This document shows, one piece after another, positions 1 through 64,000 of a stretch of 64,000 bases of DNA; position 1 is the stretch's first letter; each line of letters starts with the position of its first letter. The position numbers and the translations under genes were made by a program. Source of the stretch: a virus; IMG/VR virus record IMGVR_UViG_3300042465_007464, positions 45,601-109,600 of that record. The stretch is one strand, 5' to 3'. The notes beneath the pieces were generated by a model that saw only the letters and a program-made list of their open reading frames with translations, was not told the origin of the DNA and made no database searches.

Positions 1-604
1 CATCTTGCATTTCTTCTAATTCTTCTTCCTCTTCTTCTTCACGTAGAATTGATTCAATGATTTCGTCGATGTTGAAGTCTTCAGCTAATTCGTCATCCTT
101 AGGCATATCATAACCTTCAGTTGCCATGTCTTCTTCCATGTCTTCTTCTTCATTAAGATCGCCTTCTAATTCACGAATAATCGCTTCAAGATTCAAATCT
201 TCATTGTACTCGTCAGCCATTTCTTCATCTGATACAGGTGCTTCTTCTTCACCTTCCATTCCAGCTTCAGCTCCTGGCTCTTCTTGAGAAAATATGTCGA
301 ATTCATCAAATTCTCCGTCATTGTTAACGTCAATTGATAAATCACCAACATCTTCTCCAGCACCCATGTCGCCTTCCATTCCTGCATCCATACCTGCTTC
401 AGCACCCATGTCCATGTCATCCATAGCTGGTTCTTCTGCTGGCATTTCTTCGTCTTCTACTTCATTTGTTAACTGAGTTGCTAACATTCTTTCAAGACGA
501 GGAGCGAAAGCTTCTTGTAGTGCAATTTTTGCGTTTGCTAATGCTGTTTCTTTAACGGCACGTGCATCGGCGATTGCTTCTTTTAGCAAATCTGATTTTG
601 CCAT
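1..604 (-). CDS. Acidic prohead core/scaffold-like protein (partial)
   Basis: The frame opens at ATG 604 and runs off the left edge, so the C-terminus is missing. It begins MAKSDLLKEAIADARAVKE and soon becomes extremely rich in Glu, Asp, Met and Gly. Several LxE/IxE tripeptides, the T4-type prohead protease cleavage consensus, lie in the acidic part. T4 gp22 and gp67/68 core proteins have this composition and also lie next to the protease gene. An AAGGAG Shine-Dalgarno-like sequence precedes the ATG. The order portal, protease, acidic protein matches T4. The exact family is inferred from composition and position, not sequence identity. Confidence 0.7.
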   Translation of the reverse strand, partial: MAKSDLLKEAIADARAVKETALANAKIALQEAFAPRLERMLATQLTNEVEDEEMPAEEPAMDDMDMGAEAGMDAGMEGDMGAGEDVGDLSIDVNNDGEFDEFDIFSQEEPGAEAGMEGEEEAPVSDEEMADEYNEDLNLEAIIRELEGDLNEEEDMEEDMATEGYDMPKDDELAEDFNIDEIIESILREEEEEEELEEMQD

Positions 605-714
605 AAGTTTTCTCCTTAAATTTGTTTTTTGGAAATAAGATTATTTGAAATCTTAATAGAATATTTTTATTTTATAGTGACGCTATAATAAGAGTGGAAA
701 TAGCGTATTCTACA

Positions 715-722
715 ATAAATAT
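715..722 (-). promoter_or_regulatory. Late-type ATATTTAT element upstream of the core gene
   Basis: ATATTTAT on the coding strand about 110 bases before the core-protein ATG and just beyond the terminator that closes the preceding unit. Confidence 0.4.
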
Positions 723-747
723 AAGCACGTTTAGAAAAACAGTAAAA

Positions 748-775
748 AAGTCCTAACTTTTTTTAGCTAGGACTT
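748..775 (-). terminator. Rho-independent terminator after bS21 gene
   Basis: On the minus strand an AAGTCCTA/TAGGACTT stem is followed by a run of T. It sits between the bS21-like gene and the core-protein gene, so the head operon appears to end here and the core gene to be transcribed separately. Confidence 0.75.
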
Positions 776-794
776 AAAATCGGTGTAAGTTGTT

Positions 795-1040
795 TTATTT
801 TGAGTGTTGATCTCGAACCATTTGCATGAATGCAGCTTTAATATTTTGCTGTCTGCGTTGCACACTAGGCTTAATGAATTCTCTGCGATCTTTTGTCGCT
901 TCAAGCACTCCGGCAGATTTTACTTTGCGTTTCCATGCTTTAAGTGCATGTGCTAAATCTTCTCGTTCTGTTCCTACAACTTGTACTGCTAATGCATTAC
1001 CCGGAACAATTTGTTGATGTTGTTTTTGTTTTTTATTCAT
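795..1040 (-). CDS. rpsU: Ribosomal protein bS21 homologue
   Basis: An 81-residue basic protein. Residues 30-57 match the bS21 core: a helix with alternating Lys/Arg (AWKRKVK), the SAGVLEATKDRREF segment (bacterial bS21 has KAGVL..RRREF), then a KPS.QRRQ motif. bS21 sits on the 30S platform near the 3' end of 16S rRNA; in Flavobacterium it helps hide the anti-Shine-Dalgarno tail. The gene is the last of the protease-side head operon and ends at a strong terminator, so it is probably expressed with virion genes. No clear Shine-Dalgarno precedes its own ATG. Phage bS21 homologues are known in other phages; its role here is inference. Confidence 0.9.
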   Translation of the reverse strand: MNKKQKQHQQIVPGNALAVQVVGTEREDLAHALKAWKRKVKSAGVLEATKDRREFIKPSVQRRQQNIKAAFMQMVRDQHSK

Positions 1041-1058
1041 ATAACTTGTTTAATAGTA

Positions 1059-1562
1059 TCAAATAGCTTCTGGTGCCGGTGCTTCTGGTTGTGGACGTTG
1101 TCCTCTTACATTGAAACGAAAATGTTTAATTTCTGGCACTTGTGCAACGTATCCTTGAATCTTTTGTGATTCGCGTCCTGGATCTTCTCCTAAACGAAAA
1201 TAGAAATATCCTACTTTACCTGATTTAGATATGTTTTGTTTAACTATAGTAAATCCTTTTCGTTCTGACCAATCTCGTATATCATTTGCAACGTTTTGTG
1301 CCATTGACGGATCTCGCAATACATATTCAACTCCTCCGCGATAATCTGCAATATGATTAACAAGTTGTGCTTCGTCTATTTCAGATTCATTAGCTGTTAT
1401 TCTAACATTACCACCGGCTTTCTTTGCAGCCACTTGTGCTGCAGTTAATGCATTTTTATCTTTTGCAACAGATGCCGCTATTTCAATATCGTTTGGATTT
1501 TGTTTAGTAGTTTGTTCTGTTATTCCGAAAAATTCTTTATATAATTTTTTTAGTGCATTCAT
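1059..1562 (-). CDS. Small head-region protein with cleavable-type leader
   Basis: The start at 1562 is chosen over an ATG 11 codons upstream because AAAGG lies 9 bases before it. The protein begins MNALKKLYKEFFGITEQ; ITE followed by Gln fits the [LI]xE prohead-protease site, suggesting an internal head protein trimmed during maturation. The middle is alpha/beta with no motif I recognise (IRDWSERKGFTIVKQ, YFYFRLGEDPG) and the C-terminus is Pro/Ala/Glu-rich. It lies between the bS21-like gene and another leader-bearing small gene. Function unknown. Confidence 0.7.
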   Translation of the reverse strand: MNALKKLYKEFFGITEQTTKQNPNDIEIAASVAKDKNALTAAQVAAKKAGGNVRITANESEIDEAQLVNHIADYRGGVEYVLRDPSMAQNVANDIRDWSERKGFTIVKQNISKSGKVGYFYFRLGEDPGRESQKIQGYVAQVPEIKHFRFNVRGQRPQPEAPAPEAI

Positions 1563-1604
1563 TTTATTACCTTTAATATAAATAAAAAGATTCAAACATC
1601 CAAA

Positions 1605-1976
1605 TTAATTAACATCGAAGTATTTGTTTAATCCTTGTGCGATATCTTCATATGCTGCACTTAAACGTTGTTGCAACATAGCCATTTCTTTTGCAGTTGC
1701 TTCAAATACTTTGTATGAATCGTTTAGATTTTTCATGTGACGTTTAACTGTTACACTATCAAACCAATCGCCTTTTTCCGTTGCAATTTGTTCTGCTTTG
1801 TTAATGATGTCACGTACATGATCGGTTAATTGATCTAAATCACCTTTTCCATATACCGAATCACTCATTTCAGAAAAACGTTTAACGCGTTCAACGAATG
1901 CAGCTTTTTCTTCTTTAGACAATGGTTTTGGTTGTTCGTCTAACAACGTTTCTAGTATGTATTTTAAATTTCTCAT
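1605..1976 (-). CDS. Helical head-region protein with LxE leader
   Basis: The chosen start gives MRNLKYILETLLDEQ, a leader ending LDE followed by Gln. An in-frame ATG six codons upstream (1994) would overlap the protease gene and cannot be excluded. The rest is predicted helical and charged, about 120 residues, with a coiled-coil-like C-terminal half. It lies directly after the prohead protease gene. T4 has small core proteins (gp67, gp68) in the equivalent place; similarity to those is positional only. Confidence 0.7.
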   Translation of the reverse strand: MRNLKYILETLLDEQPKPLSKEEKAAFVERVKRFSEMSDSVYGKGDLDQLTDHVRDIINKAEQIATEKGDWFDSVTVKRHMKNLNDSYKVFEATAKEMAMLQQRLSAAYEDIAQGLNKYFDVN

Positions 1977-1978
1977 CT

Positions 1979-2611
1979 TTAAATTATTCTGCATTTACCG
2001 TCTTCGCATAAAATTGAAGTAATAAGTTCATTTACACGTGCGTATTTGTTTGTTTTAACTGTTTTATCTACTGACTCGTGCATGTGCGTAGGCCGCATAA
2101 AAGCCCCATGCGTTGAAGGATTTGATACAAAGTCCCAACATATCAATTCAAAGTCTTCTTGAACTTCAACCGTACCCTCACTGCGTAATTCTTTTACGGA
2201 ACCTAATCCACGGGATGAAATGCCTAATGTGATACCAGCTTTAAAAAGTTCTTTAAGAATTTTTCCTGACGGAGTTTCTAGTATTTGTACTGCTCCTTTT
2301 AAATCATCACCATCCCACCATATTTTTAGTACATTATGAGATACGTTGTTCAAGTTTACTACGGAAGATTCTGGATGATCCAATTCTCCTAGTGCACGAT
2401 GCTGTTGTATGAATTCTTGTTCATATCGTCTACATTCGCGTTCTAGTATGTTTCTTGGATAGATTCTACCATTTTGATTTTTTGCTCCCGCACGTTGTAA
2501 AACTCCTTGAACTACAAAACCACCAGGTATCCCATATGCAGCCCCACTCGATTCAGTAAGTGAACCAATCGGACGAAATGGCATATATTCTACTATTAGT
2601 TGTTTTGACAT
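1979..2611 (-). CDS. 21: Prohead maturation protease (T4 gp21-like)
   Basis: A 210-residue serine protease of the gp21/herpes-assemblin fold that cleaves core and head proteins after [LI]xE during capsid maturation. Diagnostic features are NGRIYP (47-52), GELDHP with the catalytic His at 79, and GISSRGLG (130-137) with the catalytic Ser at 132 or 133. CWDFVSNPS (159-166) follows. A TAGGAG ribosome-binding site precedes the ATG. Neighbours are portal upstream and small leader-bearing proteins plus the acidic core protein downstream, as in T4. Many proteins here carry the cleavage consensus at their N-termini, so this enzyme probably also processes packaged cargo. Confidence 0.92.
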   Translation of the reverse strand: MSKQLIVEYMPFRPIGSLTESSGAAYGIPGGFVVQGVLQRAGAKNQNGRIYPRNILERECRRYEQEFIQQHRALGELDHPESSVVNLNNVSHNVLKIWWDGDDLKGAVQILETPSGKILKELFKAGITLGISSRGLGSVKELRSEGTVEVQEDFELICWDFVSNPSTHGAFMRPTHMHESVDKTVKTNKYARVNELITSILCEDGKCRII

Positions 2612-2612
2612 A

Positions 2613-3350
2613 TTATTCTCCTAATGCTCTTACGCGTTCCGATATTTTGACTAATCGTTCTGATATTGTTGATAATGCTTTTTTAGTTCGTGCTCCATAT
2701 GAAGATGCAGCTACACCAGATTCTGTTTTTAATCTTGCGTTATGTTTTACTAGTTCATCAATTTCTTGAAGTTTTTTAGCAATTTCTTGAATGGTGCGAT
2801 TCACTTTTTTATCCGGCGATACGTCTTTATCTGCCGTTGCAAATGACCGATAACCTTCAATCAATTCCTCATATTTACGTTCCATAACATCTTCTACTTT
2901 CAAAGCAGATATTTGTTTGCGAACTCCATGTTGTGGTAAATTTCCTATGCGAGTTGTGTTGTCTTCAATATTGTTCGTACCTTCACCATCCGGATAATAT
3001 TTTACCGGAAACTCTTGATCCGATTGCCACCAATATGATGCATCTGGCGAAAAGGGAAACTTATCATTGAAAATTTCTTCATCTGACTCAGGCGCTTGAT
3101 GTCCCGTTGTTTTCCAATCAAATGTCGGTTTAACATTTATAGATTCGTAACGTGCTTCTTTACCTCGCCATTTTCCTGGTTTAGCAAATGCAGCCGGCGT
3201 ATTGAATCCAGCAATGGCACCCGTTACATTTTGTTCGTCAATTTCTTCTTCATCGCAAACACACTTATCCATAGGACGATCACATGCATCGCAATATGAA
3301 TCTTCTATTTCATGGAATCGTTCTTTCATTTCACGTAATATTGACTTCAT
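2613..3350 (-). CDS. Head-module protein with N-terminal Cys cluster, unknown function
   Basis: A 245-residue protein starting MKSILREMKERFHEIE, followed by a CxxCx6CxC cluster (C20, C23, C30, C32) able to bind zinc. The centre has aromatic motifs (SYWWQSDQEFPVKYYPDGEG) and the C-terminal third is helical and Lys/Glu-rich. It overlaps the upstream gene by one base and ends one base before the protease gene, so the three are translationally linked. I do not recognise the family; position implies a role in head assembly. Confidence 0.75.
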   Translation of the reverse strand: MKSILREMKERFHEIEDSYCDACDRPMDKCVCDEEEIDEQNVTGAIAGFNTPAAFAKPGKWRGKEARYESINVKPTFDWKTTGHQAPESDEEIFNDKFPFSPDASYWWQSDQEFPVKYYPDGEGTNNIEDNTTRIGNLPQHGVRKQISALKVEDVMERKYEELIEGYRSFATADKDVSPDKKVNRTIQEIAKKLQEIDELVKHNARLKTESGVAASSYGARTKKALSTISERLVKISERVRALGE

Positions 3351-4198
3351 TACTTCAACTCTTTCAATTCGCGAACTAAATCAAAGTAACGTAGTAAATT
3401 TAATACGTGCGATTCTTTGATAGTTTTCATAGATTCTACATTGCATAACATTTCCGACAATTTAGTTACTTTGATTTGTGTAGCAGGATCAGTTATAGTT
3501 TTTGCTTGTGTGGCTAAATCTTTTTTGATTTGTGGTATTATAGTTTCAATGTATTCACGCAATGCAGTTGTATCATTAACGTGAGTAATGTATTTATTTA
3601 ATAGACGTTTTTGTGATTCATCTAATACTGAATATTTTTCATTGAATTTATCAACAATAATTTTATATGTTAATAAACGTATTTCTTTGGGTTGTGATTC
3701 AAATGATTCTAATACCGGGTCTTTTTTCGGTGTAGCACGCTCCGTTACAATGCCATGGTCTATAATTACATTTTTACATTCCATTAATTGTTTTGGATTT
3801 GCTGATTCAGCATATTCAAACAACATGTTGATTGATGCTAATACTTTGTAATTAGTAATATGCATCTTTGCCATATCTGTAAAAACGAATTTTTCAGAAA
3901 TCTCTTTTACTAGATTGTATCTTTGACGTTTCAGTACGCTTTGATTTAATTTATCATACGCAGATTTAACCGTACGTATGTAATCTAATGCTTGTGCTTC
4001 GCTTCGGAATTGTTCTTTAACTAATGCGTTATAGAGTTGCAATTCTTTTGATAACTCTGTATTTCGTCCAAAATATTTTTTGATTATATCTATTGTAACA
4101 GATTTGTTTGACGACAACGTTTCTGAAGTTAATTTGCGTACCAACATTTCAAATAGAATGCCGGTATTTTTATACTTCGAGTGTTTCAATTTCTTCAT
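3350..4198 (-). CDS. Conserved helical head-module protein, unknown function
   Basis: A 282-residue, largely helical protein with an N-terminal signature KYKNTGILFEMLVRKLTSET. From memory, similar KNTGILFE proteins occur next to portal genes in marine T4-like phages, usually unnamed or called core proteins. It lies between portal and the Cys-cluster protein, with which it shares a one-base overlap. No catalytic motif is visible. A structural or core role is inferred from position. Confidence 0.75.
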   Translation of the reverse strand: MKKLKHSKYKNTGILFEMLVRKLTSETLSSNKSVTIDIIKKYFGRNTELSKELQLYNALVKEQFRSEAQALDYIRTVKSAYDKLNQSVLKRQRYNLVKEISEKFVFTDMAKMHITNYKVLASINMLFEYAESANPKQLMECKNVIIDHGIVTERATPKKDPVLESFESQPKEIRLLTYKIIVDKFNEKYSVLDESQKRLLNKYITHVNDTTALREYIETIIPQIKKDLATQAKTITDPATQIKVTKLSEMLCNVESMKTIKESHVLNLLRYFDLVRELKELK

Positions 4199-4225
4199 GT
4201 TCTGTACAGTGCCTTGTCTTTAATA

Positions 4226-4233
4226 ATAAATAT
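4226..4233 (-). promoter_or_regulatory. Late-type ATATTTAT element
   Basis: ATATTTATTATTAAAG on the coding strand, about 28-35 bases before the ATG at 4198. Confidence 0.5.
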
Positions 4234-4240
4234 GTTTTAA

Positions 4241-6082
4241 TTACAAAATATTGTTTTCATCTAAAATAGTACCAGCGTCTTTATCAGATTCCGTTGGTAT
4301 TGCTGTTTTTAAAGATTCTGTTATTATGGATGCACCTTTATTTTTTATTTTTAAATGTTTCAATATGTTGTTATGTTCTACGGCAACTGTTGCGTTGTTT
4401 TTAAACTTCGGATCTGGCTGAAATGCTGTTTTTTGATTTTCTGGATTAAATGTTTGCTTAATAGTTTTAATACCCGTTGGATCCCATCCAAATTCATTTT
4501 GATGTTGTCCTGATTTAATTCCTTCTGGTGGACGGCCTCCTAAATCTTTTTCTTCAACGTCATCGCTGGACATGTGCATTGATGCTAAATCATGAGGTGT
4601 TCCAAATGAAACTCCCGTTATAGCAGGATCATTTCCTTCTTGTTCAATCTGATTTTGACGGAAACGAAGTTTAAGATCTTCAATAACATCAACACGTTCT
4701 TGAAGCCATTGTTCTTCGGACATATTGAATATAAACTCATAAATGTAACGATCTGAAACAAGTTTTAAATCTTTCATTGTATTTGCTAATTGAACTTTTT
4801 CATTCATTAAAGCAACTTTTTGTTGATCGTATATAATTGATGGTGCTGTTAATTCTAGTTCAAATCCAATTAAATCTTCGCCTTCAAATCCTTGTGAATA
4901 TAAATGCACTATTCCAATTTTAATAAGTTCCGATGTTACGATTTTTTGAATACGTTCGATAGTTCTGGCAAAACGAATATCCATGGATGCTAACGTAGTT
5001 TTACCTTCAACTGACTCGCTATATCCTAAAAATGGTTTAGGAATTTTAAGTGCAGCCATCATTTTATCTTTTACATATTCAATATCATCCATTCCGGTAA
5101 ATGTCATACCTGGTAATGTATCAATTGTAGTAGAAGACTGACCCCCGCGTACTGGCAAATAATAATCTTCTAACATGTTGTTAAGATTGAATCTCATGTT
5201 GTAATTTCCAGTTTGCGGATCGATGTGTGGAATTTTTTTCATTTTATTGATAATCTGTTCCATGAAATTATCAACTTCATTTGGTGGAATATTACCAATA
5301 TCAATTTTAAAGATTCGTTTTTCTGGTGCACGCATTATACGATGAATAAGCATTGCATCTTCTAACATCATTAATTTTTGAAATTCTTTACGTGCTCCTT
5401 CTAACATAGATCTACCGTACGGTAAAAAGTTTGAATCCGACAACATACGGAAATGTGCTATTTCAAACACATCATATGTCATTTGTTCTGACGCAATATT
5501 TTTAAATTTAATATCATATTCACCCGTCGCTTCATTATATTCTTCCCAACGTTCCATTTCATAACTAGAAAATGGACGTGCATTAACTACTCCGTAAGTG
5601 TCTGCGATATCTAATTTCAAAAAGAAATCACCGTATTTGGTCATGTTGCGTATCCACGTCCACAAATTGAATTCAATGTTCAATACATCATAAAACAAGT
5701 TATAAAGTATTTTTTGAATTTGCGTGTTATTAGTTTTGATTGTAAGTATATCTCCGAATTGATCTGCTAATGTAGATTCATCTGAATAAATATCTAAGGC
5801 AGAAGATATGATTGGATCTTTATCCATCATTTCGTAGTCAGCATATAACTGCATACGATTTTGGTGCATATAATAATTAGAATCATATCCACCCATACCA
5901 CCGACACGGTGTTTGTTTGCACCATGCAGTCGAGTATATCGATCTGCAATTTTACTTTGTGCTAAATTACCAGAACCTTGTAGACGATTTGTATCTACTA
6001 CACGTACCTGATCTTTCCCATATGCCCGAACAATTACGTTGGTGCTAAATAGGTTCTGTAAACGTTTTCTTAATGACGCCAT
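4241..6082 (-). CDS. 20: Portal vertex protein (T4 gp20-like)
   Basis: A 613-residue protein forming the dodecameric ring through which DNA enters and leaves the head. Recognisable features are the N-terminal MASLRKRLQNLFS, a YEMMDKDPIISSALDIYSDE segment in the clip/stem region, EAMLIHRIMRAPEKRIFKID-like residues (DAMLIHRIMRAPEKR here), a disordered loop near GGQSSTTIDTLPG, and PFLGYSESVEGKTTLASMD. Length is close to T4 gp20 (524) plus a C-terminal extension of unclear role. It follows the large terminase gene, as in T4-type packaging modules, and has a late-type element upstream. Confidence 0.93.
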   Translation of the reverse strand: MASLRKRLQNLFSTNVIVRAYGKDQVRVVDTNRLQGSGNLAQSKIADRYTRLHGANKHRVGGMGGYDSNYYMHQNRMQLYADYEMMDKDPIISSALDIYSDESTLADQFGDILTIKTNNTQIQKILYNLFYDVLNIEFNLWTWIRNMTKYGDFFLKLDIADTYGVVNARPFSSYEMERWEEYNEATGEYDIKFKNIASEQMTYDVFEIAHFRMLSDSNFLPYGRSMLEGARKEFQKLMMLEDAMLIHRIMRAPEKRIFKIDIGNIPPNEVDNFMEQIINKMKKIPHIDPQTGNYNMRFNLNNMLEDYYLPVRGGQSSTTIDTLPGMTFTGMDDIEYVKDKMMAALKIPKPFLGYSESVEGKTTLASMDIRFARTIERIQKIVTSELIKIGIVHLYSQGFEGEDLIGFELELTAPSIIYDQQKVALMNEKVQLANTMKDLKLVSDRYIYEFIFNMSEEQWLQERVDVIEDLKLRFRQNQIEQEGNDPAITGVSFGTPHDLASMHMSSDDVEEKDLGGRPPEGIKSGQHQNEFGWDPTGIKTIKQTFNPENQKTAFQPDPKFKNNATVAVEHNNILKHLKIKNKGASIITESLKTAIPTESDKDAGTILDENNIL

Positions 6083-6096
6083 ATTTCTTTTTTAAT

Positions 6097-6104
6097 ATAA
6101 ATAT
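6097..6104 (-). promoter_or_regulatory. Late-type ATATTTAT element before portal gene
   Basis: ATATTTATATTAAAAAAG on the coding strand, about 15-22 bases before the portal ATG at 6082. Confidence 0.55.
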
Positions 6105-6124
6105 AACTATGTTAAGATCAGTGG

Positions 6125-7705
6125 TTATTTTATCAACCAAGTTAATGATTCATCGCCTGACCCAGGATTCCAATTCCATCCATTGTCGCTGTTATTACGA
6201 TTGCCAGTATAAATAACTGGACTCGTTTTTTGAAAAGAAGATAGTGCACGTTTATTCAAATCAATACCTTGTTGACGTAATTTTAGTGCAGTATCGCGTA
6301 ACCATAATCCGATACAAAATGACATTACTAAGTCATCGTTATATCCTTGTTGTGCTTGTGCTTTACCATTAAGCCAAACAAACACTAGTAATTCTTGTAT
6401 TAAACGTCGGCTACGAATAAACGGAGTACGATCTCGCATATACATTTCAAGTGCCGATATCATTAATGGACGTGTACGTGTTGTGGTTGATACTCCCGGA
6501 ACCATTTGGCTCTTATCTTTCATATCATAACCTTTTTTCAATTGTACATCGGCATCTGTATATCCGTCATCTTTATATGTATAATGTAAGTTTTGATAGT
6601 TTCTATCAAGTGCCGGCTGAATTGCGGCCCAACCAATGTTTGCATTTTCAATAGCTAATAACGCATTGTTCCATTCCGTTGCAACCGTTACTAACATGTT
6701 TCCAAATTCATTGGGTGGAATCTTTCCTTTAAATTCTGCTACTTGTCGTACCGTTTCAACTTCTAAAACATGAAATGCAGACCAGTCACCACCATCACCC
6801 CGTGCGACGTCAGCTACTACCATGTAATCACGTGCATAGTCCGGATATTCCCAAATCCAATACGCTCCATCAAATCCACGCTTTTCAATTGGTTCTTCAC
6901 ATTTACCTTCATATTCTAAAAGCAAAGGACCATCTACTACAGTATGTCCCGATGATACGAAGTCACAGTCACATTCTTGTGCCGCACCGCGTTCGCCTAA
7001 TAACGATGTTTGTTCATTACGCCACGTTTGGTCGCGTTCTGGGTGCACATCCCAACGCAAACGAATTGTATGGAAACCGTTAATGTCCGCTTCCGCGTCT
7101 GCCCAAGTTTGGTGAAACCAGTTACCAACACCGTTCGGCGTAGATAATACAATAGCACCACCACCCGTTGATAGGGTTGCTTGCGACGCTATCCATATTT
7201 CTTCAATGTTTCGAATAAATGCAGCCTCATCAATGATTAGCAGAGACAACGCTTCTGAACGTGCTCCTGTGGTTGCTGATGAAACGGCTTTGATTTGCGA
7301 ACCATTTTTAAATTTAAGTGATAATTTGTTATCAGCTTCAACCGTACCTTTCAACCAACTTGGCAAGTTATCGTGCATCACCCGTACTTTCGTTACTAGG
7401 TTTTTTGCTACTTCTTGTGTGGTTGCAATAACTAACACGTTGAAATCTTCTTTGAACAACATGCACCAAAGTGCAAAGCCGGCAGATAGAGTTGATATAC
7501 CTAACTGCCGAGACTTTAATATTACATTGTATCGATTATCGCGAAGCTGTGTTAATGAATCTTCTTGGAATGGAAACAAATTAAATTTGATCTTACCACG
7601 TTTAGGATGTTGTATGTAACAATAATTACGCATAAAAAATACAGGATCTTTAGCACATTGCATGTACTGTTGTTGTATTATCTGCTTAATATTTTGTTGT
7701 GCCAT
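6125..7705 (-). CDS. 17: Terminase large subunit (T4 gp17-like)
   Basis: A 526-residue DNA-packaging motor with ATPase and nuclease domains. Walker A is SRQLGIST (65-72), Walker B LLIIDEAAF (155-163), and the coupling motif LSTPNG is at 187-192. The RNase H-like nuclease has VVADVARGDGGD (297-308) with its first Asp at 299, then IENANIG (352-358) and a late acidic YNDDLVMSF. The length is normal for T4-like large terminases. The upstream genes encode a membrane/coiled-coil pair and a Cys-rich protein; no obvious small terminase is seen. Confidence 0.96.
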   Translation of the reverse strand: MAQQNIKQIIQQQYMQCAKDPVFFMRNYCYIQHPKRGKIKFNLFPFQEDSLTQLRDNRYNVILKSRQLGISTLSAGFALWCMLFKEDFNVLVIATTQEVAKNLVTKVRVMHDNLPSWLKGTVEADNKLSLKFKNGSQIKAVSSATTGARSEALSLLIIDEAAFIRNIEEIWIASQATLSTGGGAIVLSTPNGVGNWFHQTWADAEADINGFHTIRLRWDVHPERDQTWRNEQTSLLGERGAAQECDCDFVSSGHTVVDGPLLLEYEGKCEEPIEKRGFDGAYWIWEYPDYARDYMVVADVARGDGGDWSAFHVLEVETVRQVAEFKGKIPPNEFGNMLVTVATEWNNALLAIENANIGWAAIQPALDRNYQNLHYTYKDDGYTDADVQLKKGYDMKDKSQMVPGVSTTTRTRPLMISALEMYMRDRTPFIRSRRLIQELLVFVWLNGKAQAQQGYNDDLVMSFCIGLWLRDTALKLRQQGIDLNKRALSSFQKTSPVIYTGNRNNSDNGWNWNPGSGDESLTWLIK

Positions 7706-7707
7706 AC

Positions 7708-8082
7708 TTACTTTACAATTGTTGCAACAAATTTACCTGTTACTACTGCAGTAATGATACCTCCAGTAAACCAAATCATTTTATTGTCATACCAACGTGG
7801 TTTAAGATATTTTTCACGTTCGATGTACAATTCAACGTTTTCTTTTAACAGTTCAATTTGTTTTGATTTATATGCTAACTGCACTGAATCAATTTGTATT
7901 AGTTGTTTTTGAGATTCAATAACTCGTTCATGTTGATATATAATTTCATTGTTCAAAGAATCTAACGCGTATAACGAATCTAAGGTAAATGAAATATCAA
8001 CAATTTCTTCTTGAGTAAAACAAGTGTCAACTTGTCCGTAACTAAAAAATGGAAATAACAATATGATAAATAAACGTTTCAT
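7708..8082 (-). CDS. Exported coiled-coil protein with C-terminal membrane segment (spanin-like topology)
   Basis: 124 residues. An N-terminal signal peptide (MKRLFIILLFPFFSYGQ) ends in a Flavobacteriia-style YGQ site. A heptad-like coiled coil follows (about 30-90: LDSLYALDSLNNEIIYQHE, IDSVQLAYKSKQIELLKEN), then a C-terminal hydrophobic helix (IWFTGGIITAVVTGKFV). Exported N-terminus, coiled coil and C-terminal membrane anchor is the topology of spanins that fuse inner and outer membranes at lysis, but no lipobox Cys directly follows the signal. It is separated by two bases from the next membrane/coiled-coil gene. Spanin function is inference; an envelope adhesin or anchor is possible. Confidence 0.7.
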   Translation of the reverse strand: MKRLFIILLFPFFSYGQVDTCFTQEEIVDISFTLDSLYALDSLNNEIIYQHERVIESQKQLIQIDSVQLAYKSKQIELLKENVELYIEREKYLKPRWYDNKMIWFTGGIITAVVTGKFVATIVK

Positions 8083-8084
8083 GA

Positions 8085-8441
8085 TTATTTTTTAGTTTTA
8101 GTATTTTTGTTATTTGGTTTACGACCTTTTTTAGTTTTGTTCAAAATATTTGCTTTCGCATCTACAACATCACGAACTTCAACTACTAAATTGTCTTTTG
8201 CTTCTTTAAGATCTTGTACTGCAGTTACTGCATCCGTAATTTGATCGTTAATTGCTTCTCGTTTTTGTTCCATAACTTCAACAGCTTCTTCAATTTTATC
8301 AATTGTGTCGTTGTTGTTTTTGATTTTATCGTTTAATTCTGATTGTTTTTTACTTTTGTTAGAATTAACTAGGTATAAAACTCCAGCAATTGCCGCAAAT
8401 ATACCTACTACTGCTGCTACGATTTTCTTAATTATTTTCAT
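8085..8441 (-). CDS. Membrane-anchored coiled-coil protein
   Basis: 118 residues: an N-terminal transmembrane helix (IVAAVVGIFAAIAGVLYLV, residues 7-25), a long coiled coil (about 30-95, NNNDTIDKIEEAVEVMEQ) and a Lys/Asn-rich basic tail. AAGGA precedes the ATG. Type II membrane topology with a coiled coil is seen in inner-membrane spanins and phage Rz-like proteins. It overlaps the upstream Cys-rich gene by 14 bases and sits beside the exported coiled-coil gene, so the pair may act together at the envelope. Function inferred from topology only. Confidence 0.7.
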   Translation of the reverse strand: MKIIKKIVAAVVGIFAAIAGVLYLVNSNKSKKQSELNDKIKNNNDTIDKIEEAVEVMEQKREAINDQITDAVTAVQDLKEAKDNLVVEVRDVVDAKANILNKTKKGRKPNNKNTKTKK

Positions 8442-9075
8442 CTGTTTCCTTGTCTAAATTGTTTAAAAAATCTTGTTTAAATTTATCAAATTGTTTTTGT
8501 ATTGTTTCATCAAATTCTTCAGCAGTCATTCGAGCCGTCCATGCTTCTTGTTGACCTTCTGAATTAGTTACGAAATTTGATGCTTCGGTATATACTTGTT
8601 TTAACATTGCTACATCGCGTTCTGCAGCTGCTAACCAAGCAAGTTTATTTTCACGAATCTTAGATTGTTCGTATTCTTCAAATTTACCTTCTTTTTTCAA
8701 TTCATGTTCCATTTCAATTGTGCAATCAAAACACATTCCATGAATCTTACGCATTTTTTGGTCCAACTGATGCGTTCCAATGCAAGTGCATGTTTCTTTG
8801 CGACAATTTGGAAATGCGCGAATTTCTTCTCGTATAGATTGAAGTGCGTCGCTGGCTTTGGTTTTCTTAACTCGAAATCCATCACGTTGTTCATAAATGT
8901 AAGTGATGCCGGTACTAGAATCCGTCTCTTCCCATGTGTCACCTACTTCATGCCGTTCGTTGCGTTTTGCAACTTGTTCTGCATCAGAGAACCCAACTGT
9001 TTTTTTAGTTTGGAACTTGTGTGTGCCATCCAACATTTGTTGAATCGCTTTGGTGTTTTGTAACTTTTTTGACAT
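8428..9075 (-). CDS. Conserved Cys-rich protein next to terminase, unknown function
   Basis: 215 residues. The start LQNTKAIQQMLDGTHKFQT is a pattern I associate with a family next to terminase genes in T4-like marine phages. A zinc-finger-like region follows: C91, C96, C98 and CFDC at 115-118. The C-terminal half is helical and acidic. Its position before the portal/terminase genes makes a role in packaging possible, but I see no helix-turn-helix or other small-terminase evidence. Confidence 0.7.
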   Translation of the reverse strand: MSKKLQNTKAIQQMLDGTHKFQTKKTVGFSDAEQVAKRNERHEVGDTWEETDSSTGITYIYEQRDGFRVKKTKASDALQSIREEIRAFPNCRKETCTCIGTHQLDQKMRKIHGMCFDCTIEMEHELKKEGKFEEYEQSKIRENKLAWLAAAERDVAMLKQVYTEASNFVTNSEGQQEAWTARMTAEEFDETIQKQFDKFKQDFLNNLDKETDENN

Positions 9076-9091
9076 ATAACTTATTTATTAA

Positions 9092-9862
9092 TTATTCAAC
9101 TTCATTGCTTACATTTGCTAATGCAGCCAAGTTTTGAATTATTTTTTTACGTAATAATACATAAAACGTTTTCGCATCTTTTGGATCTACTTCTTTAGTT
9201 AATTTATCAGCTACATTCATTAATGCAGTAACTTGTTTAACCGTTCCGTCAGATTTTAAACTATCAATGAATTTTTGAGTATTGATTGCTTCTTGTTCTG
9301 CAGGTTCTATTTCAGGTGCTGGAGCTGGAGCAGCTGGTGCTTCTGGTGCAGGTGCGGCAGTTGCATCTGGAGCAGGAGCTGCCATTGGATCCGCAGGAAC
9401 TTCTTCTGCCGACGGTTCTTCAATTGGCTCTTCTGCAGGTACGGCTTGTTCTGCTAACACACGTGCAATTTTTCTACGTACATATTCACGTATCACTCGT
9501 TCTTTTTGTTCACGAGTTAGATTTTCAATTTTATCTTTCAATACGTCTTCAACGCTTTTTTCTTCATCGTCTTGACGTTTCTTAAGACGTTTTGCTGCAG
9601 TTTTAGGATCGTAATCTGCATCTTCTAAATCTTTGTATAAACGATCGTCTGCTTCATATTTCGGAATCATTTTTCCGTCATCTTGCATCTCTTTGTCAGT
9701 TTTACGAAGAACGTTAAGTTGTTTGTCTTTTGTAGAATTCGGATTCATTCCTCCATCTTTATCATCTGTAGTATAATCTTTAATGTCTTTGCGAGGTTTT
9801 GGTTTTTGTGATTTTTCCAAATCCTTTGGTGCTTTGTATTTGCTTTTGTGTTTGTCAGCCAT
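9092..9862 (-). CDS. Low-complexity charged and Pro/Ala-rich protein
   Basis: 256 residues in three parts: a very charged N-terminal half (Lys/Asp-rich, PKPRKDIKDYTTDDKDGG), a helix ending RKIARVLAEQ, which contains the LxE protease consensus, then a Pro/Ala/Glu linker made of APAPEAPAAP-like repeats (about 150-190) and a globular C-terminal helix bundle. TAGGA and a late-type element precede the ATG. It resembles processed internal head proteins in composition. No family recognised. Confidence 0.7.
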   Translation of the reverse strand: MADKHKSKYKAPKDLEKSQKPKPRKDIKDYTTDDKDGGMNPNSTKDKQLNVLRKTDKEMQDDGKMIPKYEADDRLYKDLEDADYDPKTAAKRLKKRQDDEEKSVEDVLKDKIENLTREQKERVIREYVRRKIARVLAEQAVPAEEPIEEPSAEEVPADPMAAPAPDATAAPAPEAPAAPAPAPEIEPAEQEAINTQKFIDSLKSDGTVKQVTALMNVADKLTKEVDPKDAKTFYVLLRKKIIQNLAALANVSNEVE

Positions 9863-9883
9863 TGATAAAATCCTATATTTTAT

Positions 9884-9891
9884 ATAAATAT
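9884..9891 (-). promoter_or_regulatory. Late-type ATATTTAT element
   Basis: ATATTTATATAAAATATAGGA on the coding strand, about 22-29 bases before the ATG at 9862. Confidence 0.55.
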
Positions 9892-9894
9892 CAG

Positions 9895-10476
9895 TTAAAC
9901 AGATTTAACCGATTTTTTATTTAATAACGCTTTTGAAATATTTTCAGAATGTTTTGCAGTTCGCGGTGGTTTCTTTTTATTTTTAAGTGACTTACTAATA
10001 TTAAGTTTATGTTCATCACTCATTGGCCCACGACTTAAACCAGATTTACCTTTATTCCATGGAATGCGCCCCTTTCCAGCTTTAGAAATTTTTTCTCGAG
10101 TTTCTATAGAATATTTAACGGTTTTTCCTTTATTTTGTTTACCTAATTGTTGTACAATCATTTGTTGCAGTTGTTTACAACGACTATATTCTTTCGAACT
10201 AATGATATAATTTCGTTCATGTTTTGAACTTTGATGATTCATCATTCTCCATAGTGCATAATGCAATTTTGTTTCGTTAAGATAAATTTCACAAAGAAGT
10301 TTATGTGCTATGAAATGTTCTCGAGCTGTAAGTAATACTAAATTAGTTTTATTATTTCGTCCATTTAAACATTTAGGAACGATATGATGTCGTTCGAAAT
10401 ATATGCCGCGACCTTTTTTACGATTCTCAGATTGACATCGCGCTATTAATTGTTCGTATATTTTTTTATAATTCAT
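9895..10476 (-). CDS. HNH homing endonuclease with NUMOD3-like repeats
   Basis: 193 residues. The HNH core is FERHHIVPKCLNG...NLVLLTAREHFIAHKLL (about 27-61), typical of phage free-standing homing endonucleases. The C-terminal part has repeated DNA-binding modules of NUMOD3 type (EKISKAGKGRIPWNKG and EHKLNISKSLKNKK). It is very Lys-rich. It follows a gene that itself contains a second, different HNH domain, only seven bases away. There is no ribosome-binding site or late element upstream, so expression is probably low or coupled. Confidence 0.9.
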   Translation of the reverse strand: MNYKKIYEQLIARCQSENRKKGRGIYFERHHIVPKCLNGRNNKTNLVLLTAREHFIAHKLLCEIYLNETKLHYALWRMMNHQSSKHERNYIISSKEYSRCKQLQQMIVQQLGKQNKGKTVKYSIETREKISKAGKGRIPWNKGKSGLSRGPMSDEHKLNISKSLKNKKKPPRTAKHSENISKALLNKKSVKSV

Positions 10477-10483
10477 TACTAAA

Positions 10484-13400
10484 TCATCGTGCGTACTTTA
10501 ATACTCCTAGTAACTGATTTACTGGCGCAAAAGCACCTGTCATTTTATATGTATGCCCCTTGTACACAAATACTATGCCTTCTGCTGGTATTATGGCATC
10601 AAATCCTCCAAGCCGTTGTATACGGCGTAATTCCAATTCCAATTTAGATATTGTAGCAGGATTACCTGTTGCTTGTAAATCTTTGATAAGTTCTGCCAAT
10701 TCCGTTTTAATTTGCTGAACTGTTTTATCTGGATTTGCGGCAAGGAAGTTTTCTGCATTTTTCATTACAACTACACCTAATCTTAAAAATATAGATTCAA
10801 ACGGTTCTAAGTTTTGTTTGCGATACGCTTTGAAATCTTTTTTATCGAATTCAGTTACCCATGCGGCAAATTCCGGACTTGCAATTTGTTTTTTAAGCAT
10901 GGCAATATTAGTTGATTTATCATCAAATGACCAACGCAATACGAGTGCATTTAAAACATCTTCTGGAATTTGATATCCCAATTCTTGTGCTTTACTTGCA
11001 ATAACATCGCGCCACCATGCTTTATGATATTCGCGAATCATGTCCTGATCTTTTAATCCGTAACGTTTTTCTAGTTGTTCTATTTCTGCAAAAAATGCTG
11101 CTTGTTGATCTTCGAAATCCACAGCACGTCCCATTTTGATGCGTTGCGGTGGAATAAATGAAAATGTATTTTGCATATGTGCATTTGCATCTTGTATGAT
11201 TCGTTGCATCATTGCGCCCCCACCTAAATCCGTTTCTACAGTATTACCGGCTTCATCATATTCTACTAAATTGTGAAATTGAAGATGTGCTTTGTCATAT
11301 GATATTACGTTTCGAGTTGCTGGATATATTATTTCCATGTTAGCAAATACTCTACCATTTTTGAATATTTGTGCTAATCGTTCTGCAGGTATTTGACGCA
11401 TTGCTTCCGTTAAATCTTCTGCACACGCACGATATGCATCTACGACACGTTGATAATTTGCTCCAGCATCTGCACCATTCTTTTGTGTAGTCTCTTGTTG
11501 TTTGCGTTCAAAATCTGCAATCAATTGATCTGGAGTCATTGGATTAATGATAGTGCCTTTGTTTCTGGCAAATCCTGGCTGTCCATCTTTCCAAGTAACT
11601 TGAATGTTTTGTCCATCAGTTTTTTCAGAAACGGCTTCTTCCATGTCTAATCGACCCGACAATGCACGTGCTACGATTTCTTTCATATCACCAAATGTCA
11701 GTCCGTGATCATCCCATGGATGTGCCATATGCCCTGCTGCGCCTCCGCAAACTAATAATTGTTTAGTTTCGTGTTCAAAAATCATTTCTTGCAATTCGAT
11801 AAAAGAAATAGATGATTTTATATTTTTTGTTTCATTGATTATACTAGGCAATATTTCTAAATTACAGAAATGTGCAATAATATTTGGATCAACATTATTA
11901 ACAAATCCATCGAATATTGAATATTTATGATCTAAATGAAATTTTTTACTTCGTTTCTCTATATCTTTTATTTGATCTTTATATTGTTTTATAGTACGTT
12001 CTGATAGTTTTCTTACTTCATCGCGATATCTAATATATTCTGGTTTTTTATTTGGATCTAAATATCTACCAGATGCATATGCTCGAGTTCGAATTTCTTC
12101 TAATTGTTTTTTCGCGCGTACGATGTTGTGTGGTAATGCTGCAGCATTTGTTACGTTATATTTTTCAAGTAATGTTTTACGTTGTTTTTCAATATTATTG
12201 AAATTCGAATCTCCATACTTATTAAGTTTTGTTTGTTTTATTTTATCTACTAATTGTATATCATTCATTGGATTATTTTCAGATAAGCTTATTCGTAATG
12301 AATCTGAAATAGTTTTTGAATCCGGGAATTGTTTTTTATATTCATTAATTGTAGTTTGATGTTTGAACTTTAAATGATTAGGGGTAATTTGTTTCATAGA
12401 AATGCCACATAATTCACATTTTACGCCTCCTTCTGTTAAAAGTTGTCCTTTGCCCATTGCCGATTCGATACGACTGATACGATAAATAACATCATCTGGA
12501 TCGTTAGATTGCCAGTCTCGACTTTGTGATTTGATAGTACGTGGAATTAATTTAATTTTTCCTTGTTGTCTGTCAAATTCTAATTGGAATGGCATATGTA
12601 TCGGAACATCAAATTTATAATCAGATTCTACACCAGTTAGTTGTTTATTTATAAATTGATCTCTAATTTCTTCACCATATCTATCTGCTAAGTCTTGAAA
12701 TAATAGTTCTAAATCATCCAAACTAATCGGGTCTTCATTTCTAGGATTATTTAATTGATCAATAAAATGCGTAGTTTCGCCTTGAAAATCAACATCGATG
12801 CCATAATCATGAAAGAAACGATCTATGATGGGTTCAATTTCTCGAAGATCCTTGCGCGTAATGTAATCTTCTTTTTCATTGATAATACTTTCAACTAATT
12901 TAGCACCAACCACTGTCTTTGCAAATTTATCAAAATCATATACAAATGATTCGCCGCGATGTTTATCTAAAAATGCACGAAGATGTTTTATTTTTGCGGC
13001 GTGACGTGCCTTCTCTTTTGGAAACATCATGGATTCAACAACATCTTCAACATCTTCTTGCAATTGCGTTTTCCACCACGCTGTTGAAAAAAGTGCAGCT
13101 TCTTGAACTCCGGTTAATATCTGCCAAGCATTTTTTACCGTAGCTTCATCTTGTTCCGGATATGCGTAACGAAATTCGTCATAATTTCTAGTTTGCAATG
13201 CTTGACGAACGTTGGTTGCTGATATCGGTTCTCCCGTTTCATATGTTAATGGCTCAACATCAATCGGCAGTAATGTTGCATCAATACCCGACGGAATTTG
13301 TCGTCCTTTTTTATCTCCAATTGTAGCATATTTGTCTACATTAGGAACGAAATCCATTGCACGAACATAATCATCTCCTTTTTTAGATGCAGCCATTGCA

Positions 13401-13681
13401 TATCGTCCTGTTGCATCTTGCGGCAATGCAAATAAGTATTCATATGCGGCCATGATAGGCGAATTGAATTCGGTAGGTTGCATTTCAATTTTTGGATCTG
13501 AATTCATCAGGTTGAACATTTGCATACTCATTTCGCGAGTAATTCCGTCTCGTTCTTTTGGCCCAATCAACATGATAACACGTCCAACTTGTGGATCTTG
13601 TGCGTAGCGTTGTGCTAATGCTAAATGTGCTCCTGTTAATGGTTTGAATCCTCCCGGGAAAAGTACTGTTATTTTATCCAT
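10484..13681 (-). CDS. HIGH-family nucleotidylyltransferase/ligase-fold fusion interrupted by an HNH domain
   Basis: 1065 residues. Residues 1-190 are a HIGH-superfamily nucleotidylyltransferase (GGFKPLTGAH, 10-19). About 275-400 is a conserved domain seen in T4-like phages (GIDVDFQGETTHFIDQLNNP). From 646 on there is a covalent nucleotidyltransferase/ligase fold: catalytic K687 in EKTDGQN, ARNKGTI, NMEIIYP, EGIVFVYKGH and YKMTG correspond to ligase motifs I, III, IV and V. The two halves would join as LLTEGG/AAGHMAHP, but 228 codons of HNH endonuclease (420-647) are inserted. Likely substrates are nucleotides, NAD-type cofactors or RNA ends; not resolvable here. Confidence 0.85.
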   Translation of the reverse strand: MDKITVLFPGGFKPLTGAHLALAQRYAQDPQVGRVIMLIGPKERDGITREMSMQMFNLMNSDPKIEMQPTEFNSPIMAAYEYLFALPQDATGRYAMAASKKGDDYVRAMDFVPNVDKYATIGDKKGRQIPSGIDATLLPIDVEPLTYETGEPISATNVRQALQTRNYDEFRYAYPEQDEATVKNAWQILTGVQEAALFSTAWWKTQLQEDVEDVVESMMFPKEKARHAAKIKHLRAFLDKHRGESFVYDFDKFAKTVVGAKLVESIINEKEDYITRKDLREIEPIIDRFFHDYGIDVDFQGETTHFIDQLNNPRNEDPISLDDLELLFQDLADRYGEEIRDQFINKQLTGVESDYKFDVPIHMPFQLEFDRQQGKIKLIPRTIKSQSRDWQSNDPDDVIYRISRIESAMGKGQLLTEGGVKCELCGISMKQITPNHLKFKHQTTINEYKKQFPDSKTISDSLRISLSENNPMNDIQLVDKIKQTKLNKYGDSNFNNIEKQRKTLLEKYNVTNAAALPHNIVRAKKQLEEIRTRAYASGRYLDPNKKPEYIRYRDEVRKLSERTIKQYKDQIKDIEKRSKKFHLDHKYSIFDGFVNNVDPNIIAHFCNLEILPSIINETKNIKSSISFIELQEMIFEHETKQLLVCGGAAGHMAHPWDDHGLTFGDMKEIVARALSGRLDMEEAVSEKTDGQNIQVTWKDGQPGFARNKGTIINPMTPDQLIADFERKQQETTQKNGADAGANYQRVVDAYRACAEDLTEAMRQIPAERLAQIFKNGRVFANMEIIYPATRNVISYDKAHLQFHNLVEYDEAGNTVETDLGGGAMMQRIIQDANAHMQNTFSFIPPQRIKMGRAVDFEDQQAAFFAEIEQLEKRYGLKDQDMIREYHKAWWRDVIASKAQELGYQIPEDVLNALVLRWSFDDKSTNIAMLKKQIASPEFAAWVTEFDKKDFKAYRKQNLEPFESIFLRLGVVVMKNAENFLAANPDKTVQQIKTELAELIKDLQATGNPATISKLELELRRIQRLGGFDAIIPAEGIVFVYKGHTYKMTGAFAPVNQLLGVLKYAR
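11747..12430 (-). mobile_element. In-frame inserted HNH homing endonuclease (228 codons)
   Basis: The insert is exactly 684 bases, keeps the host frame open at both ends and is bounded by the 7-base direct repeat GGAGGCG (coding strand; 12424-12430 and 11740-11746). It begins with a Cys2/His2-like finger (CELCG at 422-426 plus HLKFKH), continues through a SDSLRISLSENNP helix region and ends with an HNH nuclease (FHLDHKYS around 582-588; HFCNLEILP 604-612; NETKN). No intein blocks (N-terminal Cys, TxxH, C-terminal HN) are visible, and there is no space for a group I intron core. Confidence 0.8.
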
Positions 13682-13697
13682 TACATTTTCTTTTTAT

Positions 13698-13705
13698 ATA
13701 AATAT
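13698..13705 (-). promoter_or_regulatory. Late-type ATATTTAT element
   Basis: ATATTTATATAAAAAGAAA on the coding strand, about 17-24 bases before the ATG at 13681. Confidence 0.5.
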
Positions 13706-13717
13706 ATTATTTTCATA

Positions 13718-16700
13718 TTATGCAATTTCGTAACTACCATTCCAAATAAAACGATCGGTGTTTGCCCAAGTAAATGGTTGAGTTGCATTTACATCTAATG
13801 CTGTGCTACCAGTTGATTGGTATTGTATTGCTGTTTTATAATTAAATCCAGCACGTGCACCATTTAATAGGGCATTATACCAAGCAGAACCATTATCTAA
13901 TAAATTTGCTGACATTAATATAGCATCTGCATGTGATGCAGTAAACGGCATCGATACATACCATTCTCCAGATCCAAACGTTGTAGTTGAACCCATTACT
14001 ATGTTGCCTCTAACAAAACATGTTTTACCGACTAATTTATACCACCCTTGTAATGATCCATTTCCAATTGCAGGATTTGAAGATGCGGCTGTCCATGACG
14101 GAGTATATGATGTCCACGCAGTTGTTATGTCTGATCCATTTATCGTTACAGATCCGGTAGATACTATAGATCCTGTTACTCGCAATGATCCAGTAACTAA
14201 AACGCTACCCGTTACATCTAAATTTGCAGATGGTGAAGTTTTACCAATACCAACATTACCTGCAGTATCTATGATAAACGGCGTCGTATCTGGATTTGTT
14301 GAATCTTCTACAAGGAATGATGCTGATGTAGATGTATTGTTGATATGTAATTTTGCCGTTGGTGGATATGCATCGTCACCCATTCCAACGTTACCGTTAG
14401 CCATAATTTGCACCATGGAACTAGTGTAGTTTTGGAACACAAATAAAGGTCTTGTTGATGAACTGGAGATTGCTGTATTATTTGCATATCGAGCTCCCAT
14501 TGATATAAGAGCCGATGTTCCAGTGTCATCTGTTGTTTGTATACGTGTTTGTATACCTAATGCAACTGTGTTTGACCCACTTTGAATTCCTCGTATAAAT
14601 GGAGAAAACACACCGTTAGCAGTAGTACCATTAACTATGTCTAAATATCCATCTGCATCTTGAACTTGTGCTTTGAAAACGTTTTCTGCATTTGCCGATC
14701 CAGATGCAGCTTCTATAGTTAATGGATACGATGATGATGTCGTACGAATACCTATATTACCATTACCTAGCAAAGTCATTGTAGGACGACGTATGCCGTT
14801 ACTACCTACATTTGCAAACATTATTCCACCATCAGGAGTGGTGCCATTGAAATCAGTTTTTTCTATGATTAACCCATCGCCTGAACCTACAGCACCGTTA
14901 TCTTCATATTTAAAACGTGCACCATCTGCCGCAGGAATTCCTGATGATGATTCTGCACCGAAATACAATGCTACATCCCCTACAATACCAGCACGTATTG
15001 AACCACTGACATCTAATAAAGTACTAGCCGGTGGAGTTGTAGTACCAATACCGATATTACCAGCAGCTGTCATCGTCATATAAGTTGTGCCGTTATTTCT
15101 CCATTGAAACAATGGACGGGTTGCGGCTGCGACGGATGAAGCATCAGTTCCAATTCGACTATCAAATACCGTTATTGGAGTTGTTCCAGAATCTACAGCA
15201 CCTCTACCTATTAAAAACGATGCAATTTGTGTTGTTGAATTTTGTCCTAGTATAGTTGGAGTGAAAATACCGTTAGTAGTCGTTCCATTTTGAATTCTTA
15301 AGTAACTGTCAGTATCGTCATCTACTTGGAATCTAGCAATATTTTCTTGTGTACTAGCAACGGCGCTAGTTTGTACATTAAATTGTACTCCGTCGGCTAA
15401 TGCACCAATACCAACTTCTCCAGAACCGGATATCGATAATCTTGGAAAATTATTTGTAATAAGTAATAAATTTCTATCTACAACATTTCCAAAAATAGTA
15501 TTTGTAAGTGAACTATAATCCAATGTTCCAATATGTGAAGATGAGCTCGATTCGATTTGAATTACTGGTCCGTCAGTTTCTAAATTCCGTATATACAATA
15601 TCCCATTTGGATTAGAAACTGATGACGTAAGATAAAAAAATTGAGGATATAATATCGGAATATTAGCATATCCGCCGGCTGGAGATACTTCTAATATTTC
15701 AGATACTTCTACTATGTGTGCAAATTGACGAAATGTTTGTAATGCATTTTCATAATGATTACTTAAATAACTAACAGTCCAAAATTCTGCACTTTGTAAC
15801 AACGTTGCTCGACAATTATAATCTAATGGCATAACCACGCCATCGTAATTTGTTCCCGCAACAGTTGCACGTCCTCTTTGAAATGCAATAGAATAGTTAT
15901 CGTAGCCATCATTGCCTTGAATGTACGAATCGGGCATATTTGGATGTGGTGCATTTTTAGCAAGGTATATCTTATTTGTTTGCGGATATTCCGATTCTAT
16001 AACAATAATTGACCCATATGAACGATATTGTCCAGACGACCCCCAAGAATCTGGATGTATTTTTATAGCACCTATAGGATACATTGTTTGTGATCCGGTA
16101 GAAAAGTTAGCTGGAAATTTTACGAACATTGCCGGCGAGGTACTTCCTGTGTAATTAGAATCGTGACTGCCAGTTAAATTTAAACACATATATGTACGAC
16201 CGCCATACGTATATGTTGACAAATGCGGATCCGAACTACTACTGATTTGTACTACTCGATATACATATAAATCTGCAGTATTAGTTCCTCGAAAATCGCC
16301 ATTACTAGCAGTAATATTTCCTGCACTATCTAAATGAAATCCACTTGATGAAATTTCAATATTACCATTTGCGCCTGATATAAACTGATTAGAACTACCT
16401 ACAAAGAATTTATCCGTACGGATATCTAATTCCGAATCTCGAGTTGAATAACGAAGATAACTTGCGGTATTCGCATACAATTCAATACCTACACCACTAT
16501 ACGCAGCGCCTTTACTTGTAGAACCCGATAATGCAGACCCAGACCATATTAAGAATCCCGGATTGCCTGCATCGAACCCTGTATACCCTAAGGATCTAAC
16601 ATATCCCGTGTTACGTTGTCCGGTAATTGCAATACCTGAACCTAATGCGTCAGCTACATACAATGAACCAGTTATCATAGAATAATCGCCATCTATGTAA

Positions 16701-18391
16701 CGATTTCCACCTTGCCATGATTTATCGTTAACATATGTTATTTGTTTGCTTCGATCTCCAGCTACATTGTAATATTCTATTTTAAATGAAAGTTGATTTC
16801 CTGATTTATGTGCTGTTGGAACTAAACTTCGTATACGAGTGTAATTTGGAGTATATCCTGAATCATTATCCGTTGTAGTTCGTACATCGGAAAATTGCCA
16901 AGTACCATTTTCCAAAACCAATAACAATGTAGCAGTTCCATCTTTATCTGCTTCGAAATTGAATACATAATCATCTAAACGTTGATTATCACTATCTAAT
17001 TCAATTTCTCCAATTCTGCGTCCTAATATAACAGGTAGTTGTTGATTGAATAAATCAGTGGAATCGAAATTGAATGCACTACCAGATAAATATACAGATA
17101 GTTTAGGTAGCAATTCATTATTGCTAGTTCCTATTGCATCAATTGTTATTTTGTATTCAGCTCCGCCAACAAATGTTGCAGCGTACGCAGATTTTATTTG
17201 TGCTACATGAACTGCATCAGATGCAGATACATCCGTACTACTAGAAACTAACATTGCATTGTTAAGTGATGAAGTAGTCCAAGTTAACGTAGGTGCCGTT
17301 GCTGTAGTTTTTCCTATATACGTACGTGCTTCCCAATACGTATCAATTATGCTTTGTGAAGTAAATGAACCGATACTTAAATATGGACTTAATGATGCGG
17401 TGCTACTTACAAACATTTCAGTTTCTACTAGTTCAACATCATTAATCAATTCCCACGTGCCAACAGTACCGTTATTGTTCATAAACGTTTTGATACGTGC
17501 AACATCGCCAGTTGCGGGTTGTAAACCTCGTATTTCTATTGCTGCATACGACTCGGAATTTTGAGTTGCAACATATGTAGGAGTTGCTTCATATGAAATT
17601 GAATATGAAGATGCATCAAAATTTTTGTAAGTATGAACGGTCATACTTGCACTATGTAATACTTGATATTCTGTATCTAATAGTGCTAACGAATCTGATA
17701 GTATTTTTTTTATTGTTGTAGTATACGCAGTTGTAGATAGCGTATAATCGGGAGTTGGAGTAGGATTTTGTGGCGTCGAAACTGTAATAGTTCCACCTAC
17801 CATATCTCTGGTAAATTTTCCGTTGTATAATTGTATAGCTGGTTGTTCTTGATATGATGTATATTGTACGGTGCCTGTTGAATACGTAGGAAATTGACCG
17901 TTCGTATACACGCGGTCTAAATGTACACCTACTTGTTCCGTAATATTTACTGTTGGTAATTCATCAAAAACAATTTCCGTTATATTCGGAGACATCGCAT
18001 TTACCGTAGATTCTCGAGTCCATTTAACGTTAGGAAGTCCTTGCCATTCATCGGGTACGTTAGCTGATTGGCCAATCATCGTAACCGTGCATGCACCAGA
18101 CGGAGTTTCTTCATAAACGTATATGGAAATGATTATGGAACCATCATCTGTTAAATAATCGACTACTTCATAATAAATCGGTTCGCCATTGAAATCAATT
18201 ATTTCAATATCTATAGGACTTCCATAAACAAATGCATCAGGATTACCTTTAAATCTAAATGAATTTTTACCAGCAGTAAATTGCGTAGGAAATTCAGTAA
18301 TTTGAAAATAATCCGGAGAATCTAGTGACGTATCTTCAACGTAAACTGGAGTATTTTGTAAATCTTTATAAATTATTTCTTTGCGTTTCAT
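13718..18391 (-). CDS. Giant tail fibre / receptor-binding protein
   Basis: 1557 residues of Ser/Thr/Gly/Asn-rich beta structure. The N-terminal 600 residues carry lectin-like beta domains. The middle has fibre-shaft repeats of the GNIGIGTTTP...LLDVSGSIRAG and GNVGIGKTSPSANLDVTGS kind common in Bacteroidota phage fibres. The C-terminal about 130 residues (WTSYTPSWTAASSNPAIGNG ... SGEWYVSMPF) resemble a receptor-binding head domain found on unrelated phage fibres. It has a late-type element upstream. It lies away from the baseplate cluster, next to the recombination genes. Confidence 0.85.
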   Translation of the reverse strand: MKRKEIIYKDLQNTPVYVEDTSLDSPDYFQITEFPTQFTAGKNSFRFKGNPDAFVYGSPIDIEIIDFNGEPIYYEVVDYLTDDGSIIISIYVYEETPSGACTVTMIGQSANVPDEWQGLPNVKWTRESTVNAMSPNITEIVFDELPTVNITEQVGVHLDRVYTNGQFPTYSTGTVQYTSYQEQPAIQLYNGKFTRDMVGGTITVSTPQNPTPTPDYTLSTTAYTTTIKKILSDSLALLDTEYQVLHSASMTVHTYKNFDASSYSISYEATPTYVATQNSESYAAIEIRGLQPATGDVARIKTFMNNNGTVGTWELINDVELVETEMFVSSTASLSPYLSIGSFTSQSIIDTYWEARTYIGKTTATAPTLTWTTSSLNNAMLVSSSTDVSASDAVHVAQIKSAYAATFVGGAEYKITIDAIGTSNNELLPKLSVYLSGSAFNFDSTDLFNQQLPVILGRRIGEIELDSDNQRLDDYVFNFEADKDGTATLLLVLENGTWQFSDVRTTTDNDSGYTPNYTRIRSLVPTAHKSGNQLSFKIEYYNVAGDRSKQITYVNDKSWQGGNRYIDGDYSMITGSLYVADALGSGIAITGQRNTGYVRSLGYTGFDAGNPGFLIWSGSALSGSTSKGAAYSGVGIELYANTASYLRYSTRDSELDIRTDKFFVGSSNQFISGANGNIEISSSGFHLDSAGNITASNGDFRGTNTADLYVYRVVQISSSSDPHLSTYTYGGRTYMCLNLTGSHDSNYTGSTSPAMFVKFPANFSTGSQTMYPIGAIKIHPDSWGSSGQYRSYGSIIVIESEYPQTNKIYLAKNAPHPNMPDSYIQGNDGYDNYSIAFQRGRATVAGTNYDGVVMPLDYNCRATLLQSAEFWTVSYLSNHYENALQTFRQFAHIVEVSEILEVSPAGGYANIPILYPQFFYLTSSVSNPNGILYIRNLETDGPVIQIESSSSSHIGTLDYSSLTNTIFGNVVDRNLLLITNNFPRLSISGSGEVGIGALADGVQFNVQTSAVASTQENIARFQVDDDTDSYLRIQNGTTTNGIFTPTILGQNSTTQIASFLIGRGAVDSGTTPITVFDSRIGTDASSVAAATRPLFQWRNNGTTYMTMTAAGNIGIGTTTPPASTLLDVSGSIRAGIVGDVALYFGAESSSGIPAADGARFKYEDNGAVGSGDGLIIEKTDFNGTTPDGGIMFANVGSNGIRRPTMTLLGNGNIGIRTTSSSYPLTIEAASGSANAENVFKAQVQDADGYLDIVNGTTANGVFSPFIRGIQSGSNTVALGIQTRIQTTDDTGTSALISMGARYANNTAISSSSTRPLFVFQNYTSSMVQIMANGNVGMGDDAYPPTAKLHINNTSTSASFLVEDSTNPDTTPFIIDTAGNVGIGKTSPSANLDVTGSVLVTGSLRVTGSIVSTGSVTINGSDITTAWTSYTPSWTAASSNPAIGNGSLQGWYKLVGKTCFVRGNIVMGSTTTFGSGEWYVSMPFTASHADAILMSANLLDNGSAWYNALLNGARAGFNYKTAIQYQSTGSTALDVNATQPFTWANTDRFIWNGSYEIA

Positions 18392-18410
18392 CCACAGATA
18401 TTCTTTTTAT

Positions 18411-18418
18411 ATAAATAT
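18411..18418 (-). promoter_or_regulatory. Late-type ATATTTAT element before fibre gene
   Basis: ATATTTATATAAAAAGAATAT on the coding strand, about 20-27 bases before the fibre ATG at 18391. Confidence 0.5.
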
Positions 18419-21400
18419 CTATGCGTGTTGAATATGGCTGAATCCGTTTATCTTATTTACTTCAATTAAATTATCAACCATGTCTCGCATAGTATCAACG
18501 TGTGAAATAATGATTGAGAAATCAAATTTAGTTCGGAAATAATCAAATAAATTTACTACCGAAGAAATGTGTTCTGCATCTAATGAACCCCACCCTTCAT
18601 CTATTGCAATGAAATTTGGACGAGGCAATGCTGATACATTGATAAGCGCAATTCGTATTGCAAGTGATGAAATGAATCGTTCCATACCACTTGTTAATTC
18701 TAATGGCCAAAAATTATCTTCATCATATATAATGTATCCATTGATGTTTTTTCCATCACTTTGAAGCACCATGTTGAAATCTACAACTTGATTGAGAACA
18801 TTGTTTATTTCAGTTTCAATTTTAGGCATCGCTTTTGTGATTAATTCATATGGCACGCCATCACGTTTAACTGAATCTAAATAATATTCGTATGCTTTGT
18901 ATTCCGTTTCAAGTTGTTTGTACGTTTCAAGTTGTTGCAATGCCGTTTTCTTTTCAGTCTTTGCAACTTCAATTGCCCCATGTTTGCTTCGAATCGTACC
19001 AGTTATAGTTTTTATTTGTGTTGCAATTTCATCGATACGTCCTCGTTTAGTTTCAATTTTCGTATCAACCGTTTTATTGTGTTTGATTGAAGTTTCATTA
19101 GCACGGAATGATTCTTGTCGTTCTAAACATGTTTCTAGTTCAGATTCGCGAGTTTGCAAATCATTTTCTAAAATTTGCAATTGCAATTCTTTGCGTTCCA
19201 TGTTATTTTTATCTGTTACAATTCCTCGTTGCAATGCAACAACTTCACGTTGTGTTTCATATACTGATTGTAATTTTGAAATTGCATCAAACACCGAATC
19301 GCGTTCCGTTTGCAATGTATTCAGTAACTGCAAATCTGCAACAATCGTATTTTGGGCTTCGATTGCATTTTGTACGAAAACGTTAGATGTACAGTATTGG
19401 CAGTTCGGATCGTATTCATGTTCGGCAAGGTGTTCAATTTTTTCTTGTTTTGCATCGATAATTCCTTGTTGTGTCTTAATTTGTTTGTTCGAATCGTTTA
19501 GTTGTGTGTTTAGTTTATCACAAATTTCAATATCCGTTTCAATTTGTTTAACGTCGTATTGTTTGAGTGTGGCTTTATTAGTATTGATTACAGATTCTAA
19601 ATTTTCAATTTCAGCTTCCGCAGTTTCAATTTCAGATTGTAGTTTTGTTATTTTTTGTGTCAGTGCCGTTTCAACGCGTTCCAATTCCGTTACATCTGGA
19701 CCTGTGTAAGTTGTTGGTAATTTAGTTTCAATCAATGCAAGAATGTCATTCTGTAACATGTTGCGTTCTTCTTGCAATGCATCTTCTTCCGTTTCTAAAT
19801 TGTTGATATCATCCTGATTTGCTGAGATAATTTCATCAGCTTCTGTAATGATAATATCGAATTTTGTTTGTTTAAACGTTTTTAATTTACCTGCAGTTTC
19901 TTTGATTTCATCTGCGGCAAGTTGATACAATTGTTCAAACACCGTAATGTCTAAGAATTGTGAAAGCAAATCTTTGCGTTCTTTTTGTGACTTTTCAATG
20001 AAATTGTTGTTGTCAGCTTGAAGTGAAAATGCAGTTAAAATGAAATCATCGTACGTACCTAAATAGCGACGTATTGCTTTATTTGTATCGCTACGTTCTT
20101 CGCCGTTCAAGTTTTCCGATTCAGTATAAAAATCAACATCTACTTTAACGTGCGATTCTTTTTTCTTGTTTTGTAATCCGCGACGTTCAATTGTGTAAGT
20201 AACGCCGTTCATTTCAAACTTAAACGCTCCACGAAACCAATTCTTCTTGTTGTTTAAAACTTCATTCGCTTTACCCGTTTTGCTACATTTATCAAATATA
20301 GTATACGTAATCGCATCTAACAAAGAAGATTTACCAGATGTATTTGCTGCGAATAAACCGCATACGTCTTTTAAATTATCAAAATGTATAACGTTACCTT
20401 CGCCATACGAAAACATGTTATCAAATTCAAAACTTATCGGATGCCACGTTGTGTGACGAATTGATTCAACTGCTGGCAATTTTGAATTGATTGTTCGATT
20501 GATGTGACGTATTGCATCTAGTTCAGCTGGAGTGGCTTGCGGATAATTAACTTCAATGTAATCTGTTATTAGCGTATTCTGATATTCAGCATCGCGAACA
20601 TTACCAATGCTAAATGATGATGTTGCGTTTGAATTTGAAATTGCAGAACTGCGTTGCACCGTAATGTCTTGTACATTGTATTTTTTACGGATAGTTGCAA
20701 TTAATTTTTGCATATCTGCTGCACTCGTATCATGAAACTTGATTCTGATGCGAGGCTTATTTGGCATTCGATGTGGAGATGCTACTATAGAAGTTCCATT
20801 GGTTTCGATAGTTACATAACCGTAATCATTTTGAATTTCAACAAACTCAGCACGCCGAGCTTCAACGTCCCATACCAATATTCCATGGTCCAATGCTTCG
20901 CCGTGATTTTGTTGAATTAATGAACCCGGATATGCAACTGTATGTTCATCATCTAAGAATTGTGCCGGTTTATGAATATCACCTAACAACGTAATGTCAT
21001 GTCCTTTAAACATATCAACCGTTACATGTTCATTTGATATTTGATAACCAATATCAGTTTTTGCAGTATTCACAGCGCCATGATGCAACGCAATTTTATA
21101 AGGAGCGTCGAAATCTGCAGCTTTGATGTATTCTGCCGGAGCTACGTCAACTGCCATGTGATTCCAAGTCACGCCACCAAATTCAAACAAACCATTTTCT
21201 TTTATGAAAATGATATTGTCGTTGTTGATAACATCTAACACGGGGCTAACAGCATCGACACGATGCATATTATTCAAATTCATGTCGTGATTACCTAGTA
21301 TAACAATTGTAGATATTTTGAAGCCGTTAAAGAACTCCACAAGCATTTGCACTAACTCTGGCGACATATCTAACTTACTATGAACAATGTCCCCAGTGAC

Positions 21401-21565
21401 TACTACGATGCTGTTACATGTAGAGTTAGCATCTATATACGCAAACATATTCTTAAACACTTCACGGTATTCCGTGTGTCGTTTTAAGGTACGTATGTGA
21501 ATATCTGATACGTGAAATATTTTGTCAATTCTTTCAATTGTGCTTGGTATCTTTTTTATGCCCAT
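18419..21565 (-). CDS. Single-chain Mre11-Rad50 (SbcD-SbcC) fusion nuclease, T4 gp47+gp46 equivalent
   Basis: 1048 residues. The N-terminal 345 are a calcineurin-like Mre11/SbcD nuclease: SDIH (20-23), TGDIVHS (57-63), GNHD (91-94), HHG (161-163), GDIHK (195-199). From about 372 a Rad50/SbcC ATPase follows: GLFAANTSGKSS Walker A (403-414), Q-loop FSLQ, coiled coils flanking the zinc hook CQYC (722-725), the TSGMERF signature and Walker B FIAIDEGWGSLD (985-996). In T4 these are two proteins (339 and 560 residues) acting in recombination and host-DNA processing. It overlaps the primase gene by 10 bases. Confidence 0.93.
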   Translation of the reverse strand: MGIKKIPSTIERIDKIFHVSDIHIRTLKRHTEYREVFKNMFAYIDANSTCNSIVVVTGDIVHSKLDMSPELVQMLVEFFNGFKISTIVILGNHDMNLNNMHRVDAVSPVLDVINNDNIIFIKENGLFEFGGVTWNHMAVDVAPAEYIKAADFDAPYKIALHHGAVNTAKTDIGYQISNEHVTVDMFKGHDITLLGDIHKPAQFLDDEHTVAYPGSLIQQNHGEALDHGILVWDVEARRAEFVEIQNDYGYVTIETNGTSIVASPHRMPNKPRIRIKFHDTSAADMQKLIATIRKKYNVQDITVQRSSAISNSNATSSFSIGNVRDAEYQNTLITDYIEVNYPQATPAELDAIRHINRTINSKLPAVESIRHTTWHPISFEFDNMFSYGEGNVIHFDNLKDVCGLFAANTSGKSSLLDAITYTIFDKCSKTGKANEVLNNKKNWFRGAFKFEMNGVTYTIERRGLQNKKKESHVKVDVDFYTESENLNGEERSDTNKAIRRYLGTYDDFILTAFSLQADNNNFIEKSQKERKDLLSQFLDITVFEQLYQLAADEIKETAGKLKTFKQTKFDIIITEADEIISANQDDINNLETEEDALQEERNMLQNDILALIETKLPTTYTGPDVTELERVETALTQKITKLQSEIETAEAEIENLESVINTNKATLKQYDVKQIETDIEICDKLNTQLNDSNKQIKTQQGIIDAKQEKIEHLAEHEYDPNCQYCTSNVFVQNAIEAQNTIVADLQLLNTLQTERDSVFDAISKLQSVYETQREVVALQRGIVTDKNNMERKELQLQILENDLQTRESELETCLERQESFRANETSIKHNKTVDTKIETKRGRIDEIATQIKTITGTIRSKHGAIEVAKTEKKTALQQLETYKQLETEYKAYEYYLDSVKRDGVPYELITKAMPKIETEINNVLNQVVDFNMVLQSDGKNINGYIIYDEDNFWPLELTSGMERFISSLAIRIALINVSALPRPNFIAIDEGWGSLDAEHISSVVNLFDYFRTKFDFSIIISHVDTMRDMVDNLIEVNKINGFSHIQHA

Positions 21566-22500
21566 AGCATTCCCATTTTTAATTCCATCAAACGTTCAAA
21601 AGTTAAAACGTCTGTATTTGCTAGTATTTCTGTTATGCGTTGAAATCCTAATTCGGACGCATCGTCGTCTTGTAACTCCACGAAATAAACATTTAAGCCT
21701 TCTCCCATGAATCGTTCTGCAATTTGAATTGCTTTTGATAACGCATCGGCATCCAAGCAAATATAAATATTTTTTACGCGTTCTTCGATTATTTTTCTTT
21801 GCAATGCCGGTTGAATGATTTTACCAAACAACGGAATTGCATTGCGTTTAATTGCAATCGCATCAAATGAACCTTCACATAGTATAATCGGTTCAGCCCA
21901 ATTAACAAACATTTCGAAACCAATGATGTCTTTAGATATTTTTGGATTTTTATGTTTTTGGGTATCTGCTTTGTAAAATGCACGAGTTACAAAATAATTC
22001 AATTGTCCCGTTGCATCATAACTAGGTATTACAACTTTACCGGCATATTCTCCTGATTCGCAATAACCGATTCGATACTTGATAATATCAAATACAGTTA
22101 TGCCACGAGTTGTAACATAATGCAAAGCATTTCGATAATCCGGAGTAGATTTTTTTATCCAAAGTGGTCGATAATCTGCAGGTAATTGTATTGCAGCTGG
22201 TTTTTCAACCGTTGCATCTTGTTGTCGATAACGAGTTGATTCAACTATGCGTTGAAGTTGTTCAAACTTTTCTTTGGGTAAATTTAATTGTTTGAATAGA
22301 GACGCAATGCTTCGTCCTTTACGATCTGATATCCAACAATGCCAAGCATTTTCGCCAGCGTGATTTGTTTTGATATCAATTTCTAATTTTGGTTTGTAAT
22401 GAGAAACAAACGGAGAAAAGAAAGCAATGTTATCACCTGAAGTAGGTTTACCTTTTCCTAATACCGATTCCAGTAATTGTAATAACTTAAGATTCTTCAT
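21556..22500 (-). CDS. DNA primase, TOPRIM type
   Basis: 314 residues. The TOPRIM domain has ILCEGSFDA (206-214) and YICLDADALS (246-255), the metal-binding Glu and Asp residues for RNA primer synthesis. The N-terminal region occupies the place of a CHC2-type zinc finger but has a single visible Cys near 55 and no second pair, so it looks degenerate. VVIPSYDATGQLNYFVTRAF is typical of phage DnaG/gp61-like primases. It is the first gene of a unit with the Mre11-Rad50 fusion and has a host-type promoter. Confidence 0.9.
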   Translation of the reverse strand: MKNLKLLQLLESVLGKGKPTSGDNIAFFSPFVSHYKPKLEIDIKTNHAGENAWHCWISDRKGRSIASLFKQLNLPKEKFEQLQRIVESTRYRQQDATVEKPAAIQLPADYRPLWIKKSTPDYRNALHYVTTRGITVFDIIKYRIGYCESGEYAGKVVIPSYDATGQLNYFVTRAFYKADTQKHKNPKISKDIIGFEMFVNWAEPIILCEGSFDAIAIKRNAIPLFGKIIQPALQRKIIEERVKNIYICLDADALSKAIQIAERFMGEGLNVYFVELQDDDASELGFQRITEILANTDVLTFERLMELKMGMLWA

Positions 22501-22689
22501 TACTATAATATAATGAAATACTGTAATGATTCCAATTAATTATAATAATATTAATTAATATATTTATCGTTCATTGCATACATTTCATTTCTGAATGAAC
22601 GAATGATTCAATTAATCATCATTCCTTTAATTAAATAAATTTCATTAAATCTTCATGAATATATTAAATTTTTCCCACATTTCAAACCG
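22501..22689. other. AT-rich intergenic region with inverted repeats
   Basis: About 190 bases, very AT-rich. Besides the primase promoter it holds an 8-base perfect inverted repeat CGTTCATT/AATGAACG (22568-22575 and 22594-22601) and a GAATGA..TCATTC pair just beyond. A replication origin or regulatory site is possible because it abuts primase; nothing proves it. Confidence 0.4.
22505..22535 (-). promoter_or_regulatory. Host-type promoter of primase operon
   Basis: Coding strand TTGGAA, 17-base spacer, TATATTAT, five bases before the primase ATG. This places replication genes under host-type rather than late-type control. Confidence 0.55.
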
Positions 22690-23172
22690 TTATGCGAAAA
22701 AAGTTTTAATCGATCGAGGTTCTTCACCAGATTTCACACATTCTGCGAGCCATTCATCAGGAATATCCTTTTTTGCAACATGTTTTATGCCCAGCTTCAA
22801 TGCGTAAGATTCATATGTAGTGTTGCTACCTTTTGATATTTTTTGTGTAGGCGATTGAAACACCATGCGAATATCTATTCCAGGATTACTTGCAAGTACA
22901 TGTTTCATTTTTAAACGATCTGCACTAGTCCAACGTCCTTTTGTTTCTACATACATGATTTCTCCGTTGCGTTTTGTAAATACGAAGTCGGGAGTATATT
23001 TTGCTTTACGCTCTGGTACTATATAATTTAATGTTTCCGTCTCGTAATTCAAATCATATTCAGTACTTTTTATGCGTTCCGCGACTGTATGTTCTAATCC
23101 AGATTTATAACCGTATTTCAATGCGTTTGCTCGTTTCGAATTAGCCGCACTGTGCCAATGATTTTTTGCCAT
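22690..23172 (-). CDS. Endonuclease I-like Holliday-junction resolvase (T7 gp3 family)
   Basis: 160 residues with the PD-(D/E)xK fold of T7 endonuclease I: SGLE with E27, YTPDF with D62, and VETKGRW with E76 and K78. The spacing and the following ADRLKMK, DIRMVF and KISKGS segments parallel T7 gp3 closely. It would resolve branched recombination intermediates before packaging, consistent with its position near the Mre11-Rad50 fusion and primase. It lies three bases after a leader-bearing cargo gene and may be co-transcribed with it. Confidence 0.93.
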   Translation of the reverse strand: MAKNHWHSAANSKRANALKYGYKSGLEHTVAERIKSTEYDLNYETETLNYIVPERKAKYTPDFVFTKRNGEIMYVETKGRWTSADRLKMKHVLASNPGIDIRMVFQSPTQKISKGSNTTYESYALKLGIKHVAKKDIPDEWLAECVKSGEEPRSIKTFFA

Positions 23173-23175
23173 AAC

Positions 23176-23736
23176 TTATTTTATTTTGTATATAATGTAT
23201 TGTCTGTCTGTTCCTTTGTATGTTGCAATAGCACCAGTTGAATCTAATTCAAATTCATCTGCTTTTACATACACTTCTGGATGTAATGCTAAATGTCTAG
23301 GATTTTCAATTTTCAAATAACTACCATCTTCCGAACGACCTAATACTGCAACTTCCGGATGTCTTCGTGCATTAACGAGATCAAGCATTTTTTTTATTTT
23401 TGCATTATCGTAATCAATTTTAAATATGTCTGGTTGTTTTTTTGTATTTATATCTGAATCTACTTTAACAACAGTTCCTTCAGCTTTATTTCTAGCATCA
23501 ACATATGTTTGTATTACATTGATAGCTTTATCATAATTCTCCGGAGACAATGCTATTTTCATGTTTTTCCAAGATCCTGATCCTTTTTTTCGTGTAAACC
23601 AAGCTCCATTTTTTTGTACGTATTGCCATGGATCATTTCCAGGATTAATTTGAGTTCCATTTGATGCCGGATCTGTAGTTGAAAATGGTTTAGTTGTATC
23701 AAATGCTTCAAATAGCAAATTTTTTAATTTAATCAT
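23176..23736 (-). CDS. Leader-bearing (MIKLKNLLFE) candidate virion cargo protein
   Basis: 186 residues. The N-terminus MIKLKNLLFEA has the shared leader with LFE as a protease consensus. The segment WQYVQKNGAWFTRKKGSGSW resembles WxxxKNGEWWxKNRQTG in the next gene, so the two share a small domain. The rest is beta-rich (SYLKIENPRHLALHPEVYV). AAAGGA precedes the ATG. Function unknown; packaging into the head is inferred from the leader. Confidence 0.72.
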   Translation of the reverse strand: MIKLKNLLFEAFDTTKPFSTTDPASNGTQINPGNDPWQYVQKNGAWFTRKKGSGSWKNMKIALSPENYDKAINVIQTYVDARNKAEGTVVKVDSDINTKKQPDIFKIDYDNAKIKKMLDLVNARRHPEVAVLGRSEDGSYLKIENPRHLALHPEVYVKADEFELDSTGAIATYKGTDRQYIIYKIK

Positions 23737-23748
23737 GATATCCTTTTA

Positions 23749-24468
23749 TTACGCTACGTCGATATACGATGTAGGAATCCATCCTTTAACTTTACCACCA
23801 ACGTAAACTACAGAACATTCAAACTTAGCAGTTACATTAGAATCTCTATCTATTGTGTAACTCATTAAAACATAAACATCGCCAACACGTTGTCCTGATA
23901 TTGTTGCAGGTTTAAATGTACTTTGATCTGCGTCAGTTGGCCAACCTCTTTCATTAAATTCTGATAAATCATACTGACGCCAATCTTCATTAAAAACTGG
24001 AACGTATTTATCTGGATAACGAACTTTAATTGTTTTACCAACTAACTGTTGTTTTAATTCATTTTTAGCTGCGATAACCGCATCGTCAAATAATTTACGC
24101 CAATTTGTAGTATATGATTTTGCAGATAATTTTTGTATTTCGATTTTCGGAGACATCCAACCATTTTTATTTCTACGTACTGCTAACGGTTGTATGTTGT
24201 TATCCGTATTATTGTTATCTGTATTATCGGTATTTGCTTGTTGTTTCCGCGCCTGTGCTGCTTTTGGAAACTTTTTATCTAGTTTATCTATAGAAGATTT
24301 CCAAGCTGGATTAGTAGATATATTAAATTCTTTTCCTGTTTGTCTATTTTTTGACCACCATTCTCCATTTTTAATAGCATAAATATATGGATCTTTATCG
24401 TCATAGTTATAAACGTAACCTTTGTATAGCGTGGCTTGTTCCGTTAATATGCGTTTCAATTTTATCAC
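23749..24468 (-). CDS. Leader-bearing (MIKLKRILTE) candidate virion cargo protein
   Basis: 239 residues, GTG start with AAAGGA upstream. The leader MIKLKRILTEQ ends in LTE. Next comes a YIYAIKNGEWWSKN domain shared with the neighbouring gene, an Asn/Asp-rich linker (TDNTDNNNTDNN near 80-92) and a C-terminal beta domain (VGDVYVLMSYTI, VVYVGGKVKGWIP). A late-type element sits directly upstream, so expression should coincide with head assembly. Function unknown. Confidence 0.72.
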   Translation of the reverse strand: MIKLKRILTEQATLYKGYVYNYDDKDPYIYAIKNGEWWSKNRQTGKEFNISTNPAWKSSIDKLDKKFPKAAQARKQQANTDNTDNNNTDNNIQPLAVRRNKNGWMSPKIEIQKLSAKSYTTNWRKLFDDAVIAAKNELKQQLVGKTIKVRYPDKYVPVFNEDWRQYDLSEFNERGWPTDADQSTFKPATISGQRVGDVYVLMSYTIDRDSNVTAKFECSVVYVGGKVKGWIPTSYIDVA

Positions 24469-24483
24469 AGCATTTCCTTTTTA

Positions 24484-24491
24484 ATAAATAT
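24484..24491 (-). promoter_or_regulatory. Late-type ATATTTAT element
   Basis: ATATTTATTAAAAAAGGA on the coding strand, about 16-23 bases before the GTG at 24468. Confidence 0.5.
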
Positions 24492-25033
24492 CACCAATCA
24501 ACTAAAACTAATTTTCCATTCCAGGTCATGATGTTATCGGATTTGAAATCTAAATCCAAATCCAAATCTTCAATTCCTAAACGACGTACATCAGTTTGCA
24601 ATGCACGTAAAAATGTAACTAGTTGCGGATCTGTGTTACGTGCACCGTCGGCATCTAAATAATCGAAGATGCTAGCATCTCCACCTGACGAACGTGCATA
24701 TTGTTTGTATCGTTCGTGAAATGAATCTATTTTTTGTTTAACAACATCTGGCAATGTTTCTGCATTTGCCATTATGTACATGTTTTTATCATTAGTATAA
24801 TATACAGGAATGAATGTAGATATCAATGATGTTTTGCCTATGAGTTCTTGTGCAACTTCGAATTCAGCTGGTTCTGTAGTAATCTTAAAAACTTTGTCTT
24901 CGCCGTTGATTTCATATACTTTACCATTATCACCTGCGGCAACGAAACTATATTCTTTGTTACGAATTTTATCTAAACAACGCTTAATGTCTGTATCTTC
25001 CATTTCGCGAAGTAATTGTTTTAATCGTATCAT
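24491..25033 (-). CDS. Leader-bearing protein-kinase-like candidate cargo protein
   Basis: 180 residues. The leader is MIRLKQLLREM (LRE site). Then come kinase-like motifs: a Gly-rich loop AAGDNGKVY (32-40), VFKI with K50 in the ATP-lysine position, and a catalytic-loop-like LDFKSDNIM with D162 and N167 spaced as in RDLKPEN. LVLVDW follows with D179 in the DFG position, where the protein ends. The C-lobe after DFG is therefore missing. It may be a minimal or atypical kinase or a pseudokinase. AAAGGA precedes the ATG and it lies beside two other leader-bearing genes. Confidence 0.75.
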   Translation of the reverse strand: MIRLKQLLREMEDTDIKRCLDKIRNKEYSFVAAGDNGKVYEINGEDKVFKITTEPAEFEVAQELIGKTSLISTFIPVYYTNDKNMYIMANAETLPDVVKQKIDSFHERYKQYARSSGGDASIFDYLDADGARNTDPQLVTFLRALQTDVRRLGIEDLDLDLDFKSDNIMTWNGKLVLVDW

Positions 25034-25035
25034 AG

Positions 25036-26592
25036 TTATCCTTTAATTACATTGCGATCCAAATCAATTCGAATTAAGAAATTCGTATCAACATCTTCTC
25101 GTTTACGTATTGGCTGTGCTAATTTACCAACAGCTATTAAATCTAAATTTGAATTATATAAACCAATTGTAGTGACATATGGATCAAACGAACTACCTGT
25201 TGCAAATGATTGATATGTTTCTAAATCATCTAACAATAATGAACGATTTTGTGATATATTAAAATCACCCCCATCTACTTTAACTAATATATTTAATTCG
25301 TAAATCGTTTTAGTGCTATTCCACGATGCGGTTGCGTATGTATTAATTGCATCATTGTATGTGGAATTTGGAGATGAAATAACTGCTATTCCATGTTTAG
25401 TAAAAATATTACCTACTACATTAGTTTGCAAACATGTAGAATATGTTCCTAACGATGTTATGTTTGATGTCGACAACGAACTATTATATATTCGTATTTC
25501 ATCTAAAACTACATCGGATAAATTTTTACTACTAGTGTCGTAACCTCCGATAAATATGTCATGATTGTTACTAATATTAGTAGATTGAGTTGTAGCAGTA
25601 TTTGGTTTTGTTAATATAGTTCCAGATCCTGACGATTCTAATACGCCATCGACATACAATAATAATTTACCCGTGCTAGTTACTTTTTGACAAACAACAT
25701 GATGCCACGAACCAGTAACTTGAGTACTTGATGAAATACTAACAGAATTAGTACCACCTTGTGCCGAGAACACGATTTGATTAGAACCGCTTAATTCTAT
25801 GCGAAATGGATATTGTGGTGTTATGCTACTAGATGCTTTAGTGAGTATTAACGTATTATCAGTTGCTACATTTGAACTGGATATCCAAAACGAAATAGCA
25901 TAACTATTATCTCGATCATACCGTCCATCAATATCAGTTTTAATATATCCAGCTCCAGAAAATTTAGCACCTAATCCAAAAGAAACGGATGCAGATACGA
26001 TGCCGGGTACATATGTTACGCCTGCAGATTCATATGTAATACGAGATGTGTCAAAATATTCATTAAATCCTTCATACAACTTACAATACAATGGCATTGA
26101 ACCAGTATTAATTGATTCATCGTATACATTACCATAACGATCTGATTTCAATGTTCCGAACGTTCCTACTAATTGAAATGATGCCGGTTTAACGCCTTCT
26201 CCGATTTTAATGCTAGGAATAGAAAATACGGAAGCAGATTGATATAGATATTTTGTAGTTCGACTCAAATCCGTAGGTCCATATGATGCCATTGGATTTG
26301 ATTTATGCTTATAATATAAATGATTGATAGATTGATAAATAGTACTTTGTAATTTTCCATTAAGGTTAGTAGCATCATTGTACGTTAAATTGGTGCCTAT
26401 AGCCGGTAATTCTTCAACATAAACTCCTGCTAATGGTAATAAACTACTAGTAGAACTGCCAGATGTAACAGTCCAAGTTTTATATGCTTTAAATGATTCA
26501 ATTGTTATGTCAGATGCATCTATTTTTTTAAAAACCGTTGGATATGCATCATCATTGAATAGATCGTCATTTGAATTTTTTATTTCAGCCAT
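25036..26592 (-). CDS. LamG/concanavalin-like tail or baseplate protein
   Basis: 518 residues. About 200-385 is a LamG-like lectin domain: YAISFWISSSN, SWHHVVCQKVTSTGKLLLYVDG and VVLDEIRIYNSSLS are its conserved strands. The C-terminal segment YVTTIGLYNSNLDLIAVGKL...IRIDLD is shared with the next structural protein, suggesting a common attachment or oligomerisation module. It is probably a virion surface or baseplate-periphery protein that binds carbohydrate. It is preceded by a combined terminator/late element. Confidence 0.82.
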   Translation of the reverse strand: MAEIKNSNDDLFNDDAYPTVFKKIDASDITIESFKAYKTWTVTSGSSTSSLLPLAGVYVEELPAIGTNLTYNDATNLNGKLQSTIYQSINHLYYKHKSNPMASYGPTDLSRTTKYLYQSASVFSIPSIKIGEGVKPASFQLVGTFGTLKSDRYGNVYDESINTGSMPLYCKLYEGFNEYFDTSRITYESAGVTYVPGIVSASVSFGLGAKFSGAGYIKTDIDGRYDRDNSYAISFWISSSNVATDNTLILTKASSSITPQYPFRIELSGSNQIVFSAQGGTNSVSISSSTQVTGSWHHVVCQKVTSTGKLLLYVDGVLESSGSGTILTKPNTATTQSTNISNNHDIFIGGYDTSSKNLSDVVLDEIRIYNSSLSTSNITSLGTYSTCLQTNVVGNIFTKHGIAVISSPNSTYNDAINTYATASWNSTKTIYELNILVKVDGGDFNISQNRSLLLDDLETYQSFATGSSFDPYVTTIGLYNSNLDLIAVGKLAQPIRKREDVDTNFLIRIDLDRNVIKG

Positions 26593-26604
26593 AATCAGTA
26601 AAAA

Positions 26605-26635
26605 CCCTGCTACATTTATAATAAATATAACAGGG
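26605..26635 (-). terminator. Terminator hairpin with late element in its loop
   Basis: Minus strand CCCTGTTA/TAGCAGGG stem followed by TTTTTAC. The loop contains ATATTTATTATAAA, the late-type element of the downstream LamG gene. One short sequence thus seems to end one unit and start the next. Confidence 0.65.
26621..26628 (-). promoter_or_regulatory. Late-type ATATTTAT element inside terminator loop
   Basis: Coding-strand ATATTTATTATAAA, about 29-36 bases before the LamG gene ATG at 26592. Confidence 0.5.
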
Positions 26636-26654
26636 CTTAAATCAGTTCGTTATT

Positions 26655-27890
26655 TTAGAAATCTAATTTAACTCGTATCAATGATTCTCTAGTAAATGAT
26701 TTCAACAATGGTTTACTTAGTTTAGCGACTGCTAATAGTTCTTGATTATCATTGTATAATCCAACCGTAGTAATATAAGTTTTAGGATCTGCTTGGAATG
26801 GTGTAATTACGCTACCATTACTTCCGGTTACGAATGATGGATTATTTGAAAAATTATACAATCCATTTTTTACTCGTACGAAATAATGCGTACTTGAAAT
26901 TTTTTCTGAATTTCTTGCTTGGAATCCAAATTTATCGCCAGCAGTATTTGTAAAGATTGCAGATCCGGATAATGAATGAAATAGTACAAAATGATTATTT
27001 GCTTCTGAACTAGAAGATACGTTAGTTTTAAATCCTAATTGTTGATCTAACATTTTTCCATCTAATATCATAGTACCATAATCTGGATATACTAATCCAT
27101 AGTAAATAGGTGAAGTTGAATTATATACTCCATTACTAATAGAACCTGATACGATATTATAAACACGGCCAGCTTCTGTAACGGTTGTTGTCGACGCAGA
27201 AACTGAATCATCGATTAAAGTAATTATTCCGGAGCCAGTAACAACACTTCCTGTTGCGTTAGTAGTTCTTGATGTAATTGCAACCAATGGAATTTCAAAA
27301 TTACCCGGATCCATACGTTCTTTGATACGATCTCGTTTAAATGTAATTACATAAATTGAGTTAGTACTTCCAGAACCTGCTGTTGTAAATTGAGTATCTC
27401 CTGGTGGAAGTAATACTTGTCGATATTGCGAATATACCGCACGTGACGGAGAATCATTCAATTGACCTACAGAATTAGAACCACTACCTAATCTATGTCC
27501 GTATGCAATAGAAAATTGTACTGCAGAACCCGTTGCAGTTGGAGTTAAATTTAAAACATCAACATAATATTGTCTCTGAGAATTGGTTTGAGTAGATGAT
27601 GTAAAATACGTAGTTAACGATGCCGCATTATTAGACCACATTCCTCCGGTTACCGTTTCTTTTTGTTGAGTAACAATATCATCATTTGCAAAAACCGTAT
27701 AAGTTGGGGTACTAATCGGAGTAGGGGTAGCTACAGTTGCACTAACGTTTGTAGTAGCGGTAGTTGTCGTTGTAGTTGCAGTAGGAACGCTTATTGGATT
27801 TCCTGCAGCATCTCTCGTAATACCATCCCTTCCGGTAGTTTGACCTAGACGCGGTTGTTGTTTTAATTTATTATACAATGTTGTTGTCAT
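26655..27890 (-). CDS. Structural (tail/baseplate) protein
   Basis: 411 residues. The N-terminus is followed by a Thr-rich linker (TATTTTTTATT, about 37-55) and a beta-rich body with GHRLGSGSNSVG and QYRQVLLPPGD. The C-terminus YITTVGLYNDNQELLAVAKL...RVKLDF is paralogous to the LamG protein's C-terminus. From memory this ending is widespread among virion proteins of marine T4-like phages. It lies in the baseplate gene cluster. Exact role unknown. Confidence 0.8.
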   Translation of the reverse strand: MTTTLYNKLKQQPRLGQTTGRDGITRDAAGNPISVPTATTTTTTATTNVSATVATPTPISTPTYTVFANDDIVTQQKETVTGGMWSNNAASLTTYFTSSTQTNSQRQYYVDVLNLTPTATGSAVQFSIAYGHRLGSGSNSVGQLNDSPSRAVYSQYRQVLLPPGDTQFTTAGSGSTNSIYVITFKRDRIKERMDPGNFEIPLVAITSRTTNATGSVVTGSGIITLIDDSVSASTTTVTEAGRVYNIVSGSISNGVYNSTSPIYYGLVYPDYGTMILDGKMLDQQLGFKTNVSSSSEANNHFVLFHSLSGSAIFTNTAGDKFGFQARNSEKISSTHYFVRVKNGLYNFSNNPSFVTGSNGSVITPFQADPKTYITTVGLYNDNQELLAVAKLSKPLLKSFTRESLIRVKLDF

Positions 27891-27909
27891 ATTTCTTATA
27901 TCTTTATAA

Positions 27910-28560
27910 TTACAAAGTTACTTTTTTAACTGTTATTTTTACAGTAACTGAACCACCGGTTTCATTACCAATAATAGTAACGGTAGCGGTACGATCGGCA
28001 TCTGTAAATTGTTTTGCAGTTATAGAAAATTCTAGACCTGTTTTATAATCAGTGGTAGCATCTGCATTAGCACTATCTCCAGTAAAACTAACCGTAGTTC
28101 CTGTCGAAACTAATGGTGCGTCTTTAGCAACAGTTAACGTTGCGACTGATGTATCTGATAATATAGCAGTATAACCATAATTTGAATTACCAATTGTAGT
28201 TGTACCATTTGTTGTACTAGGTACTATTTTACTAGATGCGCCAGATTTAATTGTCAATGCAGTTGATGCTACAGAAATTATTGGTATTTGTTTAGTATTT
28301 TTTGGCAATGTAATCAATTTATATTTCAATGCCTGCGTTTCATCAGGAACTGCTTCAAGAATTGGCATATTATCAATAATAGTTCCATAATATGCAGAAC
28401 CTAATGGATGATCTGTATTCCATAACGAATAATCAATTTCATCATCACCTAACGCAAATTGCGTAATTTTAAATTGATCTGTACCTTTTGCTAATAATTC
28501 GCGTCCTTTCAATGTCAAAATTGCATCAATTGTTATGCTACTATTATCTAAATATCCCAT
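27910..28560 (-). CDS. Structural (tail/baseplate) protein with Ig-like C-terminus
   Basis: 216 residues. The N-terminal MGYLDNSSITIDAILTLKGRELLAKG...FALGDDEIDY pattern is typical of a baseplate-cluster protein in T4-like marine phages. Residues about 95-215 are a Thr/Ala/Val-rich beta sandwich resembling bacterial Ig-like domains (SVTVKITVKKV end). AAGG precedes the ATG with a late-type element just upstream. Confidence 0.78.
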   Translation of the reverse strand: MGYLDNSSITIDAILTLKGRELLAKGTDQFKITQFALGDDEIDYSLWNTDHPLGSAYYGTIIDNMPILEAVPDETQALKYKLITLPKNTKQIPIISVASTALTIKSGASSKIVPSTTNGTTTIGNSNYGYTAILSDTSVATLTVAKDAPLVSTGTTVSFTGDSANADATTDYKTGLEFSITAKQFTDADRTATVTIIGNETGGSVTVKITVKKVTL

Positions 28561-28579
28561 GTTTTAACCTTATTTTTAA

Positions 28580-28587
28580 ATAAATAT
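28580..28587 (-). promoter_or_regulatory. Late-type ATATTTAT element
   Basis: ATATTTATTTAAAAATAAGG on the coding strand, about 20-27 bases before the ATG at 28560. Confidence 0.5.
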
Positions 28588-28595
28588 AAACAACG

Positions 28596-31500
28596 TTACT
28601 TTTTACCTATGTTTCCTTTACCTCCTTGCGGTTGATAAAACAGCTGCGTTCCTTTTATGTTTCGCCATTCTACAACCGGACCTCCATCTATAGTTTGTTT
28701 AGAAACTACGTTGAATGCTGGCGAAGAAATACGAGTACCAGCGAATTTACTTCTGTATAATCCTGTTGGTTGTAATCCTCGTGCAACGGATCCTGTAATT
28801 ACAGGTGCCAATACTTCATTTATCCAATACGGCGTATCCGCTTCAATCCATGTGCTACCTGAACGAATTAAACTAGTTCGCGTATATGTAAATCCAGAAT
28901 AACGAGAACCGGTTAAATATCCTTGCAATTGGTCATCGTCATATCCGGTTAATGATGTTATTTTCGTTATTTCAGCATCGTATGTTGAATATTCACTCGA
29001 TGCAGTTGGAACCATGTCAATTACAACCGTATTCATATTGTATGAATCAACTTCATATGATACATCAAGTAATATAGTATCTTTGCTACGTTCTAGAACG
29101 TTTGGTTGTATTAATAATCCAGTTAATTTATTAGCACGTGCTGGTAATAATTGTTCCAATTGTTTAAAAAATGATAAATCGAACAATATAAACATGTTTA
29201 TGTACGCATTGATATCATTACGAGATGAATATTTTTTCCAATACGTTTGTGCAAATTGTTGCAATTCAGGATATGATTTTTCATTAACCGTTCCAGGATC
29301 GCCAACATATTCATCCAATGAAATATATCCAAATTGTGCGAATATATCTTCATTTATCATAGTTTGTGGAGAAAAATAAACTCCCAATCTATTACTGTCT
29401 AACGGTGCTTTATCAAATTGACTGCGTTCCGCACGAGTTATAACATCTAGCGGCCCAATTAATTCATTATCTTCAATACGTATTTTGTTATCATCGTGAG
29501 TTCCTGATCCTAGTGATACTGCGTCATAATAATATGTTTCTTCTATAGAATCATATGGATATGTATTTGTCCAACCAACAAATGATGCTGATATATTAGA
29601 TGATACGGGTTGTATACCTGTTAAACTACTAGTTGCATTATGATTGATATTTTCAGTTAATGGTAAACGAAAAATCAATTCATCATATGAATTCGCATTA
29701 CCATCATAAGCAGCAGGTGCTTTAACGTGATTGTTAAATGCTGCATCTTGCAAACTGCTAGTCCACAAACGAAGTTCTTGAAGTTGTCCTTGTATTCTTG
29801 AATAACCAACTGAACTGCTTGCCAATGTAAGTGTACTTGTACTAGCAAATGATGCCGTTGCTGACGCGGACACTGCGGCTACAATTTTACCATACTTAGA
29901 ACGTTTTGCCACAAAATCTAAATTAGTTCCGTTAGTTCTTAATACGGTAGATATCCAACCTCCGTCAAACATTTCCATGTTAGCAGATGCAGTACCATTG
30001 ATTTGAAATTTACCTAATGTACCACTTGCAAAATCAATATCTATCGTATTCGAACCAATAGTATATAAATTCATTTTGCTTGACATTGTTGGATTTGTAA
30101 CAACATTATCTAATCGAAAACGAAGTTCTACGGATTGTATCGGTTTAGTATAATTTACCGTAACAGATCCTGATGGATTTTTTATAGCATCTAACGCATA
30201 ATCAAAATTCAATTTTTGATATACAGGCGCTCTTTCAATACGAGGACCGCCATATTCGTTGATACTTATAAATGATTGTGGAATACCATAACAAGAAAGT
30301 AATGCTTGTACGCTTCGTTTAGTTCCTTTACTTTTAAGAAGCATTGGCAAATTATTTACGATGCGTCGCCATACTGCATAAGTTTGTTCATTGCCTGGTA
30401 ACGAAGAACCTTTAACTGAGTTTGATCCGGTTAATGGAGTTCCATTTTCGTCAGTACCTAATATATATTTCCATAAATCAGCTGACTGTTTGCCGTTTGT
30501 TAAATTCCAACCAAATTGTTTTGCGACTGAATATAACAATTCATTCGGCATACCTAATTTAGGATTTTCTTCACGTTTATTGATTTGGGTCATGTGATTA
30601 ATATACGTATATATTATATCGTAATGATGACCTAACATGTTAACGAATGTAGTTAAATCTAAATTCAATTCATCTAAACGCATATATTCTGGTATTGCGT
30701 TGATTAATTGATTGTTATTCAAAGAATCATAAAGTGATGCCGTTTCGTACAATGCATTGTACCAAGCATCAAATGTAGATGTAGTCGTTGCAACTAACGT
30801 ATATGGGTATGTAGTGTTTGTTTTTGGAACTGGTAATATGTAACTACCTGTTACCGTCGCAACGTTTGGCGAAGGATGTGGGGCATCATATGTAGTTAAA
30901 TTAGAAGATCCAGATTGATAATACAAGTATTGTTCGAATGCATCAAATCCGCTAATTAAGTTAGTTCTTTGATTAGCATAATCTGCGGCATTTGTAGTTG
31001 CAACACTTCCAGAAATTGCTAATATTGCTGAACGTTGACTTGCATAATATTCTAGCAATTCTAATTTGTATCTAAAATTAGCTAAACGTTCCGTTGCTGA
31101 ACTATAAAATATGAAATTATTAAAATCGGAATAATCAATATTCAATTTTATTCCAGATAAACTTCCAGAAAAATACGTATCTACAATCTGTTGTGATGTT
31201 TGTGTCGAAGAACCAAGTAATTGATTCCACGTCTTGAATCCAGTTGCGGCAGATGTATCATATGAATAATTTGCTTGCCAATTTGGATTTGCTAATTTAT
31301 TGTATTTAGTTTCTTCACTACGCGTAGAAATTGTTACGGTATCTACGTACGGTGCTTTTTGTTCTAAAACTACCCAACATTTAAAATCAACTGCAATTGT
31401 ATCATCTAACGGCTGTTTTAATTTAACGTATAGATAATCACCAACCACTACACTATTAACATATGTAGCCGTACGGTTTCTGCTGAAGTTTAATAAATAT

Positions 31501-32003
31501 GTTTCGAAATACGGACTTGATGTTTGTTTGACCGTATTGATGTAAGTTGAAATTTGTTTTAAGAATGTAGGATTATTATCATCGATAGCACGTAAACGTA
31601 CTTCCGTGCGATCTGGAGAAATTTCATCAATTCTTAAATATTGTTCTTCATAACTACCAATTAAATTTTTAAAGAAATTAATTACAATTCCAAAATTTCC
31701 TGAAGTTAAATTTAAACTTTCGAATTGTGTGTATAAGTCTATTGCGACTGGCACAGATACATATGTAATTTCAGCACCTGTTTTTTTATCGCGATATGTT
31801 GGAATATTTTGTACTAATGGCGTTTTATGTATACCAGTAATCCACGTATCTTCTGCATATACGTGCATTTCAATTCGAGAATTGGTAGTTTGTTGTACAA
31901 TGCTAGGATCTACAATTCCAATGTTAGTTGTCAGAAACTGCGATTTTGCCGGCTCTATACGAGCTGGAAATGTTTTAACGATATTTCTTAGTTGTTTTGC
32001 CAT
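28596..32003 (-). CDS. Large baseplate/tail structural protein
   Basis: 1135 residues, beta-rich with a central helical region. Segments include PSFLKQISTYI-like loops (PTFLKQISTYINTV here), LNLDLTTFVNMLGHHYDIIYTY, a long MLLKSKGTKRSVQALLSCYGIP motif and a lectin-like stretch (QLQELRLWTSSLQDAAFNNH). The helical motif with GTKRSVQALLSCYGIP recalls a conserved domain of large baseplate proteins in marine T4-like phages. It is separated by four bases from the following gene and belongs to the baseplate operon. No catalytic motif seen. Confidence 0.8.
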   Translation of the reverse strand: MAKQLRNIVKTFPARIEPAKSQFLTTNIGIVDPSIVQQTTNSRIEMHVYAEDTWITGIHKTPLVQNIPTYRDKKTGAEITYVSVPVAIDLYTQFESLNLTSGNFGIVINFFKNLIGSYEEQYLRIDEISPDRTEVRLRAIDDNNPTFLKQISTYINTVKQTSSPYFETYLLNFSRNRTATYVNSVVVGDYLYVKLKQPLDDTIAVDFKCWVVLEQKAPYVDTVTISTRSEETKYNKLANPNWQANYSYDTSAATGFKTWNQLLGSSTQTSQQIVDTYFSGSLSGIKLNIDYSDFNNFIFYSSATERLANFRYKLELLEYYASQRSAILAISGSVATTNAADYANQRTNLISGFDAFEQYLYYQSGSSNLTTYDAPHPSPNVATVTGSYILPVPKTNTTYPYTLVATTTSTFDAWYNALYETASLYDSLNNNQLINAIPEYMRLDELNLDLTTFVNMLGHHYDIIYTYINHMTQINKREENPKLGMPNELLYSVAKQFGWNLTNGKQSADLWKYILGTDENGTPLTGSNSVKGSSLPGNEQTYAVWRRIVNNLPMLLKSKGTKRSVQALLSCYGIPQSFISINEYGGPRIERAPVYQKLNFDYALDAIKNPSGSVTVNYTKPIQSVELRFRLDNVVTNPTMSSKMNLYTIGSNTIDIDFASGTLGKFQINGTASANMEMFDGGWISTVLRTNGTNLDFVAKRSKYGKIVAAVSASATASFASTSTLTLASSSVGYSRIQGQLQELRLWTSSLQDAAFNNHVKAPAAYDGNANSYDELIFRLPLTENINHNATSSLTGIQPVSSNISASFVGWTNTYPYDSIEETYYYDAVSLGSGTHDDNKIRIEDNELIGPLDVITRAERSQFDKAPLDSNRLGVYFSPQTMINEDIFAQFGYISLDEYVGDPGTVNEKSYPELQQFAQTYWKKYSSRNDINAYINMFILFDLSFFKQLEQLLPARANKLTGLLIQPNVLERSKDTILLDVSYEVDSYNMNTVVIDMVPTASSEYSTYDAEITKITSLTGYDDDQLQGYLTGSRYSGFTYTRTSLIRSGSTWIEADTPYWINEVLAPVITGSVARGLQPTGLYRSKFAGTRISSPAFNVVSKQTIDGGPVVEWRNIKGTQLFYQPQGGKGNIGKK

Positions 32004-32007
32004 TATG

Positions 32008-33033
32008 TTATTCTATAGGAAAAAATTTATTTTCCGATATCGTTCCTGCATTATTATTAAATTTAAACTTTTGTCCCGTAGCAAGTGTTTTTTGTCCAAC
32101 TTTTGGGCCTCTGCCTTGCAAAGCAGCCCCACGACCGTTTGATTTGAATAGTACCGTATCATCGCCTATCATCCATATACCTGCATTCTTTTCTGTATTA
32201 GCAGGATACCACCCAAATAAACATGGACTGGTCGGTGCATCTACTACTTCAATGATCCAATATGCTGCATCGTTTAATGAATATGCAGTTCTTCCAGCAA
32301 CTACTTCAATTAAGTAAGTATCATCCGTAACAACATCATTCATATCTACAAAATATTGAAATTGTATAGTAGGATATTGTCGATTAGGCGAAAATCCATA
32401 AGTATTAGAATCTCCTGGATATTCTGCTGTGTATAATACTACTTCTGAATGAAATGTTCTAGGCGATTTTTTATTTCTGCGTTGAAATAATAAATTATAA
32501 CCAGTAGCTTTGCCATCTACCGAAGCATCGACTCTAAATTGAGTTTGTATAGTAAAACGAAGCGTTTTTCCTTGTTCGCGTAATGTGTCAATTGTTTCTC
32601 TAGTTAATGTATATGCGTTAGTTGTAATTTGATTAGCATAAAACCAAGGCAATTCTTTATATCCGCTTGATGAAGTTATGCCATCAAAATACCACCATAA
32701 TGATGGAGATATAGTATCTATTCGTTCGTATGGTTGCGGTTGATTTCTACTATCTACGGGTACGGGTAAAGATAATTCCGTTTTAGGTATTGTTTGTTCG
32801 AATTCAGCAATTGCCAATTCGTCTGTTGCCGTTACAAGTGTTGTAACTGGAAATTTAAAATATCGAAATTGTGTATCTAAAACTCGCAATGCAGACTTAG
32901 TAGTAATTTGATTAGTTACCGGATCAATTAACAGTAATGGATTATCTGTTGCTCCTTCTTGCATTGCAATATTACCTGCTGCATCTCTAGGAACGATATT
33001 TGGATCTTTTGAACTATTTTTAGTTTGTGCCAT
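32008..33033 (-). CDS. Structural (baseplate) protein
   Basis: 341 residues, beta-rich, beginning MAQTKNSSKDPNIVPRDAAGN. It contains SLWWYFDGITSSSGYKELPW and RFTIQTQFRVDASVDG, then a GAALQGRGPKVGQ loop near the C-terminus. It overlaps the next gene by one base (shared A of TAATG type), indicating translational coupling in the baseplate operon. Family not recognised. Confidence 0.75.
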   Translation of the reverse strand: MAQTKNSSKDPNIVPRDAAGNIAMQEGATDNPLLLIDPVTNQITTKSALRVLDTQFRYFKFPVTTLVTATDELAIAEFEQTIPKTELSLPVPVDSRNQPQPYERIDTISPSLWWYFDGITSSSGYKELPWFYANQITTNAYTLTRETIDTLREQGKTLRFTIQTQFRVDASVDGKATGYNLLFQRRNKKSPRTFHSEVVLYTAEYPGDSNTYGFSPNRQYPTIQFQYFVDMNDVVTDDTYLIEVVAGRTAYSLNDAAYWIIEVVDAPTSPCLFGWYPANTEKNAGIWMIGDDTVLFKSNGRGAALQGRGPKVGQKTLATGQKFKFNNNAGTISENKFFPIE

Positions 33034-34151
33034 TATCTAACTACTTTAAAATAAACTTTATCGTCTACGTATTGCTCCATGAATCCATCTTTGATTTTGA
33101 ATTCTAAACGATAATATCGTTCCGGCATAAACCCGTTCATATCAATATGAATGTAATTACTGGTGCTATCGCAACTTAATTTATTATAAATATTATCGTA
33201 CGGAATAATGGCTTCATCCGTAGCAGCATCAAATACTGCGTAATACGATGATGTAGGAAGATATTTAACTGTTTGTGTAGGGAATAGATTGGTAGGAGAT
33301 TTTCTCGGATATTTGTCTCGTGCATACACCCTAATTTTAGCAATCTCAGTATCTTTATATTCAGGTTTTACTTTGCTGTAAATTAAGTATGATTCAAGAT
33401 CAGCCTGTGTTAATGATCCTGTTGTAAATGTACTGTTATCCCAATATGCTGTTATTTTAGGAACATATATAGTATGCGTATCTCTACTAAAAAATCTTAC
33501 ATAACCAGACACATTAGGATCTAATTCATCTGTGTCAGAAAATTGTAGTAAGAAACCATAATTAGGTATAGATGCGCCACCACTACCACTCAACCAAACT
33601 TTTACAGCAGCCGTAACATCCATATTAATATCAGTTGTGCGATATGAAAATGATTCAGATGTAATTAGTCCCGCAGTGCTACCATTCGATGCTGATTGAA
33701 ACATCCACGAACTACCAGTACCGCTACCTGATATGTATAGTGTACTAGTACCAATTCTTTGTTGTTGACTCGATGATATCCAAGAAGATCCGGATTGCGG
33801 ACCATTCCAAGTTACACCATCTGTTGTAGTCGCAGCTTCATATCCGGTACCATTTTTCCATGTTTCGCCTACTAATTTAGCATATATTGCATATTCAGAT
33901 GGCAAATTTTTTGCGTGTGTAGTATATAATTGTAACATGAACTTACAATCATTTACCGTTTTTCCATATGTAGACAATGATGCAGAAATTTCAGACATAT
34001 CAAATTTGATAAGACTTCGAGATTTTAACAAAGTCTCCCCTTGCGTGTCTAAACGTTTTCCGATTTCTAATACTTCATCTAAACCAACGTTGCCATCCGG
34101 TGTTGTTTCGTATAAAGTGGCATCTTTTTCTGCATAAAATATTCTAAACAT
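33033..34151 (-). CDS. Structural (baseplate/tail) protein
   Basis: 372 residues, beta-rich. The start MFRIFYAEKDATLYE resembles DNRLR-type jelly-roll virion proteins that describe rod-like or carbohydrate-binding parts. DVTAAVKVWLSG and NYGFLLQFSDTDE are typical of such beta domains, and the C-terminal YYRLEFKIKDG..YVDDKVYFKVVR looks like a final strand pair. It lies between gp6-like and other baseplate genes. Family not certain. Confidence 0.77.
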   Translation of the reverse strand: MFRIFYAEKDATLYETTPDGNVGLDEVLEIGKRLDTQGETLLKSRSLIKFDMSEISASLSTYGKTVNDCKFMLQLYTTHAKNLPSEYAIYAKLVGETWKNGTGYEAATTTDGVTWNGPQSGSSWISSSQQQRIGTSTLYISGSGTGSSWMFQSASNGSTAGLITSESFSYRTTDINMDVTAAVKVWLSGSGGASIPNYGFLLQFSDTDELDPNVSGYVRFFSRDTHTIYVPKITAYWDNSTFTTGSLTQADLESYLIYSKVKPEYKDTEIAKIRVYARDKYPRKSPTNLFPTQTVKYLPTSSYYAVFDAATDEAIIPYDNIYNKLSCDSTSNYIHIDMNGFMPERYYRLEFKIKDGFMEQYVDDKVYFKVVR

Positions 34152-34161
34152 TTATTTTCCT

Positions 34162-36042
34162 TTAATAATTAACTACGCGTCCTCTAATATCACTGTTTGG
34201 AAATTTTATTTCAAATATGCTTGGATCTAGAGATGGATAAATAATTCCGGTTTTTGTAGCACCTTTTAAATCGTAAGTATTTCCAGAATATCCATCTGTA
34301 GTTTTATATAAATTTTTGAAATTAACTGCAATTACACTTTGTACGCCTTTAATATTTGCTACGGTAGTAATTACATCCGTTTTGATTATAGGTTGGTTGA
34401 TTTGCCAACGATCCGTATCGAAATATGTTTTCAATGCATCAATACATTTTAATAAAACTTCATTGCTATTGTAATTTGAAAGAACTGAAATTTCAAAATC
34501 AATTCCAAAATTTATGATAAATGCATCTTTTATATTTACGGCATCTGTTAAAATACGATAATAATCTAAATACGTTTTGAGATTTTCTTTAACTGCTTGA
34601 TTCAATTCCGTTAATTGTTTAGAAGCATTGTAGCCTAATACATATAAATTTAACGCATACGGATTAGGCACGCGTGCTTGTTGAAAACTTTGTTGAGAAA
34701 TTTGGTCATCGGGTACTATATATGCTTTTGCAACACTACCAAATTTTGCTGGCATTGAATATGCACGAATTATGTAATCTTCTCGAGTTACTAAACGATT
34801 TTGAGTTGCAAAATTAGCTAATGCATTATTTTTAATATCTTGCAACGTGTCTGCAGTTTTTCCTCCTGTTGCTGGAACACTATTAGAAGCAGCTATTGTA
34901 CTTTTAACAAAATTTACCATAGCACCCGCAGCAGTAGTATTAATATCATCATCGTATAAGACTAATTTTATATCAGTTAATACGCCGCTTGGAATATTAT
35001 CAGTTATACCATTTCCGATAGTATACGTTACAGTTAATGTAGTATTTGATGGAGCTTGTCCGTAAGTTCTAGTATATAAAAAATTTGACGGATCTAAATC
35101 TACATTAACTTCTTTTCTAACTCCCGATAAACCATTACCTACATTGGTAGGATTTGGAACTAGCTCTTCATCATTGTTATCAGATATACCAGCACCAAAT
35201 TGTAGTTCTAAACGATTATCGCTTCGTAATCTAGTAATGAATCGTTTAGCAGTTTTCTTCATTTTAAGTAAACTAGGAGCAGATGCTCGATATTGTGATA
35301 AAGTTGGATCATTTTCTGCCAAATTCGGAACTGATTCAAAAATAGTATCTTGTGCTAAATATGGAACTTCATACCAATTATCGCCATCTGATTCAGTTAT
35401 CGAAACAATTTCAATTACATTAGTTTCTGGTAAAACAATTTTATCGTATGCAACTGGAGTTGTAAATGTATATGTTGCAGTTTTTACTTCACCTGAAACG
35501 GCTTTAACTTGTTTTTTCAATAAATAATACGTAGGTTGTTTAGTAGCATCATCAGTTTGATATACGGTAACTTCCGTTGTATTTATAGAAGATGAATATT
35601 TGAAATCAACTGCATCTAATGTTCTAAATATCGCAGCACCATTATTTTGTTTTACTTGCATTCCCGGTTTTATCGACAATGCATACGTATAATCGGGACG
35701 ATTAGATGTACCAGTACCAATTGATGGAACTAATTGAAATATATCCAATGTTACATATGCAGGAACTGCATTTCTTGCTGAATAACCTAAAGAACGAGCC
35801 AAATCATAAATATTTGAACGTTCCGTAGCTTGTTCTAACATAGATTCTTTTAAATTGGTATCAGCATAATATGATAGTACATCACCAACATACGCAGCCA
35901 ATTCAATAAACAACGTACCTGGAGATGAATCGCTAAAATCAGTATAAGTGTTCGGAAAATACTGTTTAGTAAAATCAATTAAGTTTTTTCTAAACTGACC
36001 GAAATCCTTATTTACATATGTTACATCTTTTTTTACGTTCAT
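34162..36042 (-). CDS. 6: Baseplate wedge protein (T4 gp6-like)
   Basis: 626 residues. The N-terminal FTKQYFPNTYTDFSDSSPGT-like segment, followed by LFIELAAYVGDVLSYYADTN and ARSLGYSARNAVPA, is the signature of gp6/baseplate J wedge proteins. gp6 dimers hold the wedges together and join gp25 and gp7/gp53. The length is close to T4 gp6 (660). The upstream gene is gp25-like, as expected. GAGG precedes the ATG. Confidence 0.93.
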   Translation of the reverse strand: MNVKKDVTYVNKDFGQFRKNLIDFTKQYFPNTYTDFSDSSPGTLFIELAAYVGDVLSYYADTNLKESMLEQATERSNIYDLARSLGYSARNAVPAYVTLDIFQLVPSIGTGTSNRPDYTYALSIKPGMQVKQNNGAAIFRTLDAVDFKYSSSINTTEVTVYQTDDATKQPTYYLLKKQVKAVSGEVKTATYTFTTPVAYDKIVLPETNVIEIVSITESDGDNWYEVPYLAQDTIFESVPNLAENDPTLSQYRASAPSLLKMKKTAKRFITRLRSDNRLELQFGAGISDNNDEELVPNPTNVGNGLSGVRKEVNVDLDPSNFLYTRTYGQAPSNTTLTVTYTIGNGITDNIPSGVLTDIKLVLYDDDINTTAAGAMVNFVKSTIAASNSVPATGGKTADTLQDIKNNALANFATQNRLVTREDYIIRAYSMPAKFGSVAKAYIVPDDQISQQSFQQARVPNPYALNLYVLGYNASKQLTELNQAVKENLKTYLDYYRILTDAVNIKDAFIINFGIDFEISVLSNYNSNEVLLKCIDALKTYFDTDRWQINQPIIKTDVITTVANIKGVQSVIAVNFKNLYKTTDGYSGNTYDLKGATKTGIIYPSLDPSIFEIKFPNSDIRGRVVNY

Positions 36043-36044
36043 GA

Positions 36045-36503
36045 TTAACCTCTATATTCTAATACTTGTTGTACATTCAATGTGCCAGATTCATTGGCGT
36101 TTATTTGCATCATATATATTCGTTCGCTATTCAATGAAAATGTGATAGTAACTTGTACATCATTTGCAATTGTAGGATCTTCATACGACGTTTTACTATC
36201 AATTGAAACTAAATTAATTTCCGGTATCCAACGATTTACCGCATCTGAAATAATTTCATTGATATCTTGTTTTAAAAAATCATTGCTTGGCTCGAATATT
36301 ACATCTAATAGTTTTGTACCAAATGTAGGATTATTATATCGTTCTCCAACTCTAGTTAGTAGTAAATTTTTTAAATTACTTATTACTGCGTCTGCAGAAG
36401 TACGCGTTGATACAAATACAGCCGATCCATTGAAGTTTGAACTAACTCCAATTGAATTATCATTAGAAACATTATCATCTACAAGCTGTATTTTATATGC
36501 CAT
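36045..36503 (-). CDS. 25: Baseplate wedge protein (T4 gp25-like)
   Basis: 152 residues of the GPW/gp25 family. Diagnostic segments are VISNLKNLLLTRVGERYNNP and FGTKLLDVIFEPSND, followed by a beta region ending NVQQVLEYRG. gp25 nucleates sheath assembly from the wedge. It is separated by two bases from gp6-like and overlaps the upstream gene by one base. Confidence 0.93.
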   Translation of the reverse strand: MAYKIQLVDDNVSNDNSIGVSSNFNGSAVFVSTRTSADAVISNLKNLLLTRVGERYNNPTFGTKLLDVIFEPSNDFLKQDINEIISDAVNRWIPEINLVSIDSKTSYEDPTIANDVQVTITFSLNSERIYMMQINANESGTLNVQQVLEYRG

Positions 36504-36988
36504 TATTTGCCTTTCTTAGCATCAATTGCTTTCATTAACGCAGAATAATCACGTGTCATTGCCGCAGCAACTTCAGGTTTAACTTCATAAACTTTACCAG
36601 TTTCAGGATCTTCCATTACTTTAGGAGTTGCAGTAGGTTGCATCATGTTTTGACGCATTACGCCGAATCCTATAGCATCTCGAGATGTCATTCGAATTTC
36701 ATCCATACCTTCTGTCATCATGTCTCGAAAATTACTCATTGGTTGGTTTTCACGAAGTGGCTCAGTTTCATTAAGAATGTCTGCAAATGGAGTATCTGTA
36801 AATACTGCAGTTGATTTTTTTCTTGAAGGTGTAACTGTTTTAGAAACTGGCTTTGATGATTGTTTCATTTCAGTAATTGTAGACTGTAATCCTTCTTGCA
36901 AGATTTCAGTAAGTTCTTGCTTAATTGCCATTCGTATTTCTTCACGAATAACTTTTCGAAGAATTGTTGCAAATGTTTTTGAATCCAT
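36503..36988 (-). CDS. Baseplate-cluster helical protein, unknown function
   Basis: 161 residues: an amphipathic N-terminal helix (FATILRKVIREEIRMAIKQE) with LTE, a disordered Ser/Lys/Thr-rich middle with motif FADILNET, and a C-terminal GKVYEVKPEVAAAMTRDYS. LxE and IxE tripeptides occur, but no leader of the cargo type. A late-type element lies upstream. It may be a small tail assembly protein; family not identified. Confidence 0.7.
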   Translation of the reverse strand: MDSKTFATILRKVIREEIRMAIKQELTEILQEGLQSTITEMKQSSKPVSKTVTPSRKKSTAVFTDTPFADILNETEPLRENQPMSNFRDMMTEGMDEIRMTSRDAIGFGVMRQNMMQPTATPKVMEDPETGKVYEVKPEVAAAMTRDYSALMKAIDAKKGK

Positions 36989-37003
36989 ATGTACTTTTTT
37001 TAT

Positions 37004-37011
37004 ATAAATAT
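37004..37011 (-). promoter_or_regulatory. Late-type ATATTTAT element
   Basis: ATATTTATATAAAAAAAGTAC on the coding strand, about 16-23 bases before the ATG at 36988. Confidence 0.5.
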
Positions 37012-37016
37012 TGTAA

Positions 37017-37874
37017 TTATAAATTTACGGGGTCACCCCAAGCATCAATCGCAGGTTTAGGTCCATAAATCTTATTATTAGTTATATTAATGTAATAATC
37101 GCCGACTTTACCTAAATCAGCCGAAGGAATTCCAGCTTGTTGATATACTTTGCTAGGTGCTTCAAGCAACGACGTTAATAAATTTTGTTGTTGTTCTAAC
37201 AATTGTTCTATAGTATCGGATCTTTGTTGTAAATCACTTTCAGACACATTAATATCTTTATAAAATTCAGTAGGAACTAAATCATTGTAATCAGTATTAC
37301 CATCGGCACCTAAACTAGTATCATCGAATGACCCAGATGGCAATGATATTGCATCTACATTTCCATTACATACAGCTGAAATTTTTTCTAAACTAGCAAC
37401 TAATGGTGGAGATATTGTTTGCAATTTTGATGTAATAGAACCAGGAACTGTTGAAAATTGTTCTAAACTAGATAACGCATTAACTATAGTAGCATCCTGT
37501 ATTGCCGTTAATTGCGTTGCTATGAATAGCGGCGCAGTTACTGGATTAGATAATTGTGCAATTGCAATTGAATTTTTAATAGCAACCGCAACTTTTACAG
37601 CAGATTGTATTTTATTAATAGTTTGTTGTATTTTAGGAATTGCTGTTTGTACGTCTGTAATTTGTTTTTGTATGTCAGTTAACTGTTTTTTAATTTGTTG
37701 AACTCTAGGATCATCACATTTCGCATCAGCTGGTAATTTTATAGAATCTTGCACAGTTTTTGATACATCTTGCAACAATTTATCTGTTTGTTGATCAATT
37801 TGTTTCATTGCGGCACTCACAGCTTTTGCTGGAAGTTTTGGTATAAAATCTAATGGTGGTACTATTGCACTCAT
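37017..37874 (-). CDS. Coiled-coil structural protein with fibre-like C-terminus
   Basis: 285 residues. Residues about 25-100 form a long coiled coil (QQIKKQLTDIQKQITDVQ, IPKIQQTINKIQ), followed by a hydrophobic VTAPLFIATQLTAIQ region and an acidic segment. The end LGKVGDYYINITNNKIYGPK resembles the GDxYxN..xxIYGPK ending common on phage fibre proteins. AAGGA precedes the ATG. It is probably a tail or baseplate component; specific role unknown. Confidence 0.75.
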   Translation of the reverse strand: MSAIVPPLDFIPKLPAKAVSAAMKQIDQQTDKLLQDVSKTVQDSIKLPADAKCDDPRVQQIKKQLTDIQKQITDVQTAIPKIQQTINKIQSAVKVAVAIKNSIAIAQLSNPVTAPLFIATQLTAIQDATIVNALSSLEQFSTVPGSITSKLQTISPPLVASLEKISAVCNGNVDAISLPSGSFDDTSLGADGNTDYNDLVPTEFYKDINVSESDLQQRSDTIEQLLEQQQNLLTSLLEAPSKVYQQAGIPSADLGKVGDYYINITNNKIYGPKPAIDAWGDPVNL

Positions 37875-37883
37875 AACTTATCC

Positions 37884-38891
37884 TTAATATGTTTGTTTCT
37901 TTATAAAATATTTGGAACTTAATAATTTTTGTAGTTGAGTTTGTGCACTAGTAACATTTGATTTGTCAATAAATGTCCCTGTCATCGTTCCGCATTGTAT
38001 TGGAGAATTTAGTTGATTAATTATTTTTTGAAGTATAGATAATAATTCATCTCCATGCACCATGGATTGGTTAGCATCATCAGCTCCTACTTTAATTTCA
38101 CCCGTTGTGTTTAAAACGATAGCTTTTGGAGAATCGATAACTGCAATATCTGTTTTTGCTTTTAATATGATTCTATCTGCAACTGCAATACATTGTGATG
38201 ATTGATATTGAGATTCCGATGGTAAAAAACAAGTTAATGGATTTGGTTTATTTGATTCGCCTAAAAGCAATGTTGGTATGTTTTGTTTGCTAGTTAAATA
38301 AATAGAAGATGCATCTCGTTTAACATCTTCAACGATAAATTGTTTTCCTATAGCAGATTCCGGCGAATTTGATATTATTATAATAGGATCTCCTGCATCA
38401 TTACCTGACCAACTAGGTTTCTGATCATACGAATTGGTAGTAGTTATAGTGCTACCTAATCTAATAGAATTGCCCCAACGACCTTCATATAATATATCTC
38501 CTTTAAAAGGCTGTAATGAAGAAACAACTCGTTCAGGTACTGTAGAATCCGCTTCAAATGTGTTTGAAGTAGTAGGCAATACATTGGAATTAACGGATGA
38601 TTGGATTCCTATAGGAGTTAAATAATACCATTGACGTCGTTTTTTAGCAAATGATGTGGTATGATCATATCCTTGGAATATCAAGACATTTTCACCCTTA
38701 ATTGGTATTTGTTTTGAATTGTTAGATGCCGGTTTACAATTTATAATTTTTTCATTGTTATGTTGTACAATTTTAACGTCAATTGCAAATAATTCATTCA
38801 CATCGGAATTATCATCTTTACGTTTATACGTGCTAGCACCATTGTCAATTACTTCACCAAAATAAAAATTAATTAAACCAACATCAAGCAT
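37884..38891 (-). CDS. Baseplate hub/spike OB-fold-like protein
   Basis: 335 residues. The N-terminal part has beta strands with IPIKGENVLIFQGYD, then DILYEGRWGNSIRLGSTI, a pattern of gp5-like hub proteins from marine T4-like phages, and GDPIIIISNSP. The C-terminal part (ADRIILKAKTDIAVIDSPKA, GEIKVGADDANQ) has short beta turns like a spike stalk. No lysozyme domain is present, so cell-wall digestion must come from elsewhere. Confidence 0.8.
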   Translation of the reverse strand: MLDVGLINFYFGEVIDNGASTYKRKDDNSDVNELFAIDVKIVQHNNEKIINCKPASNNSKQIPIKGENVLIFQGYDHTTSFAKKRRQWYYLTPIGIQSSVNSNVLPTTSNTFEADSTVPERVVSSLQPFKGDILYEGRWGNSIRLGSTITTTNSYDQKPSWSGNDAGDPIIIISNSPESAIGKQFIVEDVKRDASSIYLTSKQNIPTLLLGESNKPNPLTCFLPSESQYQSSQCIAVADRIILKAKTDIAVIDSPKAIVLNTTGEIKVGADDANQSMVHGDELLSILQKIINQLNSPIQCGTMTGTFIDKSNVTSAQTQLQKLLSSKYFIKKQTY

Positions 38892-39318
38892 CAGCGTCCT
38901 TTTCTAACTTGCTTTTAGCTGTTGCAATTTTTTGTTCCAATTCTGTATCTTCTGCATCAAATGAATCCAGTTCATCTGTCAATTCGTCTGTCATCGTTTT
39001 TTCTGCCAATTTAAGAAGTTGATCTTTTTCTTCATCACTTAGTAAACCGTCAGCACCAGATATAGTTTGTTTGGTGGAAATATATCGTTGTACAATCGAA
39101 GTTAATTTAACAAGATGATCGTCATTTTTAACTGCAACATCTAAATATTCTTTAATCAACGGAACAATGACAGTAGCATCAGATGCATTGCGTATAAGCG
39201 GTTGCAACTGAGAAATTAATTGATTGATCTGTCTATCTTTCTTTTTAGAATTATGATAAACATCGGACATTAAGTCGGCAAAACTAGTTCCTTTGAATAG
39301 TTCATCATTTTTGTCCAT
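38884..39318 (-). CDS. Helical tail-module protein, unknown function
   Basis: 144 residues, predicted helical and acidic toward the C-terminus (MTDELTDELDSFDAEDTELE). It starts MDKNDELFKGTSFADLMSDV; FADLM echoes FADIL in the gene at 36503. AAAGGA and a late-type element precede it. It overlaps the hub-like gene by 8 bases. It could be a tail chaperone; not proven. Confidence 0.7.
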   Translation of the reverse strand: MDKNDELFKGTSFADLMSDVYHNSKKKDRQINQLISQLQPLIRNASDATVIVPLIKEYLDVAVKNDDHLVKLTSIVQRYISTKQTISGADGLLSDEEKDQLLKLAEKTMTDELTDELDSFDAEDTELEQKIATAKSKLEKDADA

Positions 39319-39335
39319 AACGCAAATCCTTTAAT

Positions 39336-39343
39336 ATAAATAT
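39336..39343 (-). promoter_or_regulatory. Late-type ATATTTAT element
   Basis: ATATTTATATTAAAGGA on the coding strand, about 18-25 bases before the ATG at 39318; the first gene of the baseplate run. Confidence 0.55.
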
Positions 39344-40047
39344 CAAAAAGGCAGATTTACGAAGTTTGATTGTTCATATTCAAGAAATTTGGTTTCGTAG
39401 ATTTGTTTGAGAGTTTTAATAACTCGAGTAATGTTAGTAGTTTCAAGTCCCGTACGTTCTCGAATAAAGATATACAACGCTTTTTTGTTGAAATCTTCAA
39501 TATTTTCACGCGTTTCAAAAATATGTAAAACTGAATCAGCTACGTGGATATCCGTTGGATTTGTAAAAATGTAATTCAAATTATCATAACAATAATCAAC
39601 ATATGCATCCATAAAATATTGAAGCGTTTCTTGCATTTCATCGTTATGTATCTCAATCAACACGTTACGCTGTTCATCTACATCTAATTCTTCTCTGTCA
39701 TTTTTTAATTTGCTATATGCTTTTTGATTTTCAGCAATTAGATAATTGAATGACGTTCTAGTATAATAAGAATATGCCTTTCCTGCTTCAGGATTGAATT
39801 TTCTTAAACGTTCAGTTAAGAACGTAACTAAATCGGTTTGTAAATCTTGAAATGAAGAATCAATATAAGTAGGTTTTACTTTGTTAATTAAGTTTTCCGT
39901 TAATTTCATGAAAGCCGGATATATGAATCGTCGATATATTTTTTCACGTTTAATAGAATCTTCTTCAATTCGATTATATGCCGATATTGCAAGATCCGTT
40001 ATTTTGGTAAAGTAATTGTTACTTTTTTTCTTCGCTCGCTTCGCCAT
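39343..40047 (-). CDS. 55: Late-transcription sigma factor (T4 gp55-like)
   Basis: 234 residues. The sigma region-2-like core is SSFQDLQTDLVTFLTERL, then FNPEAGKAYSYYTRTSFNYL, matching gp55 proteins of marine T4-like phages. gp55 replaces the host sigma on RNA polymerase core and recognises only a -10-like late element. The N-terminus is basic (AKRAKKKSNNYF). It overlaps the upstream membrane-protein gene by 29 bases and lies in a unit with a host-type promoter, so it should be made before late genes. The ATATTTAT elements elsewhere in this window are its probable targets. Confidence 0.88.
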   Translation of the reverse strand: MAKRAKKKSNNYFTKITDLAISAYNRIEEDSIKREKIYRRFIYPAFMKLTENLINKVKPTYIDSSFQDLQTDLVTFLTERLRKFNPEAGKAYSYYTRTSFNYLIAENQKAYSKLKNDREELDVDEQRNVLIEIHNDEMQETLQYFMDAYVDYCYDNLNYIFTNPTDIHVADSVLHIFETRENIEDFNKKALYIFIRERTGLETTNITRVIKTLKQIYETKFLEYEQSNFVNLPF

Positions 40048-40327
40048 CGAATGTTTCTTTAAGTTCGGTTATTGTTTGCAAAAGCAATTTGAATGTGGTT
40101 CCTGCTTCATCTTCGGCTTCGAAAGATCCTAAACGATCTATCTCTTGCATTGTATTGTATGAATCTACAATTCGGGTATACATGTAAGTGTTAGTAACTT
40201 CTAATTCTTCTATGTATTCTTGTGCATCAGCTACAGAACCAGCTAAATAATAGGCTCTATATCCCAAATACCCTGCAACTGCAATGCTTACTATCAATAA
40301 AAATATAAGTGCTATAATCATAATCAA
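40019..40327 (-). CDS. Small membrane-anchored protein beside late sigma gene
   Basis: 102 residues: an N-terminal transmembrane helix (IALIFLLIVSIAVAGYLGY) followed by an acidic helix region (ADAQEYIEELEV, LLQTITELKETF). The last 29 bases overlap the gp55-like gene and it overlaps the HD gene by four bases, so translation of the three is coupled. Function unknown. Confidence 0.7.
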   Translation of the reverse strand: MIMIIALIFLLIVSIAVAGYLGYRAYYLAGSVADAQEYIEELEVTNTYMYTRIVDSYNTMQEIDRLGSFEAEDEAGTTFKLLLQTITELKETFDGEASEEKK

Positions 40328-41109
40328 TCTTCGTTAAATGCTCCGAAAATGCTAGATATGTCATTCAATGTTTGTGCAACATCTGGATTTGAATCCGCTA
40401 AATTCTTTAATCCGTTACTTTTTGTCATTTTTGACTTTTCAACTACCGGAGCTGGAGTTGCTTGTTTGAAATTTCTCCAACGTTCATATTCAATCTGAGA
40501 TGCCATATGATCTGCATGATGCAAAAGCAATGGTAAATTGGTTTTCAATTTAGCTTGTGCGGATCTTGCTATGAAATACGGCTTATTAGCATCATCATAC
40601 ATTCCGTCGTGGATTCGAATTGCTTGATATTCATTCCAAGACGTTTTAACATCGTATTGTTGTAACAGCCAAAGAGAAAGATCTGGCACCATTGTGAACG
40701 GAATACTTTCATTGTGTTTATACATTTTGTTTTGATTCTTGCGATGCCAATCTGAAGTTTCAACTTGATATACTTCATTACCATCACCCGGAAAGCCCAT
40801 TTTACCTAAGTCATGATGCATTGCCGCAAATAACAGTTCTTCTTCAGTATAACCAGACATATCAGATCCTTGTGAACGCCAAGTAAAATGTAATGCTGTA
40901 GCACATTCTATTACTCGAAGTATATGGTCTACATATCCTCCGGCAAATGCATTATGAAAATGTGCAACTGATGAAGCCGGCATAAATATCAAGCGTTCTT
41001 CAAAATCATCATACATTCGATTCAATGCATCTTTACGGGTAGGAAAACTAGTATTAACAATTTCGCGATACTTTTCCCAATTCGATTTTATTTTTTCTGC
41101 TTCTAACAT
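40324..41109 (-). CDS. HD-domain phosphohydrolase
   Basis: 261 residues. HD-superfamily metal ligands are visible: GGYVDHILRV with H62, AAMHHDLGKMG with H98/H99/D100, and a distal LLLHHADHMAS. Such proteins hydrolyse nucleotides or cyclic nucleotides; phage versions may adjust nucleotide pools or destroy defence signals. It is the first gene of the unit with the gp55-like factor, behind a host-type promoter. Substrate unknown. Confidence 0.88.
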   Translation of the reverse strand: MLEAEKIKSNWEKYREIVNTSFPTRKDALNRMYDDFEERLIFMPASSVAHFHNAFAGGYVDHILRVIECATALHFTWRSQGSDMSGYTEEELLFAAMHHDLGKMGFPGDGNEVYQVETSDWHRKNQNKMYKHNESIPFTMVPDLSLWLLQQYDVKTSWNEYQAIRIHDGMYDDANKPYFIARSAQAKLKTNLPLLLHHADHMASQIEYERWRNFKQATPAPVVEKSKMTKSNGLKNLADSNPDVAQTLNDISSIFGAFNED

Positions 41110-41125
41110 AAATTCGTTTTTATGT

Positions 41126-41156
41126 AAAATATAATGAATTACTTGCGTAACTCCAA
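41126..41156 (-). promoter_or_regulatory. Host-type promoter of the HD-late sigma unit
   Basis: Coding strand TTGGAG, 17-base spacer, TATATTTT, about 17 bases before the HD gene ATG; it overlaps the 3' end of the zinc-ribbon gene. Confidence 0.55.
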
Positions 41157-41300
41157 AACTTTACCATCTACTAGTTTTTGAGTGCATTCCCAACATGTAA
41201 TGGCTGTTGCTTTTTCATCGACGCGTTCAGATACGTTCTCACAATATTTACATTGCAGACGTTTAAATCCTTTTGCCGGTTGGTGTTTTGATTTTGACAT
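41139..41300 (-). CDS. Small zinc-ribbon protein
   Basis: 53 residues, ATG 41300 to TAA 41139. Two CxxC pairs, CKYC (17-20) and CWEC (36-39), 15 residues apart make a classical zinc ribbon; the N-terminus is Lys-rich. The start overlaps the stop of the upstream gene by one base (TAATG), so the two are coupled. Such small ribbons often bind nucleic acid or RNA polymerase; no specific function can be assigned. Confidence 0.75.
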   Translation of the reverse strand: MSKSKHQPAKGFKRLQCKYCENVSERVDEKATAITCWECTQKLVDGKVLELRK

Positions 41301-41476
41301 TATCTTTGTGTAATTACTCGTTTCAATTCTTCTAGTTTTCTCATTGCAATGAACAAGTTGTTTAACGCAGCTTCTTTGTCTATCGTTCCCGTTTCAATTG
41401 AACGTCCTAAAATTCTGATAACTTCGATTACATCATCGATTCTGTCCGTAACTGGTGTGTTTGTGTTTGTTGCCAT
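41300..41476 (-). CDS. Small helical protein, unknown function
   Basis: 58 residues, ATG 41476 to TAA 41300: MATNTNTPVTDRIDDVIEV followed by amphipathic helices (IRILGRSIETG, AAMRKLEEL-like LFIAMRKLEELKRV). AAAGGA is 12 bases upstream and a late-type element precedes it. Translationally coupled to the zinc-ribbon gene. No family recognised. Confidence 0.65.
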   Translation of the reverse strand: MATNTNTPVTDRIDDVIEVIRILGRSIETGTIDKEAALNNLFIAMRKLEELKRVITQR

Positions 41477-41496
41477 AACTTTATTTTTCCTTTATT

Positions 41497-41504
41497 ATAA
41501 ATAT
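41497..41504 (-). promoter_or_regulatory. Late-type ATATTTAT element
   Basis: ATATTTATAATAAAGGAAA on the coding strand, about 21-28 bases before the ATG at 41476. Confidence 0.5.
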
Positions 41505-41506
41505 GT

Positions 41507-42529
41507 TTATCCTAAAATCAATGGTGTTGCGTGACAATCGATGCCTACATTCAATAACGCTTGTTCTTTTGCTTTAGCTTCGATAACAACGTCAAGTGCA
41601 TCGACACCGTAAGTGTCAGGTAATGATAAAATGAAGTCGGCATGAGCCTGCTCCTTGATCTTGCTAAATTCTTTGTACATCTTAGCAAATGTCGGCCATT
41701 TCGGTAAATCGTCCCATGCAATATTATGCTTGTCGCAAATGCCTTCGATAAGACGTTGTGCTTCGCGTCGACGAGACTCGCTGTAATGAGTACACTGCGT
41801 AACACCATGCCGTTGCCAAGTCTCACGTGCCATGAAAAATGCTTCTTGTTCTGACAAATCGCCGGTATTGAATGTATGATGCCAATAGTCAAATGTAATA
41901 GGAATAGCAATATCAGCGTGTAACATTTCATACAAGTCACGCACCGAATACATAGATGCTTTGTCGTCATTTTCTATAACGAGACGACTCTTACATGAAT
42001 CTGATAATCTATCCCAATTGCGTAACCATCGTGCAATAGTCGATGTCTTATCGCCGTAAGTCGCACCTACATGTATGTTGATCTTGTTCTCGAAACTAGG
42101 AGCAAAACCCATAAGGTCAAACATCTCGCTATGGCGTTCTAAACCAATGATAGAATTGTCAACTACTTTGGCATCGGCACTACCTAAGATATGAAACGGA
42201 CCAGGATGCGTAGTAACGCGATGACCATGCGCACGTGCATAATCACCTGCCGCACGAAGATGTTTAGCAATTTCATCGATACCTGGCAAATCTTCTAACC
42301 GATAATGATTCCAACGCGGAAACAATTCGCTACCAATACGGAACAGTCGAATATCGTGCTGTTCGTTCCACTGCAAGATAGGCAGCAAGTCACGTGCATT
42401 TGCTAAAGAAATGTCAGAAGCAAGTTGCAAACCACCAAGCTGAAATTTGCGGTCAATCATTGTGCGACCCGTACGGATCTTTTGTTCACTCAACTGCATA
42501 TTGATGCAGGCATAACCATAACGTATCAT
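41507..42529 (-). CDS. uvsE: UV DNA damage endonuclease (UvsE/UVDE family)
   Basis: 340 residues of a TIM-barrel nuclease that nicks 5' of UV photoproducts. Typical segments are RYGYACIN at the N-terminus, FRIGSELFPRWNHY, HGHRVTTHPGPFHILGS, KINIHVGATYGDK, RLVIENDDK and ITFDYWHH; the His, Glu and Asp residues in these are the metal ligands. Its base composition looks richer in GC than the neighbours, which suggests more recent transfer. Expected role: repair of phage DNA after sunlight damage. Confidence 0.93.
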   Translation of the reverse strand: MIRYGYACINMQLSEQKIRTGRTMIDRKFQLGGLQLASDISLANARDLLPILQWNEQHDIRLFRIGSELFPRWNHYRLEDLPGIDEIAKHLRAAGDYARAHGHRVTTHPGPFHILGSADAKVVDNSIIGLERHSEMFDLMGFAPSFENKINIHVGATYGDKTSTIARWLRNWDRLSDSCKSRLVIENDDKASMYSVRDLYEMLHADIAIPITFDYWHHTFNTGDLSEQEAFFMARETWQRHGVTQCTHYSESRRREAQRLIEGICDKHNIAWDDLPKWPTFAKMYKEFSKIKEQAHADFILSLPDTYGVDALDVVIEAKAKEQALLNVGIDCHATPLILG

Positions 42530-42540
42530 AGACTTTTTTT

Positions 42541-42571
42541 ATAATATAAGAAATAAAATGCAATAATCCTA
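42541..42571 (-). promoter_or_regulatory. TAGGAT-type promoter of uvsE
   Basis: Coding strand TAGGAT, 17-base spacer, TATATTAT, ending about 12 bases before the uvsE ATG. Same -35 variant as several early small genes. Confidence 0.55.
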
Positions 42572-42595
42572 ATTTCGGCGATTTTTAATGCGTAT

Positions 42596-42603
42596 ATATT
42601 TAT
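42596..42603 (+). promoter_or_regulatory. Late-type ATATTTAT element (plus strand)
   Basis: ATATTTATATGAAAGAAACC about 27-34 bases before the plus-strand ATG at 42630. The motif reverses with the gene, which shows it is orientation-specific. Confidence 0.6.
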
Positions 42604-42629
42604 ATGAAAGAAACCTTTAAGGATATGCA

Positions 42630-43310
42630 ATGAAAATTAATTTAGCAGAAAATTTGCTTCGTTTTGGAGTAAAAAATTTATCGGAATCTGATTACGAAAA
42701 AATACAAGAACAAACTGCTGCAAAAATATCCATAGCACCAATTAATGTATCGCGTAAGTTTGGAACAAGTGCAACCCCAGTCGTTATTAATGATTTGGAA
42801 GGATATTTAGGCGTACGAACAGATAAAGGTGCTGAATATTGGTTTCCATCTGGAAAAGTAGTTACATGTATTGGCAGTAATGATATATTTAATTTATTAA
42901 TAGGTCCTGCAGGTGTTATTAATGATACTGTATATACACCAAAGTATGAATTATTAGTAATGGTTATTGCCTTAGGGAATGCTGTAAATTCTATGAAACA
43001 AGCAATAGCAAATAATACTGCAACGGGAACAAAACAAGCAGAGGTATCAACTATGAAAGCTAGATCGATAGCAACTTTCGATTTAACGAAAAAAATGAAT
43101 AATACGCCTTACGTAGCAGCATTTATTTTAAAACTATTACAAATTGATATGGAACTAAGACAATCGGTAGATAAAGTATTACTACCAAAAGTTGTTGATA
43201 TCATCAATCTTTTAAATCAAATAGGCGTATATTCAAATACAATTAATATTGATACGGACAAACAAACAATTGACAATTTTTTTATAAAAATGGGTGGAAA
43301 ATTAGTTTAA
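42630..43310 (+). CDS. LAEN-leader protein, copy 1 of duplicated cassette
   Basis: 226 residues on the plus strand. The leader MKINLAENLLRFGVKNLSE ends in LSE, an [LI]xE protease consensus, and is nearly identical to that of the gene at 43793; a divergent form opens the gene at 53292. The rest (helical C-terminal half, LLPKVVDIINLLNQIG) is unlike the second copy. TTAAGGA precedes the ATG and a late-type element lies upstream. A virion-packaged protein is inferred from the leader; function unknown. Confidence 0.75.
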   Translation: MKINLAENLLRFGVKNLSESDYEKIQEQTAAKISIAPINVSRKFGTSATPVVINDLEGYLGVRTDKGAEYWFPSGKVVTCIGSNDIFNLLIGPAGVINDTVYTPKYELLVMVIALGNAVNSMKQAIANNTATGTKQAEVSTMKARSIATFDLTKKMNNTPYVAAFILKLLQIDMELRQSVDKVLLPKVVDIINLLNQIGVYSNTINIDTDKQTIDNFFIKMGGKLV

Positions 43311-43323
43311 TCACCCACCCATT
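43289..43323 (-). terminator. Terminator between convergent genes, cassette 1
   Basis: AATGGGTGG/CCACCCATT inverted repeat. On the minus strand the stem is followed by TTTTAT, so it fits the secreted-protein gene; it also lies at the end of the plus-strand gene and may serve both. Confidence 0.6.
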
Positions 43324-43663
43324 AATGTGTAGAATTAAAATAATATTGTTCAAGTTTATTTTCCTTGAATGCATTATTAATATCAGTTAATCCGGTAATA
43401 AATCCCATTTCGGAATCTTCTGAATATATTTCAATAATTACATCAGAAACAAACGTTGTAGTATCATTCCAAACTATACTTTTAATAACATATCCATTTA
43501 CAGAATATTTTGCTTTAATGATATCAAAAAATTGAGCAACGTGAATATAATCGCTATTTAACGGAACTACGATACCTAAATCATTTGAATTATATGATTC
43601 GCGATCTTGACTAAATACAATACCACTAACTAAAACTGCTACGATTACAATTAACTTTTTCAT
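43322..43663 (-). CDS. Secreted small protein, copy 1 of duplicated cassette
   Basis: 113 residues. The signal peptide MKKLIVIVAVLVSGIVFSQ has the Flavobacteriia-style SQ ending and is almost identical to that of the gene at 44468. The mature part (about 94 residues, DFIIEIY-like acidic beta region: FVSDVIIEIYSEDSEM) is unlike the other copy. Its upstream promoter region is also duplicated. Exported function unknown; a surface or periplasmic role is likely. Confidence 0.72.
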   Translation of the reverse strand: MKKLIVIVAVLVSGIVFSQDRESYNSNDLGIVVPLNSDYIHVAQFFDIIKAKYSVNGYVIKSIVWNDTTTFVSDVIIEIYSEDSEMGFITGLTDINNAFKENKLEQYYFNSTH

Positions 43664-43692
43664 CTCTCTTTATTTAATTGGTTTCTATATTA

Positions 43693-43723
43693 TAAAAATA
43701 AGGAAAAAATCAGTACGATCCAA
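43693..43723 (-). promoter_or_regulatory. TTGGAT-type promoter of secreted protein 1
   Basis: Coding strand TTGGAT, 17-base spacer, TATTTTTA, about 30 bases before ATG 43663. The same arrangement is found at 45032-45062. Confidence 0.55.
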
Positions 43724-43758
43724 CCTTTTTACTAACTTTAATGAAAGTTTTTTTATTG

Positions 43759-43766
43759 ATATTTAT
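43759..43766 (+). promoter_or_regulatory. Late-type ATATTTAT element (plus strand)
   Basis: GATATTTATATGAAAGAAACC about 27-34 bases before the plus-strand ATG at 43793; a copy of the element at 42596. Confidence 0.6.
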
Positions 43767-43792
43767 ATGAAAGAAACCATAAAGGATACATG

Positions 43793-44416
43793 ATGAAAAT
43801 TAATTTAGCAGAAAATTTGCTTCGTTTTGCACCAAAAAACTTGGATGCTAAAACTATCGAAAAAATACAAGAATTGGCAGAACAAACTGCAACTACATCT
43901 AACATACCGGCTAACGTAGCACAAATTCCAAATTGGAAAACTGTAGCCACGTGGTTTAAAACAAATGCACACGATAAAGGAATTAAAACTGCCGCTTTAG
44001 CATATGGAGATTTTTTATATCAAGCTGAACCAGCTGGTCAAGATTTTCGTTTATCCGTTTATCAAGCACAACAATGCCAATATGGCACATTCCCATTTAT
44101 AGCATTACAACGTTATGCAGATTTAAGTACCGATGGAATGGGAAATATTAAAGATGCAGAAACAACGCCAATGCAAGCACTAGTTAGTTTGCAAAATGTA
44201 TCCAATCAAGTAAGTGCCGGTATACAAGAAGTTAATGATAATTGGAATAATAGTATACCACAAACAAATACAGCCGTTGCACGACAACATATAAAATTAA
44301 GAAAACCTGCATTACAAAACACGATTAATGTTATAAAACAACAATCGAATTTAGCTGAAATAGGTAGCAAATTAACAGGTACTGCTAAAGGTGCATACGA
44401 AGAAATAATTTCATAA
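43793..44416 (+). CDS. LAEN-leader protein, copy 2 of duplicated cassette
   Basis: 207 residues on the plus strand; the second of two adjacent ATGs is chosen because AAAGGA then lies at the usual distance. The leader is MKINLAENLLRFAPKNLD, shared with the gene at 42630, but the rest differs: ATWFKTNAHDKGIKTAALAY and a Gln/Asn-rich C-terminal half. Ends near a strong terminator shared with the convergent secreted-protein gene. Function unknown. Confidence 0.75.
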   Translation: MKINLAENLLRFAPKNLDAKTIEKIQELAEQTATTSNIPANVAQIPNWKTVATWFKTNAHDKGIKTAALAYGDFLYQAEPAGQDFRLSVYQAQQCQYGTFPFIALQRYADLSTDGMGNIKDAETTPMQALVSLQNVSNQVSAGIQEVNDNWNNSIPQTNTAVARQHIKLRKPALQNTINVIKQQSNLAEIGSKLTGTAKGAYEEIIS

Positions 44417-44437
44417 TATTATTGTATAAACAGTATG

Positions 44438-44464
44438 AATGGGGTAGCTAAAAACTACCCCATT
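44438..44464 (+). terminator. Rho-independent terminator, cassette 2
   Basis: AATGGGGTAG/CTACCCCATT stem with loop CTAAAAA followed by TTTTT on the plus strand; probably bidirectional for the two convergent genes. Confidence 0.8.
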
Positions 44465-44467
44465 TTT

Positions 44468-45001
44468 TTATTTATTAGTTAATAATTCTGTAACTCCTTC
44501 GAAATTTGTAAAAAATATAATCGATCCAAATCCACCTTTACCTCGTGCAATGTATACTTCTAAAATATCAATTGATTTTACATTTGATTTTTTATCATTA
44601 ACTTCGATATGTGCAAAGTTTACGATTTTTTCATGTTTCGTACTAACAGCTCCAAAAGCAAATGCCGTCGCATCTTCTAAAACTTTATCGGAAAAATAAG
44701 TTTCGAAACTTAATACTTGATTGGTATCGGGTAACGTTTTAAATCTATATGGAGCCCAATTAACAAATTTTGCATATTCGCTTCTAAGTTCTTTAGAGAT
44801 ATCTGAGTTAGGACCTGCAGGTAAACTATCAACATAACCCGATTCAACTAAATATCTATCATGCGAACCTATATAAAATATGTCATATCGATTCAAAAAA
44901 TCAATTTGTGAAAAAAAGATAGCTTCATATCTTTGATCAATGTTCTGTGCATTAACAATGCCACTAACTAAAACTGCTACGATTACAATTAACTTTTTCA
45001 T
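44468..45001 (-). CDS. Secreted protein, copy 2 of duplicated cassette
   Basis: 177 residues. The signal peptide MKKLIVIVAVLVSGIVNAQ is nearly identical to the protein at 43322. The mature domain differs (DIFYIGSHDRYLVESGYV, ATAFAFGAVSTKHEKIVNF, GKGGFGSIIFFTNFEG). Promoter and leader are duplicated, the mature parts are not, so cassettes share an expression and export module with variable cargo. Function unknown. Confidence 0.72.
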   Translation of the reverse strand: MKKLIVIVAVLVSGIVNAQNIDQRYEAIFFSQIDFLNRYDIFYIGSHDRYLVESGYVDSLPAGPNSDISKELRSEYAKFVNWAPYRFKTLPDTNQVLSFETYFSDKVLEDATAFAFGAVSTKHEKIVNFAHIEVNDKKSNVKSIDILEVYIARGKGGFGSIIFFTNFEGVTELLTNK

Positions 45002-45031
45002 CTCTCTTTATTTAATTGGTTTCTTATATTA

Positions 45032-45062
45032 TAAAAATAAGGAAAAAACCAATACAATCCAA
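45032..45062 (-). promoter_or_regulatory. TTGGAT-type promoter of secreted protein 2
   Basis: Coding strand TTGGAT, 17-base spacer, TATTTTTA; duplicate of the promoter at 43693-43723. Confidence 0.55.
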
Positions 45063-45092
45063 CCGAATCATAAAAAAAGTTTCGAAAAAGTT

Positions 45093-45665
45093 TTATTTCT
45101 TTACGAACCCATTAAGGAAATCACGTTGCTTTTGAATAGCATCATTTAGGCTTGATTCCGTAGAATCTTTTCGCTTTTTTGAATTGCCGTTACGCACTCC
45201 TGCAGTGCTAGGTTTAACAACATTCGATTTGCTAGATCCTCGCTTTTTATTTGTTGGTATCGTTCCACTATCGGCGTCATCAGTTCCTGGGAGTATTGAA
45301 TCGTCATCTCTGCTAGCATCTTCTTTCCCTCCGGCGTTGATAGAAACTGTTGCAATTCGCGTTGGTTTAACGAAGGTTTCAATGCGTTTAATGATTTCAT
45401 CTTGGCCGATGGATTTTGTGTCTTCGAAGAAGATATATCCCGTATGATACGCTGTCTTTTGCCCCTCAATCTGGATACCGCACGGGTAATTGACTCCATC
45501 TGACGACGTAACCATGTATTGAACGCCCCACCCTGTATTTTTATGTTTTTTGACATAACCATATTTCTTTTGACCAAGCCAAGAAAAGAAAACCGCTGCT
45601 CCTACGCGGAACTGCGGTTTATTGAACTTTGCTTGTAATTTATCTGATACTTTTTGTTTTGCCAT
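45093..45665 (-). CDS. SH3-like/basic-tail protein, unknown function
   Basis: 190 residues. The N-terminal half is beta-rich (FRVGAAVFFSWLGQKKYGYV, GIQIEGQKTAYHTGYIFFED); the C-terminal half is low-complexity, basic and Ser/Lys-rich. AAAGG precedes the ATG. Two other frames over this region also stay open for long stretches; this frame is preferred for its ribosome-binding site and tight spacing to the upstream gene. It may bind nucleic acid; not recognised. Confidence 0.65.
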   Translation of the reverse strand: MAKQKVSDKLQAKFNKPQFRVGAAVFFSWLGQKKYGYVKKHKNTGWGVQYMVTSSDGVNYPCGIQIEGQKTAYHTGYIFFEDTKSIGQDEIIKRIETFVKPTRIATVSINAGGKEDASRDDDSILPGTDDADSGTIPTNKKRGSSKSNVVKPSTAGVRNGNSKKRKDSTESSLNDAIQKQRDFLNGFVKK

Positions 45666-45671
45666 TTGCCT

Positions 45672-46106
45672 TTAATTAATGCAAATTGAATCCGTTTGGT
45701 TGATAATACGAAATATTCGCAAATATCTAGTAACTTTATCCCGTTTGAATGTTTTTTCCATGTTTTTATCACGTTGAATGATATATCCCGATTCCATGAA
45801 CTTGTATATGATATGTCGGGTAGCACGAAGGCTATTAGATTCAATCATAATGTTTTCATCGTCAATCATCACTTCAACAGCATCTTCCGGCAATTCCGTT
45901 TTAGATGAGTGCACGGATTCTGATTCTTGTTGAATAAATTGGTCGCGCAATGATTCAAAAAACGAGGTTAAATTCAACCCGGAACTACGAATCAATTCAG
46001 CTTCATATAATTCAAAGAAGAATTTTACGCGTTCTGCTTTTTTTAATTGTTTGAAGTAACTATACTCTGCATAGTTAACTTGCATTACATCAAATACTGT
46101 TTTCAT
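45672..46106 (-). CDS. Helical protein, unknown function
   Basis: 144 residues: MKTVFDVMQVNYAEYSYF, an acidic middle (ELPEDAVEVMIDDENIMIE), and a basic C-terminal helix (KTFKRDKVTRYLRIFRI). Its start lies inside the end of the upstream gene. It belongs to a run of seven small genes behind the promoter at 47473. No family recognised. Confidence 0.65.
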   Translation of the reverse strand: MKTVFDVMQVNYAEYSYFKQLKKAERVKFFFELYEAELIRSSGLNLTSFFESLRDQFIQQESESVHSSKTELPEDAVEVMIDDENIMIESNSLRATRHIIYKFMESGYIIQRDKNMEKTFKRDKVTRYLRIFRIINQTDSICIN

Positions 46107-46266
46107 GAGACAATTCCTTTATTACAAACAATTCTACAATCATATCAACTGTTAATTGTTTTCGTAGTGCAACAAATTCACGTGCCTCGGACAAACTCGT
46201 TGCCATTACACGTCCTATGGGTTCACATTTCTTATCCGTTTTAGAATAGTATACAAATGTTTTCAT
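46090..46266 (-). CDS. Small protein, unknown function
   Basis: 58 residues, ATG 46266 to TGA 46090, beginning MKTFVYYSKTDKKCEPIGR and helical from residue 22 (TSLSEAREFVALRKQL). It overlaps the start of the following gene by 17 bases. An AAAGGA lies about 11 bases upstream and a late-type element just beyond, inside the end of the upstream gene. Confidence 0.6.
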   Translation of the reverse strand: MKTFVYYSKTDKKCEPIGRVMATSLSEAREFVALRKQLTVDMIVELFVIKELSHENSI

Positions 46267-46280
46267 AGGTACATCCTTTA

Positions 46281-46673
46281 TTATAAATATAGGCCTAGTT
46301 CGTAAGCTCTCATGGTAGAATTCATTGCGTCTGTGATAGTTTCGGATAATTTACCGATTTCTGTCTTGTTTAGCATGAATGTTCTGCCACGCAATGAAAC
46401 TTCAAATGTTTCTGTTTTACCAACTCTTTCAGCATACAGGTTATTTGATAACGTTTCAATTGATTTAGCGTAATTTAATAAATCTTTGTAACGCATAGGA
46501 ATTACAGCGCCAGCAACGTGCATTTCGCCGATTAATGTCCCTAATGGTTCGGATCTAAAATTGTCTGCAGATATTTTGTCTTGAAAAACAAAATCTAATT
46601 CTGCCCAAGTGTTGCCATAGCGCGTTCTAAATTTGTCGCTAATTGCCCATGGCTGATTGATACTTTTTTTCAT
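46281..46673 (-). CDS. Hypothetical protein
   Basis: 130 residues starting MKKSINQPWAISDKFRTRYG; ELDFVFQDKISADNF and a final helix MRAYELGLYL. It looks globular alpha/beta with no motif I recognise. Sits between two other short genes of the 47.4-45.1 kb unit. Confidence 0.62.
   Translation of the reverse strand: MKKSINQPWAISDKFRTRYGNTWAELDFVFQDKISADNFRSEPLGTLIGEMHVAGAVIPMRYKDLLNYAKSIETLSNNLYAERVGKTETFEVSLRGRTFMLNKTEIGKLSETITDAMNSTMRAYELGLYL
46283..46290 (-). promoter_or_regulatory. Late-type ATATTTAT element within an operon
   Basis: ATATTTATAATAAAGGA on the coding strand about 17-24 bases before ATG 46266; it overlaps the end of the upstream gene, suggesting later re-expression of the distal genes. 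Confidence 0.45.
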
Positions 46674-46684
46674 GTTTTTATGTT

Positions 46685-46969
46685 TTAACGTTTATGAATT
46701 CGATTTGCAATTCGTTCTTTATTTTGACGTTTTCTCTCTGCCGGCATCATTTTCTTCAAAGGATGGGTTCGATTCATGTTACGTTCGGTTTGCACGGTTA
46801 AAAGTGCGTTATTCCAAGCATCTTCCGGCGTATCACAATCTGGCAATAAGAAAATATCATTAAGATTTTGTTCGTTCCACAAAACAAAGTATTTACCAAA
46901 GGCAGATGCGATATCTGCCCCTGGATAAAATTGATTTACTTTGCGTTGTATGGATTCTAGCTTATGCAT
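46685..46969 (-). CDS. Small basic C-tail protein
   Basis: 94 residues. N-terminal helix LESIQRKVNQFYPG, a hydrophobic KYFVLWNEQNL strand, a DTPEDAWNNALLT segment and a very basic tail (KRQNKERIANRIHKR) that could bind nucleic acid. It overlaps the upstream gene by eight bases. Family unknown. Confidence 0.62.
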   Translation of the reverse strand: MHKLESIQRKVNQFYPGADIASAFGKYFVLWNEQNLNDIFLLPDCDTPEDAWNNALLTVQTERNMNRTHPLKKMMPAERKRQNKERIANRIHKR

Positions 46970-47237
46970 GGCATATTGGTAATGCTTCTTCTGCTACTAG
47001 ATCCTTGTAAGGTATGGTGCATTCGATAGCACCACTATCAACTAGCTTCTCAGTAAGCGTTTTGTTGATATAAGTTTGGTTTGATTGGGAAGTTCCTACA
47101 TAAACCACCGCACTTCGGTTCTCAAGCAATACATCATAAACCGTTTGTTTGCTAACAATGTGTTTATCTAATACTACTCCTACTCGATGCGTGTCTCCCT
47201 GGGTAACGATTACCGTATTTCCTGCTCTGTATCCCAT
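46962..47237 (-). CDS. Small beta-barrel (SH3/KOW-like) protein
   Basis: 91 residues. RAGNTVIVTQGDTHRVGVVLDKHI looks like an SH3/KOW-type barrel start. Ends with ICHA. It shares one base with the stop of the upstream gene, so translation is coupled. Function unknown. Confidence 0.6.
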   Translation of the reverse strand: MGYRAGNTVIVTQGDTHRVGVVLDKHIVSKQTVYDVLLENRSAVVYVGTSQSNQTYINKTLTEKLVDSGAIECTIPYKDLVAEEALPICHA

Positions 47238-47446
47238 TATTCTAAGATTTTGATGATTTTACTTGCAGTCACTGACTTAACTTCGAAGTCGAATGTGTAA
47301 CCGGTAAAGTCTTTTACAACTTTTGCTTCCGCTTCGGTAACTGACATAGCTTCTACTAGGTAAGTTTCGGTAATTTTCTTGATTTTCGGGCCTTTCGGCG
47401 TGTCAACTTCATCTGTAAGTTGAATTTTTGCTACGTAATAACTCAT
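47237..47446 (-). CDS. DUF4494-like protein
   Basis: 69 residues. ITETYLVEAMSVTEAEAKV followed by FDFEVKSVTASKIIKI matches my recollection of DUF4494, a small family found in Bacteroidota and their phages. Function unknown. It is the first gene of a seven-gene unit behind a host-type promoter, and supports a Bacteroidota host. Confidence 0.72.
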   Translation of the reverse strand: MSYYVAKIQLTDEVDTPKGPKIKKITETYLVEAMSVTEAEAKVVKDFTGYTFDFEVKSVTASKIIKILE

Positions 47447-47472
47447 TTGTTTAAAAATTTTATAACTTATTT

Positions 47473-47503
47473 AAAATATAAGGAAAAAAAAGCAAGTTTC
47501 AAA
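47473..47503 (-). promoter_or_regulatory. Host-type promoter overlapping a terminator
   Basis: Coding strand TTTGAA, 17-base spacer, TATATTTT. The -35 lies in the loop and the T-tract in the spacer of the terminator at 47490-47516. Confidence 0.5.
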
Positions 47504-47516
47504 TGTTTACTTGCTT
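47490..47516 (-). terminator. Rho-independent terminator with -35 in its loop
   Basis: Minus strand AAGCAAG/CTTGCTT stem followed by T6; the loop holds the TTTGAA box of the downstream promoter. It overlaps the stop codon of the leader-bearing gene at 47507. Confidence 0.75.
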
Positions 47517-48325
47517 TTTTCCAATGATTTTTGCAAACGTTTTTGATTTTTATGGAATTCGTAAGACTTACGTATATCTTTTGGATCCAATTTCAAAGTT
47601 AACTGCAATGTATCTAATATGTCAGCAATGATACGTTGCTTTTCGTTGGCAGTTTTGGTTTTTTTATCAATCATATCAATGATTTTGTTCAATTGATAAA
47701 CATACCCTTTTGGTAATCTTTTTAAAATGCGAGAACGTTCTACTGCAATGTCTGTTAATGTAGTAGTTTTCTTGTCATTTTTAGTTTTTTCGCTGATAAG
47801 TTGCTTTGCAATGGTTACTGATTCTTTAAGAATATCGCCGTAACGAACAACCCACGCAACTTCTGGTGCGGGTGCTGGTGGCATTTCCGATCCACCACCC
47901 ATTGCTGCCCCAGATGCAGATGAACCTTTTTCAATTTCGGCTTTATCATCAGCACCTAATCCTTTCACAGCATTAAGACTTAGATTTAATTGTATGGTAT
48001 AATCATTATTACGACCAAAGCCACCATATGGTACAATGGAAATAATTTTTCTTTTGATTAATCCGTTTAATATTTCCGGAGTTAAATTCAAGTCTCGGCC
48101 CGAACGTGCAATGAATTCTTCAATGCCAGCATTCGATTTAGAATACAAAATTCCAATATGGTTTGTACCATATGCATCAAACTTTCCAAGAAACTTTTCT
48201 TCTGCAGGAGTAAATGGAGAATTTTTAGCATCTTTAGGTGCATTATCGGTTTCTCGCTTTACGGGTGCTTCTGGCTGTTCTTGTTCAGCTATGATGCGAC
48301 GAATTATGTGTTCTAGTGGTTTCAT
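47507..48325 (-). CDS. Leader-bearing (IIRRIIAEQ) candidate cargo protein
   Basis: 272 residues. The leader MKPLEHIIRRIIAEQ ends IAE-Gln, an [LI]xE site, followed by a Pro/Lys-rich linker. An alpha/beta domain (about 40-125: IGILYSKSNAGIEEFIARSG, ISIVPYGGFGRNNDYTI) comes next, then a Gly/Pro/Ala linker and a basic helical C-terminus. It overlaps the histone-like gene by four bases. Packaging with DNA is plausible given the basic tail; function unknown. Confidence 0.72.
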   Translation of the reverse strand: MKPLEHIIRRIIAEQEQPEAPVKRETDNAPKDAKNSPFTPAEEKFLGKFDAYGTNHIGILYSKSNAGIEEFIARSGRDLNLTPEILNGLIKRKIISIVPYGGFGRNNDYTIQLNLSLNAVKGLGADDKAEIEKGSSASGAAMGGGSEMPPAPAPEVAWVVRYGDILKESVTIAKQLISEKTKNDKKTTTLTDIAVERSRILKRLPKGYVYQLNKIIDMIDKKTKTANEKQRIIADILDTLQLTLKLDPKDIRKSYEFHKNQKRLQKSLEKSK

Positions 48326-48510
48326 TTTCCAGCTTTTGCTTCTGCTAATTGAGTTGAACGATACTTGCTAACTAATTTTTTCATCTCATTGATTGATTTT
48401 CTAGCTCTAACGCCAGCAGCTTTAACTTGTTTTTCTTGGAAACGGGCATGGTTTTCTTTAAACTCTGTCCAATGTGCTTCCATTGCTTCATAGATTTCTT
48501 GTGATGTCAT
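48322..48510 (-). CDS. Histone H1/Hc1-like DNA-binding protein
   Basis: 62 residues, helical and basic. VKAAGVRARKSINEMKKLVSKYR followed by TQLAEAKAGK closely parallels Bacteroidota histone H1-like proteins (Hc1 family: KAAGxRARKA...EKLxKEFRKxSLEESK). Such proteins condense the nucleoid. It is behind a late-type element and overlaps a leader-bearing gene, so it may help compact phage DNA or the host chromosome late in infection. Confidence 0.82.
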   Translation of the reverse strand: MTSQEIYEAMEAHWTEFKENHARFQEKQVKAAGVRARKSINEMKKLVSKYRSTQLAEAKAGK

Positions 48511-48531
48511 ATTAACCTTTTTTTATTTATT

Positions 48532-48539
48532 ATAAATAT
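48532..48539 (-). promoter_or_regulatory. Late-type ATATTTAT element
   Basis: ATATTTATAATAAATAAAA on the coding strand, about 22-29 bases before the histone-like gene's ATG at 48510. Confidence 0.5.
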
Positions 48540-48736
48540 CATTGTCGTACAAAACGGTCCATAAACGCATAAATGTTATCTGATTTAACTTTAAGCGTAG
48601 TATAATCTGTTAATTCGATTATGATATTTTCTTTTTCTTCGTAAACTCGTTGTATATGTATTTGATTGACAAACTGTATGGATTCTGTGCCTTTATCTGA
48701 AATTACAGTAACTGCCACAAAATCCGTTCTCATCAA
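48539..48736 (-). CDS. Small beta protein, unknown function
   Basis: 65 residues: TDFVAVTVISDKGTESIQFV, EKENIIIELTDYTTLKVKS and YAFMDRFVRQ. It overlaps the upstream gene's stop by four bases. Looks like a compact beta sheet plus a C-terminal helix. Family unknown. Confidence 0.6.
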   Translation of the reverse strand: MMRTDFVAVTVISDKGTESIQFVNQIHIQRVYEEKENIIIELTDYTTLKVKSDNIYAFMDRFVRQ

Positions 48737-49167
48737 TCTCCAGTATATCTACTTCCTAAATGACCTTTTGATACGTAACTAGGAGAATCGTATGGATTCG
48801 CCGATGTACGTATTCCGGTATCTGGATTTCTTTTTTGCAATTTGTTACCTACTGCTACTCGCAAATCCATCATGCTACTAGGATTTTCTGTTGCATATTG
48901 ATATAGTTCGTCTGCTAACGTTTTTAGATCATCATCAGTACCATTGATTTCACCTTTCAACCAAACACATACTTCAGCAGTATTTGCAAAACGATTTTCT
49001 TTATCTCGCAACATATGCATGATTCCGCGATAATATAAATCTGCATCATTTGGTAAACCTTCTGCAAGTGTACGGCGACCATGTTCTTTGATAATGCGTT
49101 TAGCACGACTTAATTCTTCTCGTAGAATTTCAATGTGTCTCGGATCGTTAAAATCAAAAAGTTTCAT
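48733..49167 (-). CDS. Hypothetical protein with internal LAE site
   Basis: 144 residues. The N-terminal 37 residues are helical and basic and end RRTLAEG, which contains an LxE consensus; this could be a longer leader. The centre has NTAEVCVWLKGEI and the tail is polar (YDSPSYVSKGHLGSRYTGD). It overlaps both neighbours. Function unknown. Confidence 0.62.
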   Translation of the reverse strand: MKLFDFNDPRHIEILREELSRAKRIIKEHGRRTLAEGLPNDADLYYRGIMHMLRDKENRFANTAEVCVWLKGEINGTDDDLKTLADELYQYATENPSSMMDLRVAVGNKLQKRNPDTGIRTSANPYDSPSYVSKGHLGSRYTGD

Positions 49168-49544
49168 TATTTCAAGTTTTCTAATTTATAAATGGTTGAA
49201 TAAATCAATTCTTTAACATTATCCATTTGATTTAAAATGTATGTATCTTTGGCATCTAATTTATCGTATGCACGTTCAACGAATTGAGCTAGTGCTTTGA
49301 AATACTTAAGTTCATTTCCATTGTTAGTGTTATCATCAAATTTTTCAGCCGGAGAATATCCTTTAACGATTCCATGTTTTCCTTGATATGCTTCCACTAA
49401 TACATCAGTTAATCCTGGTATTGCATCATAGTATGTGTTGAGTGCTAAGTGACGTGCTAAAGATCCATCACCTTCAGTTTGCCAATGGAAAATATGAGCT
49501 TGGTCTCTCGAAGCCATTAAAGTTGATATTAATTTTTCAAACAT
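49167..49544 (-). CDS. Ferritin/Dps-like helical protein (DUF5856-like)
   Basis: 125 residues, all helical. The first helix SRDQAHIFHWQTEGDGSLARH and the second ALNTYYDAIPGLTDVLVEAYQG match the Dps-like family I remember as DUF5856 in T4-like phages: H and W/H residues before a tyrosine pair, then E. Dps proteins store iron or bind DNA. The metal-site residues are only partly kept, so activity is uncertain. AAAGGA precedes the ATG. Confidence 0.68.
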   Translation of the reverse strand: MFEKLISTLMASRDQAHIFHWQTEGDGSLARHLALNTYYDAIPGLTDVLVEAYQGKHGIVKGYSPAEKFDDNTNNGNELKYFKALAQFVERAYDKLDAKDTYILNQMDNVKELIYSTIYKLENLK

Positions 49545-49562
49545 TGAGTTCCTTTATTATAA

Positions 49563-50645
49563 TTATGATTTGTATGACTTAAAAAATGTTTCCGCAGCAG
49601 CCATTCTCTTTGGACTTATTTCACTAGGTCTTTCAAAATATTTTGCAAATGCATAAGCAGCATCGGATGGTGTTGAAGTAGATTTTATTTTAGATAACGA
49701 TCTAGATTCGGTAGTATTCATTTCGTGCCATAGATATTCCAATTGACCTTCTACTGAATTTGGATCAAATCCATTTTCTTTACACCATTTTTCTAAATTA
49801 GTCCAACGTTCATTATGCCATTGTGCTAATCCACGAGATGTACCATTATCGCCAACAGCAGCTGTATTGAATGCAGATTCCTGATTAATGTTACCGGCAA
49901 TACCAGCTGCTTGTTCTGGAGTTAAACCTTTTCCAACAAAGAATTTAATTACATCAGTACCTTTAGTTACAACGCCAGCTGACAATGTTGCAGCAGCAAC
50001 CGATCCGCCACTATAACTAGATCTAGCCGATGCAACAGAAGATCCTGGAGTTCTGTTATTTACCGCATTGGCTGGTGCCGTTTCTGAACCAAGTACTTGT
50101 TTTTTCCATTGATTTGCTAAAGATATATGTGCATCTGGATTCAAATGTACGTGATCTTTACCGAATGCACGTTGTCCGTATGAATTAGTATCTATAGTTA
50201 CATCAGATATATTTTGTGCATTAACCCAACGTGCAATTGCATCATTTGATGGATATCCCGAAGGGCTATAATATTTATCGCCTTGCACTACGAATTGTTT
50301 TGTTGGATTTGATATAGCAATTACCCGTGCTCCACTTTGTTTTGCTATGTTGTACGCATCGGAAAGATTTTTAATTGCCGCATCTGCAGTTTTTGCCGCA
50401 CCATCATTTCCTCCGCCCATAATTGTTATGACATCATATTTCTTATCGGCATTGGCTTTAACTTTTTGTAATATCCACGCGGTAGATGCTCCATTTTTTG
50501 CAGCAATTGCACCGGATACTACTCCGCTACGCAATATGTTATACGCATAGCTGTATTTAGCTGCGGTTTGCGAATCACCAACAAACAACACTCGAAGTTT
50601 TTTCGGTTCGGTTTGTTCTGACAATAAATCTTTTAATCGTATCAT
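49563..50645 (-). CDS. Leader-bearing SGNH hydrolase fused to tail-lysozyme domain
   Basis: 360 residues. The leader MIRLKDLLSEQ has an LSE site. Residues 17-185 are an SGNH/GDSL hydrolase: GDSQT with S25, GGGN with N80, and DHVH with D164/H167. After a Ser/Ala/Gly linker comes a phage tail-lysozyme-like domain (about 235-360): GKGLTPEQAAGIAGNINQES with E256, GLAQWHNERW and YLWHEMN. It would cut peptidoglycan and remove acyl groups during DNA entry. The capsid-type leader is unexpected for a lysozyme. It overlaps the preceding gene's stop. Confidence 0.85.
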   Translation of the reverse strand: MIRLKDLLSEQTEPKKLRVLFVGDSQTAAKYSYAYNILRSGVVSGAIAAKNGASTAWILQKVKANADKKYDVITIMGGGNDGAAKTADAAIKNLSDAYNIAKQSGARVIAISNPTKQFVVQGDKYYSPSGYPSNDAIARWVNAQNISDVTIDTNSYGQRAFGKDHVHLNPDAHISLANQWKKQVLGSETAPANAVNNRTPGSSVASARSSYSGGSVAAATLSAGVVTKGTDVIKFFVGKGLTPEQAAGIAGNINQESAFNTAAVGDNGTSRGLAQWHNERWTNLEKWCKENGFDPNSVEGQLEYLWHEMNTTESRSLSKIKSTSTPSDAAYAFAKYFERPSEISPKRMAAAETFFKSYKS

Positions 50646-50788
50646 TTTCCTTGACCTACGTACGCTTTTTTGTAGTTAGTTGCATTTTTGCTACCACTTC
50701 GTTTTGTCTTGGCATGAATTCCAGGACGTTTAACTTTTGGTTTTGCAATATGCAATTTTACATTTGTTTGTTTTTTTACAGCTGCCAT
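50642..50788 (-). CDS. Small basic protein, conserved in T4-like phages
   Basis: 48 residues, ATG 50788 to TGA 50642: MAAVKKQTNVKLHIAKPKVK, RPGIHAKTKRSGSKNATNY and KKAYVGQGK. Nearly a third Lys/Arg. Its stop overlaps the ATG of the SGNH-lysozyme gene (ATGA), so translation is coupled. It may bind nucleic acid; the RPGIHAKTK pattern looks familiar from other phages but has no function I know. Confidence 0.75.
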   Translation of the reverse strand: MAAVKKQTNVKLHIAKPKVKRPGIHAKTKRSGSKNATNYKKAYVGQGK

Positions 50789-50848
50789 TACTTGTTCTTT
50801 CGTTTATAACATGTAACCATTAAATGCAACGTAACTGATTAATTTAAT

Positions 50849-50856
50849 ATAAATAT
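50849..50856 (-). promoter_or_regulatory. Late-type ATATTTAT element
   Basis: ATATTTATATTAAATTAATC on the coding strand, about 60 bases before the ATG at 50788; follows the terminator of the upstream unit. Confidence 0.45.
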
Positions 50857-50870
50857 AGAACAGTAAAAAA

Positions 50871-50889
50871 GCCCCTCGAAACGAAGGGC
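50871..50889 (-). terminator. Rho-independent terminator
   Basis: Minus strand GCCCTTCG/CGAGGGGC hairpin followed by T6; ends the single-gene unit at 50913-51140. Confidence 0.85.
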
Positions 50890-50912
50890 TTAATTTGATT
50901 GAATAAAATTAC

Positions 50913-51140
50913 TTAATCGAATGCGTTTTGCAATTCCCGAGTAACTGGATTCACTTCTTGCTGAACATATTTAATAACATTGGTAGATTCTGTTACCAAC
51001 GTTCCATGTTCCCCGTGAGTAACAACGCCACGCGTACCGGTTTTAATTTTAAGGATACCTTGCCCTAAGTCTTGCACTTCAACAGTTTCAGATTCTAAAC
51101 GGTGAGTGTTTGTGCTTGGTTCTAAAACAACAACTTGCAT
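50913..51140 (-). CDS. Small beta protein, single-gene unit
   Basis: 75 residues, mostly beta: MQVVVLEPSTNTHRLESETV, GILKIKTGTRGVVTHGEHGT, then an EVNPVTRELQNAF helix. It has its own promoter (51166-51196) and strong terminator (50871-50889), so it is independently expressed. Function unknown. Confidence 0.68.
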   Translation of the reverse strand: MQVVVLEPSTNTHRLESETVEVQDLGQGILKIKTGTRGVVTHGEHGTLVTESTNVIKYVQQEVNPVTRELQNAFD

Positions 51141-51165
51141 ATGAATAAAAATTAAAGGTTACAAA

Positions 51166-51196
51166 TAAAAATAAGAAAATAAAATTAAAATTCCAA
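51166..51196 (-). promoter_or_regulatory. Host-type promoter
   Basis: Coding strand TTGGAA, 17-base spacer, TATTTTTA followed by TTTG, about 26 bases before ATG 51140; close to the Bacteroidota TAnnTTTG form. Confidence 0.55.
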
Positions 51197-51204
51197 CCGA
51201 ATTA

Positions 51205-51993
51205 TTAACTTTGTGCGGTTAATAATCCAAAATACATTTCTTTGCTTAAAGAAACCAATTGGCCACGTGGTTCGACATCATCTGTCAATTCTACAAGCAA
51301 TACATCGCCTTGCCGTTTTAATTCTTTGATAAATGGAATTAAATTTTCATGTATAAAAAAGGTACGTGCAATTGCTTCCAACGGATCATCTTTATATTTG
51401 GAATCAATCCAAAGCCAATGTTCATTTTCCGTTGTAGTGCACCAACATCGAACTGCATATATTGGTTGCGATAATCCTAATTTATCTCCAGATACTTCGT
51501 GGGTTTCGAAAATCACATCGTATTCTTTATATCCTAAAAATTCTCCAGACTTTGAAAATTGTTTATGCCGAACTGGTTGTCCTGCAACTGCAAGTCTCTT
51601 ATGACCCATTTCTTTAATCATTTCAGGAACGCGAATACTTCCAAAAACAAGTGATCTGAAACCTTCATTCTGCAAACGGAATGCTTCTACATAACTATAC
51701 GGCATAGCGTCTACATATAAATTGCTTAGAGTTTTAGTCATCTCGAAGACGCCATTAGCCATTTCATCGTATGCTGCTAATAATTCACTATGAGTTTGAC
51801 CAACCAATTGCGTTATCGGTTTAATGAAATTAGAATGAAAACGTTCTTTGTTAGTATAACGAGTTCGAAGATACCGTATCATTTGATCCATTGTAATTTC
51901 ATTTCGGCTCCGGCCCCACGTACGATCGAAAAACGTTTTCTCGTCTGTGCAATAATATAAATCTGGCAAATTTGAAAAAAGTCTAATTTTCAT
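51205..51993 (-). CDS. Hypothetical protein, 262 residues
   Basis: The N-terminus MKIRLFSNLPDLYYCTDEKT leads into a helical region (YLRTRYTNKERFHSNFIKPI, DEMANGVFEMTKTL) and a beta-rich C-terminal half (YAVRCWCTTTENEHWLWID, DVLLVELTDDVEP). A mixed alpha/beta enzyme fold is possible, but no catalytic motif is recognised. It lies 11 bases before the MORN-like gene. Confidence 0.65.
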   Translation of the reverse strand: MKIRLFSNLPDLYYCTDEKTFFDRTWGRSRNEITMDQMIRYLRTRYTNKERFHSNFIKPITQLVGQTHSELLAAYDEMANGVFEMTKTLSNLYVDAMPYSYVEAFRLQNEGFRSLVFGSIRVPEMIKEMGHKRLAVAGQPVRHKQFSKSGEFLGYKEYDVIFETHEVSGDKLGLSQPIYAVRCWCTTTENEHWLWIDSKYKDDPLEAIARTFFIHENLIPFIKELKRQGDVLLVELTDDVEPRGQLVSLSKEMYFGLLTAQS

Positions 51994-52004
51994 GTTTAAT
52001 TGGA

Positions 52005-52247
52005 TTAAATATTACAATAAAATTCATAACAACTATCTGCAGGATTTTTACGATCGTAAAAACACCATAGTCCCACCGGGTTTCCATTTTGTAAAGATCC
52101 TTTCCAGGCTACGGAACCGTTATCCCAATAACCTTTAAAGTTTCCTGTTTTTGGAGTACTTGCACGTTTACTAAAACGTCCTGGATGTCCAAATTGCATA
52201 GCTTTTTGTTTCGCTCTCGATATTTCTATATCAGTCATATATCTCAT
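52005..52247 (-). CDS. Small MORN-repeat-like protein
   Basis: 80 residues. Start at 52247 (MRYMTDIEISRAKQKAM) is preferred because an ATG 16 codons upstream would lie within the promoter. GNFKGYWDNGSVAWKGSLQN plus GNPVGLWCFYD is a MORN-like repeat (YxNG.xxxG..xxGxxxGxW). Such repeats often bind membranes or partner proteins. Behind a class-I early promoter although far from the main early cluster. Function unknown. Confidence 0.65.
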   Translation of the reverse strand: MRYMTDIEISRAKQKAMQFGHPGRFSKRASTPKTGNFKGYWDNGSVAWKGSLQNGNPVGLWCFYDRKNPADSCYEFYCNI

Positions 52248-52260
52248 TTTAACTATATAA

Positions 52261-52291
52261 TAAAGATAATGAAAAAAACCGCACGTGTCAA
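52261..52291 (-). promoter_or_regulatory. Class-I early promoter (isolated copy)
   Basis: Coding strand TTGACA, 17 bases, TATCTTTA, with CGTGCGG after the -35; about 14 bases before ATG 52247. The only copy outside the 55-62 kb cluster. Confidence 0.75.
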
Positions 52292-52328
52292 GCATTTTGC
52301 CGAAAAAGTTTGCATAAACAGTAAAAAA

Positions 52329-52350
52329 GTGCTAACAGCGACGTTAGCAC
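52329..52350 (-). terminator. Rho-independent terminator
   Basis: Minus strand GTGCTAAC/GTTAGCAC hairpin followed by T6; ends transcription of the leader-bearing gene at 52398. Confidence 0.85.
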
Positions 52351-52397
52351 TCTATACGCTTGCCTCTAAACGTATCGCCTAAGGTAGCAGGCTATCT

Positions 52398-52901
52398 TTA
52401 ATATCTTCGAGCTGACTCGTTCAAGTTCTTTTTGAATTTAGCAATCAAATTCAAATCACGTTTAGTTAAACCTTCATTTTGTTTTCTGCTTTTTAATTCG
52501 GCTTGCATTTCTTCTAAATCTTGTTGAAGAAGTTTAATTTCTTTTGCACTTAACTTGCTATCTTTCATTGCAGATTTCAATTGTCCTATGTGCGATGCTA
52601 ATTCGTTGTTTGTAGAATTTTTATAAGCATGTTCGCCTTCAGCCTGCATTTCTTTGTCATGTGCAGCTTTTTTCATAGTTTCTGTTTCATTGCCATCGCC
52701 ATCTAAGTCGATATAATCTGGTTTAGCCGTTTCATCCATTTCAGTCTCATCATCAGACAATCCTGGCATATTTAATTCTGCTTGTTCTGCTACATTGGCT
52801 GCGTGTGTAGCTATCGCATCCTTAAGGGTAGGCAAAGACCCATCTGCGTTACGTTCCCACGCATATCCCTCTAAAAGTGATTTCAATTTAAGTTTTGACA
52901 T
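52398..52901 (-). CDS. Leader-bearing (KLKLKSLLEG) candidate cargo protein
   Basis: 167 residues. An ATG 23 codons upstream overlaps the previous gene; MSKLKLKSLLEGYAW gives the shared leader with an LLE site. The body is acidic, with DLDGDGNETE (a Ca-binding-like loop), a helical coiled-coil-like region (EIKLLQQDLEEMQAELKSRK) and a basic C-terminal end. Ends at a strong terminator. Function unknown. Confidence 0.72.
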   Translation of the reverse strand: MSKLKLKSLLEGYAWERNADGSLPTLKDAIATHAANVAEQAELNMPGLSDDETEMDETAKPDYIDLDGDGNETETMKKAAHDKEMQAEGEHAYKNSTNNELASHIGQLKSAMKDSKLSAKEIKLLQQDLEEMQAELKSRKQNEGLTKRDLNLIAKFKKNLNESARRY

Positions 52902-52917
52902 TGTTATTGTTTCTATA

Positions 52918-53292
52918 TTAAAAATATCCTGTTGTAGGTTTAAAATTATTTGTAGTTTTTTGTAAACCATTAATCAATTGCTGCGTATATTTTTCTGCAT
53001 ATTTAAGACGTTTGCCTATATATTCAGCTCCGGGTATTGGTTTATTTTCTTTAATCGATTTGACAAATGTTTGTAACATGTTAATATCTGAATTTTCTTC
53101 ATTGCTAACTCCATTCATTTTATTAACTAGCATTTCAGCTTTACTAACATTAGCTTTAACCAACGTTATTACCAAATTGTATAGTTCGGAATTAGACATT
53201 TGTGATACCGGTTTAACTTGCTCTGCTAAATTCTTTGTACGGAATCTACGCATATTTTCCGCTAAAAAGTTTTTATCATTTTTATTTGTCAC
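52918..53292 (-). CDS. LAEN-leader protein (GTG start)
   Basis: 124 residues, GTG start with GGAG seven bases upstream. The leader NFLAENMRRFRTKNLAEQ is the divergent third member of the LAEN family (42630, 43793) and ends LAE-Gln. The body is helical (LYNLVITLVKANVSKAEMLV). A late-type element sits upstream. Packaging with the phage head is inferred; function unknown. Confidence 0.72.
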   Translation of the reverse strand: MTNKNDKNFLAENMRRFRTKNLAEQVKPVSQMSNSELYNLVITLVKANVSKAEMLVNKMNGVSNEENSDINMLQTFVKSIKENKPIPGAEYIGKRLKYAEKYTQQLINGLQKTTNNFKPTTGYF

Positions 53293-53310
53293 GTTTTCTC
53301 CGATTTTAAT

Positions 53311-53318
53311 ATAAATAT
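53311..53318 (-). promoter_or_regulatory. Late-type ATATTTAT element
   Basis: ATATTTATATTAAAATCGGAG on the coding strand, about 19-26 bases before the GTG at 53292. Confidence 0.5.
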
Positions 53319-53375
53319 AAGATGAATGAAAAGAAAAAATTTTTTAGTACGTTAGTACGGCTTAGTATATAGTGC

Positions 53376-53475
53376 GCCCTTCCAGGAGCGCACAGGTTAT
53401 CCCTTCCAGGAGCGCACGGGTTATCTTCCAGCATCGCACCGATTCGTTTCCAGCATCGCACAGGCTCGTTTCCAG
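53376..53475. repeat. Tandem 22-24 base repeats, non-coding
   Basis: Four units begin TTCCAG: two are TTCCAGGAGCGCACaGGTTAT-like and two TTCCAGCATCGCACnG-like, then a partial TTCCAGGCG. Units are 22-24 bases with no unique spacers. The tract is GC-richer than its surroundings and lies just beyond the stop of a leader-bearing gene. Purpose unknown. Confidence 0.7.
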
Positions 53476-53480
53476 GCGTA

Positions 53481-53999
53481 TTACTCGATACCCGTTGCGT
53501 CTGCATCTTGTTTGCGTACTATCCATAATTTGCCACCAATCTCACGTGTTACATATCCCAATGAAATTAGTTTTGTCGCATTAGCCGCCAACAAGGCTTT
53601 ATATATGCGAGTCTTTTGCTGGTCTTTTTCTGCAGATGCAGTGTCAGCTCCAGTTACATCTACAGCTTCAGGTTGATGTTGTGCCAGAAAATCGCTTATA
53701 GCTTCTGCCGCAGTACTCATGAGACGTAGATAATTAACATGTCCCACTGCTGCTGAACGTGCGTGATTAACTGTCCAATTCAAATCTGCAGCGTGACGCG
53801 TATCTGGCGTTTGTGTTAAAATACCAAAACCCCATTCTCTGCGTTGTAAAAGTGTGAACACAAACAAGATGCGTTGACCATTCACTTCAATTTCAGTTTC
53901 ATAGCCATTCATATCGTTATCTTGCCATGTGAATTGGGTCGCGTAGGGCGTTACGCTCCCCAAAGTGATTTCTGTTAAAAGTTGTTTTAATCGTATCAT
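53481..53999 (-). CDS. Leader-bearing (MIRLKQLLTE) candidate cargo protein
   Basis: 172 residues. The leader MIRLKQLLTEI has an LTE site. A beta domain follows (FTWQDNDMNGYETEIEVNGQ, ILFVFTLLQRREWGFGILTQ); a Gln/Ala-rich linker (QHQPEAVDVTGADTASAEK) leads to a C-terminal winged-helix-like region (ALLAANATKLISLGYVTRE). Its ATG overlaps the stop of the neighbouring leader gene by four bases. Function unknown. Confidence 0.72.
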   Translation of the reverse strand: MIRLKQLLTEITLGSVTPYATQFTWQDNDMNGYETEIEVNGQRILFVFTLLQRREWGFGILTQTPDTRHAADLNWTVNHARSAAVGHVNYLRLMSTAAEAISDFLAQHQPEAVDVTGADTASAEKDQQKTRIYKALLAANATKLISLGYVTREIGGKLWIVRKQDADATGIE

Positions 54000-54484
54000 A
54001 GCATACCTGTTGGTGCTGGTGCGTAACGTGAAGCCGCAGGATTAAGATGTTTTATTGAATTCCATAAGCTATCCCAAGACAAACCTGCTTCTGCAGATAT
54101 GTCTACAAGCAAATCTGTTTTATATGTATGTTTATACGTTGCAATAACATTGCTTAATTCTTGCAAAGTTTTAATGCTTTTTAAAACATTGAGTACTTGT
54201 GAGTTTCCGCCTATACCCGTAACCAATTGATTTAATTGTTGTGCTTTGCGTCGCGAAGTTGTATCTCCCGTAGTCTTGATGCGTTTAGCTTGTTGATAAG
54301 TTTGTGTGAAACGTTGTTGTGGAGTAGTTTGTTTTGGCATAGTCGCCCCAAAATCTGTTGGTGCATCCGCTTCTACCCCGGGAGTTTTACCCGCAGGTGT
54401 ACCCGAAGCCTTGCTTAGATTGAATGCATTGTTACTACTCAATGCAAATCCTAGTTGTTCTATTAACGTCTTAAGGCGTATCAT
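53996..54484 (-). CDS. Leader-bearing (MIRLKTLIEQ) candidate cargo protein
   Basis: 162 residues. The leader MIRLKTLIEQL has LIE-Gln. Next come a Pro/Gly-rich, Thr-rich linker and a helical region (FTQTYQQAKRIKTTGDTTSR, NVLKSIKTLQELSNVIATYK), then a Pro-rich tail (RYAPAPTGML). It is the first gene of a two-gene unit with a late-type element. Function unknown. Confidence 0.72.
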   Translation of the reverse strand: MIRLKTLIEQLGFALSSNNAFNLSKASGTPAGKTPGVEADAPTDFGATMPKQTTPQQRFTQTYQQAKRIKTTGDTTSRRKAQQLNQLVTGIGGNSQVLNVLKSIKTLQELSNVIATYKHTYKTDLLVDISAEAGLSWDSLWNSIKHLNPAASRYAPAPTGML

Positions 54485-54500
54485 GGAATCCTTTTTTATA

Positions 54501-54508
54501 ATAAATAT
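54501..54508 (-). promoter_or_regulatory. Late-type ATATTTAT element
   Basis: ATATTTATTATAAAAAAGGA on the coding strand, about 17-24 bases before ATG 54484. Confidence 0.5.
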
Positions 54509-54535
54509 GCCATGCCAGTATAGTGCCTAAGACTT

Positions 54536-54599
54536 CTAGGGTGACAGGGGTTACTAGGGTGGCTAGGGTGACAGGAGCGCTCCTAGGACTTCTAGGGTG
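54536..54599. repeat. Four CTAGGGTG repeats
   Basis: CTAGGGTG at 54536, 54554, 54563 and 54592, with two longer ACTTCTAGGGTG copies and a CTCCTAGGA palindrome between. Irregular spacing; binding sites or a degenerating array. Confidence 0.55.
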
Positions 54600-54750
54600 G
54601 TACAGAGTGGGTATGGCTCAGCCATATACAATATAGAAGCAAGGTTGTCCCAAAAAAATCTCCCCGTGCAAGGAAAACATATATAACCACTCCATCCAGA
54701 CCAGGGGGTCTACACCCCCTTAACGAAACCCTCCCCCACCCCCTGGTTTT

Positions 54751-54803
54751 GGGGGGGCTAACGGGGGTCAAAGCAAGGGGGGTCACCCATGAAACGAGGG
54801 GGG
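54751..54803 (+). other. G-quadruplex-type sequence
   Basis: Four G tracts of 7, 5, 6 and 6 (54751, 54763, 54777, 54798) with loops of 5, 9 and 15 bases in an otherwise AT-rich genome. It fits a G-quadruplex pattern on the plus strand; alternative hairpins with nearby C runs are also possible. Confidence 0.6.
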
Positions 54804-54850
54804 CATTTACACCCCCCATCACTACCCCTTAGGGCTTATGCTTGATAATG

Positions 54851-55069
54851 CTATGCGGTCTCCACTGTCTCTAACAGGTCCTTAACGGATTGCAATGCTA
54901 CCTTCGCACCATACTGGATAGCCATTTGCATTAGGATGATGTCCATGCTGCCTTGGTTTGCTAGGGCAAATGCTTGCAATGCCTCTAGGCTCTCTGGTGT
55001 TGCTACGAAGCCTCTGTCTAGGCCTTTCAACTCTGCTGCTACAAATTCTTTTACGTCTACTGCTTTCAT
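54851..55069 (-). CDS. Small early protein
   Basis: 72 residues, helical: MKAVDVKEFVAAELKGLDRG, SLEALQAFALANQG, AIQYGAKVALQSVKDLLET. It has a class-I promoter and a GAGAGA-type leader before the ATG. Unknown function; one of a series of tiny proteins expected early in infection. Confidence 0.72.
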   Translation of the reverse strand: MKAVDVKEFVAAELKGLDRGFVATPESLEALQAFALANQGSMDIILMQMAIQYGAKVALQSVKDLLETVETA

Positions 55070-55090
55070 TGTCTCTCTTTTTAATTTATA

Positions 55091-55121
55091 TAAATATAAT
55101 GAATTAATCGGTGCGTGTCAA
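55091..55121 (-). promoter_or_regulatory. Class-I early promoter
   Basis: Coding strand TTGACA, 17 bases, TATATTTA; for the gene at 55069. Confidence 0.75.
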
Positions 55122-55135
55122 GCCCTTTGTGTATA

Positions 55136-55369
55136 TTATGCTTCTTGATTGATTTGTTGAAGTACTTCGGCTGCTTCTACATTATCCGGAAGCGTGTTGT
55201 CCATACCAATTTTCAATTCATGCATCAACTCATATACTGCTGAATAAGATGCGCGACAACTCTTAGTGAATGCGTGGTCTGCGCCGAAGTCGCGAGTTGC
55301 CTCTTTTAATGTTAACCATAACCGCGCCTCTTGTTTTTGGATCCCTTGGATCATTGCTGCTTTTGTCAT
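55136..55369 (-). CDS. Small early protein
   Basis: 77 residues, helical: AMIQGIQKQEARLWLTLKEA, a polar centre with one Cys (KSCRASYSAVYELMHELKIG) and an acidic end (NVEAAEVLQQINQE). It follows the 43-residue gene closely and has only an AGAGAGAT leader, so the two form a unit behind the promoter at 55577. Function unknown. Confidence 0.7.
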   Translation of the reverse strand: MTKAAMIQGIQKQEARLWLTLKEATRDFGADHAFTKSCRASYSAVYELMHELKIGMDNTLPDNVEAAEVLQQINQEA

Positions 55370-55392
55370 ATCTCTCTTTTTATATTAGGTTA

Positions 55393-55524
55393 TTACTTAC
55401 TCTTAATAATTGCATCTAATTGTTGTTTCAATTGGTCGATGTCTTTCTTAGTTAATTTAGTGATTTTCAGGTTAGCTGCTGCTGCTTTGAAATCGAAAAA
55501 AGCTTTTGGATCAATTTGTTTCAT
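55393..55524 (-). CDS. Tiny helical early protein
   Basis: 43 residues, ATG 55524 to TAA 55393: MKQIDPKAFFDFKAAAANLK followed by ITKLTKKDIDQLKQQLDAII. Highly helical, basic/hydrophobic alternation. GAGAGAA precedes the ATG. Function unknown. Confidence 0.65.
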   Translation of the reverse strand: MKQIDPKAFFDFKAAAANLKITKLTKKDIDQLKQQLDAIIKSK

Positions 55525-55576
55525 GTTCTCTCTTTTTTTAAATTAATGCTTAGGGCCTTTCCCTAATTGCTATACA

Positions 55577-55607
55577 TAAAGATAAGAATAATCGCAATAC
55601 AAACCTA
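55577..55607 (-). promoter_or_regulatory. TAGGTT-type early promoter
   Basis: Coding strand TAGGTT, 17 bases, TATCTTTA; variant of the TAGGAT class with one arm of its palindrome. For the genes at 55524 and 55369. Confidence 0.55.
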
Positions 55608-55648
55608 ATCTTTTTGCAACTTTTTTTAACTTTTTTTACAGTAGAAAA

Positions 55649-55670
55649 CCGACACCATCGCTGATGCCGG
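55649..55670 (-). terminator. Probable terminator after AAA+ gene
   Basis: Minus strand CCGGCATC/GATGGTGTCGG stem followed by TTTTCTAC, just beyond the stop of the gene at 55696. Confidence 0.55.
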
Positions 55671-55695
55671 ATCCTTATTTGAGAGATATGTTCGC

Positions 55696-56646
55696 TTATT
55701 CTGCGGCGATGATTTGTTCTGCTACCATCTCCTCTACATTGTCAAAGCCCATTGCACATATTCTTGCCGCTTTGATGAAGCTTCTAAGGTTGATGTCAAC
55801 TCCTCCAAACTTAGCATCCAAGCTTTTCATTACATCCAATGCTTGACGCTTAGCCGCTACCGGTATGGTTGGCTCCATAGACTCAAGCAATTGCTCCATG
55901 CGTTGGAACATTTGCGTGGTGTTCATTGTTATGTCTGCTACAAAGCTACGGCTTCGGATTGCTGCATCCAATTTGCTTTGGCTGATGTTGCTGACAAAGA
56001 TTATTTTGCCGGTAAACTCAAAGTGTGCTGGGATCGGTTCACCAAACTCATCTTTAAGGGGCTTGGTAGAGATATAAGATATCTTGCGAGTGTCATAGCT
56101 ATCCAAAGCCGCTTTGAGGATGTTAACCGCATCGTCGTCTTTGAATACAGAGTCACAGTCATCCAACACTACTATCTTGTCGGAGTTTTGGTACAAGGTA
56201 ATAAACAAGCCGGCTGCGGTAGCTTTGCCTTTGAAGTGCTCAAACTCGTAAGACTCTCGCAATCCCATCGCCTTAAGTGTCTCCTTAACCAAGTGCGTCT
56301 TACCTACACCTGCCATACCCGTGATAACCAAAGAGGGTTGGATCCCACGTCCTACCATCTTAGTAAGGCGCTCCAAGTTACCAAACATTACTTGTGGATC
56401 TCTGCTATCCAATACGGAAAGGAAAGACATTTTGCTTGGAGCTGCCGGTGCCATTGTTACACCTGCTTGGTCCGCTGCTACTCGCGTTACTCGGCCGTTG
56501 CCATTAACCATTAGCACTTCGCGGTTCTTCTCTGCGTTCAATAGCTGAACGTGACGGATTAGATCCTTTGTTGCAAACTCTCCGGTTTTGATGTTCTTCG
56601 CCATCAATTTTCCTTTTACTCTTACTGGTTCAAATACATTTAACAT
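55696..56646 (-). CDS. AAA+ ATPase
   Basis: 316 residues. Walker A GMAGVGKTH (110-118), Walker B IVVLDDCDS (158-166), sensor-1-like IIFVSNIS and an arginine-finger-like DAAIRSRS identify an AAA+ domain; the C-terminal helices (VDINLRSFIKAARICAMGF) form its lid. The N-terminal 90 residues are a separate domain. Clamp-loader-like or protein-remodelling roles are possible; no clear subfamily. Behind a class-I promoter, so early. Confidence 0.88.
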   Translation of the reverse strand: MLNVFEPVRVKGKLMAKNIKTGEFATKDLIRHVQLLNAEKNREVLMVNGNGRVTRVAADQAGVTMAPAAPSKMSFLSVLDSRDPQVMFGNLERLTKMVGRGIQPSLVITGMAGVGKTHLVKETLKAMGLRESYEFEHFKGKATAAGLFITLYQNSDKIVVLDDCDSVFKDDDAVNILKAALDSYDTRKISYISTKPLKDEFGEPIPAHFEFTGKIIFVSNISQSKLDAAIRSRSFVADITMNTTQMFQRMEQLLESMEPTIPVAAKRQALDVMKSLDAKFGGVDINLRSFIKAARICAMGFDNVEEMVAEQIIAAE

Positions 56647-56670
56647 ATCTCTTATTTTTTAATTATAATA

Positions 56671-56701
56671 TAAATTTAATGAAATTATCCGTGCGTGTCA
56701 A
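56671..56701 (-). promoter_or_regulatory. Class-I early promoter
   Basis: TTGACA, 17 bases, TAAATTTA on the coding strand; for the AAA+ gene. Confidence 0.75.
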
Positions 56702-56719
56702 GCCCTTTGGCAACTTTTT

Positions 56720-56848
56720 TTAAACTTTTTTCATGTCGTGGAAAACTAGGATTCCTGCTGGGATCAACCCTAATAGACCTAAGTCATTACCAAATGCTAC
56801 TAGTACCAATCCGATCCCTAATGCTAATGCTGTCAATGTTGTTCTCAT
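56720..56848 (-). CDS. Tiny membrane protein
   Basis: 42 residues, ATG 56848 to TAA 56720. Two short hydrophobic segments (LTALALGIGLVLVAFG and LGLLGLIPAGILVF) separated by NDLG. It has its own class-I promoter. A small phage membrane protein could act on host envelope or defence proteins; no family seen. Confidence 0.65.
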   Translation of the reverse strand: MRTTLTALALGIGLVLVAFGNDLGLLGLIPAGILVFHDMKKV

Positions 56849-56870
56849 ATATCTCTCTTTTTAATTTATA

Positions 56871-56901
56871 TAAAGATAAGGATATTATCCGTGCGTGTCA
56901 A
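56871..56901 (-). promoter_or_regulatory. Class-I early promoter
   Basis: TTGACA, 17 bases, TATCTTTA; for the tiny membrane protein at 56848. Confidence 0.75.
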
Positions 56902-56930
56902 GCTTTTTTGAAACTTTGTTTAAACTTTTT

Positions 56931-57095
56931 TTATCCGAAGAATCCACCCGCAGTCAGGATCCAAATTAAGATTGCAGTGTCAATTAAACCCATAAACAAG
57001 TTATGTCGTCCCTCGCGAGGCTTACCGTGCAAGAAGGATACTAACAACAATTGGATCCCTAATAAGGTTAATAAGATAATTTGTGGTGTTCCCAT
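56931..57095 (-). CDS. Small two-helix membrane protein
   Basis: 54 residues. Start at 57095 is preferred over an ATG 15 codons upstream because of the AAAGAGAT leader. Two transmembrane helices: PQIILLTLLGIQLLLVSFL and MGLIDTAILIWILTAGGFFG. The linker is basic (HGKPREGRHNL), so both ends are predicted outside the cytoplasm or the pair spans as a hairpin. Function unknown. Confidence 0.65.
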   Translation of the reverse strand: MGTPQIILLTLLGIQLLLVSFLHGKPREGRHNLFMGLIDTAILIWILTAGGFFG

Positions 57096-57130
57096 ATCTC
57101 TTTGTTTTAGATTGTTTCTCACGTCCGCAT

Positions 57131-57152
57131 GGGCCAACATTTCTGCTGGCCC
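57131..57152 (-). terminator. Hairpin, possible weak terminator or leader structure
   Basis: GGGCCA/TGGCCC inverted repeat between the genes at 57175 and 57095. No T-run follows, so it may be a leader hairpin rather than a terminator. Confidence 0.4.
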
Positions 57153-57174
57153 GGGACTATGTTGAGAGATATGT

Positions 57175-57549
57175 TTACTCTGTTAATGTTGCCTCATATT
57201 GTTCATCGCTGTCATCAACAATTTCAAAGCATCTGTCTAAGGCATTTTGGATGGCATCAAAGATGTTGTCACTCTCGACGTCGACATTTACCAACCTTAC
57301 TGTGTTGTGATAATCCATTTCAAACTCAGCTGATGACAAAGCAACAACGTCATCATTGTCCATGTTATTGATTGCGGATTCAATCACATCACCGATTGCA
57401 TCAAACATTGATTGCGTCATGCGCAACTCTGTCTTTGTCACTACCTCAGGATCCAAGCCTTGGATAAGTGCAATCACATTGTCAATTGATACTACTGAAG
57501 TCAACGCCTTTGCTGCTTCTAACTGTGCTACTAATTCTTCTTTTCTCAT
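57175..57549 (-). CDS. Acidic small early protein
   Basis: 124 residues, very acidic and helical: MRKEELVAQLEAAKALT, DNVIALIQGLDPEVVTK, IEDVIESAINN-like DAIGDVIESAINNMDNDD. DNA-mimic or inhibitor roles are possible for acidic early phage proteins but unproven here. Behind a class-I promoter. Confidence 0.68.
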   Translation of the reverse strand: MRKEELVAQLEAAKALTSVVSIDNVIALIQGLDPEVVTKTELRMTQSMFDAIGDVIESAINNMDNDDVVALSSAEFEMDYHNTVRLVNVDVESDNIFDAIQNALDRCFEIVDDSDEQYEATLTE

Positions 57550-57573
57550 CTCTCTTATTTTTTAATTATAATA

Positions 57574-57604
57574 TAAATTTAATGAATTAATCGGTGCGTG
57601 TCAA
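57574..57604 (-). promoter_or_regulatory. Class-I early promoter
   Basis: TTGACA, 17 bases, TAAATTTA; for the gene at 57549. Confidence 0.75.
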
Positions 57605-57633
57605 CCGTTTTGACAACTTTTTTTAAACTTTTT

Positions 57634-57840
57634 TTACAGGCCGGAAAACTCCCCATCAACAAACAATAATGCTTCTCCGGAGCCTAATCCATCCACGCAT
57701 ACATTAAAGTATCCGTCATTGGCATCCATAATGTTGTCCTGGTCTAGGATCTCGGTAGCTACTCGTTTGCTGTCCATCAACTTCATGAAGTCTGATGCGT
57801 TGAGGCTACTTGCTGCTTTGATAATTTGATTTCGTGTCAT
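57634..57840 (-). CDS. Small early protein
   Basis: 68 residues: an N-terminal helix (TRNQIIKAASSLNASDFMKL) then acidic beta segments (NDGYFNVCVDGLGSGEALLF). Behind a class-I promoter with three phased A-tracts upstream. Function unknown. Confidence 0.7.
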   Translation of the reverse strand: MTRNQIIKAASSLNASDFMKLMDSKRVATEILDQDNIMDANDGYFNVCVDGLGSGEALLFVDGEFSGL

Positions 57841-57864
57841 ATCTCTTATTTTTTAATTATAATA

Positions 57865-57895
57865 TAAATTTAATGAATTAAATGATGCGTGTCAA
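57865..57895 (-). promoter_or_regulatory. Class-I early promoter with phased A-tracts
   Basis: TTGACA, 17 bases, TAAATTTA; upstream (57896-57926) the coding strand has three AAAAAAGTTTC-like units at 11-base steps. Confidence 0.75.
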
Positions 57896-57924
57896 GCTTT
57901 TTTGAAACTTTTTTGAAACTTTTT

Positions 57925-58011
57925 TTAATTAAACAATTCAACATAAATTATTGCGTCAATCGCCAAAGTTGCTTGGCATACAATCATCTGGATTTTTTTT
58001 ATCTCTTTCAT
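57925..58011 (-). CDS. Tiny protein (28 residues)
   Basis: ATG 58011 to TAA 57925: MKEIKKIQMIVCQATLAIDA then IIYVELFN. One hydrophobic helix, possibly membrane-associated. It has its own class-I promoter and AGAGAT leader, which argues that it is real in spite of its size. Confidence 0.5.
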   Translation of the reverse strand: MKEIKKIQMIVCQATLAIDAIIYVELFN

Positions 58012-58030
58012 ATCTCTTAATTTTATAATA

Positions 58031-58061
58031 TAAAGATAAGCAAAATAACCATGCGTGTCAA
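58031..58061 (-). promoter_or_regulatory. Class-I early promoter
   Basis: TTGACA, 17 bases, TATCTTTA; for the 28-residue gene at 58011. Confidence 0.75.
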
Positions 58062-58089
58062 CCGTTTCGGCAACTTTGTTTGAAAAAAG

Positions 58090-58830
58090 TTACAGGTACT
58101 GAGCCAATAACTCAATACCCGGTAAACTTGCCAATGCCGTCTCTGCCTGTCGAACTAATTGTCTTGCACGTTCATTCGTCACATTCATCTCCTCAGCAAT
58201 TTGATCCATGCATTGTGCATACTCTCGTCCGATCCCGTAGAATCTCTCCAATGCTTCGCGTTGCTTTGGTTTAAGCATACTCATAGCACGTTGCAAATCG
58301 AATTGCATATCTTGCACGTCACGGCGTGATACGGTGCTATCCGCAGCCAAGTAACGATCCGCATAGGTTTCTTTGTTCTCGTCGTCACCTACCGGAGTGG
58401 ATATGCTTTTGGTGCTATACTCCTCAGTAGCCGTACGGTGGCTTGGGATCCTTACTGTGCGGGACATATCATTCAATGCCTTTTGCAACTCGGCACGGAT
58501 ATACCATACCGCAAAGGTAATGAACTTAACGCCTTTGGTTGGATCGTAACGTTCAGCGGCTTCAAACAAACCTACATTACCAAACCCAATGAGATCCTCC
58601 AATTCCAAACCCATTCCCTGATACTGTCGTGCTACTTGGATAACGAATCGCAAATTGCTTTCCACCAACTCATTGATTGCACGTCGGTCTCCTTGCTGTG
58701 CGCGTTCTCCTAATACGATCTCTTGTTCTCGAGTCAATGTGCCTGCCTTGCGCACTTCTTGCATGTATCTTACTGTAGACTCTGCTGTGGCTACTACTGC
58801 GCCGGTTGTGATGAATTTTCTTTTTGACAT
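58090..58830 (-). CDS. Sigma70-family RNA polymerase sigma factor
   Basis: 246 residues resembling Bacteroidota RpoD: a region 1.2-like YMQEVRKAGTLTREQEIVLG, then the region 2 core ANLRF-like SNLRFVIQVARQYQGMG, LEDLIGFGNVGLFEAAERYD and FITFAVWYIRAELQKAL, followed by VRIPSH. A C-terminal region 4 has LKPKQREALERFYGIG and a helix-turn-helix (MDQIAEEMNVTNERARQLV). It would bind host RNA polymerase core. Early location and RpoD similarity suggest a role distinct from the gp55-like factor; it may read one of the promoter classes here. Confidence 0.9.
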   Translation of the reverse strand: MSKRKFITTGAVVATAESTVRYMQEVRKAGTLTREQEIVLGERAQQGDRRAINELVESNLRFVIQVARQYQGMGLELEDLIGFGNVGLFEAAERYDPTKGVKFITFAVWYIRAELQKALNDMSRTVRIPSHRTATEEYSTKSISTPVGDDENKETYADRYLAADSTVSRRDVQDMQFDLQRAMSMLKPKQREALERFYGIGREYAQCMDQIAEEMNVTNERARQLVRQAETALASLPGIELLAQYL

Positions 58831-58872
58831 ATAACTCTTTTTTAATTAATAAAACGTAACCAATGCAACCGA

Positions 58873-59070
58873 CTACTTGCCGGTTGCTAAGAATTTAAAA
58901 CTTACTCTTACTGGAGCGGTTTGCTTTGCGACATACTCTGCCTTTCTTTTACCCAACTCAATTGCTTGTGCTACGGTTGTGGTATTACCTCCGGTTCTTG
59001 CGTCTTTAGACATTTGTGCCATTACCGCTCCTTGTCTTTCAAATCCTGAATTTCTTTTTCCTTTTGCCAT
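58873..59070 (-). CDS. Small basic early protein
   Basis: 65 residues, basic: MAKGKRNSGFERQGAVMAQ, then TVAQAIELGKRKAEYVAKQT and a beta strand end (VRVSFKFLATGK). It lies directly upstream of the sigma factor gene and shares its class-I promoter, so the two are probably co-transcribed. It might interact with the sigma factor; not shown. Confidence 0.65.
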   Translation of the reverse strand: MAKGKRNSGFERQGAVMAQMSKDARTGGNTTTVAQAIELGKRKAEYVAKQTAPVRVSFKFLATGK

Positions 59071-59095
59071 ATCTCTTATCTTTTTAATTATAATA

Positions 59096-59126
59096 TAAAT
59101 TTAATGAATTAAACCATGCGTGTCAA
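59096..59126 (-). promoter_or_regulatory. Class-I early promoter
   Basis: TTGACA, 17 bases, TAAATTTA; for the 59070 gene and probably the sigma factor. Confidence 0.75.
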
Positions 59127-59169
59127 GCATTTTTGAAACTTTTTTACAACGGATCCAATACTATTGGGT

Positions 59170-59391
59170 TCACATTTCTAATGAGTCAATCACTTGGTTC
59201 CATGCATCGGTTTGCTTTGCTTCTCCCTCTGCATTTAGAATGAATCGAAAATTAAAATCTGCATTAGGATTGATTACATAATGTTTGCCATTGTCAGCTT
59301 GAATTAAAAGCATTTCATGATTATACATTTCAGTAACGGTACCAAATAGAACTTCGTTAACATTTAATAAATTTGTGAATTTTACTCTCAT
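59170..59391 (-). CDS. Small beta-barrel-like early protein
   Basis: 73 residues: MRVKFTNLLNVNEVLFGTVT, MYNHEMLLIQADNGKHYVIN and FNFRFILNAEGEA suggest a small beta barrel. Behind a class-I promoter that is combined with a terminator. Function unknown. Confidence 0.7.
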   Translation of the reverse strand: MRVKFTNLLNVNEVLFGTVTEMYNHEMLLIQADNGKHYVINPNADFNFRFILNAEGEAKQTDAWNQVIDSLEM

Positions 59392-59414
59392 ATCTCTCTT
59401 TTTAAATTAATACT

Positions 59415-59445
59415 TAAATATAATAAAAAAAGGGATGCGTGTCAA
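59415..59445 (-). promoter_or_regulatory. Class-I early promoter, -35 in terminator loop
   Basis: TTGACA, 17 bases, TATATTTA; the -35 is the loop of the hairpin at 59432-59452 and its T-tract lies in the spacer. Confidence 0.75.
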
Positions 59446-59452
59446 GCATCCC
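59432..59452 (-). terminator. Terminator/promoter composite
   Basis: Minus strand GGGATGC/GCATCCC stem, loop TTGACAC, then T7. It would end the 59475 gene and its loop is the -35 box of the next promoter. Confidence 0.7.
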
Positions 59453-59474
59453 GGTAACTTTTTTCAAACTTTTT

Positions 59475-59732
59475 TTAATAATGCGGATTAACAAAGTCGA
59501 TCCCAATAGCTTTGTAATACACAGCCAATCCTTCAACCAACCTTTCTTCCAAGCCATGCTCAAGATGTTTTTCAATTTCAGCCACCATTACCTCATTGTC
59601 ATCGCAAACCTCTTCTGCAACATGGATCCCTTCGAATTCCAATTCACCATTCTCACCACCCGAGTAGTTCACTTCCAATTCAACCATCATTCCATTCAAT
59701 TGAACTGTCAATCCATAAATTACACCTTCCAT
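59475..59732 (-). CDS. Acidic small early protein
   Basis: 85 residues: a beta start (MEGVIYGLTVQLNGMMVELE) and an acidic helix (NEVMVAEIEKHLEHGLEERL). It follows the 59754 gene by about 21 bases without its own promoter. Function unknown. Confidence 0.68.
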   Translation of the reverse strand: MEGVIYGLTVQLNGMMVELEVNYSGGENGELEFEGIHVAEEVCDDNEVMVAEIEKHLEHGLEERLVEGLAVYYKAIGIDFVNPHY

Positions 59733-59753
59733 ATATTTGTTTTTAATTTGTTA

Positions 59754-59948
59754 CTACATTTCGCCTTCAACAACGTCAGTTACTGTAAAATAAGCTACCC
59801 GTTCTATAAAATCAACAACGTCTTCCGGCTCAAAGCCTTCAACATTAATAAGATCCTCAGCAATTGCCTTAATTGCTTGTTCCAATTTTTCCTGTGCCAT
59901 AGTGGGAGTTAAACCCAACATTCTGTCAAATGCTTCCATTGATACCAT
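59754..59948 (-). CDS. Acidic small early protein
   Basis: 64 residues, helical and acidic: FDRMLGLTPTMAQEKLEQAI, KAIAEDLINVEGFEPEDVV. First gene of a two-gene unit behind a class-I promoter. Function unknown. Confidence 0.68.
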   Translation of the reverse strand: MVSMEAFDRMLGLTPTMAQEKLEQAIKAIAEDLINVEGFEPEDVVDFIERVAYFTVTDVVEGEM

Positions 59949-59972
59949 AATCTCTCTTTTTAAATTAATACT

Positions 59973-60003
59973 TAAAGATAATAAAAATAACCGTGCGTGT
60001 CAA
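59973..60003 (-). promoter_or_regulatory. Class-I early promoter
   Basis: TTGACA, 17 bases, TATCTTTA; for the 59948 and 59732 genes. Confidence 0.75.
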
Positions 60004-60032
60004 GCATTTTGCTAAAAAAGTTTACGGAAAGT

Positions 60033-60305
60033 TTATTCCTCTTCGTCCCATTCATCACATTCGTCGCCATATTCAAAATCCAACTCGTCGATTATGTCTT
60101 CAAATGTGGCACACAATGCTTCGGCTTCTGCGTCTGTGATAGTGGATCCCGCCTGTTCCATGTTCTCGCCATCCAGCCAACGTTCAAATACTTCGGTTAA
60201 GTCGGATTCCGCTAAGCGTGCATCCATAATCTCTAACGCGTCGTCGTTAGCTACATCGGTGAAGTCGTAAATTCTTCCGTAAAGGTCTTGCAATTTTTCT
60301 CTCAT
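60033..60305 (-). CDS. Very acidic small early protein
   Basis: 90 residues: MREKLQDLYGRIYDFTDVAN and an extremely acidic end (FEYGDECDEWDEEE). Strong negative charge could mimic DNA, as known for several phage anti-defence or polymerase inhibitors; this is only a charge argument. Behind a class-I promoter. Confidence 0.68.
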   Translation of the reverse strand: MREKLQDLYGRIYDFTDVANDDALEIMDARLAESDLTEVFERWLDGENMEQAGSTITDAEAEALCATFEDIIDELDFEYGDECDEWDEEE

Positions 60306-60327
60306 ATCTCTCTTTTTAAATTATACT

Positions 60328-60358
60328 TAAAAATAATAAAAATAACCGTGCGTGTCAA
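60328..60358 (-). promoter_or_regulatory. Class-I early promoter
   Basis: TTGACA, 17 bases, TATTTTTA; for the 60305 gene. Confidence 0.75.
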
Positions 60359-60391
60359 GCATTTTGACAACTTTTTTCGAACTTTTTTTAA

Positions 60392-60547
60392 TTAAAATTC
60401 AACAAAGTCTATTGCCATTTCTCCGATACCCTTTCCGTCACGGGTAATCTCATAATTGGGATCCATACCGGAAATCATGATGTGGGCGATAAGGTCTCCT
60501 ATCGTCGGAAACTCTGCTGTGTAATAATCACAATTTAAACTATACAT
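60392..60547 (-). CDS. Small early protein (51 residues)
   Basis: ATG 60547 to TAA 60392: MYSLNCDYYTAEFPTIGDLI, then AHIMISGMDPNYEITRDGKG and IGEMAIDFVEF. Compact alpha/beta, one Cys. Behind a TAGGAT-type promoter with an AGAGAGAT leader. Function unknown. Confidence 0.65.
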   Translation of the reverse strand: MYSLNCDYYTAEFPTIGDLIAHIMISGMDPNYEITRDGKGIGEMAIDFVEF

Positions 60548-60570
60548 ATCTCTCTTTTTAAATTAATACT

Positions 60571-60601
60571 TAAAGATAAGGTTTATAAAGTTAGGATCCT
60601 A
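60571..60601 (-). promoter_or_regulatory. TAGGAT-type early promoter
   Basis: TAGGAT (within palindrome TAGGATCCTA, 60592-60601), 17 bases, TATCTTTA; for the 60547 gene. Confidence 0.65.
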
Positions 60602-60606
60602 ATTTT

Positions 60607-61005
60607 TTAGGAGAAAAGTTTCGAAAATGTTTCTGCTCGTTTTAAGCATTCAAATTTGCCGGAATCATTCTTTCCCCATATTTCAGCTTTGCCGGAATGA
60701 CTACATTTGGGAATTACTGTGAATAAAACTTCGTTCTCGTTACATATGCGGAAATCGTCATACAACGGTCCTTGACCCGGACAATTATTCTTAAAGAACA
60801 CATATGTCTCTAGGATGTCAATCTCCGGATTTGCTGCAATAAACTTTTTTACCTTAGGGAATAACACATTTGCTTTACGCTCCAATGATGAATCTTTGCA
60901 AAACCAATCATAAAAGTTAAAACAATCATTTTGATCTCCTTCGCTGTCAATTATTCTTCCTGACGCAAATGCATTCAACTGTTCTGCTAAACTTACTTTT
61001 TTCAT
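60607..61005 (-). CDS. Hypothetical protein, 132 residues
   Basis: MKKVSLAEQLNAFASGRIID, then DCFNFYDWFCKDSSLERKA and a long EIDILETYVFFKNNCPGQGP segment; C-terminal GKAEIWGKNDSGKFECLKRA. Five or more Cys residues. The upstream leader has a GGGAATATTCCC palindrome (61032-61043). Behind a TAGGAT-type promoter. Function unknown. Confidence 0.68.
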   Translation of the reverse strand: MKKVSLAEQLNAFASGRIIDSEGDQNDCFNFYDWFCKDSSLERKANVLFPKVKKFIAANPEIDILETYVFFKNNCPGQGPLYDDFRICNENEVLFTVIPKCSHSGKAEIWGKNDSGKFECLKRAETFSKLFS

Positions 61006-61031
61006 AACTCTCTCAATTTATAACATGTTGT

Positions 61032-61043
61032 GGGAATATTCCC
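61032..61043. promoter_or_regulatory. Palindrome GGGAATATTCCC in leader
   Basis: A perfect 12-base palindrome between the promoter (61058-61088) and ATG 61005; a possible operator or RNA hairpin. Confidence 0.45.
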
Positions 61044-61057
61044 TTCTTATTAATACT

Positions 61058-61088
61058 TAAAGATAAGGATAATAAAGTTAGGATCCTA
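61058..61088 (-). promoter_or_regulatory. TAGGAT-type early promoter
   Basis: TAGGAT (palindrome 61079-61088), 17 bases, TATCTTTA; for the 61005 gene. Confidence 0.65.
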
Positions 61089-61280
61089 ATTTATTTGCAA
61101 CTTTTTTTGCAATCTTTTCAACTTTGTTTTAAGCTTATTACGCTCCAACTTGCGAAAGTAATTGCCGTGGTTATACGGAGTGCATCCGTCGGGTTGAGCA
61201 AATGCACTAACCCATTTTGTGGTATCCGTCTTTAGGAATTCCAATCTTGCTTCAATAGCTTTAATTTGTTCTTGTATCAT
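61086..61280 (-). CDS. Small basic helical early protein
   Basis: 64 residues: MIQEQIKAIEARLEFLKTDT, one central CTPYNHGNYF loop and a basic coiled coil (RKLERNKLKTKLKRLQKKLQ). Probably nucleic-acid- or protein-binding. Behind a TAGGAT-type promoter with a possible tandem second copy. Confidence 0.68.
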   Translation of the reverse strand: MIQEQIKAIEARLEFLKTDTTKWVSAFAQPDGCTPYNHGNYFRKLERNKLKTKLKRLQKKLQIN

Positions 61281-61299
61281 ATCTCCCTTTTAATTTTAA

Positions 61300-61330
61300 T
61301 AAAGATAAGTATAATAATGATAGGATCCTA
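61300..61330 (-). promoter_or_regulatory. TAGGAT-type early promoter
   Basis: TAGGAT (palindrome 61321-61330), 17 bases, TATCTTTA; for the 61280 gene. Confidence 0.65.
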
Positions 61331-61385
61331 ATTTTTTGGCAACTTTGTTTGAACTTTTTTCAACTTGAAAAAACAGCCCGTCATA

Positions 61386-61416
61386 TAAAGATAAGTATAA
61401 TAATGATAGGATCCTA
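61386..61416 (-). promoter_or_regulatory. Orphan TAGGAT-type promoter
   Basis: TAGGAT (palindrome 61407-61416), 17 bases, TATCTTTA. No gene with the usual leader follows before the next promoter; it may be a tandem promoter, a relic, or drive a short RNA. Confidence 0.6.
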
Positions 61417-61436
61417 ATCTTTTCGAAACTTTTTTC

Positions 61437-61524
61437 AAACAAAGTTAAGGGAATTATAACCGACTATTTCTATTATGGCAGACTCGCCTCGGTTTATTTT
61501 TTTAACTTCCCTTTAACTTTGTTT
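61437..61524 (-). ncRNA. Long nested hairpin next to tRNA-like gene
   Basis: Arms AAACAAAGTTAAGGGAA (61437-61453) and TTCCCTTTAACTTTGTTT (61507-61524) pair over 17 bases; inside, AACCGA (61458-61463) pairs with TCGGTT (61489-61494). It starts immediately 3' of the tRNA-like gene on the minus strand. Could be a long terminator, processing signal or small RNA. Confidence 0.5.
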
Positions 61525-61527
61525 TGA

Positions 61528-61628
61528 AGTCGGGACAGGATTTGAACCTGCATGGTGGAGACTATTATTCGATCTTATACACTCCACCTTATCTTCCTTC
61601 GACAGCGTTACCATTCCGCCTCCCGACT
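61528..61628 (-). tRNA. tRNA-like gene, anticodon arm not resolvable
   Basis: 101 bases. Acceptor arms AGTCGGG/CCCGACT pair fully. D-arm GCG-GAATGGTAA-CGC and T-arm GCAGG-TTCAAAT-CCTGT are standard. The region between contains a 7-base stem GGTGGAG/CTCCACC, but no 5-base stem with a 7-base loop at the anticodon position. A long type-II-like variable arm, an inserted segment or degeneration are possible. No CCA is encoded. Confidence 0.55.
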
Positions 61629-61640
61629 CGAGGTTGCTGG

Positions 61641-62021
61641 CTAATTAAAGCCAACAAACCCTTTTTCCAATTTTATATCTAAATCCTCCACCATTTCCTT
61701 TAAACGGTAATAAGGAGCGGCTTCCAATTCATCTTCGAATATGTCACATATTCTTTCAATTGTGTAACCAAATCCATATCCGCAAATAGTAACGGCTTTC
61801 TGAATGGCAATCATTTCGTCGGATGCACATTCCCAATCCAATTCAGACAATTCGCCATCTTCTTCATCCAACTCAGCTTCTGCGGCATCCAATGCATCCA
61901 TCCACAGACTATAAATTGCATTCTTTACTATCTCAGCCACTGCATCATTGTGGTCATACATTTCGCGGCTCCAAGGTTTAACAATTTGGGTCCCGTACTC
62001 TACTTTTGGTTCTTTTTTCAT
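61641..62021 (-). CDS. Acidic small early protein
   Basis: 126 residues, very acidic in the centre (DAAEAELDEEDGELSELDWE), with helices KPWSREMYDHNDAVAEIV and ITRICDIF-like TIERICDIFEDELEAAPYY. Behind a class-I promoter fused to a terminator. Function unknown. Confidence 0.68.
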   Translation of the reverse strand: MKKEPKVEYGTQIVKPWSREMYDHNDAVAEIVKNAIYSLWMDALDAAEAELDEEDGELSELDWECASDEMIAIQKAVTICGYGFGYTIERICDIFEDELEAAPYYRLKEMVEDLDIKLEKGFVGFN

Positions 62022-62043
62022 ATCTCTTATTTTTTTATATACT

Positions 62044-62074
62044 TAAAGATAAGTAAAAAAGAGATGCGTGTCAA
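62044..62074 (-). promoter_or_regulatory. Class-I early promoter, -35 in terminator loop
   Basis: TTGACA, 17 bases, TATCTTTA; the -35 is the loop of the hairpin at 62061-62081. Confidence 0.75.
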
Positions 62075-62081
62075 GCATCTC
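62061..62081 (-). terminator. Terminator/promoter composite
   Basis: Minus strand GAGATGC/GCATCTC stem, loop TTGACAC, then T6. It would end the 62093 gene while providing the -35 box of the next. Confidence 0.7.
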
Positions 62082-62092
62082 CCTAACTTTTT

Positions 62093-62347
62093 TTAAACTT
62101 TTTTTGCATCCGTAACAAGCTTGTTACGGAGCTTGTCTACTAACTTTTTAAAATTAGTAACTGCATCCCAATTCCCGGTGTCTATGGGAGCTGTTAACCC
62201 GAAATACCCGTCGGGAGCGTAATGCATATTAAGCAACTGCATACGCGGACTTGCTTTGCGCAATGCTACTTGTTGTGCTGCTACACGTGCAGCTACTTGC
62301 TTAAGCTCTACATCTGTAAGCAATGTGACATTAAAACTTTCTTGCAT
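62093..62347 (-). CDS. Small early protein
   Basis: 84 residues: MQESFNVTLLTDVELKQVAA, RVAAQQVALRKASPRMQLL, then FGLTAPIDTGNWDAVTNFKK and a basic end. Helical and mildly basic. Last coding gene before the long non-coding region; own class-I promoter. Function unknown. Confidence 0.7.
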   Translation of the reverse strand: MQESFNVTLLTDVELKQVAARVAAQQVALRKASPRMQLLNMHYAPDGYFGLTAPIDTGNWDAVTNFKKLVDKLRNKLVTDAKKV

Positions 62348-62369
62348 ATCTCTATTTTTAAATTATACT

Positions 62370-62400
62370 TAAATATAATAATAAAAAGCACGCGTGTCAA
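62370..62400 (-). promoter_or_regulatory. Class-I early promoter
   Basis: TTGACA, 17 bases, TATATTTA; for the 62347 gene. Confidence 0.75.
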
Positions 62401-62441
62401 GCAAAATGCAAACTTTTTTTAACTTTTTTTTTACAGCAAAA

Positions 62442-62479
62442 AACAGCGCTGCTAGGTGAGAGATCCTAACAACGCTGTT
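62442..62479 (-). terminator. Terminator at the left end of the non-coding region
   Basis: Minus strand AACAGCG..CCTA-rich inner stem..CGCTGTT followed by T6. It implies leftward transcription through the non-coding region, since no protein gene lies immediately upstream. Confidence 0.65.
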
Positions 62480-62522
62480 GGGCACCTGGAAAGAGAGAAA
62501 CCCTACCTAACTTGCCGATCCG

Positions 62523-62577
62523 CCGACCATCGTAGCTTGTTGCTGACCCTGAGGTGTGCGAAGCTTGTTGTGGTCGG
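62523..62577. ncRNA. Stem-loop with internal direct repeat
   Basis: CCGACCA (62523-62529) pairs with TGGTCGG (62571-62577) around 41 bases holding two AGCTTGTTG copies (62534, 62562). A structured RNA element is suggested; class unknown. Confidence 0.4.
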
Positions 62578-62816
62578 ACCCCGTCGGCATTTGAATCGAT
62601 CCACGTATCATTAACCTGTCGCCAGATCCTTTGGTCGCCTAGCATACGGCATTTGGTTGGATCAACCTTCCTACATCTATATAATAAGAAATAATACGCA
62701 CATATCCAACCTTTACGCGCACTTCGTACGTGTCGCTATAGCTAGGTCATCAAAGCGTACGTGCATATAGTGCAGATTTCATCTAAAACCTGAAAGCAAT
62801 CTAAAGGTCAATTCGC

Positions 62817-63148
62817 CTAAAAATCAACTAAAAATAGCCGGGGAGCGGAGGATTCTTCTAAAAATCGTCTAAAAATAGCAGCATCGGACTAAAAATCAAC
62901 TAAAAATAGGACTCGCTATAGCTAGCGATTTCACCAGGATCGCGTCATACGTGTGTATAGTGCAGGTCATGATGGTCTCGCATAAGCCGCAAGATCACAT
63001 ACGACACGACGTATCTGGCGTAGGGAGGAGAGGATGCATCTAAAAATCAACTAAAAATAACGTCACCCGTTTCTGTTTATAATAAGGAATTCCGTCCAAA
63101 AATCAAACCAAATTCATCTAAAAGTCCCCTAAAAATCGTCTAAAAATA
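62817..63148. repeat. Array of CTAAAAATC-NN-CTAAAAATA units
   Basis: Five perfect 20-base units at 62817, 62858, 62889, 63040 and 63129 (NN is AA three times and GT twice), with degenerate half-units between. The two 9-base halves are 11 bases apart, about one helical turn, as for protein-binding iterons. Spacing between units is irregular. Confidence 0.75.
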
Positions 63149-63750
63149 ACATGGGGCATACAGTGCGTATACGTGCTTCCAGGCCTTAACGGATATCAAG
63201 TATCCAGTGCATGTGCAATAAAGACGCTAAGGCGCTAGGAAATGGTGTATAGGGAGAGCGATATATATATCTGTACTACCACCCACGTTCTATTCACTCT
63301 TCCGCCTGGATCGCATCATCCCATGACTCAAACTTTTAACGCATTCTTTCGGGTTGACGCCTCTCCTGGATAAAGGACAAGACACTGGGATGCTGTCACC
63401 ATGACCCCTAACTAATTCATACAATGACGTGCTTCGTACATATACTTGCATTACTTACATTACTTCGAGTATTACTTGTCGTCTTCGTGTTCTTTGCTAG
63501 GTTCTTGGGCATAGATCCGTAACGTACTGTGTTGGAACTTTAGTTAGGGCAATGCGGTGTCTGCTTGGATATCAATTCAATATTTTAAATCTCAACCAAA
63601 TTCTAAACTTTGCCAATAACAAAAACAAAGGCATATCCGTATAAGAAGTACATAAGGTTACGTCGTTGCAAGTACCACTTAATCCTTCCTTAAAGGAATA
63701 GCCTTCGAAATCGAATGTGTTCCATTTAATTTTCATATCATTTTTTTAGT

Positions 63751-63861
63751 AGTCAGGACAAGATTCGAACTTGCACGTGGACCTTGTGTGTATCTCAACT
63801 ATACTGCGGTTATTCCACTCCGTTTAACTATTCAGTGCGTTTACCATTCCGCCACCTGACT
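63751..63861 (-). tRNA. Second tRNA-like gene, anticodon arm not resolvable
   Basis: 111 bases. Acceptor AGTCAGG/CCTGACT, D-arm GCG-GAATGGTAAA-CGC and T-arm GCAAG-TTCGAAT-CTTGT are intact and very like the gene at 61528. The middle has a GTGGA/TCCAC stem just before the T-arm, as in the first copy, and no normal anticodon arm. Likely related to the first by duplication. Confidence 0.5.
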
Positions 63862-63864
63862 ATT

Positions 63865-64000
63865 TTATTCAAATCTTTTGTCTAGTCCTATTAAACTAAC
63901 AGCTGCGATAATAGGTATTGTAGTAATGTACCCAGTAAGAATCGTTACAGCAAAAAGGTATGGTGCAGTTTCCCATGCTTGTTTATTTTTTGTAACCCAT
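63865..64000 (-). CDS. Membrane protein (C-terminal part only)
   Basis: The frame enters from the right edge; 44 residues remain, ending ...SLIGLDKRFE and TAA at 63865. They include one hydrophobic helix (PYLFAVTILTGYITTIPII). The N-terminus and full length are outside the window, so no function can be given. Confidence 0.55.
   Translation of the reverse strand, partial: WVTKNKQAWETAPYLFAVTILTGYITTIPIIAAVSLIGLDKRFE

Follow-up and report, generated by a model that had tools for sequence, protein, structure and literature searches.

Thirteen near-identical start signals, here termed class A, stand in one block of the window (the whole 64 000-nucleotide stretch of viral DNA that was analysed), and they are likely the early promoters of a T4-type Bacteroidota phage, forming a T4-style array adapted to Bacteroidota. 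The identification of these signals ahead of early genes as promoters is supported by the sequence comparisons given below, from which we also infer that they are read by the host sigma factor, act early and are strong. T4 early arrays are known; what is different here is that the array is rebuilt for another host polymerase and has a -35 'dialect' of its own. To our knowledge, promoter use in large Bacteroidota phages has been little described, and the arrays offer candidate strong promoters for Bacteroidota hosts together with a clean map of early versus late genes for a lake-phage group that is common.

Promoters of the small-gene block

All of the 13 sites proposed in an earlier note on this DNA were found at their places on the minus strand, and at each of them TTGACA is separated from TAnnTTTA by exactly 17 bases. 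Class A is described by TTGACACG-N15-TAnnTTTA (n = 13, ∼0.02 expected by chance), each site being directly 5' of a start codon. The pattern TTGACACGC-N10-18-TAnnTTT gave 12 matches versus 0.02 expected from shuffles, and the 13th site, TTGACACGTG at 52291, falls outside this exact pattern. When the whole 109.6-kb record was scanned, no copy of the class A pattern was found outside the block and a reversed control pattern gave 0 matches; a search pattern extended by the A-tract was too strict. The first spacer bases, proposed to be kept as CGCA or CGTG, are CGCA at 11 sites and CGTG at 52291, but the site at 62400 has CGCG.

The class A promoters are located, all on the minus strand, at 62370..62400 (TTGACACGCG, ahead of an 84-aa gene at 62347 and with a terminator-like hairpin directly upstream, 62479-62442), 62044..62074 (TTGACACGCA, 126-aa gene at 62021), 60328..60358 (90-aa gene at 60305), 59973..60003 (64-aa gene at 59948), 59415..59445 (73-aa gene at 59391), 59096..59126, 58031..58061 (28-aa ORF at 58011, terminator-like hairpin upstream, 58121-58093), 57865..57895 (68-aa gene at 57840), 57574..57604 (124-aa gene at 57549), 56871..56901 (42-aa gene at 56848), 56671..56701 (AAA ATPase gene at 56646), 55091..55121 (72-aa gene at 55069, without the A-tract pair) and 52261..52291 (ATG at 52247, terminator-like hairpin upstream, 52353-52326). 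The promoter at 59096..59126 is placed to drive an operon of a 65-aa gene at 59070 and a gene for a phage sigma-70 family factor (246 aa, 58090..58830, minus strand) with regions 1.2, 2 and 4 (PHROG 351, E = 2.6e-47; Pfam Sigma70_r2, r1_2 and r4). The AAA ATPase (316 aa, 55696..56646, minus strand; PHROG 1250, E = 2.4e-45; Pfam AAA) belongs to a family that occurs in T4-type phages. These two, the sigma factor being second in its operon, are the only block products with an assignment. Family searches with the remaining block proteins tested yielded either nothing or a single weak hit, to a family whose function is unknown; the proposal that the block encodes host-directed proteins is unsupported.

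Five more promoters in the block share the same -10 and have a TAGGAT-type -35 (class B, minus strand). Four carry TAGGATCCTA, at 61386..61416 (with TATCTTTA, its core repeated at 61330), 61300..61330 (ahead of a 64-aa gene at 61280), 61058..61088 (132-aa gene at 61005) and 60571..60601 (51-aa gene at 60547), and a class B-like promoter, TAGGTTTGTA, lies at 55577..55607 ahead of a 43-aa ORF at 55524, with a terminator-like hairpin upstream (55670-55649). With small ORFs downstream of the 13 sites in class A and the five in class B, the suggested density of nearly one promoter per gene was borne out. A third set with TATTTTTA was found at 51166..51196 (TTGGAATTTT), 45032..45062 (TTGGATTGTA) and 43693..43723 (TTGGATCGTA), again on the minus strand.

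Phased A-tracts precede most -35 boxes in the block, and across 267 cassettes two A-tract positions were 97–99% A with a run spacing of 10–12 bp. A shared A-rich leader without a Shine-Dalgarno sequence (SD) follows the block promoters. The block promoters lack a TGn extended -10, their spacers ending in CAT, CCT, TAT, GCT or ACT. Class A has a correctly spaced TTG at the -33 place, with C or G as the base before it, and class B has TAG there.

Host, relatives and comparison with known promoters

The genome is that of a T4-type, bS21-encoding freshwater (lake) phage, with T4-like relatives found for capsid, terminase, sheath, UvsX and DNA polymerase, those of capsid and terminase including Flavobacterium phages. 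The predicted hosts of bS21-encoding freshwater phages are Bacteroidetes (PMC9723584), and the setting of the bS21 gene here is that of Bacteroidetes phages; the host is probably a member of Bacteroidota. One close match among genome bins, to a lake 'Helicobacteraceae' bin, was rejected as a host assignment and is most likely mis-binned, and a near-identity search of phage records gave no match. The same cassette is present in 24 representative relatives, all of which carry the sigma gene and the array, these genomes having been found via the sigma gene. A cultured relative, Flavobacterium phage immuto (MW353175; host Flavobacterium sp. LMO8), is related by capsid and terminase at about 56% and has about 24 clustered TTG-N20-TAnnTTTA cassettes, in which the -35 box is TTGC followed by variable bases and often lies within a hairpin. 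No sigma-70 (PF04542) match was found in immuto, although a very divergent sigma factor could escape the profile, and neither bS21 nor SD use was detected, in all of which the phage studied here differs.

T4 and T4-like phages have many near-identical early promoters, placed ahead of early genes and of small novel ORFs, which combine a strong -35, an UP-like A-rich region and a host-type -10 in a phage-specific consensus (PMC2988021, PMC1524935). The array resembles them in its position before small genes, strong -35, UP-like region and host-type -10, but it differs in having TAnnTTTA for TATAAT, no TGn, three phased A-tracts, a 10-bp -35 box that changes as a set between relatives and SD-less leaders. 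Since TGn belongs to the Escherichia coli version, the array 'works like' the T4 type without being a member that shares its consensus. We also considered the MotA box of T4 middle promoters, TGCTTtA located 12 ± 1 bp 5' of the -10 (PMC2988021); many class A sites do contain TGCTTGA, but it stands 19 bp before the -10, which is the wrong distance, and this reading was rejected.

Primary-sigma promoters of Bacteroidota (TTTG at -33 and TAHHTTTG; PMC6847099) share with the array TAnnTTT, the absence of G at the two variable positions and, in class A, the TTG part of the -33 element, whereas the array has a final A for G and adds a strong -35 and A-tracts that the host's promoters lack. The earlier assignment of the -10 to the Bacteroidota form holds in that TAHHTTT is present at every site, but not for the last base, which is always A, compared with the almost invariable G of the Flavobacterium johnsoniae -7 element TAHHTTTG (PMC6847099); A was found there in 87/87 and 225/225 cases. 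Host promoters show little -33 signal (PMC6847099), and full TTGACA is therefore not a host consensus. The A-ending -10, the lack of TGn, the full TTGACA and the class B -35 all count against reading by the host, and a second factor may act at class B because its -35 box is far from TTGACA. The host primary sigma is nevertheless the most likely reader, given that immuto, in which no sigma-70 gene was detected, has the same cassettes. An early role is probable, since the block lies apart from the structural genes, which use another motif, and since this isolate, in which a sigma-70 match was lacking, carries cassettes of the same kind.

We propose that host RNA polymerase with its primary sigma would read each site as a strong composite of helically phased UP-like A-tracts, a -35 TTG 20 bp 5' of the -10, and TAnnTTTA as the -10, each early promoter being followed by a short A-rich, SD-less leader. 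The early products would include the sigma factor, and later genes would start from GATATTTATA, with no -35 and often with an SD.

The -35 box, cassette turnover and other readings

The -35 box is uniform over unrelated genes within a genome and differs at the orthologous genes of relatives, with 0.266 mismatches per site within the same genome, 0.369 between orthologs and 0.403 between unrelated sites, and the difference between same-genome and ortholog comparisons was never approached in label shuffles. The A-tract shows the opposite pattern and tracks the gene: it resembles the ortholog's tract more closely than those of same-genome neighbours. Compatible with host-read early promoters, the 10-bp box may possibly double as the site of a phage regulator and change as a set with that protein, which could be a repressor closing the early genes or a MotA-like activator taking over the -35. 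The opposite behavior of box and A-tract fits this proposal, as do conservation extending past the hexamer and one box class being a palindrome (TAGGATCCTA). Against it, no candidate protein stood out, since none of the eight families shared widely enough to test covaried with the box beyond vertical markers; two or more box classes occur within one genome, the immuto box is just TTGC with variable bases, and boxes could also become uniform through differences between hosts or recombination over short tracts. An inverted repeat as a general feature around the -35 was rejected: apart from the GC-rich terminator cases, it was hardly or not at all commoner than after re-pairing within the same genome. 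The genome-specific box is a natural experiment in which a whole promoter set changes together.

Terminator hairpins lie over or directly before 6 of the 18 block promoters. At two of the 13 class A sites (0.03 expected) the -35 itself is within the hairpin loop, as GAGATGC-TTGACAC-GCATCTC-TTTTTT in the promoter at 62044..62074 and GGGATGC-TTGACAC-GCATCCC-TTTTTTT in that at 59415..59445, and in immuto hairpins were found at 8 of 29 early-type promoters compared with 0.27 expected. Such hairpins would end transcription from the preceding gene, and many small genes would therefore be their own transcription units. In the work cited in PMC4503421, the PeSL cassettes of T4-type phages are described as intergenic units of an early promoter and a stem-loop terminator. 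As far as that description goes, the likeness lies in an early promoter joined to a stem-loop, intergenic position and a fast-changing gene block, and the difference in that hairpins occur in a minority of cassettes here and the -35 itself can be the loop. It is unlikely that the cassettes are mainly mobile, PeSL-like recombination units that shuffle small genes, with expression secondary. Turnover is indeed high (the 267 downstream genes fall into 118 families with 72 singletons), a promoter core is repeated at 61330 and 61416 and hairpins recur in the block and in immuto, but few cassettes of the wider group have a strong hairpin (6/267 at -10 kcal/mol) and the closeness of each A-tract to its ortholog's indicates no recent copying of whole cassettes.

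Still less probable is that the phage's own sigma factor (58090-58830) reads the array as an autoregulated middle class rather than an immediate-early one. The block itself contains the sigma gene, downstream of a class A promoter, and sigma and array co-occur in 24/24 compared genomes, though these were found via sigma. However, the -35-recognising helix (region 4.2) does not vary from one box class to another, the sigmas of relatives L006 and L005 are 81% identical while their boxes differ, and the sigma operon itself would first need host transcription. Dependence on the phage sigma was rejected on the missing covariation of region 4.2 with the box and on the array of immuto, which lacks such a sigma match. 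Chance matches in A+T-rich DNA can be dismissed with near certainty, since, although a loose pattern with two mismatches allowed stayed near expectation (95 versus 89), the excess of exact matches, their position on a single strand directly 5' of start codons, the control scans and conservation in relatives refute such an origin.

Later genes, Shine-Dalgarno sequences and bS21

Structural and replication genes are preceded by a GATATTTATA motif with no -35, often together with an SD; the nearest copy, CATATTTATT, is at 54500..54509 (minus strand) ahead of a gene at 54484. In genome G000, GATATTTAT was placed before genes at 10 of 14 sites, compared with 0 of 32 for the T4 late promoter TATAAATA, and an identification of the motif with the T4 late promoter was rejected on this count. 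There is about an even chance, by our reckoning, that the phage sigma acts on this later class. The link is not clean, because some GATATTTAT sites occur in immuto, where no sigma match was found, and G011 carries the sigma without that motif before genes.

Tentatively, transcription and translation may be switched together, with early genes host-like, late genes leaving both host modes and the box as an address. Early genes would mimic the host twice, by a host-type promoter and an SD-less A-rich leader, and late genes would use the GATATTTATA promoter, perhaps with the phage sigma, their SDs being read by ribosomes carrying phage bS21; the -35 box would be a lineage-specific address common to a putative phage regulator. 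With a bS21-SD link on late genes, why Bacteroidota phages carry bS21 becomes directly testable.

The bS21 gene (translation) is located at 795..1037 on the minus strand (extent approximate), with a PF01165 match above the cut-off at 46434-46583 of the record. In bS21-encoding freshwater phages, bS21 lies near capsid, portal and terminase genes and is co-expressed with structural genes (PMC9723584), and the gene has the same neighbours here; we found no promoters, sigma factors or SD analysis of phage genes in the main text of that report. Relatives without bS21, among those checked, had no SDs, and in the bS21-encoding phages SDs were absent from early genes and present on late genes.

Promoter array of the probable early-gene block

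The minus strand carries, from 52261 to 62400, all 13 sites that the earlier note claimed as early promoters. They have the form TTGACACG-N15-TAnnTTTA, with exactly 17 bases from TTGACA to the -10 element at 13/13 sites and a start codon 13–25 nt downstream of each. The first spacer bases were less constant than the claimed CGCA or CGTG: CGCA was found at 11 sites, CGTG at one and CGCG at the last. A slightly looser exact pattern had 12 matches versus 0.02 in shuffled sequence, and the remainder of the 109.6-kb record contained no further sites of the array pattern.

Five extra promoters in the block (60601, 61088, 61330, 61416 and 55607) had unchanged spacing and -10 elements, but their -35 position was occupied by TAGGATCCTA or TAGGTTTGTA. 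Outside the block, at 43723, 45062 and 51196, was a third set that had TTGGAT or TTGGAA there. Upstream of most -35 boxes were phased A-tracts of the form AAAAAAAGTTTnAAAAAAGTTnnnAAAA, and the leaders were rich in A, often ending in AAAAAGAGAGAT directly 5' of ATG. Terminator-like hairpins were found around the -35 of the promoters at 59445 and 62074 and a short distance upstream of those at 62400, 58061, 55607 and 52291. The block also encodes a sigma-70 family protein (58090–58830), whose gene is the second of an operon led by the 59126 promoter, and, downstream of the 56701 promoter, an AAA ATPase. Short direct repeats were seen at 53370–53480 (CCAGGAGCGCAC / CCAGCATCGCAC) and, near the right end, at 62830–62920 (TAAAAATCAACTAAAAATAG-type units).

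The strategy is like that of T4 early promoters (PMC2988021) but in a Bacteroidota form, which has UP-like, -35 and -10 elements and no TGn; no account of it was found in the literature searched. In T4-like phages the early-promoter consensus is specific to each phage (PMC1524935).

The -35 box among related phages

Relatives of the sigma are encoded by 41 viral loci, and 24 representative genomes contained 267 cassettes of the same anatomy. Two A-tract positions were A in 97–99% of these cassettes, with A/T runs 10–12 bp apart, which resembles an UP element. The commonest -35 box varied by genome (TTGACACGCA, TAGGATCCTA, TAGGATCGCA, TTGGATCGCA or TAGGACTATT). Box mismatches per site were 0.266 for unrelated genes in the same genome, 0.369 for orthologous genes in different genomes and 0.403 for unrelated genes in different genomes, whereas the main A-tract region had the opposite trend (0.318, 0.226 and 0.325, respectively). 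Therefore, the box changes as a set while the upstream flank follows the gene, which speaks for adaptation to a common trans-acting factor more than for cassettes being copied as a whole. Short-tract recombination could also make boxes uniform within a genome, as could differences between hosts.

Candidate readers of the array and of a later-gene motif

The -35-recognising helix of the phage sigma was nearly invariant among genomes with differing boxes. Flavobacterium phage immuto (MW353175), a cultured relative grown on Flavobacterium, had about 24 clustered TTG-N20-TAnnTTTA cassettes with A-rich leaders and no match to the sigma region 2 model. Host-type promoters in F. johnsoniae carry TAHHTTTG (PMC6847099). 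Together, these observations make the host primary sigma the likely reader of the array. The Bacteroidota TAnnTTT form noted earlier was kept, but the final base was A, not the host G, at every counted site. In immuto (about 19–76 kb and elsewhere), a strong hairpin enclosed the -35 TTG in 8/29 early-type promoters versus 0.27 expected, so that promoter and terminator use common bases.

Structural and replication genes were often preceded, 23–36 nt upstream of their start codons, by GATATTTATA without a -35 (for example, record positions 4111, 30968, 55492, 64019 and 94140, minus strand), in place of which T4 has TATAAATA. Across 13 records, the longer form GATATTTATWNNAAA occurred about 60 times, nearly all of them in coding-strand orientation, while the reversed pattern had 2 matches. 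The motif can be read as the array's -10 with its first T replaced by G. The phage sigma may read this class, since it has A, Q and K at the positions of Q437, T440 and R441 of E. coli sigma-70; comparison with immuto and with the related genome G011 gives this no clear support. At record positions 4097–4150, two later-motif promoters lay in tandem at a distance of 39 bp, and both had a T-tract and GATATTTATACAAAAAAGGATAC.

Shine-Dalgarno use and phage identity

In bS21-group phages, Shine-Dalgarno-like motifs preceded 1 of 64 genes with an early promoter versus 26 of 60 with the GATATTTAT motif (p about 4e-9), a set that takes in G001, a 68-kb fragment with no bS21 seen, and a few of unstated bS21 status. 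Promoter class is possibly coupled to Shine-Dalgarno use; this and the box changing as a set are the readings of most interest. Over all genes, the motif was 2- to 7-fold above a control window in bS21 phages, one short fragment excepted, and depleted in immuto and G011, which are without bS21 (14–29% of genes versus 3%, below background). In F. johnsoniae, bS21 contributes to hiding the anti-Shine-Dalgarno sequence (PMC9976891). The phage bS21 has Phe at the position, assigned by eye, of host Tyr54. The phage protein might lead ribosomes to accept Shine-Dalgarno sequences; its association with their use is a correlation in which few lineages without bS21 were compared.

The record encodes bS21 at about 795–1037 of the window, in a gene setting like the one described for bS21 phages from fresh water, for which Bacteroidetes hosts are predicted (PMC9723584). 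About 118 of 127 predicted ORFs were on the minus strand, and recognisable genes included portal, terminase, capsid, sheath, baseplate, DNA polymerase, helicase, UvsX and ribonucleotide reductase, with capsid and terminase about 56% identical to those of immuto. The record is probably incomplete, because relatives reach 160–176 kb. Rfam, but not ARAGORN, detected two tRNA-like genes on the minus strand (61527–61628, 102 nt, and 63750–63861, 112 nt), which resemble each other and have odd anticodon regions. QueE-like, QueD-like and GTP cyclohydrolase genes at record positions 7991–12869 suggest deazaguanine DNA modification, which is also annotated in immuto.
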